In this document: positions 1 to 34,147 of the stretch, one piece after another | Layout of the letters: the number at the start of each line of letters is the position of its first letter | Numbering within the stretch: position 1 is the first letter of the stretch | IMG/VR virus record: IMGVR_UViG_3300030382_003635 | Span: 1 to 34,147 of that record | Length of the DNA: 34,147 bases | Reading direction: 5' to 3' (one strand) | DNA from: a virus | Notes under the pieces: generated by a model | The model's database searches: none | Told to the model about the DNA's origin: nothing | What the model saw: the letters and a program-made list of their open reading frames with translations, nothing else | Position numbers and translations under genes: made by a program

Positions 1-100
1 CAGCAGCTACTAAAAAAGGAATACACCAGAGCAAGAAATACACTTATAGGGGACATAAAGGCCCAGTTGAGCTTGGCCAAGAACGACCCCGACCGAGTAA
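1..100. repeat. Terminal direct repeat, left copy (circular assembly overlap)
   Basis: Bases 3-100 are identical to 34050-34147. Base 1 also matches and base 2 differs (A against G). The repeat lies inside a coding sequence that reads through both copies, so it looks like an assembly overlap of a circular or circularly permuted molecule more than a physical terminal repeat. Confidence 0.9.
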
Positions 101-195
101 GAGATCTTAAAGTTGAACGTAGAGAGGGTCTTGCGTTCATGAAGGAGGCTTATGAAAGGGCTAGAGATAGTGACTTCTTTACTAGGCAACGGTAA
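1..195 (+). CDS. C-terminal end of the giant virion protein (continues from 29833-34147)
   Basis: The frame beginning at base 1 is open without a start codon and ends in TAA at 193-195. Bases 3-100 repeat the last 98 bases of the window, and the frame is the same, so this is the end of the long gene that starts at 29833. Joining 29833-34147 to 101-195 gives 4410 bp, or 1469 residues plus stop. The tail is lysine/arginine rich and ends in TRQR. Translation of the next gene begins 17 bp after this stop. This is one gene split by the contig ends and not a separate protein. Confidence 0.9.
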   Translation, partial: QQLLKKEYTRARNTLIGDIKAQLSLAKNDPDRVRDLKVERREGLAFMKEAYERARDSDFFTRQR

Positions 196-211
196 AACAA
201 AGGGGAACGGT

Positions 212-466
212 GTGAAGAAAAATGGCATGATGACCAACAAGGAAATACAGGAGCTTATGCAGAGCGAGGTAGGCCCTAATGGAAAGGTTCTGTTTCTTGC
301 GCTAGCATTTTCGGGTGGCGTTGATGTTAATCCCTACAGAGCGGGTGATGCCTATGGGCTTCACCCTTATGAAATCCACCAAGGACTGTCAGACTTAAAG
401 CATAGAAAGCTGGTGCTAAGAGGAGAAGTCCAAGACTGCCTGACGCTAGTGAGAAAGAAGAAATAA
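212..466 (+). CDS. Small winged-helix-like protein, first gene after the virion block
   Basis: This is an 84-residue protein of unknown function. The C-terminal two thirds (HPYEIHQGLSDLKHRKLV followed by LRGE) look like the recognition helix and wing of a winged helix-turn-helix, which suggests DNA binding. I chose the GTG at 212 because AGGGG stands 4-5 bases upstream. ATG codons at 227 and 230 are alternatives but have weaker Shine-Dalgarno sequences. The stop overlaps the start of the holin candidate (TAATG at 464-468), so the two are translationally coupled. Its place at the head of the lysis genes suggests a regulator of late or lysis functions, but that is inference. Confidence 0.6.
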   Translation: MKKNGMMTNKEIQELMQSEVGPNGKVLFLALAFSGGVDVNPYRAGDAYGLHPYEIHQGLSDLKHRKLVLRGEVQDCLTLVRKKK

Positions 467-657
467 TGGAAACCATATTGTTGTATACTGCCCTTGTGCT
501 TGGCGTATTTAATGCACTGCTACCACTCGCAAAAAAGATTGCGGCCAAGACAAAGAATACCACTGATGATAAAGCGGTAGAGATGCTTGAAAGTGCGCTG
601 TCAATCGCAAAGGCTTTGCAGAAAAAAAAAGTCTCTGACGACACCAAAAAAAACTAA
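466..657 (+). CDS. Holin candidate (single N-terminal membrane segment)
   Basis: This is a 63-residue protein with one strongly hydrophobic segment near the N-terminus (about residues 4-21). A lysine-rich amphipathic tail ending in KKKVSDDTKKN follows. Small size, one membrane span, a charged C-terminus and a position directly before the endolysin gene (8-bp gap) are typical of phage holins, which permeabilise the inner membrane to release or activate the endolysin. No family-specific motif is visible, so the call rests on topology and context. The start overlaps the upstream stop by one base. Confidence 0.6.
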   Translation: METILLYTALVLGVFNALLPLAKKIAAKTKNTTDDKAVEMLESALSIAKALQKKKVSDDTKKN

Positions 658-665
658 GTACAGCT

Positions 666-1100
666 ATGCCAAAACGTCAAGCCGAGCTGGAGAAACTGCG
701 GGATCCCTTTTACTCAGCAATAAAATGGATGATCTTCCTGATAGAAAAAGAAGGATTGCCTCTTACCGTCTTCGAGACTTACCGTGGGGCAGACCGACAA
801 AACTATTTAAAGGAAAAAGGGCTAAGTAATGCGGGGGCTTCACAGTCTCCGCATAACTATGGGCTGGCCGCTGATTTTATTTTGGATACAGACAAGTGCG
901 ACGTGCGTAAACGGGAGTGGCCCGAAGGATCAGGGGTCTTCTACCCTGACGCATGGGACTATGACTCCAAAGAGGGGAAACATGCCTTCATCAGACTCGG
1001 AGAGATAGCCAAGAGCTTGGGTCTCGTATGGGGAGGAGACTGGAAAAGCCTCAAGGACTACCCCCATGTTGAGATGCCTGAGTGGAGAAAGAATATCTAA
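666..1100 (+). CDS. Endolysin, M15-type (VanY/L-Ala-D-Glu peptidase-like) zinc endopeptidase
   Basis: This 144-residue protein would cleave the peptide stem of peptidoglycan at the end of infection. It carries the M15 zinc-site pattern SPHNYGLAADF (His63, Asp70). Near the C-terminus are WGGDW (122-126) and DYPHVE (131-136), which supply His134 and the usual acidic residue. The length fits a single catalytic domain without a cell-wall binding domain. There is no signal peptide, so release through the upstream holin candidate is expected. Its TAA stop overlaps the stop of the opposing gene (1097-1100), with no intergenic space. The fold call is firm. The exact bond cut is inferred from the family. 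Confidence 0.9.
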   Translation: MPKRQAELEKLRDPFYSAIKWMIFLIEKEGLPLTVFETYRGADRQNYLKEKGLSNAGASQSPHNYGLAADFILDTDKCDVRKREWPEGSGVFYPDAWDYDSKEGKHAFIRLGEIAKSLGLVWGGDWKSLKDYPHVEMPEWRKNI

Positions 1101-1309
1101 ATGAACTGGTCTGGGAGTCTCCAGTCTGCTGCGTTGTGTTCATGCTTCTCTGGGTCATAGTTAGCCAGCACCCTTTTAACATACCTAGCTCTCGTTCTAA
1201 GGCGCACAGCGATTGAGAGGGGGCCTAGCCCCTCCCGATACAGTTCGAGTATCTGCTCGTCACTTGGGACGCCTGTGTACCTATCTGGCTGGCGAAGGTT
1301 AATCCGCAT
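1097..1309 (-). CDS. Small helix-turn-helix protein, last gene of the early block
   Basis: This 70-residue protein has a probable helix-turn-helix. SDEQILELYREG is followed by LSIAVRLRTRARYVKRVL, which resembles the recognition helix of small phage regulators. The C-terminus is PDQFI. The ATG at 1309 lies within the end of the methyltransferase gene (11-bp overlap). A GTG at 1345 would add 12 residues, and neither start has a good Shine-Dalgarno. The gene is convergent with the endolysin gene and the stop codons overlap. A role in DNA binding is inferred from the motif only. Confidence 0.6.
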   Translation of the reverse strand: MRINLRQPDRYTGVPSDEQILELYREGLGPLSIAVRLRTRARYVKRVLANYDPEKHEHNAADWRLPDQFI

Positions 1310-1748
1310 TAAATATGTCGCCAAACATGCGTTCCGCTTTCCCACTCAGCTTTACTTTTTTTGCGTAGTGGCAAATGATAGAGGGGAATGGTGCGTTCAC
1401 TGGCTCCTTTGAACTGTTATCAAGGTCGATAAAGCGGATCCTTCCACTTACAAACTCAATATCCGCAAAGGGCTTTACGTTTTGGTGGAAGTATTTGGTG
1501 TCAACCCTTGCTGGCATCAGAAGAACCACCTCTCTGCCCTTCATGTACTCCTCTTTGCACTTCAGCGTCCATATTTTGAGCTGGGAAAAGGGAGGGTTGA
1601 CAAAGTTCTTGGCTCTCCACTCTATTTCAAGACCATCCCATGATGGTCTTGGGTGAGGGCATGGATCGAAGTAGTCGGGAAACCGAGCCAGTATGTCAGG
1701 GGGAGTTCCCCAGTTTATTGACCGAGCTTTTTGCATGTAGGCTGTCAT
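1299..1748 (-). CDS. Phage Dam-type DNA N6-adenine methyltransferase
   Basis: This 149-residue protein matches the compact phage N6-adenine methyltransferase family. NWGTPPDIL lies near the N-terminus, then DPCPHP and the catalytic NPPF motif in FVNPPFSQLKIW, then VVLLMPARVDTKYFH and a FVSGRIRFID strand. These enzymes transfer a methyl group from S-adenosylmethionine to adenine, often in GATC. I chose the ATG at 1748, which has GGAGA nine bases upstream and gives the usual family start. The frame is open further upstream, but that part overlaps the next gene and looks non-coding. The overlap with the upstream nuclease-like gene is 53 bp. Likely roles are protecting phage DNA or marking sites for transcription or packaging. 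Confidence 0.88.
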   Translation of the reverse strand: MTAYMQKARSINWGTPPDILARFPDYFDPCPHPRPSWDGLEIEWRAKNFVNPPFSQLKIWTLKCKEEYMKGREVVLLMPARVDTKYFHQNVKPFADIEFVSGRIRFIDLDNSSKEPVNAPFPSIICHYAKKVKLSGKAERMFGDIFNAD

Positions 1749-2211
1749 GAGGCAGTATCTCCAATGGCGAATATAGATCCGCAATGTGCATGTTGTGAGT
1801 TGTTGCTTTGGGTTGAAATCCGTTGCTGCCATCAGTACTTCTTCTGGTGATGATGGTAGAGTCTCGCCAATACATATCTGATGGGTAGTACCCAACAACA
1901 TGGCCCACCCCCATATCCTCCACAAGACTGACAAAGATATAGTAGTCACAAGACTGTCTTTGGTTTAGGTCTGGGACGGAGACAGAGTAGTCAAGACGTG
2001 GCAAGACATTCCTTCTCTTTGTTTTTACATCCCAAGTAGAGCCAAATAAAACCACGTCGTAATCAAATGTTGACGGGCCTTTGAACTCCCAGTTGGCGCT
2101 CTTACATACGAGTTCACCAAGGAGTCCGACATAGGTAAGCTCTCCGTTGGTGATGCTGTTTTTAAGATTATCCTTAAAGGTGTCTGCTTCTTGCTTTGCC
2201 TCATCAATCAT
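1696..2211 (-). CDS. PD-(D/E)XK nuclease-like protein next to the methyltransferase
   Basis: This 171-residue protein has no name I recognise. Residues 28-63 read like a restriction-endonuclease-fold active site: Glu33 in YVGLLGELV, Asp52 in FDYDVV, then a strand with Asp61-Val-Lys63 (STWDVKTKRR). Later it has SCDYYIFVSLV and HVVGYYP, typical core strands of such folds. The start overlaps the upstream stop (ATGA), and the 3' end overlaps the methyltransferase start by 53 bp. The pair could be a restriction-modification-like or methylation-sensitive nuclease set. It could equally be an unrelated DNA-processing nuclease. The nuclease call is inference from the motif. Confidence 0.6.
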   Translation of the reverse strand: MIDEAKQEADTFKDNLKNSITNGELTYVGLLGELVCKSANWEFKGPSTFDYDVVLFGSTWDVKTKRRNVLPRLDYSVSVPDLNQRQSCDYYIFVSLVEDMGVGHVVGYYPSDMYWRDSTIITRRSTDGSNGFQPKATTHNMHIADLYSPLEILPHDSLHAKSSVNKLGNSP

Positions 2212-2501
2212 ACCACTGGTGAGCTTGACTCTGATGAACTCTTTGGCTGACTCAACTTTTTTTTTAAGGGCATCCCGCCCTTGCTTGCGCTGACATAGAC
2301 TGGTTCACTCTTTCCGTTCTTCACTGGAAAGACGCGCACGTTCTTGGTGTTCATGGGGGGAGGTTCAGTCTTTGTCACCGCGATGACTTCGCTATCTTCA
2401 AAGACTTTTTTAATCATCTTCGTTATTTTCTTGGCAGTATCCCAATCCATACCAGACTCTTGAAGAAGCCTTAGTTCTCTTGGGTTAAGTTTGAAGGACA
2501 T
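2208..2501 (-). CDS. Hypothetical basic protein with disordered C-terminus
   Basis: This 97-residue protein is not recognised. The N-terminus (LNPRELRLLQESGMDWDTAKKITKMIKK) predicts one or two helices. The middle is a short strand-rich stretch (RVFPVKNGKSEPVYV), and the last 20 residues are Lys/Ser rich and probably disordered. It overlaps the upstream nuclease gene by 31 bp and the downstream nuclease-like gene by 4 bp (ATGA), so it is translated as part of the DNA-processing operon. A function in DNA binding or as a partner of the flanking nucleases is possible but unsupported. Confidence 0.65.
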   Translation of the reverse strand: MSFKLNPRELRLLQESGMDWDTAKKITKMIKKVFEDSEVIAVTKTEPPPMNTKNVRVFPVKNGKSEPVYVSASKGGMPLKKKLSQPKSSSESSSPVV

Positions 2502-2803
2502 AACAACTCCGCAAACGCTTCAAAGCGCATGGTTACATAGATAGGAGATCTATCTTCTTTTGAAACAACAATAGGTTCTTTGCCGCCACATGCCTCTGAT
2601 GCTTGGGTCATGGCCCTCTTAATGGCTACGCGCTTTCCCCTCTTACACTCTATCCAATAGTTCTCTACCCCCACAACATCGGGGGCATCTTCGCCATCGC
2701 GGTATTGAAGCCCTCTACGGGCTTCAAAACCTATCTGCTTAAACAGTGTGGCCACAAGTCTCTCGAAGTTATGGCCCTTTGTTCTACTTCTTTTCCCGCT
2801 CAC
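2471..2803 (-). CDS. Hjc/VRR-like PD-(D/E)XK nuclease, putative resolvase
   Basis: This 110-residue protein has the compact layout of phage Holliday-junction-resolvase-like or single-domain PD-(D/E)XK nucleases. It begins SRTKGHNFERLVATLFK (Glu14), followed by RRGLQYRDGEDAPDVVG (Asp42) and YWIECKRGKR (Glu52-x-Lys54). Ser/Arg-rich starts followed by FER and a later PDV...IECK are typical of this group. It may resolve branched recombination intermediates or trim replicated DNA before packaging. It overlaps the exonuclease gene upstream by 20 bp. The fold is fairly clear, and the precise substrate is not visible from sequence. Confidence 0.7.
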   Translation of the reverse strand: MSGKRSRTKGHNFERLVATLFKQIGFEARRGLQYRDGEDAPDVVGVENYWIECKRGKRVAIKRAMTQASEACGGKEPIVVSKEDRSPIYVTMRFEAFAELLCPSNLTQEN

Positions 2804-3443
2804 GAAGTTCCTCTAGCTCTTTCCAAAAGGCAACGCACTTCTCCAGCATTTCCTCATGCAAAAAAGGATCCGCCTCAAGGATATGAATATCTCTATCGGC
2901 AGTTCCCAAGTGGTGAACAGCTAAGTCCCATCGGTCTAAGCCGCTTAGCATCATATAGAACTGACACTGTAACACATACTCCTCTGGCATCTTTTGTTCA
3001 AGTCCGTCCCATTTCTTCTTCGAGAAAAAATGGGCAGTCTTGGCCTCGAACCCAAACTTAATACCCGTAACAATCAGACCATCTGCGTGGCTCTCCACGT
3101 TGTAACGCTTCTTGTTTCTTACTAGCCTGTCTGGACTTGCAGCCAAAAACTTATGTTCTGGATGAATAAAAACGTGTCCGGGCAGCAAGTCTTTTTTTGC
3201 TTCCTCAACAGGGTCAACCAGTACCTCTCCCGTTTGTGACTCGTACCAGTCTGCGACCACCTGTTCATACAGGTGTCCAGACTCCGTAAACTTGTTGCCA
3301 GTAAAAGGATCCCCACGCCCAAGTTTCTCTTCGATTAAAACTTCTCTGACCTTATAAGGGCTTTTACCTAATATGACCGCAACGTCTGTTCCTCCGATGC
3401 GATAGTTCCTATCCGCTGGTTTTACAAATAACATCTTCCCCAT
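2784..3443 (-). CDS. YqaJ/lambda-exonuclease-like 5'-3' recombination exonuclease
   Basis: This 219-residue protein has the YqaJ viral recombinase layout. IGGTDVAVILGKSPY lies at residues 16-30 and GHLYEQVVADWYE (Glu60) follows. SPDRLV contains catalytic Asp105, FEAKTA contains Glu133-x-Lys135, and an EYVLQCQFYMMLSG helix lies near residue 160. Such enzymes resect double-stranded ends to give 3' overhangs for a single-strand annealing protein. Here the Rad52-like protein at 5511-6122 would be the partner. The ATG directly follows the TAA of the upstream miniprotein gene. Length and motifs are complete. Confidence 0.88.
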   Translation of the reverse strand: MGKMLFVKPADRNYRIGGTDVAVILGKSPYKVREVLIEEKLGRGDPFTGNKFTESGHLYEQVVADWYESQTGEVLVDPVEEAKKDLLPGHVFIHPEHKFLAASPDRLVRNKKRYNVESHADGLIVTGIKFGFEAKTAHFFSKKKWDGLEQKMPEEYVLQCQFYMMLSGLDRWDLAVHHLGTADRDIHILEADPFLHEEMLEKCVAFWKELEELREREKK

Positions 3444-3617
3444 TTAACACTCTCCTATACCAAAGAGGAAGCCAATCACGGCGGCTACCCATTTGATGGC
3501 AGTCATCCCCCCCTCTATTCTAAGGAGAAGGATTTCGTTTTCTTTTTGTTTTTCGAGTAGGAGCTGGATCGTTTCTTCAATGACCTCTATCCTCTCGCTT
3601 AGTTCCTTGACACTCAA
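3444..3617 (-). CDS. Coiled-coil miniprotein with C-terminal membrane segment (TTG start)
   Basis: This is a 57-residue gene filling what otherwise looks like a gap between the ATPase and exonuclease genes. It would start at TTG (3617), overlapping the ATPase stop as TTGA, with GGAGGA five bases upstream. It ends with TAA immediately before the exonuclease ATG. Residues 4-35 form a charged heptad-like helix (SVKELSERIEVIEETIQLLL and onward). Residues 38-54 are hydrophobic (TAIKWVAAVIGFLFGIG). The layout resembles small tail-anchored coiled-coil phage proteins such as XhlA-like products, and it parallels the protein at 17568-17768. Function is unknown. Confidence 0.65.
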   Translation of the reverse strand: MSVKELSERIEVIEETIQLLLEKQKENEILLLRIEGGMTAIKWVAAVIGFLFGIGEC

Positions 3618-4525
3618 ATAAGTCCTCCGGTCTGCCAGTGTGCCTTTTCTGCCCTGCCATCTTCTCCATCATATATACGGAGGGATGCGCTAAAAGGCTT
3701 GGCCTCGCGGCCAGCTTTCACTCTGACAAACACGTTATTCTTAAACACATCAGGCTCATCACCCAAGGTGTCCACGTTCATCATCGTTATAAGTCCGTCT
3801 ACAGCACCATAAATAGCACCGGAACCCCTCACTGAGTATCCGGGGTTTGCCTTGTCCGAAGACGTAGGCTTTCTGGTATGGTGAACCACTAACACGCTTG
3901 CGCCTGTTACGTCCCTAATATGTCTAAGGTTTTCCATCACCTTCATCACCTGAGCAGAGTCATTCTCGTCTGAGGAGTGCAGGTTTCTGAATGGGTCAAA
4001 GGTTATCAACCCCAAGTCTGGAATGTTTTCAGCTATATCCGCTGCAAGTTGGTGAGCCTTGCTGGTATCCGCAATATCTATGCCACCTCCGAACCTGAAA
4101 TACATATCCAATGCCCCAACATCTCGGATCCCTTTTGATGCGGCCAGTGCTTTAACACGGGAATAAACGCTGTGTTCGCTGTCCTCCAGCATGAAGCAGA
4201 GAACGGAACTCCTATGTGTAGCACCCTGCAAAAGTGGGTCATCACACATGTTTGTTCCTGTGCATACACTCAGCGCCATCTCTAATGCCAGCCAAGACTT
4301 AGCAGTCTTGGGTGCGCCAGCCATCATGACTACGTTCTTGCTCTCCACCATGCCCCTGACCAACCACTTGATAGGTGGGGGAGGCACCGCAAAGAAGTGG
4401 CTCGCTGCTTTTATTTTAAGGGAAGCAAACCCGTTCTTAGTTCTCTTGTTTATTTTTGCTACCTCATTATCACTTTGGTGGATGGCCTCTAACGTACCAA
4501 CTTCTTGCGATCTCCAATCCATCAT
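3614..4525 (-). CDS. RepA/AAA_25-type ATPase, putative replicative helicase
   Basis: This 303-residue protein resembles the RecA-fold ATPases of the RSF1010 RepA/AAA_25 group. Residues 69-78 hold a P-loop variant AGAPKTAKSW, in which the usual Gly before Lys-Ser is Ala. SVLCFMLED, the Walker B strand LGLITFDPFRN (Asp177), ASVLVVHHTRKP (His215-His216) and SVRGSGAIYGAVDGLI follow in the expected order. Such proteins act as hexameric helicases or helicase loaders. It is the only replication motor visible here, so other replication proteins probably come from the host. The start overlaps the sigma-like gene by 56 bp. Confidence 0.8.
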   Translation of the reverse strand: MMDWRSQEVGTLEAIHQSDNEVAKINKRTKNGFASLKIKAASHFFAVPPPPIKWLVRGMVESKNVVMMAGAPKTAKSWLALEMALSVCTGTNMCDDPLLQGATHRSSVLCFMLEDSEHSVYSRVKALAASKGIRDVGALDMYFRFGGGIDIADTSKAHQLAADIAENIPDLGLITFDPFRNLHSSDENDSAQVMKVMENLRHIRDVTGASVLVVHHTRKPTSSDKANPGYSVRGSGAIYGAVDGLITMMNVDTLGDEPDVFKNNVFVRVKAGREAKPFSASLRIYDGEDGRAEKAHWQTGGLI

Positions 4526-5243
4526 ACTCCAACACTTCCCCTAGAATAACTCTAGCTTTACGAAGCCGCCAGTTTACAACCTGTCGGCTCAAGTTAAGTT
4601 CATCTGCTATTTGTTTCTCAGTTAGAGATCTCCCGTAGTAAAGACGAAAGACCACCCAGAACTTTGGCTTTAAAACATTTGATGCACGTTCCAAAACCTT
4701 TTTAAATAAAACGATAGCCTCGCTCCTGTTAGAAGACTTATCCTCTATGCCCTCATTTTCTCTCCCATCTTTAGATAGAAGCTCATGAGTATTTTTCTTG
4801 TAGAGCTTTTGTCTTCTGATGTAGGCATCACTTCTGATGCACCACATGGCAAAGCGAAAGAACGGAAACTGTTTTCCGTTCTTGTCTAGTCTTGGCTTGA
4901 ACAACCTTGCCGCTCTATACAAACTGAGAACGGCGTTCTGAAATATATCATTAGGATCCTCAAGGCCAAACCCCCTGCACTTTCCAACATACCATTTGGC
5001 TAAGTGCAGGTGGGTTTCAATGAGCTGAGTCATGGCGGCAGCGTCACCGCGCTGCGCCTTGAGTACTAGCTCTCGTGTCTCGTCGTCATCAGGATACTTA
5101 GAACGGGACTTCTTCTTCGGGGCGACCGAAGATGTCGGTTGCTCCGCCTGAGCTGGAGGGTTTCTCTCCGCTGTTGGCTCGGCTCTTTGCTCCGAAGTCA
5201 AACGTGCTGACTTCAAGAATAGGTCTAGATCTTTTGACCCCAT
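4470..5243 (-). CDS. Sigma-70-like transcription factor overlapping ssb
   Basis: This protein is about 257 residues with two sigma-like domains. Region 2 (about 57-145) contains RELVLKAQRGDAAAMTQLI, then a helix with NDIFQNAVLSLYRAARLFKP and FPFFRFAMWCIRSDAYIRR. Region 4 (about 195-235) is a helix-turn-helix, LTEKQIADELNLSRQVVNWR. A long linker lies between them. The N-terminal 50 residues are disordered and Pro/Gln/Lys rich. The frame is open upstream to 5381 and has no start codon between 5098 and the core domain. Translation must therefore start inside ssb, most likely at ATG 5243 with GGGAG close upstream. It may direct host RNA polymerase to the repeated phage promoters in this block. 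Confidence 0.75.
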   Translation of the reverse strand: MGSKDLDLFLKSARLTSEQRAEPTAERNPPAQAEQPTSSVAPKKKSRSKYPDDDETRELVLKAQRGDAAAMTQLIETHLHLAKWYVGKCRGFGLEDPNDIFQNAVLSLYRAARLFKPRLDKNGKQFPFFRFAMWCIRSDAYIRRQKLYKKNTHELLSKDGRENEGIEDKSSNRSEAIVLFKKVLERASNVLKPKFWVVFRLYYGRSLTEKQIADELNLSRQVVNWRLRKARVILGEVLEYDGLEIARSWYVRGHPPK

Positions 5244-5511
5244 CCTTCTCCCATTTTTCGATGATGACATCTCCGGTGACAAAGATTTGGTCTCCCTTTT
5301 TAACATACCGCCCCACTGTCTCAGCGGTCTGGCCCCAGAATGTGAGATCCCAAAAATCTGTTTCACGGTTCTTGCTTCCATCGGTCTTCTTGGCTCCCCT
5401 GCCTTGACGTTCTACTGCTATTGACGCATTAACGACAGCTCGCTCTGCCTTGCCTACAAACTTTAACTCAGGATCTTTTGTAAGTCTTCCTGACAATGTG
5501 CATTTGTTCAT
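5098..5511 (-). CDS. ssb: Single-stranded DNA-binding protein
   Basis: This 137-residue protein has an OB-fold N-terminal domain typical of bacterial and phage SSB. It begins MNKCTLSGRLTKDPELK, then VNASIAVER, FWDLTFWGQTAETVGRYVKKGD and FVTGDVIIEKW. A short Ser/Gly linker leads to the acidic tail EEEVPF, equivalent to the DDDIPF tip that recruits partner proteins. It coats ssDNA during replication and recombination. Its start overlaps the Rad52-like gene (TAATG). Its 3' third (the linker and tail) is also read in another frame by the sigma-like gene. Confidence 0.93.
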   Translation of the reverse strand: MNKCTLSGRLTKDPELKFVGKAERAVVNASIAVERQGRGAKKTDGSKNRETDFWDLTFWGQTAETVGRYVKKGDQIFVTGDVIIEKWEKDGVKRSRPILEVSTFDFGAKSRANSGEKPSSSGGATDIFGRPEEEVPF

Positions 5512-6122
5512 TAGTCTATCTCCTTTTGTTTTGCTTTGGCTAGTTTTCTAGCTTCTGCCTGTACTTCTGGTGGACACTTAGGGATCTCAGTCTTGTACTT
5601 GCTCATCACCTTGCGCCACCCGTCGCTGTCGTCAACCCCTGCAAGATCTCTCTTTAAGGATTTGATAATATCATCAGCAACTTCTGGCTTTACTTTCGCG
5701 TGGCTATCTGTGCCGCCTTGATGGATTGGATTAGCTTTATCATACAAGCTGTTACCAAACGCTGCACCAAACCCACGAAAGGCTCTCTTCATTCCATCTG
5801 TCACAGCCTCTTTGACTGCCAACTCCCGTCCCTGTTTCACTGATGAGGATCCATATCCAACATCTTCTTTAATGATCACAGTCCCATCAACCCTAACAGT
5901 TATCCTGACCTGTGACACTACCTCATGGCCCTTGCCTCCCTCGAAGAACTGAACGTCCTTGACCTCTAGACCCCAGTTGTCATGACCGAAGATGCTGTTG
6001 GCCTGAGCAATGGCGAACCATCCCTCAACATAGGAGACTTCAAAGCTGCCCTGCTTGCGTTTTGATACTGCGTTCTTAGGTAAGCCCTCGTTAAGCCTCT
6101 CGATTATTCTCTTTTTTTGCAT
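5511..6122 (-). CDS. Rad52/22-family single-strand annealing protein
   Basis: This 203-residue protein has the conserved Rad52/22 core. It runs GWFAIAQANSIFGHDNWG (34-51), VRITVRVDGTVIIKEDVGYG, and AVKEAVTDGMKRAFRGFGAA with GNSLYD after it. These proteins anneal complementary single strands and work with an exonuclease, here the YqaJ-like protein at 2784-3443. The C-terminal 65 residues are charged and probably flexible. A strong AGAGGTGG Shine-Dalgarno lies before the ATG. Between it and the upstream HTH gene is an 90-bp spacer with hairpins and a TATATA stretch, so this gene may begin a new transcription unit for recombination and replication. Confidence 0.88.
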   Translation of the reverse strand: MQKKRIIERLNEGLPKNAVSKRKQGSFEVSYVEGWFAIAQANSIFGHDNWGLEVKDVQFFEGGKGHEVVSQVRITVRVDGTVIIKEDVGYGSSSVKQGRELAVKEAVTDGMKRAFRGFGAAFGNSLYDKANPIHQGGTDSHAKVKPEVADDIIKSLKRDLAGVDDSDGWRKVMSKYKTEIPKCPPEVQAEARKLAKAKQKEID

Positions 6123-6125
6123 TTT

Positions 6126-6212
6126 ATACCACCTCTTGATATATAGAGAGTAGCATTTATGCTACCTCTGGCTCCGACCCCGCGCTCCCCTGTGGGGGAG
6201 GGGCCATTTTTA
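6126..6212 (-). promoter_or_regulatory. Spacer upstream of the Rad52-like gene with hairpins
   Basis: This 87-bp spacer contains GTAGCA/TGCTAC hairpin arms (around 6150-6165) and a GC-rich CTCCCC/GGGGAG hairpin (around 6185-6200). An AT-rich TATATA lies before the AGAGGTGG Shine-Dalgarno. The GC hairpin on the plus strand is followed by ATTTTTATT and may stop antisense transcription. The AT-rich part may be the promoter for the recombination unit. Confidence 0.4.
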
Positions 6213-6425
6213 TTACAGCCCATGTGTCTTCTGAGCTTTCTTTACTTCTTTAAGTGGCAGCAAGATCTGACACGTTGGGCCACGCCCAAGTTTGATACTG
6301 TTAAACTGTATCTTCCCTTCGGCTATCCACTTGTCCACTGTTCGTCTTGTCACCCCTATGATTTCGGCTGCACCCTCCATCGAGATCAGCCCGTAGTCAA
6401 TCAACTGCTTGTCATTATTGTTCAT
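6213..6425 (-). CDS. MerR/excisionase-like helix-turn-helix protein
   Basis: This 70-residue protein with a helix-turn-helix, SMEGAAEIIGVTRRTVDKWI (15-34), is followed by a short strand ending in ILLPLKEVKKAQKT. The layout is that of excisionase-type small DNA-binding domains. The start lies one base after the stop of the upstream GroES-like gene, with AAGGGGA as the Shine-Dalgarno. It sits just before the recombination/replication unit and may be its regulator. No integrase is present, so a true excisionase role is unlikely. Confidence 0.75.
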   Translation of the reverse strand: MNNNDKQLIDYGLISMEGAAEIIGVTRRTVDKWIAEGKIQFNSIKLGRGPTCQILLPLKEVKKAQKTHGL

Positions 6426-6426
6426 A

Positions 6427-6738
6427 TCATTTCCCCTTCGGCCACCATGCGTACACGTCTTGCTCTTCTATGAAACAGAACTCCCCGCTGTCGTCCACGG
6501 CATCCATCGTATTAGCCAGCACAAGACACCGTGTCCCTACTGGTAGTTTTACTTTCTCTCCAGTCTTTACCACCTCATGCACCCTTGCATTTCTGTGGTC
6601 ATAGACCCCTTCATTGAGACTGATTAAGGATCCTAAGTCCTTCGGAGTCAACGCTCTGACGACGAGCATTTCGTCCTTTATATTCATAACCTCAAAATCT
6701 TTTACTGTTAGCTTGTCTAGGTATGGGTTTATTCCCAT
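6427..6738 (-). CDS. GroES-like co-chaperonin candidate
   Basis: This 103-residue protein's pattern resembles GroES/gp31-type co-chaperonins. A strand LVVRALTP follows the N-terminus, then a loop, ARVHEVVKTGEKVKLPVGTR, a LVLA strand, and a closing FIEEQDVYAW that matches the usual ending of this fold (a strand followed by D-h-x-A). Phage co-chaperonins modify host GroEL for capsid folding. Similarity is at the level of pattern only and the mobile loop cannot be confirmed, so an unrelated small beta-barrel is possible. It has a strong GGAGG Shine-Dalgarno and overlaps the upstream gene by 10 bp. Confidence 0.5.
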   Translation of the reverse strand: MGINPYLDKLTVKDFEVMNIKDEMLVVRALTPKDLGSLISLNEGVYDHRNARVHEVVKTGEKVKLPVGTRCLVLANTMDAVDDSGEFCFIEEQDVYAWWPKGK

Positions 6739-6941
6739 GCTACCACCTCCGTTGTTGTCCAGTTATCTTCTATTGTTTTAGTGTTCCACGTCTGTAGATT
6801 GCGGTCAAGTACCCTGCGCCTTCCATTCACTGAAACCTTTATTGTTCGCAGCTTAACCCCTGTCCCTTCAAGTATTTCTAGAAGGAACAGGGTGTCGCCA
6901 TCGGCACAAGGGTATGCCCACTTGACCCTAGTTTGACTCAT
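6729..6941 (-). CDS. Hypothetical small protein
   Basis: This 70-residue protein is not recognised. It is beta-rich by appearance (DTLFLLEILEGTGVKLRTI followed by KVSVNGRRRVLDRNL). It overlaps the upstream gene by 14 bp and the downstream gene by 10 bp, so it is translationally coupled in an operon of small unknown proteins. The ATG at 6941 has only a weak Shine-Dalgarno, consistent with coupling. Confidence 0.6.
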   Translation of the reverse strand: MSQTRVKWAYPCADGDTLFLLEILEGTGVKLRTIKVSVNGRRRVLDRNLQTWNTKTIEDNWTTTEVVAWE

Positions 6942-7251
6942 CGGCTTCGGTCGTCTTGACCAAGCCCATCACCTCATGCAGTTGCATCTCATGCTCCATG
7001 CGCTTCATTGCGTAGAAGCAAGCGGTCCTCATCTTGACCATCATAAGATGGGAGAGAGAACGCTGCTCCTTCTTGCGAAGCTCGCTCGGCAACAGCTCGA
7101 TGATCCCTAGCATGTTCTCAAAAACAGAGATTAGTTTCAGCGTATCATGTGGGCCAAAGCCTTCGATGATAGTATCAAGCGCATCTGCTAGTTTCTTTTC
7201 CTGCTCAGGTGTTGGGTAGTTATCTATGCTCTGTTGTTTAACTTTCCCCAT
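6928..7251 (-). CDS. Hypothetical helical protein
   Basis: This 107-residue protein is predicted mainly helical (PTPEQEKKLADALDTIIEGF, then DTLKLISVFENMLGIIELLP, later MMVKMRTACFYAMKRMEHEM). It is not recognised. AAAGGAG stands seven bases before the ATG at 7251, and the start lies inside the end of the upstream gene (14-bp overlap). Confidence 0.65.
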   Translation of the reverse strand: MGKVKQQSIDNYPTPEQEKKLADALDTIIEGFGPHDTLKLISVFENMLGIIELLPSELRKKEQRSLSHLMMVKMRTACFYAMKRMEHEMQLHEVMGLVKTTEADESN

Positions 7252-7693
7252 GTGACGGCTCCTTTGCTAACGCATGAATAGACCAGAATGTTGCCGAGAC
7301 AATACATTCCGCTGGTTGCATAGAAGGATCCCACCACTCTTTAGGTGAAGGGGCCTCAGCCTGTGTGCCATAGGCAGTAAACACAATGCTGTCCTCAAGA
7401 GACTTGCCCTTGATCCCAATGACTACAACCTTTCGACACGCCCTGTGTGGTGCCAAGACAAGACGGCTAAACCCTGCTCGGCCATTGCGCTTCTCATAAA
7501 TGACTTCGCTCTCCACCACTGGAGCATCCCCACAAGAGGGGCCATACAGTGCAGACAACAAGTCCGGCAACTGTTCGGGCAACTCCCTGATGTCAATGAA
7601 GAAACCTTCATCTTGACTGGTTACTATTTCTGTCACGAAATCAACATGCTCATCAGTCAATCCGTGGTCGTCGTGTGCAATTTTTACTTGCAT
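7238..7693 (-). CDS. Hypothetical protein preceded by hairpins
   Basis: This 151-residue protein is of unknown function. I chose the ATG at 7693 over one 21 bases upstream because AAAGGGGA lies six bases before it. The protein has an acidic N-terminal part (KIAHDDHGLTDEHVDFV) and a later strand-rich section (CRKVVVIGIKGKSLEDSIVF). A small hairpin (7708-7720) abuts the Shine-Dalgarno and a large 14-bp hairpin lies further upstream (7743-7775). This arrangement recurs ahead of other genes in the block. Confidence 0.6.
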   Translation of the reverse strand: MQVKIAHDDHGLTDEHVDFVTEIVTSQDEGFFIDIRELPEQLPDLLSALYGPSCGDAPVVESEVIYEKRNGRAGFSRLVLAPHRACRKVVVIGIKGKSLEDSIVFTAYGTQAEAPSPKEWWDPSMQPAECIVSATFWSIHALAKEPSHGES

Positions 7694-7707
7694 TATTATT
7701 CCCCTTT

Positions 7708-7720
7708 GACGCACTGCGTC
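7708..7720 (-). promoter_or_regulatory. Hairpin abutting the Shine-Dalgarno of the 7238-7693 gene
   Basis: GACGC and GCGTC form a 5-bp stem around a 3-base loop. In the minus-strand transcript AAAGGGGA follows directly. It has the same placement as the hairpin at 10305-10324. Confidence 0.5.
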
Positions 7721-7742
7721 TTTGTTTTTGTTGTTAAAGATT

Positions 7743-7775
7743 GTATCTCTCTCTCTTTAAGAGAGAGAGAGATAC
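7743..7775 (-). repeat. Perfect 14-bp inverted repeat of CT/GA repeats
   Basis: Arms 7743-7756 and 7762-7775 are exact reverse complements (GTATCTCTCTCTCT) around a five-base loop. It lies in the 127-bp spacer 7694-7820 between two minus-strand genes and has no U-tract. It could be an operator, an RNA processing hairpin or a transcript-stabilising element. Confidence 0.75.
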
Positions 7776-7820
7776 ACAAGAGAGCTTCTGTCCATTTTGT
7801 AAGAACTCCACTCTCAAAAA

Positions 7821-8165
7821 CTAAAATGGTAAATCGTCTTGAATAAAATCATCGTCATACGGTGACGCTCGGAATGCACCCTTCACCACCGTGCCACACT
7901 TACTCACGTCGCTGATAGCAATCTGAGTTAGGATCCCAAAGGTATCCTCGAACAGCGCCAGCGCCTTGTTGGGTGTAGGTCTAAACCCTAGCCAGCATCC
8001 CCACCACCCACATTGTAGCGTGGTTAGGTATGGCCAGATGCAGAAGTCCAGCTCAACCTCGAACACTTCTGCGCTGATGGTAAAGATGATAGGCTTACCG
8101 TAGTCATCATCCCCGTGGTTTTTTTCGTACTCATCTGTCTTAACGGAAACTGTTTTAAGTTTCAT
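7821..8165 (-). CDS. Hypothetical protein with an SSB-like C-terminal tip
   Basis: This 114-residue protein is unknown. The C-terminus, YDDDFIQDDLPF, looks like the acidic tip of SSB proteins (compare EEEVPF of the phage SSB here), with acidic residues before a final hydrophobic-Pro-Phe. The central part holds aromatic and Cys-rich segments (FCIWPYLTTLQCGWWGCWLG). AGGAGGG precedes the ATG, and a 12-bp hairpin (8185-8212) stands immediately upstream. The tip could compete for or recruit SSB-binding host proteins such as RecQ, RecO or Exo I. That is a hypothesis. Confidence 0.65.
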   Translation of the reverse strand: MKLKTVSVKTDEYEKNHGDDDYGKPIIFTISAEVFEVELDFCIWPYLTTLQCGWWGCWLGFRPTPNKALALFEDTFGILTQIAISDVSKCGTVVKGAFRASPYDDDFIQDDLPF

Positions 8166-8184
8166 TTTGCTACCCTCCTGACCG

Positions 8185-8212
8185 CATCACCTACTTCTTT
8201 AAGTAGGTGATG
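8185..8212 (-). promoter_or_regulatory. 12-bp perfect hairpin upstream of the 7821-8165 gene
   Basis: CATCACCTACTT (8185-8196) and AAGTAGGTGATG (8201-8212) are exact complements with a four-base loop. The hairpin ends 19 bases before the ATG, close to the Shine-Dalgarno. It lies between two co-directional minus-strand genes and has no U-tract, so it is more likely an RNA structure acting on the downstream gene than a terminator. Confidence 0.65.
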
Positions 8213-8240
8213 AAGTGTTGCTGCTACTTCCCTGATTAGT

Positions 8241-8636
8241 TTAAGCATCCTCATCCCCATCGGGCATCGCATCAATGAGTCGTTGAGCTTCTGCTATCTG
8301 CTCTTGGCTTGGATACCCTGCTCTTGTGATGGCCGCTACATCCTTATAGCCCTGCTCGGTTGCCTCTTGACATTCTCTAGCCTGTTGCTCACGAACCATC
8401 TCGGCTCGCTCGTCCAGCTCCTTGTCGAACTTGACGATCTCATCCGATAGCCATTGAATGTGCTTGATTAGTTCCTGCCCACTAGCCACCATCTTGTCAT
8501 CATGAGCAGGGAAGCGATCTTTAATCATGTCCTCCTGCTCATAGACGGCAGCACCTACTCGGTTGCGCCACCCCTTCAAGAACAATGTGCTTTCCTCACA
8601 GAATGTTTTCAATCTCTCAATCTTATTTGCTTTCAT
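8241..8636 (-). CDS. Hypothetical coiled-coil protein
   Basis: This 131-residue protein is highly charged and helical, with a long predicted coiled coil (about residues 55-95, from LIKHIQWLSDEIVKFDKELD through the Gln/Glu-rich stretch). The tail DAMPDGDEDA is acidic. Function is unknown. It has a strong AAAGGGGAG Shine-Dalgarno and promoter-like element A upstream (8663-8691), so it probably heads its own transcript. Confidence 0.65.
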   Translation of the reverse strand: MKANKIERLKTFCEESTLFLKGWRNRVGAAVYEQEDMIKDRFPAHDDKMVASGQELIKHIQWLSDEIVKFDKELDERAEMVREQQARECQEATEQGYKDVAAITRAGYPSQEQIAEAQRLIDAMPDGDEDA

Positions 8637-8700
8637 GTTGTCTCCCCTTTGTTGTTGTCTATAGTATCGGAACTCTAGTCCATTAGTTGCTAGAGATCCA
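8633..8700. repeat. Direct repeat of about 65 bp, copy 1 (partner 8937-9000)
   Basis: The segment from the start codon of one gene through its Shine-Dalgarno, -10-like and -35-like boxes is nearly identical to 8937-9000. The two copies differ mainly by a three-base insertion and by the spacer between boxes. It is a recent duplication of a promoter/leader unit. Confidence 0.75.
8663..8691 (-). promoter_or_regulatory. Promoter-like element A
   Basis: In minus-strand reading, AGCAAC (8686-8691) stands 17 bp before GATACT (8663-8668), and the gene start at 8636 follows about 27 bp later. GGATC lies a few bases upstream. The element overlaps the stop codon of the upstream gene at 8683. It is one of six copies. 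Confidence 0.7.
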
Positions 8701-8940
8701 GTCTCTTGTTTCTTTTCTTTTGTTTATCTCTGAAATCTTGTGGTCGCATTTGCGCCACACTTCTTCTTCGGGCATCCCGAAGATCTCGGCTATGCTTATC
8801 TCTCTCACTGACAGTACAGTGCTGCGTGGGCTACAGCTTTTGATGTGCTTCAATGCTGTATCAATGCTTGCGCCATGATGTACCTCAATGTAGGTGTTAT
8901 TGTTTGTCGCCTCGAATGTTATTAGGTACCACTTCTTCAT
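8683..8940 (-). CDS. Hypothetical small protein
   Basis: This 85-residue protein is unknown. ATG 8940 is preferred over an in-frame ATG 42 bases upstream because AAAGGGGAG lies six bases before it. The sequence (KKWYLITFEATNNNTYIEV, later SVREISIAEIFGMPEEEVW) suggests a compact alpha/beta fold. It is a single-gene unit between promoter elements B and A. Its last codons (ISSN, stop) overlap element A. Confidence 0.65.
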   Translation of the reverse strand: MKKWYLITFEATNNNTYIEVHHGASIDTALKHIKSCSPRSTVLSVREISIAEIFGMPEEEVWRKCDHKISEINKRKETRDWISSN

Positions 8941-9000
8941 GTTGTCTCCCCTTTGTTGTCTATAGTATCGGAGTTCTAGCATTTATGTTGCTAGAGATCC
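8937..9000. repeat. Direct repeat of about 65 bp, copy 2 (partner 8633-8700)
   Basis: Nearly identical to 8633-8700, including the Shine-Dalgarno, GATACT, AGCAAC and GGATCT parts. Confidence 0.75.
8964..8992 (-). promoter_or_regulatory. Promoter-like element B
   Basis: AGCAAC (8987-8992) stands 17 bp before GATACT (8964-8969) on the minus strand, ahead of the gene starting at 8940. GGATC lies directly upstream. It overlaps the last codons of the micropeptide gene at 8991-9074. Confidence 0.7.
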
Positions 9001-9074
9001 ACTAATAAAATGTTAAGCAGTAGGATTATTCCTAAGACTGCTACCATCACCACAAAATCTAGTAATGTTTTCAT
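8991..9074 (-). CDS. 27-residue transmembrane micropeptide
   Basis: A very short frame starts at ATG 9074, overlapping the TGA of the upstream gene (ATGA), and ends in TAG at 8991-8993. The product is almost entirely hydrophobic (MKTLLDFVVMVAVLGIILLL then NILLVDL), a single membrane span. Start-stop coupling and the otherwise empty 70-bp interval support it as a real gene. It could be an inner-membrane effector or a holin/antiholin-like peptide. Function is unknown. Confidence 0.55.
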   Translation of the reverse strand: MKTLLDFVVMVAVLGIILLLNILLVDL

Positions 9075-9523
9075 AACTTCTCATTGGCCATAGCTTGCGT
9101 AAGGTTTGCAACCATCCTTCGGCTTAGTTCTAGGGTGTCACGCAACTCGGCAATCTTTTTATTCAGTGCCACCACTTCCTCCTCCGCTGTTTGTGTGGCA
9201 TAGCCACGGCTGAAAGTTTTTATAACTTCATCCTTCTTACACTTGAAAAATATATGCTCACCCTTGGCAGACAGGTAAGCATTGGCGAGGTCAAGCAGTG
9301 TTACCTTAGATGCTTTCTCTAGGTTGTCCCCGTCCAAGCTACCTAGGTGGTTACTAATATGAAACGCTGCCGCCCATAAAAGGTTGTCCCCTCCCGCATA
9401 CTTTCTAGTGAACAGCCCTAAGCTGTTCTCTAGTGTGTCTATAAAATCCTCTCGTCGCTTGCGATCTCTGCTGCTCTGTTGAAGTTCCTCACCCAATGCC
9501 CTGCTCTTGTTTGCTTTGCTCAT
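9071..9523 (-). CDS. Hypothetical helical protein with C-terminal coiled coil
   Basis: This 150-residue protein is not recognised. It has a charged N-terminus (ELQQSSRDRKRREDFIDTLE), a mid part with AAAFHISNHLGSLDGDNLEK, and a coiled coil near the end (EEEVVALNKKIAELRDTLEL). GAGGGGAG lies before the ATG at 9523, one base after the stop of the upstream gene. The micropeptide gene overlaps its stop codon. Confidence 0.65.
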   Translation of the reverse strand: MSKANKSRALGEELQQSSRDRKRREDFIDTLENSLGLFTRKYAGGDNLLWAAAFHISNHLGSLDGDNLEKASKVTLLDLANAYLSAKGEHIFFKCKKDEVIKTFSRGYATQTAEEEVVALNKKIAELRDTLELSRRMVANLTQAMANEKL

Positions 9524-9524
9524 G

Positions 9525-9749
9525 TTATCTCCCCTCGTATGATTTGATTATTTGGTTAGCTGTCATCCAGTTTTCAAACTGATATAGGTTCTCTACCTCA
9601 ATGTACACTTCGCTTTCTGGTGCAAGACGGATACCGTTCTGCCTTCCAACCTTGCCCACCTTGAATAGCCCTGTTTTCTTTAATCGTTTTCTTATTTCTG
9701 TTACGTCACACTTTTTAATCTGAAAAGTTTTTGTATCTTTTATAGTCAT
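9525..9749 (-). CDS. Hypothetical small basic protein
   Basis: This 74-residue protein is unknown. It has a basic N-terminal half (KKCDVTEIRKRLKKTGLFKV) and an acidic end (FENWMTANQIIKSYEGR). It is the first gene behind promoter-like element C and has AAGGGGAG before the ATG. Confidence 0.65.
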   Translation of the reverse strand: MTIKDTKTFQIKKCDVTEIRKRLKKTGLFKVGKVGRQNGIRLAPESEVYIEVENLYQFENWMTANQIIKSYEGR

Positions 9750-9772
9750 GTTAATCTCCCCTTGTTAAATAG

Positions 9773-9801
9773 AGTATCGGCAACTCTAGAGTTTAGTTGC
9801 T
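9773..9801 (-). promoter_or_regulatory. Promoter-like element C
   Basis: AGCAAC (9796-9801) lies 17 bp before GATACT (9773-9778) on the minus strand, upstream of the 9749 start. GGATCC (9806-9811) sits just upstream of AGCAAC. Confidence 0.7.
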
Positions 9802-9837
9802 AGTTGGATCCGTTTAAAAGTTTTTATTTTTTCTCCG

Positions 9838-10290
9838 TTAGTCCTCCCCCCATACCCTAACTTGTACAGTAGTTCGACGCCCCGCCAATCCGTTGCATGT
9901 CTCACACTTGCTCCAACTAAACTCATCGTGCGTCATGTTTCCATCCTCATCGTAAAGGATGTAGTGATCTTGCCAATAGTCCACAGCACAAGTATCTCCC
10001 TCATCATTGCACTGCCTTTGCACCTGTGGTCCACCGCTGTGTAGCTCAAACCTTTTCTCAAAGGTGTCGTCATCAGGAGGTACTTCGCCATTGGCGATGT
10101 ACAACACGCAGTCATCACAGCATTGCACGTTTTCAAACTCCCAGTTTTTAGTGTAGTCTATCGGCTCGCCAAGATGCTTGTCATCCACGGGGTAAGGCTT
10201 ATCATCTTCGAGCCTATCTTCGACTTGTTGGTGGAACTGATCATCGTCCTTGACTCCATTAAGTAGGCACCATGCTTCTTTGGTATTCAT
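9838..10290 (-). CDS. Hypothetical Cys-rich, possibly zinc-binding protein
   Basis: This 150-residue acidic protein has paired cysteines, QCCDDC in the middle and KCETCNG near the end, which suggest a metal site. It also has many Asp and Trp residues. AAAGGGAG stands before the ATG at 10290. The hairpin at 10305-10324 lies between it and the upstream gene, so it is the second gene of a promoter-gene-hairpin-gene unit. No known family is recognised. Confidence 0.65.
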   Translation of the reverse strand: MNTKEAWCLLNGVKDDDQFHQQVEDRLEDDKPYPVDDKHLGEPIDYTKNWEFENVQCCDDCVLYIANGEVPPDDDTFEKRFELHSGGPQVQRQCNDEGDTCAVDYWQDHYILYDEDGNMTHDEFSWSKCETCNGLAGRRTTVQVRVWGED

Positions 10291-10304
10291 GTTAGTCTCC
10301 CTTT

Positions 10305-10324
10305 GCCCACCTTAAAAGGTGGGC
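10305..10324 (-). promoter_or_regulatory. Intercistronic hairpin 1 (GCCCACC/GGTGGGC)
   Basis: GCCCACC (10305-10311) pairs with GGTGGGC (10318-10324). The flank ATCAATG on the transcript is shared with the hairpins at 11165 and 11772. AAAGGGAG, the Shine-Dalgarno of the next gene, follows directly. There is no U-tract. Confidence 0.65.
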
Positions 10325-10335
10325 ATTGATTGTTG

Positions 10336-10770
10336 TTATAGATTTGACTGACTGATAAAGATCTTTTTATTCATGCCCGCATCACTTATCGGGGCAAACC
10401 CCGTACCTATGCAAGCTACTCGACGGCCCAGCTCTTCTAGGCTTTTAAAGGTTAGACCCTTGGACTCGAAGCAGTAATCCAGACCGCACGAAGCAAGCGC
10501 CCGTGTTATGACGGCCTCTCTTTTACTGTACCCATACCCCGTAGTGCTAGCGCTACCCGATAGGGTGCCGCTGTCAGTATATACCCACAACACGCAAGCT
10601 AGTTGTCCACTTGCCGAATAGGTTGATACTCTAATCGTGGCCACGCAGTTTGGATCGGATCCTATCATCTCATATATGTCATAGCTTAAACTCATGCCCC
10701 TGTTCTCTAGCGCTTTTCTGTGGCGCGGATTAATATTGCTTTCGTTAAATGGTAACTTTTTAATGGTCAT
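10336..10770 (-). CDS. Hypothetical protein
   Basis: This 144-residue protein is not recognised. It is beta-rich with a Ser/Thr/Gly segment (DSGTLSGSASTTGYGYSK) and a following helix KREAVITRALASCGLDYC. Repeated Cys/Gly features suggest a compact domain. It is the first gene after promoter-like element D, with AAGGGGATATAAA before the ATG. Confidence 0.65.
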   Translation of the reverse strand: MTIKKLPFNESNINPRHRKALENRGMSLSYDIYEMIGSDPNCVATIRVSTYSASGQLACVLWVYTDSGTLSGSASTTGYGYSKREAVITRALASCGLDYCFESKGLTFKSLEELGRRVACIGTGFAPISDAGMNKKIFISQSNL

Positions 10771-10800
10771 TTTATATCCCCTTGTTTGTTTGCTAATACT

Positions 10801-10829
10801 GTTATCGTCTCAGTTCTAGAATAGTTGCT
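10801..10829 (-). promoter_or_regulatory. Promoter-like element D
   Basis: AGCAAC (10824-10829) lies 17 bp before GATAAC (10801-10806) on the minus strand, ahead of the gene starting at 10770. GGATCC (10844-10849) lies upstream, inside the end of the previous gene. Confidence 0.68.
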
Positions 10830-10831
10830 AA

Positions 10832-11137
10832 CTATCTTTCGGTGGATCCGTTTTCTATTAGCTGCCACCCATGATCCTTAAACCTAAACTTAAATATGGT
10901 GGCAACACTGCTGATCATTAAGGCGATCTGATCTACCGTGTAGGCGTCAAGTGTACCCTTCCAATACTCGCCACTGGTAGCTGTACCTTTGTTGTGATAT
11001 ATACATCGCACTAATATCTCATCGGCTATTAGTTTGTTCCGCTCGTTATTAGTCAGGTCTTCCCGTGGATAACATGTTGGATCGTGGATGACCTCTTGGT
11101 GTACATCTATAATAAAATCTATGGCTTGCTCTATCAT
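10832..11137 (-). CDS. Hypothetical protein
   Basis: This 101-residue, mostly helical protein (IEQAIDFIIDVHQEVIHD, later LTNNERNKLIADEILVRC) has a C-terminal part FKFRFKDHGWQLIENG. It is unknown. AAGGGAG precedes the ATG, and the hairpin 11165-11188 separates it from the previous gene. Confidence 0.65.
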   Translation of the reverse strand: MIEQAIDFIIDVHQEVIHDPTCYPREDLTNNERNKLIADEILVRCIYHNKGTATSGEYWKGTLDAYTVDQIALMISSVATIFKFRFKDHGWQLIENGSTER

Positions 11138-11164
11138 TTTGTTCTCCCTTGTTAGTGTTTACTC

Positions 11165-11188
11165 ATGCCCACCACTGAGGGTGGGCAT
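11165..11188 (-). promoter_or_regulatory. Intercistronic hairpin 2 (ATGCCCACC/GGTGGGCAT)
   Basis: Arms 11165-11173 and 11180-11188 are perfect complements around a six-base loop. The transcript flank is shared with the copies at 11772 (TATCA before, GAGTAAAC after) and 10305. It lies between a stop codon and the next Shine-Dalgarno and has no U-tract after it. Confidence 0.7.
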
Positions 11189-11197
11189 TGATAAAAA

Positions 11198-11383
11198 CTA
11201 AACGTTGTAACCTTGACGGATCCATTGGATCATTTTGTCTTTGTTTTCTGCGGTAATGCTTCGGCGCATATCCCACTTTGAAAGTACCCCACTTTCCAGT
11301 GCCTCAATAGCTTCCTTTGGGTTATCCCTAAACTCATTCCATAGCTCCCAGCAACTGTTGCATTCAATATCTGTGTCTAACAT
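11198..11383 (-). CDS. Hypothetical small protein
   Basis: This is a 61-residue acidic, helical protein (CNSCWELWNEFRDNPKEAI, later SKWDMRRSITAENKDKM) containing a CxxC-like pair. It is unknown. AAGGGAG lies before the ATG. It is the first gene behind promoter-like element E. Confidence 0.65.
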   Translation of the reverse strand: MLDTDIECNSCWELWNEFRDNPKEAIEALESGVLSKWDMRRSITAENKDKMIQWIRQGYNV

Positions 11384-11409
11384 TTTAATCTCCCTTGTTT
11401 GTTAATACT

Positions 11410-11438
11410 GTTATCGGTTATTCTAGAGTATTGTTGCT
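11410..11438 (-). promoter_or_regulatory. Promoter-like element E
   Basis: AGCAAC (11433-11438) lies 17 bp before GATAAC (11410-11415) on the minus strand, upstream of the 11383 start. GGATCC (11443-11448) lies four bases upstream of the AGCAAC box. Confidence 0.7.
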
Positions 11439-11452
11439 AAGTGGATCCAGTT

Positions 11453-11743
11453 TTATGCTGCTTTTTTTCGCATCTCTTTGATCTGATCTCTACTCATGGT
11501 CTTATTCTTGAAAACCTTTTTGTAGGATCTCGCCTTAGGGGGGGCATTGAAAAGAAAAGTGCTTTTCATCATAGGGGATCCGTCTTCGATCTCCACTTCC
11601 ATCCACATATATCCATTGGCCCCCTTGAAATATTTTCGGGTCGTCTTTTTTTCGGTCGTCTTTTTAGTGCGTGATGCCTTGCCTTCTTTGGCTTTGGCTT
11701 CATTCCATGCTCGGACCGCTGCCTCACTTGCTTGCGCTACCAT
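11453..11743 (-). CDS. Hypothetical basic protein
   Basis: This 96-residue, strongly basic protein is Lys/Thr rich (KTTEKKTTRKYFKGANGYMW) and has a basic C-terminus (SRDQIKEMRKKAA). Nucleic-acid binding is possible. The ATG at 11743 is preferred over one at 11773 because AAAGGAG lies six bases before it and the earlier ATG falls at the foot of a hairpin. It is the second gene of the element F unit. Confidence 0.65.
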   Translation of the reverse strand: MVAQASEAAVRAWNEAKAKEGKASRTKKTTEKKTTRKYFKGANGYMWMEVEIEDGSPMMKSTFLFNAPPKARSYKKVFKNKTMSRDQIKEMRKKAA

Positions 11744-11771
11744 GGTAGTCTCCTTTGTTGGTTGTTTACTC

Positions 11772-11795
11772 ATGCCTACCTTTGGAGGTAGGCAT
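11772..11795 (-). promoter_or_regulatory. Intercistronic hairpin 3 (ATGCCTACC/GGTAGGCAT)
   Basis: Arms 11772-11780 and 11787-11795 are perfect complements around a six-base loop. Compared with the 11165 copy, one base pair of the stem is changed on both sides (C-G to T-A), a compensatory change that supports an RNA or DNA secondary structure under selection. Confidence 0.72.
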
Positions 11796-11809
11796 TGATA
11801 AAAAACCGT

Positions 11810-11956
11810 TTAAATAATAGCGATCCAATCGTCGTCTTCGGGGTCTGCCACCCCATACATGCAGCAGTTTGGATCTGGGCATGCTTCCGTTTCACACCCT
11901 AGTGGCTCGCCACACTCAAAACATATTTCATCGTAAATACTCTGCTCTAATTCCAT
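11810..11956 (-). CDS. Small Cys-rich, putative zinc-binding protein
   Basis: This is a 48-residue acidic protein with clustered cysteines (CFECGEPLGCETEACPDPNC plus one more), resembling a small zinc ribbon. The ATG at 11956 has AAAGGGGAG upstream. An in-frame upstream ATG at 12007 falls inside the promoter-like element and was not used. It is the first gene of the minus-strand block. Confidence 0.65.
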   Translation of the reverse strand: MELEQSIYDEICFECGEPLGCETEACPDPNCCMYGVADPEDDDWIAII

Positions 11957-12263
11957 CTCAGACTCCCCTTTGTTTGTTGTTTTATCTCGCGAAAAGAGTA
12001 TCGGCAATTCCAGAATAAATGTTGCTTTAAGGCGTGTGTTTTTATTTCTTTTTGTGTCTAAGTACTTGATTTTAACCCCCTCTCACACCCCCTCCTTCGG
12101 GGGTAACGCATCGCGTCATGCGGTAAAAAATGACTGGATGGTCACCATTTGGTCATGGCGCATGGGTGCTAAAGGTCCAAGGCGGGTCACTATTATTATA
12201 CCCACTTACCACACCACACACGCAGCCAGTTTTCCAAACTGGTTCCACAATACGAGAACTGTT
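11957..12263. other. Divergent control region between early and late blocks (307 bp, no gene)
   Basis: This holds leftward element F and, to its right, several inverted repeats: ACCCCC/GGGGGT with a TTCG-type loop (12087-12104), CGCAT/ATGCG (12107-12122), the palindrome ATGGTCACCAT, and CCAGTTT/AAACTGG before the terS-like start. An AT-rich TATTATTATA lies ahead of the rightward genes as a possible -10. Late promoter, operators, replication origin or packaging site could all be here. The sequence does not decide among them. Confidence 0.55.
11997..12026 (-). promoter_or_regulatory. Promoter-like element F, first promoter of the early block
   Basis: AGCAAC (12021-12026) lies 18 bp before GATACT (11997-12002) on the minus strand. 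This copy has no GGATC just upstream. It drives the first gene of the leftward block. Confidence 0.65.
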
Positions 12264-12779
12264 ATGGCCAATGAGAACAAAAAGAAGATGAGAGCAATCG
12301 TTGAGTCCACCGATTACGATGAGATGATGCCTTTGTACCGGAGAAATCCCACCAAAAGCATTAAATACGGGGTTGCCACTGTTCAGGAGGAGAAAGACCA
12401 CAATAGGTGCCTAGCTCGCCTAAAGGATGGGCATCTATGTGGATCGGGAAGGGTGAAGGGGAGTTTGTTTTGTTACTTCCATGACCCAGAGTTGGCCAAA
12501 CTAAGGTTGGACAACGCTCGAAGCGGTAGCCGAAGGGCCAATGGAACATTCATTCCTCAAGAAGCTGAGGCCCCAGATATACAAACACCAGAAGATGTGA
12601 GGCAGTTTTGCATAGAAACTGCCCACCAAATCAGGATCGGTGAACTTGGGGCCAGAGAAGGGGGGGTTGTGTCAGCACTTGTGAGCCATATCCTTAAAAC
12701 ATTACCGGAAACAGCAAGTAGTGAGCCTAGTAAGGCAGATCAGCTTCGCATCCTGTTGATGGAAGAAGAAGTAAACTGA
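12264..12779 (+). CDS. Terminase small subunit candidate with Cys/His knuckle
   Basis: This is a 171-residue protein directly upstream of the large terminase gene, the usual place for the small subunit that recognises phage DNA. Residues about 50-76 (RCLARLKDGHLC then RVKGSLFCYFHDPE) hold three Cys and a His that could bind zinc. An ARSGSRRANG segment and a helical C-terminus (GGVVSALVSHILKTL) follow. The frame is open upstream, but ATG 12264 gives the first plausible start. No classic small-terminase HTH is evident, so the name rests on position, size and a possible DNA-binding knuckle. Confidence 0.55.
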   Translation: MANENKKKMRAIVESTDYDEMMPLYRRNPTKSIKYGVATVQEEKDHNRCLARLKDGHLCGSGRVKGSLFCYFHDPELAKLRLDNARSGSRRANGTFIPQEAEAPDIQTPEDVRQFCIETAHQIRIGELGAREGGVVSALVSHILKTLPETASSEPSKADQLRILLMEEEVN

Positions 12780-12787
12780 AAAATAAT

Positions 12788-12850
12788 ACCCCCTGCTCTT
12801 TGAGGAGCAGTGGTTACTGCGTAACAAGAAGCGTCCGGAAGGGGGGTTTT
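12788..12850 (+). promoter_or_regulatory. Structured leader of the large terminase gene
   Basis: An outer stem ACCCC(C) (12788-12793) with GGGGT (12843-12847) can enclose two inner hairpins: CTGCTC/GAGCAG (12793-12810) and GTTAC/GTAAC (12813-12825). TTTT follows. The only purine-rich Shine-Dalgarno candidate of the terminase gene (12837-12846) lies in the outer stem. It could limit translation or act as a partial terminator. Confidence 0.5.
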
Positions 12851-12858
12851 GTCAAAAT

Positions 12859-14298
12859 ATGAGTGAAAATATTTTTCCACCAATAGAGAGGCTTATGAAG
12901 CTGGCATCTCTATGTACAGTGACCGACCAGAGAACTGGCAAACCAGTTCCCTTTGAGCCATTGGCTGAACAAAGTAAGATACTTGGCGAAGTATGTGATA
13001 ACAATAACGTTATATTTCTGAAAGGCCGCCAGATAGGGTGTAGTACCGTAATATGCTTCTTAGATGCAATCTTCGCCATCATCTATCCAAACACGAAAGT
13101 TTGTATCGTAACTGATACCGAGCAAAAGAGTCACGGTCTTTTGGACCGTGTGCGCGAGTTTCTGGTTGACCTAGATGTAAACATGACGATCTCTAACAGG
13201 GCCAAGATAAGGCTGGCAAACAATAGCGAAGTCCACGCCTTAACAGCAAACGCCTCCAAAGGACAGGAGCAATCGAAAGCAGGACGTAGTTTCTCGTATC
13301 AGATGCTTCATCTTTCTGAGCTGGCGTTTTGGCCCGACCAAGATGCGTTTGGCGCTCTGACTGCTTCCGCTGGCCTATCGGCTCCGATAATAGTGGAAAG
13401 CACTTCTTCGGGGCCGGGGGATTTACTTTGGGGGCTGTGGACTAATAAGAATACTTTTTCAAAAGTATTCTTCCCCGTAGAAGATCATGAAGCATATAGA
13501 CTTGACGCATCCCTACTTAGCACAGAACAAATCGAGGAAGGAAAGGAGCTTGGGTTTAGCAACCATGAAGCTATGTCGTGGTTTTTCAGGGCGTTGGAAG
13601 ACAGGTTCTCTGGAGACCTAATCAAATGTTTAAGGGAATATCCTCAGAAACCAGAGCAAGCATTTCAGTCGGCGGCTGGCCGCTGGATAGGGCTTAACCC
13701 ACCAGTATTAGAGTACAATGTGCAAGATGATTTGAAAGTCTTTGCCCCGCGAAATCAAGGCCACTTCTACTCCGTGGGCGTGGATACCGCAGGGGGCCTC
13801 GGTCGGGACTACAGCACAATCGCGGTCATAGATAAAATATCTGGATCGCTCGCATGTTCCTATTCCGATAACCAATGCACCATAGATGAGCTTGCCGAAA
13901 GGGTGAGGAAGGTTTACGAACTGTATGCTCCAGACCATGTATGCGTTGAGACAAACGGGATCGGCCAAGCAACCTCTCAGGCTTGTCGGGACAAAGGCAT
14001 CCCAGTGATGGAGTTTAAGACCACTGATGCCGTCCGTTATACAGCATTGCTTCTGACCAAAAACGCTGTAGAAAAGCAGGGGTTAGCTGGCCCAGAGGAA
14101 CTAGCATTTGAATGTGCTGACCTACATATAGATAAGCGAGAGAAGTTCGCGGGAAGAAAGGATTTATGTATGGCAATAGGTTTTGCACTTGATGATGTGC
14201 GCCGTAATCCTGTAACAATAACCCGTGAGAAACCCACTGGTGTTTTTGATATGCAAAAACACTTGGGGGGTAATAAAAAAGGTTGGAAAGGATTTTAA
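12859..14298 (+). CDS. terL: Terminase large subunit (packaging ATPase-nuclease)
   Basis: This 479-residue protein has an N-terminal ATPase with a P-loop variant KGRQIGCST (55-63) and the Walker B/catalytic Glu in MLHLSELAFW (Glu154). A C-terminal RNase-H-like nuclease follows, with SVGVDTAGGLGRDYSTIAV (Asp309, Asp317) and VCVETNGIG (Glu364). It drives DNA into the prohead through the portal and cuts concatemers. It has the usual length and all core motifs. Ahead of the ATG the Shine-Dalgarno is distant and lies in a predicted stem. The stop abuts the next start (TAA then ATG). Confidence 0.93.
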   Translation: MSENIFPPIERLMKLASLCTVTDQRTGKPVPFEPLAEQSKILGEVCDNNNVIFLKGRQIGCSTVICFLDAIFAIIYPNTKVCIVTDTEQKSHGLLDRVREFLVDLDVNMTISNRAKIRLANNSEVHALTANASKGQEQSKAGRSFSYQMLHLSELAFWPDQDAFGALTASAGLSAPIIVESTSSGPGDLLWGLWTNKNTFSKVFFPVEDHEAYRLDASLLSTEQIEEGKELGFSNHEAMSWFFRALEDRFSGDLIKCLREYPQKPEQAFQSAAGRWIGLNPPVLEYNVQDDLKVFAPRNQGHFYSVGVDTAGGLGRDYSTIAVIDKISGSLACSYSDNQCTIDELAERVRKVYELYAPDHVCVETNGIGQATSQACRDKGIPVMEFKTTDAVRYTALLLTKNAVEKQGLAGPEELAFECADLHIDKREKFAGRKDLCMAIGFALDDVRRNPVTITREKPTGVFDMQKHLGGNKKGWKGF

Positions 14299-14880
14299 AT
14301 GCCATCAGTACTTGGTTCGCTAGGAAGCGAAAAAGATCAGCTCAATGCAAAAGTTAGTCAGGCTGTAGGAGTTCCGGCGATAACACAGGACTCGCTGGCT
14401 GGGATGAACCTGAAACAGCTAATGGACTTAAAAGGAAAACTCACCACAGTGAGCGTTCGCCAACTTGCTGGGGGAGACAAACAGCTCGAAGCATGGGAAG
14501 CACAGGAGGTCGCAGCAGCCCAAAGGAAGGCTGGCATCACTGCGGCAACCACACTGGCGGGTGGGCTTATTGGGGGCCTCTCTACGGGCCTTGCGACCGG
14601 AGGAATGGGAGCGCCAGCGGGTATAGGGTTAGGCTCAACAGGTGGCGCTCTGGTTGGCACGGCGGCTGGTTATTTGGATCCCCATGAATGGAAGCGTGGA
14701 TCTATGGGAGAGCGCCAGCAGGGTCTCGTAGACAAAACGGCGAACATGGGAACGGCACTCACACAAGCCATTGGGCTTGTTGATGCGGCAATCGCAAAGA
14801 AAGAAGTAACAAAAAACGCTCTCGGAAAAATGAGACAACGAGAAACAAATAAAGCAAATAGATGGAGCAGCAAAGCATGA
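14299..14880 (+). CDS. Hypothetical virion protein with glycine-zipper membrane segment
   Basis: This 193-residue protein is unknown. Residues about 80-120 are a long Gly/Ala-rich hydrophobic stretch (TTLAGGLIGGLSTGLATGG, then GIGLGSTGGALVGTAAGYL), a glycine zipper of the type seen in pore-forming or membrane-ejected virion proteins. The C-terminus is basic (RQRETNKANRWSSK). It lies between terL and portal, coupled to the next gene by ATGA. It may be an ejected membrane component or a packaging accessory. There is no direct evidence. Confidence 0.65.
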   Translation: MPSVLGSLGSEKDQLNAKVSQAVGVPAITQDSLAGMNLKQLMDLKGKLTTVSVRQLAGGDKQLEAWEAQEVAAAQRKAGITAATTLAGGLIGGLSTGLATGGMGAPAGIGLGSTGGALVGTAAGYLDPHEWKRGSMGERQQGLVDKTANMGTALTQAIGLVDAAIAKKEVTKNALGKMRQRETNKANRWSSKA

Positions 14881-15176
14881 AAGATTTGAATATACCAGAT
14901 GGCGTTAAGCATGGCATAGAAGACTTGGCGAAAGAGCTGGCGAAGCATCACATGGCAGGGGAGATTTCTATCTCGAAAGGGAGTGGGGATGACCACGGGG
15001 ATGACCACAAGGGCAGCGGCGATGGTATGTGTGAAGAACTTAAAACCACACTCAGCTCTTGGGACGATGAAGAACACCCTTATTACAAGGATGTAGAAAA
15101 AATAATCAAAAAATATGATGACGATGATGACGAAGAATACGAAGAAGAAGAAGAAGAAATAGAGGAAGAATACTAA
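14877..15176 (+). CDS. Hypothetical acidic protein with poly-Asp/Glu tail
   Basis: This is a 99-residue protein. The start at 14877 overlaps the previous stop (ATGA), with GGAG upstream. The last 25 residues are nearly all Asp/Glu (YDDDDDEEYEEEEEEIEEEY). A His/Asp-rich motif (DDHGDDHKGSGDG) lies in the middle. Such acidic tails can mimic DNA or bind basic partners such as portal or terminase. The stop abuts the portal start. The family is unknown. Confidence 0.65.
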   Translation: MKDLNIPDGVKHGIEDLAKELAKHHMAGEISISKGSGDDHGDDHKGSGDGMCEELKTTLSSWDDEEHPYYKDVEKIIKKYDDDDDEEYEEEEEEIEEEY

Positions 15177-17027
15177 ATGGCGACCTCACTACAGAGACTT
15201 GATGGCAAGGATGCCGACATAAAAACGTCGGCCATAGAAGATGGGATCCTAACGGTAAGGACTCTCTGCTATGAGCTAACGGAAAAGGGTCAGCGGTCTG
15301 TCACGAACTTTGCGGTGAAGGCTGAGAGGAACGAGCTGTTCATGAGAGGCGAGCAGTATCGAGACATAGATAGGTTTAGCGCACGAATAACGGACTTCCC
15401 TTGGGATGATACGGTTCCGCGCATAACGCACAATCTTCTTAGAAACCTTGTTCTGACTTGGTGTCAAAGGATCTTGAAGGACAGGCCATCAGTTACCGCC
15501 TATCCGTCGAGTAGTGAACCGTCTGACTTGGGTGCCGCGAAAGCCGCAGCCGCGCTCATAGAGTACTTTGAGTTTGAAAATGGTGTAGACGCAAAACTGT
15601 TTGATATTCTAGAGACCGCCTGTGCTGATGGCATAGGCGGGATTAAGGTTTACTATGATCCTGTTTCAGAAGAAGTGAAATGGGACGTTGTAAGCATTTT
15701 TGATTTTTACATAGACAACACAGAAAACGCTGAGGATGCGAACTGGGTTGTCTTTAAAAGACACATAGACGTTTATGAGGCAAAGGCCCTGTTAAAGCCT
15801 TTGGGTGTCACAGATGTTGAAGCCTCTGAATACAAGGTGAATGATCTTGAAAGCAGGGAGGGCGTTGAGACCTTTGAGATATGGTACAAGCCAGATGACC
15901 GAATACCAAAAGGCATCTATGCTTTGATTGTGGATGGAAATGTCGTAGAGCAGATGGATTATCCCTATGTTTTCCCATACCTAGAAAACCCAGAGTCAGA
16001 GCAAACAAGGGCGCTTTTACCTATCTCTCTTTTTAAAGTTACGTTCATTAGGGGAACTGTTTATGGCGATACATGGATGAACGATGCGGTTCCTATTCAG
16101 CGCCAGATAAACGAGATTGAGTCCGTACTAACAAAACTTCGCAGGGACACAGGCTCCGTGAAGTTGATTGCACCCGGAACGGTAGTGGATACTTGGGACA
16201 CGGCTGACAGCATGGTCAAGATTGATGATCCACAAAAAGCTCAGATAGTTAAATGGCTAGACCCGCCAAAAATAAACAGCATTTTATTCGAGGATAGAGA
16301 TCGCCTTGAAAGAAGACTGTATGATATTGCCGGACTCAACGAAGTCCTTACTGGCGCACAAAGCGCCAAGGCAGGAACTTCAGCAAAACAGATAGCATAC
16401 CTCAGTGAGCTGGATAATATGAAGATGGCCGGAACAGCTAGAAATATTGAGAAGTTCATCATAACTCTTTTCAGGACAACCCTCCATTTGGTTAGAAACT
16501 ACTACGTTTACCCAAGGATCGTTAGACTCGTCGGAGAAAACAATGCGATTTCAAGCATGTATTTTATGGGGAGTGATATTGATGGGGTTGATGTTAGGCT
16601 TGAGCCCCGCGCTGGTGCCGAAAGATATTCTGCCCAACAAGCTGCAAACGTTATTGAACGTGCGGAAGGAGGGCTGGAAGACCCTGCGACAGTTATGGAG
16701 AGATCACGAACTGGTCTTGAGGAAACGTCAGGACAAACCGAACTCAAAGGAAAGCTCATCGGGCAAGCAGACGCAGCCATGAGTGGGCAACCACAACAGC
16801 CAATGCCAGACGTTAATCCGGCATACGCCTCTCAGGTCTTAAACGAATATATGGGAGCATTGCAAACACAGATACCGCCAGAGCAGATAGCGATTATATT
16901 TGAACTAAAACAGATGTATGACCAGCTTGCGGCGCAACAAGCGCAGCAAGCACAGATGGCACAACAGCAACAGGGACAACCCCCACAACAACCTCAACAA
17001 CCACTACCACAAGGGCCAGTATTATGA
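15177..17027 (+). CDS. Portal protein
   Basis: This 616-residue protein would form the dodecameric ring at the capsid vertex through which DNA passes. Size, position after terL and sequence features fit podovirus portals. These features are FMRGEQYRDIDRFSARITDF near the N-terminus, a TWMNDAVPIQRQINEIESVL helix in the crown/stem region, then DPPKINSILFEDRDRLERRL and GTSAKQIAYLSELDNM. The last 70 residues are Gln/Ala/Pro rich (QQAQQAQMAQQQQGQPPQQP) and probably disordered or crown-forming. The stop overlaps the next start (ATGA). Confidence 0.85.
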   Translation: MATSLQRLDGKDADIKTSAIEDGILTVRTLCYELTEKGQRSVTNFAVKAERNELFMRGEQYRDIDRFSARITDFPWDDTVPRITHNLLRNLVLTWCQRILKDRPSVTAYPSSSEPSDLGAAKAAAALIEYFEFENGVDAKLFDILETACADGIGGIKVYYDPVSEEVKWDVVSIFDFYIDNTENAEDANWVVFKRHIDVYEAKALLKPLGVTDVEASEYKVNDLESREGVETFEIWYKPDDRIPKGIYALIVDGNVVEQMDYPYVFPYLENPESEQTRALLPISLFKVTFIRGTVYGDTWMNDAVPIQRQINEIESVLTKLRRDTGSVKLIAPGTVVDTWDTADSMVKIDDPQKAQIVKWLDPPKINSILFEDRDRLERRLYDIAGLNEVLTGAQSAKAGTSAKQIAYLSELDNMKMAGTARNIEKFIITLFRTTLHLVRNYYVYPRIVRLVGENNAISSMYFMGSDIDGVDVRLEPRAGAERYSAQQAANVIERAEGGLEDPATVMERSRTGLEETSGQTELKGKLIGQADAAMSGQPQQPMPDVNPAYASQVLNEYMGALQTQIPPEQIAIIFELKQMYDQLAAQQAQQAQMAQQQQGQPPQQPQQPLPQGPVL

Positions 17028-17419
17028 ACAAACTTAGCGCAGCAGGATTAGCATTATTTATTATGACCGGAGGCTACGTCATGGTGATGAACCAACCAGT
17101 AGCACAAACATCAGGAGGGCTGACTAGGGCGTTCACGGTTTCATGTCCATCGCTTCCCGCATCAATCAGGGTGTCATCAGAGTCACCACCTTTAAGTAAT
17201 GACTATATGACGAAATATACAGTCATCACATGCAGAAACCAAAATCAGGCTGGCAGAGACATAATCATCGGTGACGCCTCCGTTAGTGCGGCGAACGGCT
17301 ACACGCTTCTGGGTGCTGCCAACGCGCTAAACAAGACCACTGTGTCAACAGGAAACCCCCTGTTCTGCACGTCTAATGGCCCACCACAAACACTAGAGTG
17401 TATTGCGAGTTTAAGGTAA
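17024..17419 (+). CDS. Hypothetical exported or membrane-anchored protein with four cysteines
   Basis: This 131-residue protein has an N-terminal hydrophobic segment (about residues 5-21, AAGLALFIMTGGYVMVM) followed by a polar region, fitting a signal peptide or anchor. Four later cysteines (VSCPSL, ITCRN, LFCTS, LECIA) could form two disulfides in an oxidising compartment. Its place inside the capsid operon is unusual for a secreted protein. It might be displayed on the cell envelope (for example superinfection exclusion), or be a small virion protein. It is not recognised. Confidence 0.65.
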   Translation: MNKLSAAGLALFIMTGGYVMVMNQPVAQTSGGLTRAFTVSCPSLPASIRVSSESPPLSNDYMTKYTVITCRNQNQAGRDIIIGDASVSAANGYTLLGAANALNKTTVSTGNPLFCTSNGPPQTLECIASLR

Positions 17420-17571
17420 TGCCCTTCAAGTCTGACAAACAAAGACGATGGATGTATGCCAACGAGCCAGAGATGGCGGAGCGTTGGTCTGCGGAAGAAA
17501 AGAAGAAGAAAAAAAAGAAAGGGCTGGAGCGGTCTGCAAAAGATCGCGCAGTTGAAATGGTTAAAGCATGA
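17419..17571 (+). CDS. 50-residue basic protein of the FKSxxQRRWM type
   Basis: A short gene starts at ATG 17419 (overlapping the previous TAA) and ends in TGA at 17569-17571, which overlaps the next start. The N-terminus MPFKSDKQRRWMYANEPEMA with ERW after it resembles a short motif I know from small phage proteins near head genes (FKS..QRR.M.AN.PEMA.RW). A run of seven lysines follows. Both ends overlap neighbouring genes, which supports coding. The function is unknown. Nucleic-acid binding is plausible. Confidence 0.7.
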   Translation: MPFKSDKQRRWMYANEPEMAERWSAEEKKKKKKKGLERSAKDRAVEMVKA

Positions 17572-17768
17572 CAGACGATTGGACACAATACTCGAAGCTC
17601 GTTCTCTCCGAGCTTGAAAGGCATGGAGAGAAGCTAGAGAAAATGTCTGAACAACTTGTGCTTCACGGAGAAGAACTGGCACAACTAAAGGTTAAGGCCG
17701 GAATGTGGGGTGCGCTGGCTGGAGGAGTTCTAGGCGCGGTGTCCTACGTTATGAATAAGATAGGTTAA
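17568..17768 (+). CDS. Small coiled-coil, tail-anchored membrane protein
   Basis: This is a 66-residue protein. Residues 8-43 form a heptad-type helix (KLVLSELERHGEKLEKMSEQ onward) and residues 46-63 are a membrane segment (WGALAGGVLGAVSYVMNKIG). The layout is that of XhlA-like phage proteins (hemolysin/holin accessory) and matches the miniprotein at 3444-3617. It is coupled to the gene before it by ATGA. It could be membrane-active, but it lies in the head operon away from the lysis genes. Confidence 0.65.
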   Translation: MTDDWTQYSKLVLSELERHGEKLEKMSEQLVLHGEELAQLKVKAGMWGALAGGVLGAVSYVMNKIG

Positions 17769-17773
17769 AACTG

Positions 17774-17790
17774 GCAAACATTCAGTTTGC
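17774..17790 (+). promoter_or_regulatory. Hairpin and promoter-like region before the scaffold gene
   Basis: GCAAAC (17774-17779) and GTTTGC (17785-17790) form a 6-bp stem. TCAGTATAAAAGGAGAG follows, with a TATAAA (-10-like) and a strong Shine-Dalgarno. This is the first non-coding gap (46 bp) since terL and could be a processing site or an internal promoter for scaffold and capsid. Confidence 0.4.
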
Positions 17791-17814
17791 TCAGTATAAA
17801 AGGAGAGACCCATA

Positions 17815-18582
17815 ATGGAAAATGGCGAAGCTGTAAATGAGGAGTCAGCACCCTCGGTTGAAGAGGCGATGCTTTCTGCATTGTCAGAAGAAGATGTAAA
17901 TGAGGAGTCATCACCCTCCGTTCCCAGCGACGACACTGCTGAGGATAGCGGTTCCGACACCGAAGAAGTCGAGGCTCGTGAGGAGCAGAAAGAGGAGTTA
18001 ATACCGAAGAGTAGCTTTACTCGGAGGATAAATGGTTTGCAAGCGGCCAAGAGGAAGGCTGAGTCTAAATCGACACAGCTAGAAGCTAGGCTTGCACAAA
18101 CTGAGTCCGTTCTGAGAGAGCTAAAGGAAAGGTATGATAACAGGTCTGCAAGATTATCGGCATACGAGGAGCAAGATCCACGGGATGCCCAGATCGAACA
18201 GTTAAGATTTCAGCAAGCACAAGCCGAACGGTTAAGGGCGTATAAGGATGATGCCCACCAAAGGCAGCTACAGGCTCACCGAGAGGAAGCAGTAGGCAGC
18301 AGGGCTGATGAGATCGTGGCAGAGGCAGATGGTCTGGCTGGTAAGTATAAGACTTTCAGTCCAGAGGAACTTGTTATTGGCTACTCTAAAACTGATGGCG
18401 TCAGCATGGCTGAGTTGGCATCGGATCTGCATAAGCAACGAGTGAACGCTTACAAGATTATATTGGCTCAAAACGGTAGCACTTCTGCACCCAAGCCAAT
18501 GAGAACCCAAGGTTCTCGTTCCGCAATCGCTGGCCATTCACATGATGATATGGTCAGATTTTTAGATACTTTAGGAGAGTAA
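17815..18582 (+). CDS. Scaffolding protein candidate
   Basis: This 255-residue protein is acidic at the N-terminus and then strongly helical and charged (residues about 80-150). It lies immediately upstream of the major capsid gene, the classic layout of scaffold proteins, which template prohead assembly and are then lost. The N-terminus has a duplicated motif, VNEESAPSV and VNEESSPSV, 26 residues apart. The C-terminus ends in HSHDDMVRFLDTLGE, a likely capsid-interacting helix. AAGGAGAG precedes the ATG. Confidence 0.75.
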   Translation: MENGEAVNEESAPSVEEAMLSALSEEDVNEESSPSVPSDDTAEDSGSDTEEVEAREEQKEELIPKSSFTRRINGLQAAKRKAESKSTQLEARLAQTESVLRELKERYDNRSARLSAYEEQDPRDAQIEQLRFQQAQAERLRAYKDDAHQRQLQAHREEAVGSRADEIVAEADGLAGKYKTFSPEELVIGYSKTDGVSMAELASDLHKQRVNAYKIILAQNGSTSAPKPMRTQGSRSAIAGHSHDDMVRFLDTLGE

Positions 18583-18583
18583 A

Positions 18584-19906
18584 ATGAGTATTAGTTTTAA
18601 CGAAATAGCCATGTTAGTGGCTCGCTTTGGCAACTCTGTTGTCCAAGAGGAAGCTAACTTGGCGGCTCCAACTGTTGGTAAAGGCACCATCAAGAAGGAG
18701 AAACAATCGGGTACTGTTGGTATTGTCAACGTGAAGGCTGGTGGGTTACATTCCACTGAGTTTATTACGGACTCTGGCGATCTCCCAACAGGCGCAAATG
18801 TTGACATTAAACAGATGGCTTACCATCCCAAGGCGTTGTTTACGCGATTGTCAGTTCCTCGTATTTCTGCGTTGACTGCAATCTCAAAGCAAGATGGCGT
18901 CAACTTGGTTCGTGAGCAAATGCAATCTGCTGGTGCAGATTTAGGTCGAGTTCTCGGTCGTGCATTGTTCTCGTCGCCGCTTGCAAACATTACGGCTGCT
19001 GGCTCATCCGTAGTTACCGCTTTGGGTGAGGTTCAGTTTAACACTGTTGATGGTGACGTATCGGGCTATCGTGTTGGTTCTCGCGCCGATGGCTTTGGTG
19101 CCGCTGGTCAGTCTTTCGAGTTTAGTGTTGACATCACTGGCGTCAATGTAAGTCTTACTGGTGTACCCACGCTTGGTATGGTTACTGGTATTGTTCGCTT
19201 TATGGCTGGCAACAATAGTGGTGATCCGGCTGGATCAATCGTAGCGACAGGGCCTACGCTTTTAGCGGCAGACTCCAATCCGTCACTTCAAGGCGCTGTT
19301 GTTGTCAATACTGGTACGCCGGATGAAAAGGGCATGTGTTCGCTGCTTGATGCAGCAAGCCCAACCTTGGATCCGTTTGCCGCTGGTACAGGACTGCTTG
19401 GTTCAACTGGTAACTATTCAGGTATCGGAGGCGTTACAACTGAATACACTGGCAACACCATAGTGAACGCTGCCCCTGCGGGCGCTTTGGCTCTTGAGAA
19501 ACTTGATGAGCTTTCACAGACCATCAAGCGCAAGAGTGGAAAGACGTGGACGCATACTATCGTGAACAGCACCATGTTCCATGCGTACATGGCTCTTTTG
19601 GTGAGCAATCGCCAGTTCATTGGTGGAAGCCAGAAAAATGATGCGTCTGTTGCTGATGGTACTTACGAAGGTAAGCCTATTCAGATTGACGAAAACATGG
19701 CCGATGGCAAGATCCTCTTGTTTAACGACAAGGATGTTAAGTTGGCTGAATGGCGTAACTTTGAACCTGACAGCGATGGCAAGGATGCCGCGATGGTTTC
19801 ACGTTCCAAGTTTGAGTATGACACTCAAATCTTCGGTATGTACAACCTTCGCATTTTGCGTCGTCACTGCTTGGGAACTTTGACTGGTGTCACTTCCGGC
19901 TGGTAG
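18584..19906 (+). CDS. Major capsid protein (HK97-fold candidate)
   Basis: This 440-residue protein follows the scaffold gene and has the features of an HK97-type capsid protein. An extended N-arm (VGIVNVKAGGLHSTEFITDS) leads to a spine-helix region (LVREQMQSAGADLGRVLGRA). A Gly/Ser/Thr-rich central insertion (about 150-300) follows, and then a late A-domain-like part (YEGKPIQIDENMADGKILLF). Strong TTAGGAGAG upstream and the terminator just downstream fit a highly expressed gene. Codon use here is visibly richer in GTT/GGT than in neighbours, consistent with high expression. Confidence 0.87.
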   Translation: MSISFNEIAMLVARFGNSVVQEEANLAAPTVGKGTIKKEKQSGTVGIVNVKAGGLHSTEFITDSGDLPTGANVDIKQMAYHPKALFTRLSVPRISALTAISKQDGVNLVREQMQSAGADLGRVLGRALFSSPLANITAAGSSVVTALGEVQFNTVDGDVSGYRVGSRADGFGAAGQSFEFSVDITGVNVSLTGVPTLGMVTGIVRFMAGNNSGDPAGSIVATGPTLLAADSNPSLQGAVVVNTGTPDEKGMCSLLDAASPTLDPFAAGTGLLGSTGNYSGIGGVTTEYTGNTIVNAAPAGALALEKLDELSQTIKRKSGKTWTHTIVNSTMFHAYMALLVSNRQFIGGSQKNDASVADGTYEGKPIQIDENMADGKILLFNDKDVKLAEWRNFEPDSDGKDAAMVSRSKFEYDTQIFGMYNLRILRRHCLGTLTGVTSGW

Positions 19907-19923
19907 TGTATAACAGTAGGGAC

Positions 19924-19953
19924 ACAGACCTCGCCTTTAAGGGCGGGGTCTGT
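19924..19953 (+). terminator. Terminator-like hairpin after the capsid gene
   Basis: ACAGACCTCGCC (19924-19935) pairs with GGCGGGGTCTGT (19942-19953) over 12 bp with one G-T wobble, followed by TTATATT. The next ATG (19961) begins eight bases after the stem. The hairpin would lower expression of downstream tail genes relative to capsid. Confidence 0.78.
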
Positions 19954-19960
19954 TTATATT

Positions 19961-20329
19961 ATGATTAAACCTTCCGAGAAAACAAAGCGTAAGCTGGCAA
20001 AACGTCTTGAGAGATTTGGCGTCAAGTATGGAAAGATACTTGGCGAGTGGATGTTTATTGAGCCAGTTAAAGTATGTATCCCCACCAACTTTGGTATTAG
20101 GTTTATTGTGGACACGGAGTACCCTGTTCACCCTATGAGGGATGATGTTCATTATTCGCAGATCATTGGCAACAAGATAAGTAGGCTTGCAAGGGCGTAC
20201 CATCTGGATGCCCTTAGAAGTCGAGGCTCAAGGTCGAACAAGGTCTTAGAGAATAGGGCAATGGAAGCGGCTGGTGAGTTTACTGAGTTCTTGCAACACA
20301 TTAAAAACCCAAGGGTACAGGTCGTATGA
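19961..20329 (+). CDS. Hypothetical head/neck protein
   Basis: This 122-residue, basic protein (KPSEKTKRKLAKRLERFGVK at the start) has later strands EWMFIEPVKVCIP and RFIVDTEYPVHP and ends in FTEFLQHIKNPRVQVV. It is not recognised. It sits between capsid and adaptor, where head-completion or neck proteins are usually found. There is no clear Shine-Dalgarno apart from GGGCGGGG inside the upstream hairpin. It is coupled to the next gene by ATGA. Confidence 0.6.
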   Translation: MIKPSEKTKRKLAKRLERFGVKYGKILGEWMFIEPVKVCIPTNFGIRFIVDTEYPVHPMRDDVHYSQIIGNKISRLARAYHLDALRSRGSRSNKVLENRAMEAAGEFTEFLQHIKNPRVQVV

Positions 20330-21063
20330 AGCTGCAAACAGCGAGAGAACAAGTAATAACCATGCTTGATGATGCCGATGGGCAGAGATGGCCGATCAAG
20401 GACACTGCGGATCAGTTTGACCCAGCTAACGAAGTGGACTTGGCTATCCAATCTGCCGCCATCGAGTGCGTATCAGCATACGTTCATCAGGGTGGCGATA
20501 TGTTTGACGTGGTTCAAGAAGTTACCACTGACGACGATGGTACATTTTCTTTTCTGTCTCAAGCAGACCTGCCCAATGTTCCGTTAATGCTTGAAAGCTG
20601 CTCATACAAGGGCGGTGATTATTACTACTCGCTCCATGCAATAAGGGAGCAGGACGTACAGCTTCCGCTAAACCAGATAAACACTGTAAAGGTAAAACTT
20701 GTTTACTCGCCGGACCTGTCCGATATTTACGGCGCTGATGAGATTTATTATTCCAGACAGGTTAGCTATGTTGCACCCATAACCCCTATTTCTTGGCCAG
20801 TGTTTGACCAGTGGGTTTGTGCGGTTGCGGCCAAAGAGCTAACCCCGAAAGAGAACGAGGCAAACACCCAGCTTGACGACAAGGTGTCCATGCTGTCGAG
20901 CGCTTGTTTAAGATCTCCCGATCAACCCAAGACAGTTATCTTTCCCACAAAGGAAAGATACCTGACGTGGGGGCCGTCGCTTTATAGGTGGTCCTATACC
21001 CCTAGAGACCTGACTGCTGGCAAGCAGTGCTGCCTTAGACTACACAAGGTGAGGATTAGGTAA
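20326..21063 (+). CDS. Head-tail adaptor candidate (P22 gp4-like position)
   Basis: This is a 245-residue protein. An N-terminal helical part (LQTAREQVITMLDDADGQRW, VDLAIQSAAIECVSAYV) is followed by a beta-rich domain (KVKLVYSPDLSDIYGADEI) and a helix WPVFDQWVCAVAAKEL. This combination is usual in head-completion/adaptor proteins that ring the portal in podoviruses. It carries two motif repeats typical of the group and no tape-measure features. The similarity is structural by eye and not a sequence-family hit. Confidence 0.55.
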   Translation: MKLQTAREQVITMLDDADGQRWPIKDTADQFDPANEVDLAIQSAAIECVSAYVHQGGDMFDVVQEVTTDDDGTFSFLSQADLPNVPLMLESCSYKGGDYYYSLHAIREQDVQLPLNQINTVKVKLVYSPDLSDIYGADEIYYSRQVSYVAPITPISWPVFDQWVCAVAAKELTPKENEANTQLDDKVSMLSSACLRSPDQPKTVIFPTKERYLTWGPSLYRWSYTPRDLTAGKQCCLRLHKVRIR

Positions 21064-22709
21064 TGTATGGACGGATGCCGCGCACACATACGTTCGATCA
21101 CACAAGAAGATCTCAAGACGATATTCTTGTGTACTCTGAGAACCAGCTTCGGAACGTACTAGGAAACATTCAGCGCGGCAAACGTGTGGTCATTGTTGGC
21201 ACCATACCAATATCAAAACCAGTTGAAATAAAAATAGCAGAAGACCTGACCACCACCATCGTGTCTCAGTTTGTAACGATAACTGGGTTTGGCTCCGGTC
21301 GCCTTGTGCGCAAGCAGGGTGTCGATGACCCCTTCAACATGTTTCTCATTAGAACAGAGTCTCTTGACGACCCATCTGGGCTGCACTTTTTAGACCTGTC
21401 TTTCGATGGCTTTGATGCGGCAATCGCAACAAAGACAAATACGGTATGCAACCTTAGAGTTATAGGTTGTACAGCAGAGAGATGCAGAACCCTGATTGGT
21501 GACGCCTCTCCGGTAAACGGGTTTTTGCTTGAGGCGACCATTCAAAACAACTGGTGCTATGGCACAATCGACGGCGGCTACACTGCGCTTACTCTTGGCG
21601 TGGAGTACCAAGCATCGAAAATAACAAACAACACGGCAACCATTCCAGACAGCGCATCACTCCCGCTGGTAAACTTTACCGTGATGGACGATAGTTATTT
21701 TGACTGCATCATCAGCGGCAACAGCTTGGGGGCCGGATCTCTTGTAAACATACTTATGAGAAAAACCCTTTTTACATCCAACAATAGCGAGGGCGCTTTA
21801 GAGCTTAGGGGTTTTGGTGTCGCGGGTACTGACTCCAATGTTATCTCTGCAAACTACAGTGGTTCCGGTACGGGCATGGATGTTTTCAACATGAACTACA
21901 GCACGATAACTGGCAACAATCTTACAAGGTTTGCTGTCGATCAAGGGGGGCTACCCACATCAGAAGCCCTAAACATAACTGGCAACACTTTTCTGTTTGA
22001 ACCCATAGTCAATGTTGAGTGTTTTATTTTCAGAAACAACTTTGGCGGCATTAGCAGTTGGGATGTTTATGGGGATGGTCGCATACCCATTGACGGTGAG
22101 ATACTTGGTCAAACGATAGTAGACACCAGAACAATCGCGCCAGCCAATCCATTTATACACGTTATAGATCAGCTTGAAGATGGCACCCTTAACTCTGCGG
22201 CAGCCCTAGACAATGACAACAATGCAGCCGAACTTGCAGACGTTAGCTTTCATGTTCCCTGTGGTCAGCAGGTTTTGATAAGGCTTCATTGTCATCTTTA
22301 CGATGACGATAAAGCGGTTGATGATATGATTTTTGTTCGCATAGTTGACGTGGACACCACCACTGGCGTGGAGAGCTTTATACCGATTGCTAACTGCAAC
22401 TCCATTCAGCAAGCAAGTTTGCCCCAGTACAGCTCCACCACAACACCCAATAAAGGGTCGTCACCTCACACCTTTGAGTGGCTAATCAGGGGCAACATTG
22501 GTCTGTATTGGACTGTTGGCGAAGAAAGAAAAATAAGGTTCATGGTTACGGCAGACAACAACAACGCTAACGTCTGGGTGATGGCCGGAAGTCATTGGGC
22601 GGCAGCGCCAGTTCCACCACATGCGCCACCAGTGGGGGAGGCTTACGGGCCACTGATCTCATCGGCAGAGGCCGTGTGCCACCAAGTAAACTATGTTGAG
22701 CCAAGCTAG
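21063..22709 (+). CDS. Tailspike-like beta-helix protein
   Basis: This is a 548-residue protein. Residues about 70-340 have a repeating pattern of short strands and Asn-rich turns (KITNNTATIP, CIISGNSLGAG, NVISANYSGSG, STITGNNLTRF, LNITGNTFLF) typical of right-handed parallel beta-helix folds. The C-terminal 170 residues look like a separate beta-sandwich (VPCGQQVLIRLHCHLYDDDK). Such proteins bind or cleave surface polysaccharide. No catalytic pair can be identified. It lies among tail genes and starts by TAATG overlap. Confidence 0.75.
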   Translation: MYGRMPRTHTFDHTRRSQDDILVYSENQLRNVLGNIQRGKRVVIVGTIPISKPVEIKIAEDLTTTIVSQFVTITGFGSGRLVRKQGVDDPFNMFLIRTESLDDPSGLHFLDLSFDGFDAAIATKTNTVCNLRVIGCTAERCRTLIGDASPVNGFLLEATIQNNWCYGTIDGGYTALTLGVEYQASKITNNTATIPDSASLPLVNFTVMDDSYFDCIISGNSLGAGSLVNILMRKTLFTSNNSEGALELRGFGVAGTDSNVISANYSGSGTGMDVFNMNYSTITGNNLTRFAVDQGGLPTSEALNITGNTFLFEPIVNVECFIFRNNFGGISSWDVYGDGRIPIDGEILGQTIVDTRTIAPANPFIHVIDQLEDGTLNSAAALDNDNNAAELADVSFHVPCGQQVLIRLHCHLYDDDKAVDDMIFVRIVDVDTTTGVESFIPIANCNSIQQASLPQYSSTTTPNKGSSPHTFEWLIRGNIGLYWTVGEERKIRFMVTADNNNANVWVMAGSHWAAAPVPPHAPPVGEAYGPLISSAEAVCHQVNYVEPS

Positions 22710-22718
22710 AGGAATGTT

Positions 22719-24266
22719 ATGCAGATAAACACGTCCAACTGGGATAACAGGAATATGTCTATAAATGCTGCTGGTGAGCTTATTACTCGTCCGGGGGGAG
22801 ATCTTATCTGGAGAGACATTCTCCCTCTTGGTTCAGTGGCGAGAGGTGGCTTCTCTGCCAAGTCACAGTTCCTAGACATTGTGCAGCACTACATTCTTAT
22901 CGGCGTTCCCCCCTCCCCTCCTGACCTTGTTGGAAACCTTGAGCTGTGGGTCATAGATGAGAACCTTCCAGATCAGACAAACGAGGTTAGGCAGAGACTT
23001 GTTCTTGGATCAGATAGACCCGTTGGGCCTATCACCCATGCAATCGTCAACGGGGAGATCATTATTTCTGGGCCAGACTTCTCTACGCTATGGGGATACA
23101 CTGGCAGTGGTTTAATCTTAGCAGACAAACAGGATAGCATACATGTCTCACTTGAAACTCTTTCTGTGCCGAATGGCTTATGTGTGTCTTGGGCGGGTCG
23201 CTGCGCTGTTGCAGTTGGCGAGCAAGTTCTTGTATCGGATAGCCTTGCGCCTAGAACATATACTGCTCCGGGGATAATCTACGGTTTTGCCGGATTTATC
23301 TATGGCCTCTTTGTCTCCCCTAATGGCTCACTGGTTGCCGTAACCGCTAATGGCGTTTACAGCTTGAGCGCACAAGCATCTGTTCAGGGGGTTGGCGTCA
23401 GCGGTTCTGTTGAGAAAATATCCAGCTATCAGGCGACAGGATACAACAAGGCAGCGATGACCCCTTATGGTCTTTATGGCTTAACCAAGCGAGGGTACAT
23501 AAGGATTGATACTAACAATGCTGACGAGGTTACAATATCCGACAAGAGCTATGTGAGATCCTTGACCGACATGATTAGCTTTCCTGATTACAGGGAGGGG
23601 AAGATGTGGGCGACCAGCACTGGGCTGGCCATCACTATCGGATCAATGGACGAGGATGATGATGACCAATATAGCGGCGGGATGTGCATCATAGATCTTT
23701 ACGAGAAGTTTAGAAGCTGGTGGACCGTTAAAGGGGTAGGCAGGTTGCGCGGCATACTAAACGAAAGAGAAGGCGATGACCTTTTTCTTTTCTCTGATTT
23801 CAATACGCCAATCCAACGGACAGCCCTGTATAAGTTTCACAGAGATTTTGACCATGACCAATACGATGACCCATTCTTTGGGTCTATCTGCGGGAAGATA
23901 GATGTCCCATCTGAAATGTCGCCAGTTGTCAGGGCTATCTTTGTTGCTGCTGACAATGGCGGCAATCCTATCAAGGTTGCCGTCAGAGGGGAGTTCAGAA
24001 AGAAGGATGGCAGCCCACAGTCTGCAATCACTTCTTCTGGTGACGGAGTTGTTGTTGGGTCTTTGGCTACTCCAGAGGATGACTGGCTTGACAGTGCCAC
24101 GCCATCAAACAAAAGGGTTAAGACTGCGGAGCTTGAGTCTAAACGATTTCAGTTTGCAAAAAGAACCAATGATATTTCTGTTGAGTTTGCCGCTTCTGGC
24201 GGCAAAATCAGGGTTGGCTCTATCGACCTAAGAAAAGCGGGATACGGCCAAAGGAGACCAACATAA
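22719..24266 (+). CDS. Tail nozzle/stabilisation-like protein (beta-propeller)
   Basis: This 515-residue protein opens with MQINTSNWDNRNMSINAAGE and LITRPGG. An early R-P-G near the N-terminus is seen in podovirus tail stabilisation (P22 gp10-like) proteins. Repeated strand units with aromatic anchors (VGNLELWVIDENLP, TLWGYTGSGLILAD, GFAGFIYGLFVSPNG, KMWATSTGLAITI) suggest a beta-propeller. A C-terminal sandwich follows. It probably forms the tail nozzle below the adaptor. The family call is inference by pattern. Confidence 0.55.
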   Translation: MQINTSNWDNRNMSINAAGELITRPGGDLIWRDILPLGSVARGGFSAKSQFLDIVQHYILIGVPPSPPDLVGNLELWVIDENLPDQTNEVRQRLVLGSDRPVGPITHAIVNGEIIISGPDFSTLWGYTGSGLILADKQDSIHVSLETLSVPNGLCVSWAGRCAVAVGEQVLVSDSLAPRTYTAPGIIYGFAGFIYGLFVSPNGSLVAVTANGVYSLSAQASVQGVGVSGSVEKISSYQATGYNKAAMTPYGLYGLTKRGYIRIDTNNADEVTISDKSYVRSLTDMISFPDYREGKMWATSTGLAITIGSMDEDDDDQYSGGMCIIDLYEKFRSWWTVKGVGRLRGILNEREGDDLFLFSDFNTPIQRTALYKFHRDFDHDQYDDPFFGSICGKIDVPSEMSPVVRAIFVAADNGGNPIKVAVRGEFRKKDGSPQSAITSSGDGVVVGSLATPEDDWLDSATPSNKRVKTAELESKRFQFAKRTNDISVEFAASGGKIRVGSIDLRKAGYGQRRPT

Positions 24267-24928
24267 TGGTTATCGCAAACAACAACCCAATAGAGGCCAC
24301 TGATTTAAACGAGGTCTTTAGCGATGGCGCAGCGCCAACTCCGTCTGGCAACGGATTGACTCTTGGTGTTGACGATCAAAAAAACAAAGCCAACGGATAC
24401 TCCATCATGAGGTTTAGAACTCAGGAGGTGGTTAATACAGCGGGATTTGGAACCACGTCCAGCACCCATGTGCATAGGTTTACATGCCCTGATGATTTCG
24501 ACATTAAGGTTGCAGGGCTAACGGTTTTCATTACACCCTTTGGCTCCGCCGCAACCCCCCCGCTCCTTCCGGTAAAGTTTACCGCGCAAATACAGGGGGC
24601 AATAACAGACCTAGAAAACGATCTTCCTATTGACGAGGTTCTTTTTCTTACGGAGCCAGTATCAAACACTGAGGGTCAGAAGTATGTTCAACTAGAGATT
24701 CCACCCTTTGGCTCTCCCTCAACAGTGCTTATAAAATCTGCTCGATATGGGGCTTACGACTCTGTTGGGCCAAGCTCAGGATCTCTTGAGAATAGACCAG
24801 TAAACACTCTTTTAAAAAATGTTCTTTACGAGGTGATAATGAAAAGAGAGGGTCAGTATTTTGCGGCAGAGGACATGACGATGGTTGATTTTTATATTAT
24901 GTATAAAGTTAAGCTGAGGAGAAACTAA
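24266..24928 (+). CDS. Fibre-like virion protein 1
   Basis: This 220-residue, beta-rich protein begins with PIEATDLNEVFSDGA, which resembles KVFDPKEINENFRKGA near the start of the next protein. The last residues (FYIMYKVKLRRN) likewise resemble its partner's ending. Such N-terminal attachment motifs are common in phage tail fibres. It may be a short fibre or head fibre. Gene coupling is by TAATG at both ends. The exact role is unknown. Confidence 0.6.
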   Translation: MVIANNNPIEATDLNEVFSDGAAPTPSGNGLTLGVDDQKNKANGYSIMRFRTQEVVNTAGFGTTSSTHVHRFTCPDDFDIKVAGLTVFITPFGSAATPPLLPVKFTAQIQGAITDLENDLPIDEVLFLTEPVSNTEGQKYVQLEIPPFGSPSTVLIKSARYGAYDSVGPSSGSLENRPVNTLLKNVLYEVIMKREGQYFAAEDMTMVDFYIMYKVKLRRN

Positions 24929-26103
24929 TGAAAACAGCATCGTTCCCTTGGTCGGCTAGAGAGGGTAAGGTCTTTGACCCGAAAGAGATAAATGAAAACT
25001 TTAGGAAGGGCGCTCAATATCTCAGAGACTCTTTGGCGTTAAGATACACCTACTCAATGATGAGGATAGATCTGACTGGCATTAACTGTGCGACGGATGA
25101 GTTTCGTAATCGCATTATTCCCTTCTACCCCTTCCATGCTGGCGAGCCTATGGATATAGTTGGTGGTGAGCTGATAACATCCAACTTTGCCGCTGGTGAA
25201 AAGCTGCATGTTAAGTGGATCAAAACCCCCTTTCCAGCCGGAACTCCACGTTTACCCACCACCAGCAATGGGGGCTTTCCCTACACTGACACCGATATAA
25301 TACTTCCGAATGGTGGACCAACAGAGGACTGGCGCTATATCGAGGTCGAGGCTTTGGATGGAAAGATTTTAAACTCCAACACCCAGCAAAGAAACATCAG
25401 GATTGGGGATGCCGTACCCATAGGGGTTTATTGTTTAGAGGTTGGCTCAGATACCGACTGCAACATAAGCCCAGCGTTGGGAATGTCAGCAGAGCTGGTG
25501 CTTTGGCTTAGAAGCAGCAGAGGCACCAACCCAGAGTTCAACATGCCAGAGCTTTTTAATGGTCAAGATGCTGCCGACGCCAACAAGTTCAACAGCGTAT
25601 GCACAGACCTTGAAACACACAGGGCGGCCACGGTTGACCCCGCAAAACAGGACACATGGAGACTGGATTGTTTCGCTGTCAGGGATGTGCCTGACTCGAT
25701 TGAGGCCCTAGAGATAGCTATGGGAATGGCTACCATCCCATCCCCAAATGACAGCTCACCAAATGCCGAGTTTAGGCTTGCAAGGGTTGATTACTATGTC
25801 TCCACTGATGCGGCAGAGTTTTCCCCTGCTGCAACTGGCCGACAGTTTGATGGCTTTGCCGTTCTCACTGGTGCGCTTGCGACGTTCAACAACACCACAG
25901 ATTTGGATGGCCCAGCGGGTACGGCCAACCATGTTCTCAGGGTTGGAGACACAATCGCTGCCCCGTTGGTGTCTGGGCCAGCCTTGGATGCTATGGATAC
26001 GGCAGATGACAGTTTCTTTGGCGTTTCAGATCTAAACACGGTCGCTGGTATGGGCCGCATTAAGACACTTTATGTATATTTATGGTACAGGTTAAGCACT
26101 TAG
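24928..26103 (+). CDS. Fibre-like virion protein 2
   Basis: This 391-residue, beta-rich protein shares a start motif (DPKEINENFRKGA) and end (TLYVYLWYRLST) with fibre-like protein 1, which suggests a paralogous pair where this one has gained a longer middle. Segments such as EDWRYIEVEALDGKILN and ADANKFNSVCTDLETHRA are unknown. It probably forms a tail fibre or tail-side appendage. GAGGAG precedes the overlapping ATG. Confidence 0.6.
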   Translation: MKTASFPWSAREGKVFDPKEINENFRKGAQYLRDSLALRYTYSMMRIDLTGINCATDEFRNRIIPFYPFHAGEPMDIVGGELITSNFAAGEKLHVKWIKTPFPAGTPRLPTTSNGGFPYTDTDIILPNGGPTEDWRYIEVEALDGKILNSNTQQRNIRIGDAVPIGVYCLEVGSDTDCNISPALGMSAELVLWLRSSRGTNPEFNMPELFNGQDAADANKFNSVCTDLETHRAATVDPAKQDTWRLDCFAVRDVPDSIEALEIAMGMATIPSPNDSSPNAEFRLARVDYYVSTDAAEFSPAATGRQFDGFAVLTGALATFNNTTDLDGPAGTANHVLRVGDTIAAPLVSGPALDAMDTADDSFFGVSDLNTVAGMGRIKTLYVYLWYRLST

Positions 26104-26112
26104 GAGAAAACT

Positions 26113-27561
26113 ATGGCATTTCAACCATTTCAGCCGTACAGCGGTCTCAACAAGAAAAGAAAAACCCAGACAGGGACGGGCGCAAACATGGCCCAAGAGG
26201 GATCTATGGTGAACTCACCAAATCCCATCACCACTCAGGGGCCACTTCAAAATACGGCCAGTGAGACTGCGGCTAAAAAAGCCGCAGCAGGTCAGGTTAT
26301 GGCACCGCCAGCCAACATGTCTCAGTTTGGTGCGGAGAACGCCATCGGCACCACAAACGAGGGTGGTGGCGGGGGTGGGCTGGGCAACCTGTTTGGAGAT
26401 GAGCCAACCGCTGCTCTGGGACAGGCACCCAACAGCGCTCCTCCGGTTTGGCAGGGAGGCTCTGGGGGGAGACCAGCACACGGCTTTTTTGATTTCAACA
26501 ACCCACCCACTCTCAGCAACCTCTCAGGCAGGAATGATGATCCACTTGGGGGAGGCGGTTACGATGACTCAAACATTACCGATGAAGGCCCTATAGACTT
26601 AGGCCCTGTTGGTGAGGATTTAAGGGCAGAGATAGCAAGGATACTTGGCCAAGACGCAGCAGAGCTGGCGAGAAAAGAGGCTGGTCGAGTGATTGCCGCT
26701 AACAGGCAGGTCATGGGCAGACATGGCGGGACTGGTGGGCGAGAGGCTTTTGGTAGAGACACCACCCTTGCGGCAACAGACCTGATTAACGAAAGACTTA
26801 ACAGGGAGAAGATGAGTGCTGCGAGAGCAGGGTCAGAGCTGGATAGATGGCAAAACACTTTCGACAGGTCTGGAGACCAATGGGAGAGAGGATTCGATAG
26901 AGCCGCAGACCAGTGGGAGAGAACCTTCGATAGACAGAGCGATATGTGGGAAGCAACCTTTCAAGCGTCTGGTCGTGCGGAAGATAGAGCTGTTCAAGCA
27001 GAAGCTCTTGAAACTATGTATGTACTTATGGAGGAGGCCGACGTTATGTTCGGTGGAGACTCGGAAGCTATGGCCAACCACATGCGGGGCCTTACTGACC
27101 CCATTACTGGGCTACCAATGTTTACCGAAGAACAAATCCTCATGGCAACAAAAGCACTCAGGGAGCAGGAGCTTGCTGAAGAAGAGAGAGACAGACAGGA
27201 CGCTGCGGATAGGGCCGAAAGGGATGAAGACATAGCCAATGCAGAAGAAGATGAAGCGGCAGACCCAAGTGGCTGGCTGGCAAGAAGGCTTGACGAGGAG
27301 CTAGAGAAGGGAGATCAAGGCCGAGCATGGCTTATTGACGAGGGAGACTATGAGGGCGATGTTATGTGGAAGATGGATATACCCGACACTTGGGTGATGG
27401 CGATATCCGTCAATGGATCAGGTGGATACATCGAGTACCCTCGAAACTCTGGGGAGAGATGGGGTAAGATGATGAACGCTGACGGCGAGACAATCTGGGT
27501 TAAGTACGACTACTTAAACGGAGAACAGCAAGCTGCCGCTAATGCAGGCGGGGAGGCATAA
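26113..27561 (+). CDS. Internal virion protein candidate with 11-residue repeats
   Basis: This is a 482-residue protein. The first 150 residues are Gly/Pro/Asn rich and disordered. About residues 242-285 contain four 11-residue repeats ending in FDR or a close variant (SGDQWERGFDR, AADQWERTFDR, QSDMWEATFQA and a leading copy with WQNTFDR). This fits a hendecad coiled coil. A charged coiled coil (EEERDRQDAADRAERDEDIA) and an acidic C-terminal domain follow. It lies in the position of podovirus ejection proteins between tail and the giant protein. TAGGAG precedes the start. Confidence 0.65.
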   Translation: MAFQPFQPYSGLNKKRKTQTGTGANMAQEGSMVNSPNPITTQGPLQNTASETAAKKAAAGQVMAPPANMSQFGAENAIGTTNEGGGGGGLGNLFGDEPTAALGQAPNSAPPVWQGGSGGRPAHGFFDFNNPPTLSNLSGRNDDPLGGGGYDDSNITDEGPIDLGPVGEDLRAEIARILGQDAAELARKEAGRVIAANRQVMGRHGGTGGREAFGRDTTLAATDLINERLNREKMSAARAGSELDRWQNTFDRSGDQWERGFDRAADQWERTFDRQSDMWEATFQASGRAEDRAVQAEALETMYVLMEEADVMFGGDSEAMANHMRGLTDPITGLPMFTEEQILMATKALREQELAEEERDRQDAADRAERDEDIANAEEDEAADPSGWLARRLDEELEKGDQGRAWLIDEGDYEGDVMWKMDIPDTWVMAISVNGSGGYIEYPRNSGERWGKMMNADGETIWVKYDYLNGEQQAAANAGGEA

Positions 27562-27562
27562 A

Positions 27563-29824
27563 ATGGCTATAACAGAAAAAAGCAGTTGGGGTCACGGCAC
27601 CACAGACGATGAGTTCGGAGCGCCTAGACGGGCTAGGGGTAAATACAAGCGTGGTATCGACAAGTTGGCTTTGATGCAGATAGCTGAGAAGTACGACCTG
27701 CCCATCGACATGGTGTTAGACAAGGTACTGAAAAGCATGACCAGCGACGGGAGACCCAGCGAGGGCGCGTTGCTACCTAGAGGTATCGACCTTGAGGAGA
27801 TAGGTCTTGCCACTGCACTGCCAGACAGCGGTGAGTTTGCCACGCTAGGGGAACATGTTGGTAGAAAAAAACAAGAAGACCGAGAAAATATGTCAAACGT
27901 GAACATCGCGGAGGAGCAGCTCATAGAGTCTAAACAGTTAAACAGGGCAGAGCGTGAGTATATAGCCAGACAAAAGGCGGCAGGAAATCCAAAATCCGAA
28001 GCGGAGTTTTACGATCTTCTAATGTGGAACAGGAACGCCCCAAACCCAGAGGACAGGGGAGATTTTGACAGTTTGATTTATGGCGAAAACGCTGGCGCTG
28101 TTGACTGGGTTGGCGAGGCCGATGAGCTACAGAAACCACCAACGGCACCACCACCAAAAATAGTTAGAGTTGAAGAAGACCTCGTGGGAGACATAGAAAA
28201 GGAGCTTGCCGAGTGGACACCTTACCCTGAGAAGGCAGAAGTGGAGGAGGTTGCCGCATGGACACCTCCCCCCAGACGAAGGGGAGAGTATGGTAAGGGG
28301 CTTAAAGGCTCAGGCGGGGTTACAGAGGAGGCTATGGCCTTTGAGTATCCAGAGGGCGCGGGAGATCCTGAGCCGGACAGCTTAGACTACAACCCAAGAC
28401 ACGAAGAACACCAAAGAGCAACAGAGGAGCTGATAGCTAACCTGATGCCGCAGGGTCACGATATGGATCCCAATGATGAGGAGAGGGCTGACCCAAACAC
28501 TATCATAGGGGAGGACTTCTTGGTGACAGACAAGCTAGGCCCTCAGAAGCCACCAGAACCACGAATCGATCAGACTGACGCAATAAAGAATGCGGCCAAA
28601 CTTGCAGCAGACAAGGCCATTGGTAGTGAACTCATAGATCCGTTTGCCGATACACCCTCCACAAAAGGAGAAACGCCATCAGCGAAAACCGAACAGGCTG
28701 CGGCAGCAGACACGTCGGCTGATGACCTTGCTCTCATGGAGGCTATTGGTGCAGCAGGTATTCCGACACTGCAAAACCTCACAAGAGGTTTGGCAGCGGC
28801 AGGTAAGCCACGAAACAGGGCCTACAAGGAAACGATGGCAAGGATGCAGCAGTCTAGGAACGTAGGAGATATAGATGCAACCCATACTCGCCATGACAAA
28901 TCAACGATGGCAAGACGGGCAGCGTCAGACCTAGCAGAGCAGACCGCAGGTGCAGCTAATGTAATGGCGTCATCACAAAGGTCTCTAACAAAACAAAAGA
29001 AAGAGGCTATGGAGAGGGACGCTAAGGCGAAGGCCGCTGCTGATGCCGCTGCGTTTGCTGACAGGGTCCAGACAGAGAAAGAGAGAGAGGGGAAAAGCAA
29101 GGACACCCATAGAAGAGCTGGCGCTAAACACAACATAAACACTCTTGAGCAGAACAAAAAGGAACACCAAGAAAACCTTGAAGCAGATGAAAATAAAAGA
29201 ATAGCTGCCGAAGATTTTGATTATAACAAGCTGACGCACTCAGCAGAACAGGCCAAGCTAAACAGAGATTTTCAAAAGAAAATGAAGGTGCTTGACCGAG
29301 CGCTCCAAAGGGAGATCTCTAACAATAGGCTTGCTGCCGCAAACAACAAGGGTGGCAAGAAACCAAAGAGGCCCAAGAAAGAGGATTCCACCAAGATACT
29401 TGACGCTGCCCTTAAATCAAACAAGGCAGCGATGACTAGGCGAACAAACGACATGCGTATTACTGGTAAAAACATAGACACGGCAGACTGGCTTAAACAT
29501 CAGAGGGAGACAAGCCAAGAGATAAATGCAATCCAAACAAAAACAAGGGAGGGAACCGACAAGTATACTCCAAAAGAGAAGGCTCGTCTGCAACAGCTAT
29601 TACACTATCAGGAGTATCTGATAAACTTTAATCCCGACGAAGGGGTTGCGATTAAAGGGCCACCAAAAAAGCCATTGCCGACCTTTACGTCGTCGTCGGA
29701 ACCAATGGGGCCTGTGCGGAAAAAAAAACGTAAAGACACAAAAAAAAAACGTAAAGACACAGGGGTAGTTGATTATGTTCCAGCCGATACAGGATCAGGC
29801 TACGTTGTAGATCCTGCTATTTAG
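27563..29824 (+). CDS. Large charged internal virion protein candidate
   Basis: This 753-residue protein has Asp/Glu/Pro-rich linkers in its first half and very long helical, Lys/Ala/Glu-rich stretches in the second half (about 440-650). Near the C-terminus is a duplicated basic block RKKKRKDT/KKKRKDT. The first in-frame ATG is at 27542, but GGGGAGG lies before ATG 27563, which gives MAITEKSSW. It has no recognised enzymatic motif. The location, low complexity and size fit a podovirus ejection protein injected with DNA. Confidence 0.65.
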   Translation: MAITEKSSWGHGTTDDEFGAPRRARGKYKRGIDKLALMQIAEKYDLPIDMVLDKVLKSMTSDGRPSEGALLPRGIDLEEIGLATALPDSGEFATLGEHVGRKKQEDRENMSNVNIAEEQLIESKQLNRAEREYIARQKAAGNPKSEAEFYDLLMWNRNAPNPEDRGDFDSLIYGENAGAVDWVGEADELQKPPTAPPPKIVRVEEDLVGDIEKELAEWTPYPEKAEVEEVAAWTPPPRRRGEYGKGLKGSGGVTEEAMAFEYPEGAGDPEPDSLDYNPRHEEHQRATEELIANLMPQGHDMDPNDEERADPNTIIGEDFLVTDKLGPQKPPEPRIDQTDAIKNAAKLAADKAIGSELIDPFADTPSTKGETPSAKTEQAAAADTSADDLALMEAIGAAGIPTLQNLTRGLAAAGKPRNRAYKETMARMQQSRNVGDIDATHTRHDKSTMARRAASDLAEQTAGAANVMASSQRSLTKQKKEAMERDAKAKAAADAAAFADRVQTEKEREGKSKDTHRRAGAKHNINTLEQNKKEHQENLEADENKRIAAEDFDYNKLTHSAEQAKLNRDFQKKMKVLDRALQREISNNRLAAANNKGGKKPKRPKKEDSTKILDAALKSNKAAMTRRTNDMRITGKNIDTADWLKHQRETSQEINAIQTKTREGTDKYTPKEKARLQQLLHYQEYLINFNPDEGVAIKGPPKKPLPTFTSSSEPMGPVRKKKRKDTKKKRKDTGVVDYVPADTGSGYVVDPAI

Positions 29825-29832
29825 GAGATAAA

Positions 29833-32800
29833 ATGGCCTACGAATGGGAAGCAGCAGAACTAGAACAAGACCCATCTTTGAGGGAATACGGACTCCTGCC
29901 TGAGCAGGAGGGCCGTCTTCCACAAGGGCCTGTTGCAGAGGCATGGGATCTGGCCGAGTATGATGATGATGAGGAGGAGGAGAAGGTTTACCCCTCCATG
30001 ATCCACCAATACGCCGACGAGATTGGTAACTGGGTTGATAAGTCTGAGGTCAAATCCGTAAACTGGGACGCACTGAAACATACTGCCGACATAGTTGCCA
30101 ACAGCACGAGACAGATAGAGGAAAGACTCACAAAGGTCATGAACCGAAAAGGGGCCGACGACAGAACGGAGGAGGAGAAAGACAGGGAGCGCCATGAGCT
30201 AATAGAGCTAATCGAACACATACCGAAAGCGGGTGCCATACAGGAAAGCATCAAGCACATGCACCGACAGTGGGTGACTGGGGTGCCGTTTGTTCCTCAC
30301 TTTATCCATGAGAGAAAACCAGACAGCCCTGAGTATAAAGAAGACAAGAAGGCTTATGAGAAGTATTGGGGCCAGAAGTATTATACCCCCAATGAGATCG
30401 TCAGGCTCCAAGAAACAGACCCAGCAAAAGCAGACGAGATAGCTAAAAGGCAAGACAACGCAGTCATGCGCTATGCCAGAGGAATAATGGACTTCGCGTA
30501 TGGGGCTAAGGATATGTTCATGACGGTCTTCGATAACATCGAGACAGCCAAAAAGAACTTTGGCTCATGGAGTGAGCCGATGGCAAGATATAGTCCGGCC
30601 ACACTTTTCAAGAGCGATGCGGAGAACGAGAAATACCTGTCTGAACTGAGCCAGAGGGAGTTTGATTTCTGGGGTTTGCTTAGAGATATAGGCATCACCG
30701 CTGCTGACGCTTATGTTCTAGTGAAAAATCCAAAGGTCGCAATGGCACCCATGATGACAGAGGCGCTTCTTCACTCAGGTGAGGCGTCAGCAAAAAACCC
30801 ACTCGGATATAGGGTTGCATCGAAAATGGGGAAGGGAGCCGCTAAGACGGGCGCTATTTACGCCAAAGGTGCGCTCACGGGAAAGATTAAGGGGCATGGC
30901 GCTGGCAAACACGCAGTAGCCGAACACGCGCTGATGGACAAAAATGCCCTACACCAGAAAAGGCTAGAGAAAGCGTACGAGGGAGGGCATGGTGGTGCCG
31001 TGGCCCTTGCAAAAGGCGCATCAAAGATGGCGCAGTCTGATATTGGGTTTGTTAAGAACGTGGGCAACCTTATCTTGCAGTCTCAGCGTCAAGGTGTTCT
31101 CGGTATGGGGTTTGGTAAGAGGTTTGCTGGTCTTGAGGTGACACCAGAAATACAAAAGACCATCATTGCCCTTGAGCGTGAGTCCAGAATGAAGCCGATG
31201 GAGGTTGCAGACTGGGTGCAGAAGGTCAGGGAGACAGATCCCGATGCTTTCGCTGTTGTGTTTGATGCCATCAACGAAGGTCAGGCGATTGCCCCGCAAA
31301 TGCACAATCTTCTAAAAGACATTGTGGAGGTTAGAGGGAGGGGGGAAGCACTCAAAGAGAAGCATGTAAACCAGATGGTTGCAGCGGAGCAAGTGAAGAA
31401 CCAAGCACTCAAAGAAGGAGCGCAGAGAAGCGAGATGCTTCCTCTTGAGCAAACCAAGTATGGTCTAGTGAACGGGAGGATGGAGGCATTAAAGAGTGAT
31501 GGCCTAATCGGAAAGCCCCAAACGAAATACCGCAGAGCAGAGAAGGGCAGAGATGCGGCAGAGATTAAGCATAGGGATGCAAGCCAGTTTCTTCAAAGGT
31601 TTGAGGATGCGCTGTCATCAAAGAACGCCCCGCTTATCGACATGCTTAGAAGGGAGGCTGTAGAGTTAAAGCTGCTCAACAAGAAAGCGGCAACAGCCAA
31701 AGAGGGACGAGCTGGGAAGGCTAAGGATATTTTAAAAGAGGGGTTTGAGTACGACAAGATTGCTCGACAAATAGAGGAATACAATAATGGCCTAGTGAAC
31801 TTTACTTACAACGGAAAGAACATGAGAGGGCTGGAGTTTATTATCGACGGTCTTAAACCTGAGAACTTTGACCCATCAAAAGTAAAGGCAGAGATAGCTT
31901 TCAAGAGAGCAGAAAATCCTGCCCTGTATGATGCGCTTGCCGGAAGAATGGACGTGCTAATACAGACACGTCGTCACATGGACAACTTTTCTAAAGAGTT
32001 GGCAACGCTAGTCAAAGACCCGAAGCAAAGAAAGATCTTAGAGGAAAGCACTTTTCTATCTAACGTGCTTGGTGGTTATGTGCCGCACAAAAAGGCTGGC
32101 TTAACAGAGCTAACTGGTAATCGCACTGGGGCTGAGGCGTTCAGGGACAATCTCAAGATCGCTAAAGAGAAAAGAGAAAAGGCAAAGGACTGGTCAACCA
32201 ATGTTCTTGAGAGGTCGAAGGGAGATCAGGCTGCATGGCAAGCGTTGCTGGAGTACACCATTAACGCAACAAACATGATCAACAAAGCCAAGCTGCACAA
32301 GGGAGTTGCAGACTCCCTTGGCAAACACAATAAGATTTTCGAGAACAAGGGAGAGTTTGTAAGGGCGACCGGACTACCGGAGTCAAAAGTAAAATCCATA
32401 GACCTGCACAGGCAGGGAAAGCTCGGACACGACACATGGCAAATGATACAGCGCGGCATCCCCTACGAGTGGGTTGAAGTATCAAAATCAGCAGACCCAC
32501 TGCTGCCCATCTTTGGTCAGCTTGAGGGCAAGGTAATACCGAAGCATGTGTATCACCACCTCGCCAACTACGACGCTGCTTACGGAGCAGTCAGAAAATC
32601 AAGCAGGGTCTTACAGGATATTTTTAAACAATCCAAAACCATCTACGGTTTGCCCTACTATTTCAATACCGCAATGGGGCTGGCCGTCCTCCAAGCACTG
32701 GATGGTGGTACACCTTTAGAGCTTATGCAGGGTATTGTGGATTATGGAAAGAAGGGGGAGGTCTATACTGCCCTTCGTGACGCTGGTGGCATCAGGGAGT

Positions 32801-34147
32801 CGGCAATGCTTTTGGGCGTTGACGCTCCAAAGCAGAATGTTTTTGGGAAACTTGGAAAACTTATTCACGGGAAAACAAAGAAGCTGGCAGAGCAACCAAG
32901 CCCACTTCCCCCCTCAGTAGGGGGAGGCTCTAGGGTGAGAACGGGTGTTCAAGGTGGAGTTAAAGAGTTCAGCAAGTTTCTCACAGAGCTGTACGAGGGA
33001 TGGCAAGACCCAGTTCAACATCAGGCCGCAAAGAAATATGGCGTTCCCGCTGCGGCCATTGCCGCAGGTGGGATTGTGGGTGCTGGCATCACTGGGGGTC
33101 TCGCGGGTGGTGCGCTGATTGGAATGTTAAATGGTTTAGCAGCAAGCAGGGGGCCAAGACTTTCGATGCTGATGGATCAAGGCGCACGAATAGCATCGGC
33201 AACAAGACTCGTTAATCAGTACGCAAATGTTATAGCCGGAAAAATGGCAGAGGCTAGGGGAAGGAAGTCATCAAGAAGACAAAGAGAAATAGATATTGCC
33301 ACAGCAAGAAAACAAATACTTAAAAACAAGAAGCTGATGAAAGAAATATCCACACTGGCAGACAAGGCCAACATTGATTACACGCTGCTGCCTATGAGCG
33401 TAGAGCATTTCAGCGCAGCAGGACCAATCAGCCCATTCATTAAGTTTGCTACTCGCGCCACTGAGCTTCTGTATGACTCACCAGAGATGATGCCTAGAAG
33501 ATTTCTACAGCTAAACGAGGTAGAGCAACAGCGGCTAAACGATATGACGAAAGAGCAGTGGGATTTCAGAAACAATATGCCGTGGGGCGAGCAGGGGATG
33601 GGCTACCTTCCAAACAACGAGACAGGAAACTACTGGTCTGCTGCCTACTGGAACCCCTTGACGATGGCGGTTGTCAGAGAAGCGATGCCTCTGATTACAA
33701 TGGTGGGGGGATGGTTTGGTGGTGCCTCGCCGTGGTCATCGAAGGAGGCATTTAGGGCTGAAACATCAGGCAGCGCCTCTAGGCTTCTTAACTACGGGTG
33801 GCTAAAGCCAATCGTAGAGTCTTTTGGGTCAGGACGTGGGCCGAGAGGGGAGAAGCTGGACACGCTTGGAAAGAAAGGGAAGAACCTTGCGACCGGATGG
33901 GGGCCTAGCTGGCTATATAGGATCAGCCAGTTAAGAGAGATTCTTGGGAACACCACTGATAAGACAGATCGTGGACTTACGCAGTCAGGCGTGATAACAA
34001 ACGCAACAGGGTCCAGAAATAAGCCAATCCACACGGTGAAAGTCCAGCGGCAGCTACTAAAAAAGGAATACACCAGAGCAAGAAATACACTTATAGGGGA
34101 CATAAAGGCCCAGTTGAGCTTGGCCAAGAACGACCCCGACCGAGTAA
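29833..34147 (+). CDS. Giant internal virion/ejection protein, 5' part (continues at 101-195)
   Basis: This open frame starts at ATG 29833 (GGAG seven bases upstream), reads through the right end and is completed by bases 101-195, for 1469 residues in all. It has an acidic N-terminus and long helical Lys/Glu/Gln-rich stretches. About residues 1070-1105 hold a Gly/Ala hydrophobic segment (AAIAAGGIVGAGITGGLAGG) that could enter membrane. Size, position after the tail genes and lack of a tape-measure layout fit a podovirus internal core protein of the T7 gp16 type. I see no lytic transglycosylase or peptidase motif. Confidence 0.8.
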   Translation, partial: MAYEWEAAELEQDPSLREYGLLPEQEGRLPQGPVAEAWDLAEYDDDEEEEKVYPSMIHQYADEIGNWVDKSEVKSVNWDALKHTADIVANSTRQIEERLTKVMNRKGADDRTEEEKDRERHELIELIEHIPKAGAIQESIKHMHRQWVTGVPFVPHFIHERKPDSPEYKEDKKAYEKYWGQKYYTPNEIVRLQETDPAKADEIAKRQDNAVMRYARGIMDFAYGAKDMFMTVFDNIETAKKNFGSWSEPMARYSPATLFKSDAENEKYLSELSQREFDFWGLLRDIGITAADAYVLVKNPKVAMAPMMTEALLHSGEASAKNPLGYRVASKMGKGAAKTGAIYAKGALTGKIKGHGAGKHAVAEHALMDKNALHQKRLEKAYEGGHGGAVALAKGASKMAQSDIGFVKNVGNLILQSQRQGVLGMGFGKRFAGLEVTPEIQKTIIALERESRMKPMEVADWVQKVRETDPDAFAVVFDAINEGQAIAPQMHNLLKDIVEVRGRGEALKEKHVNQMVAAEQVKNQALKEGAQRSEMLPLEQTKYGLVNGRMEALKSDGLIGKPQTKYRRAEKGRDAAEIKHRDASQFLQRFEDALSSKNAPLIDMLRREAVELKLLNKKAATAKEGRAGKAKDILKEGFEYDKIARQIEEYNNGLVNFTYNGKNMRGLEFIIDGLKPENFDPSKVKAEIAFKRAENPALYDALAGRMDVLIQTRRHMDNFSKELATLVKDPKQRKILEESTFLSNVLGGYVPHKKAGLTELTGNRTGAEAFRDNLKIAKEKREKAKDWSTNVLERSKGDQAAWQALLEYTINATNMINKAKLHKGVADSLGKHNKIFENKGEFVRATGLPESKVKSIDLHRQGKLGHDTWQMIQRGIPYEWVEVSKSADPLLPIFGQLEGKVIPKHVYHHLANYDAAYGAVRKSSRVLQDIFKQSKTIYGLPYYFNTAMGLAVLQALDGGTPLELMQGIVDYGKKGEVYTALRDAGGIRESAMLLGVDAPKQNVFGKLGKLIHGKTKKLAEQPSPLPPSVGGGSRVRTGVQGGVKEFSKFLTELYEGWQDPVQHQAAKKYGVPAAAIAAGGIVGAGITGGLAGGALIGMLNGLAASRGPRLSMLMDQGARIASATRLVNQYANVIAGKMAEARGRKSSRRQREIDIATARKQILKNKKLMKEISTLADKANIDYTLLPMSVEHFSAAGPISPFIKFATRATELLYDSPEMMPRRFLQLNEVEQQRLNDMTKEQWDFRNNMPWGEQGMGYLPNNETGNYWSAAYWNPLTMAVVREAMPLITMVGGWFGGASPWSSKEAFRAETSGSASRLLNYGWLKPIVESFGSGRGPRGEKLDTLGKKGKNLATGWGPSWLYRISQLREILGNTTDKTDRGLTQSGVITNATGSRNKPIHTVKVQRQLLKKEYTRARNTLIGDIKAQLSLAKNDPDRV
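34048..34147. repeat. Terminal direct repeat, right copy
   Basis: Bases 34050-34147 equal 3-100. See the left copy. It lies inside the giant virion gene in the same reading frame. Confidence 0.9.

What the first reader, a model, noticed from the sequence alone, without database searches (positions are those of the whole stretch)
1299..2211. Adenine methyltransferase overlapping a PD-(D/E)XK nuclease-like gene
The Dam-type methyltransferase overlaps by 53 bp a gene whose product has the active-site pattern Glu33, Asp52, Asp61-x-Lys63. Side by side they resemble a minimal restriction-modification pair carried by a phage, or a methylation-guided nuclease that spares phage DNA.
Basis: partly seen in the sequence, partly recalled or inferred. 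Interest (0 to 1): 0.55.

Follow-up and report, generated by a model that had tools for sequence, protein, structure and literature searches.

The report
Phage nuclease, probably reading CCWGG DNA
A small unnamed phage protein looks like a restriction enzyme that comes without its own protective methylase, and every phage DNA piece examined that carries the main form of its gene lacks one five-letter DNA word, CCWGG, which suggests that the phages stay safe from their own cutter by having no target.

Summary
Confirmed: a 171-aa minus-strand ORF (1696-2211) with Glu33, Asp52, Asp61-x-Lys63 overlaps a Dam-type methylase ORF (1299-1748) by 53 bp. The ORF belongs to a large phage family without a named model (553 relatives in one capped scan; none in one scan of bacterial and archaeal genomes). 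The four residues are kept in 60-61 of 61 distinct members, and the predicted fold is PD-(D/E)XK, closest to BisI-family enzymes NhoI/Eco15I. The pairing with the methylase is local: Dam in 0 of 80 family records, the family in 0 of 10 records of the nearest methylases. New: CCWGG is absent from the window (0; 79 expected) and from every core carrier (84 non-redundant loci, 922 kb, 0 versus 1218 expected; 75 of 75 informative loci zero versus 14 of 82 random loci), while CCSGG is not avoided. Carriers fetched after the rule was seen gave 0 versus 370. Best reading: a solo CCWGG endonuclease whose phages spare themselves by carrying no site. Main doubt: related non-carriers mostly lack CCWGG too (34 of 38 polA-matched loci; five roseophages; HMO-2011), so host or other pressure could be the cause. 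Cleavage is untested.

The parts
1696..2211 (-). 171-aa PD-(D/E)XK nuclease-like protein, family without a named model
   Evidence: fold
2113..2115 (-). codon of Glu33 (helix glutamate of the nuclease core)
   Evidence: read from the sequence; 60 of 61 members; helix 24-38 in the model
2056..2058 (-). codon of Asp52 ('PD' aspartate)
   Evidence: 61 of 61 members; just before strand 53-55
2023..2031 (-). codons of Asp61-Val62-Lys63, the (D/E)XK motif
   Evidence: D61 and K63 61 of 61; strand 58-66
1299..1748 (-). Dam-type DNA adenine methyltransferase, 149 aa
   Evidence: PF05869 E 1.4e-11; phrog_111 9.7e-21; 446 phage records with relatives at E<=1e-5
1696..1748 (-). 53-bp overlap of the two reading frames
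   Evidence: coordinates
2208..2501 (-). 97-aa ORF directly upstream in the same gene run, overlapping the nuclease start by 4 bp; not searched further
2471..2803 (-). second small nuclease-like ORF (phrog_244 'RusA-like Holliday junction resolvase' 1.2e-17; Mrr_cat 22.3 bits, just over its cut-off 21; PDDEXK_15 under its cut-off)
2784..3443 (-). YqaJ-type recombination exonuclease
   Evidence: PF09588 1.3e-24; phrog_434 4e-42
3614..4525 (-). replication ATPase (helicase/primase-like)
   Evidence: phrog_906 3e-26
1..34147 (.). whole window: CCAGG and CCTGG absent (0; 79 expected); CCSGG 6
   Evidence: codon-shuffle control

Best explanation
The 171-aa protein is a phage-encoded PD-(D/E)XK DNA endonuclease with the fold of small type II restriction enzymes (BisI/PvuII/DpnI group) that recognises CCWGG. 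It has no cognate methylase; the phage protects itself by carrying no CCWGG at all. It is made with the replication genes and most likely cuts host DNA (and perhaps competing phages' DNA) during infection, feeding the nucleotide pool. Shown here by computation: gene, conserved active site, predicted fold, neighbourhood, total absence of CCWGG in carriers. Inferred: cleavage, CCWGG specificity, target and role. The overlapping Dam-type methylase is an independent orphan methylase of a common phage type.
For: Active site kept in 60-61 of 61 distinct members. Two AlphaFold models: pLDDT 76, pTM 0.74; homolog from L080, from five sequences, pLDDT 83, pTM 0.82. Best PDB matches are the BisI-family enzymes NhoI and Eco15I (best E 1.4e-3, and 2.2e-5; Z 9.1, 4.4 A over 122 residues; Z 10.3, 3.9 A over 121). 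Two phage-protein models in BFVD that match are named 'Restriction endonuclease' (28% and 25% identity). By sequence, 3 of 54 members match a PADLOC type II methyl-directed restriction enzyme model (best 1.5e-5) and 3 of 54 a type II restriction enzyme model (best 0.0061). The helix Glu, 'PD' Asp and (D/E)XK layout is the one described for BisI enzymes (PMC11347163, passages). CCWGG: 0 in 84 non-redundant core carriers, 1218 expected; zero in 75 of 75 loci with expectation >=4, against 14 of 82 random non-carrier loci (Fisher 9e-31; at most 0.004 in each of four GC bins) and 34 of 38 polA-matched non-carriers (p 0.011). All 84 hold a profile hit, and all 164 carrier loci counted with repeats have none. 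Out-of-sample: 34 independent of 71 new carriers, 0 versus 370. Of 270 words testable in >=15 carriers CCWGG alone is always absent; the next (28 of 36) contains CCWGG; CCSGG 641 versus 529 expected. Codon-preserving shuffles give a mean of 41 CCWGG (window) and 155 (RpAliso piece), observed 0. Neighbours are replication and nucleotide genes: polA family within 60 bp in 37 of 83 carrier loci, repeats included.
Against: CCWGG absence does not need this gene. polA-matched non-carriers: 15 versus 1043 expected, zero in 69 of 73, 34 of 38 non-redundant informative loci; within single GC bins carriers do not differ significantly from them (p 0.085 to 1). Five close relatives of carrier RpAliso lack the gene (no tblastn hit in their records; no profile hit in the 50-kb pieces) and have 0 CCWGG in those pieces. 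HMO-2011 has 0 of 76 and CRP-3 1 of 113 expected (first 50 kb each) and neither was listed in the tblastn searches. So there is no within-lineage contrast, and the contrast with random contigs may reflect shared hosts. Carriers are not independent: sharing of other proteins puts 80 of 84 in one single-linkage group. A distant clade (L185 type) does not avoid CCWGG. No match to a solved nuclease by sequence. Fold similarity is moderate (TM 0.29-0.48), and the tool notes that best Z of 7-8 is common for models without a clear match.
Confidence: 0.53

Rival explanations
1. The family is a PD-(D/E)XK nuclease with another job, and CCWGG is missing because hosts of these phages (roseobacters and others) commonly restrict CCWGG, or because another phage gene does.
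For: Non-carriers in the same lineages lack CCWGG too: 34 of 38, five roseophages, HMO-2011 and CRP-3. CRP-2, which carries a gene annotated Dcm methylase, keeps 32 sites of 63 expected, as expected if CCWGG is under attack from outside.
Against: Carriers show no exception over GC 0.32-0.62, while non-carriers do (4 of 38 polA-matched, 68 of 82 random). Pelagiphage HTVC033P (54 of 58 expected) and a 25-kb piece of Caulobacter phage CcrSwift (153 versus 111) do not avoid it.
Confidence: 0.29
2. Modification-dependent variant: like BisI or DpnI the enzyme cuts only methylated DNA, for instance Dcm-type C5mCWGG in the host; the phage lacks sites so that host methylation cannot mark it.
For: Closest folds NhoI, Eco15I and DpnI are modification-dependent (PMC11347163 passages). 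The best PADLOC match, in 3 of 54 members, is a methyl-directed restriction enzyme model (1.5e-5). Absence of sites is expected here too.
Against: Most members (51 of 54) do not match that model at E<=0.01. Dcm methylation of the hosts was not checked. The motif is DVK, not the Q-V/I-K of NhoI/Eco15I.
Confidence: 0.15
3. Structure-specific nuclease of recombination or replication (Holliday-junction resolvase type).
For: Hjc resolvases are in the fold lists (Z 7.4 and 7.2); the gene sits with replication genes.
Against: Hjc ranks below NhoI/Eco15I for both models; a T7-type endonuclease I family lies within 4.5 kb in 21 of 83 carrier loci and the window has its own resolvase-like gene; gives no reason for CCWGG absence.
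Confidence: 0.08
4. Minimal restriction-modification pair: the Dam-type methylase protects the phage from the overlapping nuclease.
For: The genes overlap in the window; the distant homolog of MW202481 has a gene annotated methyltransferase one gene away.
Against: PF05869 in 0 of 80 carrier records; family in 0 of 10 methylase records; GATC in the window 132 versus 160 expected, not remarkable.
Confidence: 0.03

Closest known systems
BisI family (NhoI, Eco15I; 5mC-dependent, GCNGC)
   Same: best structural match for two models; same order of helix Glu, 'PD' Asp, (D/E)XK; small single-domain nuclease; five-bp pseudo-palindrome with a free (theirs) or two-fold degenerate (ours, inferred) centre
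   Different: no match by sequence to their PDB chains; motif DVK rather than Q-V/I-K; GCNGC is over-represented, not avoided, in carriers (1272 versus 912 expected); theirs were found in bacterial genomes, ours in phages among replication genes
PvuII, and the PvuII-like solo enzymes near polA in roseophages V10, DSS3_MAL1, RcXuper (annotated so) and DSS3P8, MD18 (unnamed, same family)
   Same: PvuII is in the fold lists (Z 6.0 and 6.4) and is called the closest canonical relative of BisI enzymes (PMC11347163); phage-borne, in the replication module, no gene annotated as methylase next to it
   Different: different sequence family; L046 carries both, RpAliso only ours
DpnI catalytic domain
   Same: PD-(D/E)XK restriction fold, Z 7.8 and 7.6
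   Different: DpnI has an added winged-helix sensor and cuts G6mATC
EcoRII / PspGI / ScrFI type CCWGG or CCNGG restriction enzymes (recalled)
   Same: recognition word inferred here
   Different: none appeared among the listed fold matches; relationship not established
DUF6998 (PF22522)
   Same: weak profile match in 37 of 54 members, best 4e-5
   Different: function unknown; scores of two further members (13.8 and 17.8 bits) are below the cut-off of 27; the window protein does not match

Membership tests
PD-(D/E)XK nuclease superfamily | core fold with helix acidic residue, PD Asp and (D/E)XK on adjacent strands | tested here: met
   conserved residues; model elements H24-38, E53-55, E58-66; fold matches
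BisI family | fold of NhoI/Eco15I | tested here: met
   top PDB matches for both models, Z 8.6-10.3; TM only 0.29-0.48
BisI family | sequence homology to BisI-family chains | tested here: not met
   phmmer and profile search of PDB sequences at E<=10: one unrelated chain and none
BisI family | cleavage of 5mC-modified GCNGC | not testable with these tools
   needs assay; GCNGC is over-represented in carriers, so cleavage of unmodified GCNGC is unlikely
Type II restriction-modification system | nuclease gene accompanied by cognate methylase | tested here: not met
   Dam PF05869 in 0 of 80 records; other methylase families not searched in them; many records are fragments
Dam-type DNA adenine methylase (PF05869) | profile score over curated cut-off | tested here: met
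   44.8 bits versus 28.1; own-record search 43.3 bits
CCWGG-specific endonuclease | cuts CCWGG | tested here: inconclusive
   indirect only: 0 of 1218 expected sites in carriers, but most non-carriers of the same lineages lack sites too
EcoRII/PspGI group | fold match to EcoRII-C or PspGI | tested here: inconclusive
   not among the listed matches
Methyl-directed type II restriction enzymes (PADLOC mREase_II) | profile match | tested here: inconclusive
   3 of 54 members match PDLC03208 (best 1.5e-5) and 2 of 54 PDLC03212; the window protein does not at E<=0.01

The most novel reading that the evidence does not exclude
A family of solo phage restriction enzymes: phages carry a CCWGG cutter without methylase inside the replication module, have purged every site from genomes of up to 149 kb, and use it to destroy host and rival DNA; rivals that share hosts are forced to lose CCWGG too, which would explain CCWGG-free phages that lack the gene. 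Related clades read other five-letter words (CTNAG, 0 of 155 expected, in MW202481).
Probability: 0.25. Interest if true: 0.85.

Novelty: new variant of a known kind. Interest (0 to 1): 0.6.

Why it matters
It would give a function and a target word to a widespread, unnamed family of phage proteins, and show self-protection by complete removal of the site from the genome rather than by methylation. It would also offer a general way to read the specificity of phage nucleases from the words missing in their own genomes, and a cause other than host restriction for word avoidance in phages.

Tried and rejected
A shared restriction-modification unit with the Dam-type methylase: tested both ways and rejected. 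GANTC or GATC as the word: GANTC is only partly depleted in carriers (0.79) and GATC 0.74. CCNGG as the word: the first pooled signal resolved into CCWGG, with CCSGG normal.

The hope that matched non-carriers would keep CCWGG failed: polA-matched and roseophage relatives mostly lack it as well. A PvuII-like enzyme as the alternative CCWGG cutter in podophage non-carriers: its profile, run on all loci then held, hits only the five roseophages and L046. A protein shared by CCWGG-free phages of the two lineages: of the roseophage pieces compared I printed V10 and RpAliso only; apart from many matches to L046 alone, proteins with matches in more than two loci were RNR subunits, a cell-wall hydrolase and, for RpAliso, the family itself. 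The table still had two carriers (L124, L172) among its polA non-carriers; the counts do not.

Searches that found nothing: plasmids; genome contigs with A1, one scan by peptide patterns; P0002 and P0004 alone in viral contigs; PDB sequences (one unrelated chain at E 1.8). NCBIfam gave two single-member matches to unrelated enzymes. In the fold lists (50 rows shown each) no EcoRII or PspGI appeared. Literature: the rows listed in searches (8, 10, 15, 20, 6 and 1 rows; several lists capped) held, by title and start of abstract, no paper on a phage nuclease that spares its phage by site absence; searches returned none; PMC6286503 was searched for six terms without a hit; in PMC8528129 I read five passages only.

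Full report
Observation. The window is an IMG/VR virus record of 34,147 bases. The methylase is a Dam-type enzyme (PF05869, 44.8 bits, cut-off 28.1) with relatives in 446 phage records. The 171-aa protein matches nothing in Pfam, NCBIfam or PADLOC and only one unnamed PHROG at E 0.1.

The family. tblastn against 50,697 phage records finds two relatives of the window protein, MW202701 (36%) and Ruegeria phage RpAliso (34%); a third, distant one is MW202481 (26% to the MW202701 protein). Plasmids give none. From 84 loci I took 61 distinct sequences: E33 60 of 61, D52, D61, K63 61 of 61, and Q86, C88, D89, Y91, F93 60 or 61 of 61. Where the contigs were sampled was not looked up. Of 54 members, 37 match DUF6998 weakly, and 3 match a methyl-directed and 3 a plain type II restriction enzyme model of PADLOC (best 1.5e-5 and 0.0061).

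Context. Within 4.5 kb of the gene in 83 carrier loci (window excluded, repeats included) the commonest neighbour families, named from one scanned representative each, are DNA polymerase A (41 loci, 37 within 60 bp), Toprim/DnaB helicase-primase (33), class II ribonucleotide reductase (26), a PDDEXK_1-like protein just under its cut-off (24) and T7-type endonuclease I (21). In the window the gene lies in a run with a resolvase-like ORF, a YqaJ exonuclease, a replication ATPase and a sigma factor. This is a replication and DNA-metabolism setting.

The pairing. PF05869 was found in 0 of 80 records of the first carrier set (the window rings), and the family in 0 of the 10 records of the nearest methylases (the same profile rings in L082). 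RpAliso has a DNA methyltransferase gene about 64 kb away from the nuclease gene; MW202481 has one a gene away. Other methylase families were not searched in the 80 records.

Fold. AlphaFold gave pLDDT 76 and pTM 0.74 for the window protein (54 sequences), and 83 and 0.82 for the L080 homolog (5 sequences). NhoI and Eco15I lead both Foldseek lists (best E 1.4e-3 and 2.2e-5, TM 0.29-0.48) and both VIA lists (Z 9.1, 4.4 A, 122 residues; Z 10.3, 3.9 A, 121 residues). After them come I-Ssp6803I (Z 8.0 and 6.9), DpnI (7.8 and 7.6), SPARDA nuclease subunits, Hjc (7.4 and 7.2) and PvuII (6.0 and 6.4). The tool warns that a best Z of 7-8 is common without true kinship. In BFVD two of the first four matches are named 'Restriction endonuclease', and the first is identical to the window protein. 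The BisI structure paper (PMC11347163, passages read) places a glutamate in the core helix, an Asp at the start of the second strand and (D/E)XK after it, which is the layout of E33, D52 and D61-x-K63 here.

The missing word. A scan of palindromic words for possible targets showed CCNGG as the most avoided in carriers and window. Split by the centre, CCAGG and CCTGG were absent from the window and from every carrier of the first set, while CCSGG was present (84 loci including window, MW202701, RpAliso and MW202481, 0 versus 934 expected). In RpAliso (GC 62%) all three pieces give zero (140, 145 and 147 expected) and CCWGG ranks first of 265-275 words. As a test of the rule on new data I fetched another carrier set: 71 new loci, 0 versus 648; of these 34 share under 10% of 25-mers with earlier loci or each other, 0 versus 370, and CCSGG 189 versus 126. 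Pooled non-redundant core carriers: 84 loci, 922 kb, 0 versus 1218; 75 of 75 informative loci zero; all 84 carry a profile hit, GC 0.32-0.62, and 164 carrier loci counted with repeats hold none. Among 270 words testable in 15 or more carriers no other is always absent; the next is zero in 28 of 36 and contains CCWGG, then GRGCYC 25 of 34. Shuffling synonymous codons within genes gives on average 41 CCWGG in the window's coding DNA and 155 in 40 kb of RpAliso coding DNA; observed 0 in all seven loci tried, two of which have means under 6.

Controls, for and against. Random contigs sampled by an arbitrary 14-mer have 552 CCWGG versus 758 expected in 80 loci; 14 of 82 informative non-carriers of the enlarged sample have none. 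The difference from carriers holds in four GC bins (p at most 0.004). But contigs matched by the podophage polA that lack the gene are also nearly free of CCWGG: 15 versus 1043, 69 of 73 zero, 34 of 38 after de-duplication; Fisher against carriers 0.011 overall, 0.085 to 1 within GC bins. Thirty-five of these non-carrier records were searched whole with the family profile without a hit. Five close relatives of RpAliso lack the gene, have zero CCWGG in the 50 kb read, and carry next to polA, or one small gene from it, a PvuII-like nuclease with no gene annotated as methylase beside it. Cultured non-carriers differ: HMO-2011 0 of 76, CRP-3 1 of 113, CRP-2 32 of 63 (with a gene annotated Dcm methylase), HTVC033P 54 of 58, CcrSwift 153 versus 111 expected (50 kb each, CcrSwift 25 kb). 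The rule is thus: carrying the core gene has gone with total absence without exception, but absence also occurs without the gene. Carriers are not independent; by shared proteins 80 of 84 fall in one group and four, the window among them, stand alone.

Distant clades. Relatives of the L185 protein do not avoid CCWGG, and MW202481 lacks CTNAG (0 of 155) as well as CCNGG (0 of 40). This fits a change of word between clades but rests on one lineage each.

Mechanism. I take the protein as a restriction-type endonuclease reading CCWGG, expressed with the replication genes, cutting host DNA, the phage being immune for want of sites. The fold, active site and setting are shown by computation; specificity is inferred from a missing word whose cause could also be the host; cleavage and role are inference. 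A modification-dependent version is open because the nearest folds, and the best PADLOC match, are modification-dependent.

Known or new. Solo phage nucleases that attack host DNA are known (recalled, for example T4 and T7 enzymes), and site avoidance by phages is a known anti-restriction strategy (PMC6286503, title and start of abstract). In the searches named under Tried and rejected I found no report of this family or of a phage enzyme balanced by complete absence of its site; these searches cover only open-licence papers and capped lists. I file it as a new variant of a known kind.

Noticed in passing
window 1-34147: Other words strongly missing in the window: AATT 3 of 71 expected, GAWTC 5 of 46, GWGCWC 0 of 30, GRGCYC 1 of 38; these may mark host or other phage enzymes.
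   Followed up: no
L302-L306 (RcXuper, DSS3_MAL1, MD18, DSS3P8, V10): Solo PvuII-like restriction enzyme gene next to or one small gene from polA in five roseophages with no gene annotated as methylase beside it; CAGCTG is 0 in all five 50-kb pieces (14.6-22.2 expected each), but also 0 in RpAliso which lacks it.
   Followed up: partly
L181 (MW202481): CTNAG 0 of 155 expected in 41 kb; the genome carries a distant family member and a methyltransferase gene near it.
   Followed up: partly
L105, L146, L148, L157: The only four of 73 polA-matched non-carriers with CCWGG (15 sites) have no CCSGG at all, as if the avoided centre were swapped.
   Followed up: no
L098-L139, slot between helicase and polA: In non-carriers the same slot often holds other nuclease-like genes: an HNH/endonuclease VII-like protein or a 140-155-aa protein with PDRYAQDL...VECEVK that looks like another PD-(D/E)XK family (motif reading by eye).
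   Followed up: no
L309 (HMO-2011, first 50 kb): GATC is absent, 0 of 156 expected, in addition to CCWGG.
   Followed up: no
L310 (Roseobacter phage CRP-2) 2541-3278: A gene annotated Dcm methylase in a phage with an HMO-2011-like polA that keeps CCWGG (32 of 63 expected).
   Followed up: no
window 666-1100, + strand: ORF with a peptidase M15/VanY-like look (recalled motif, no family search run), possibly the lysis enzyme.
   Followed up: no
window 1696-2211: BFVD holds a protein 100% identical over 171 aa to the window protein (A0A516LZ42), so the same or a very near phage is in UniProt-derived data.
   Followed up: no
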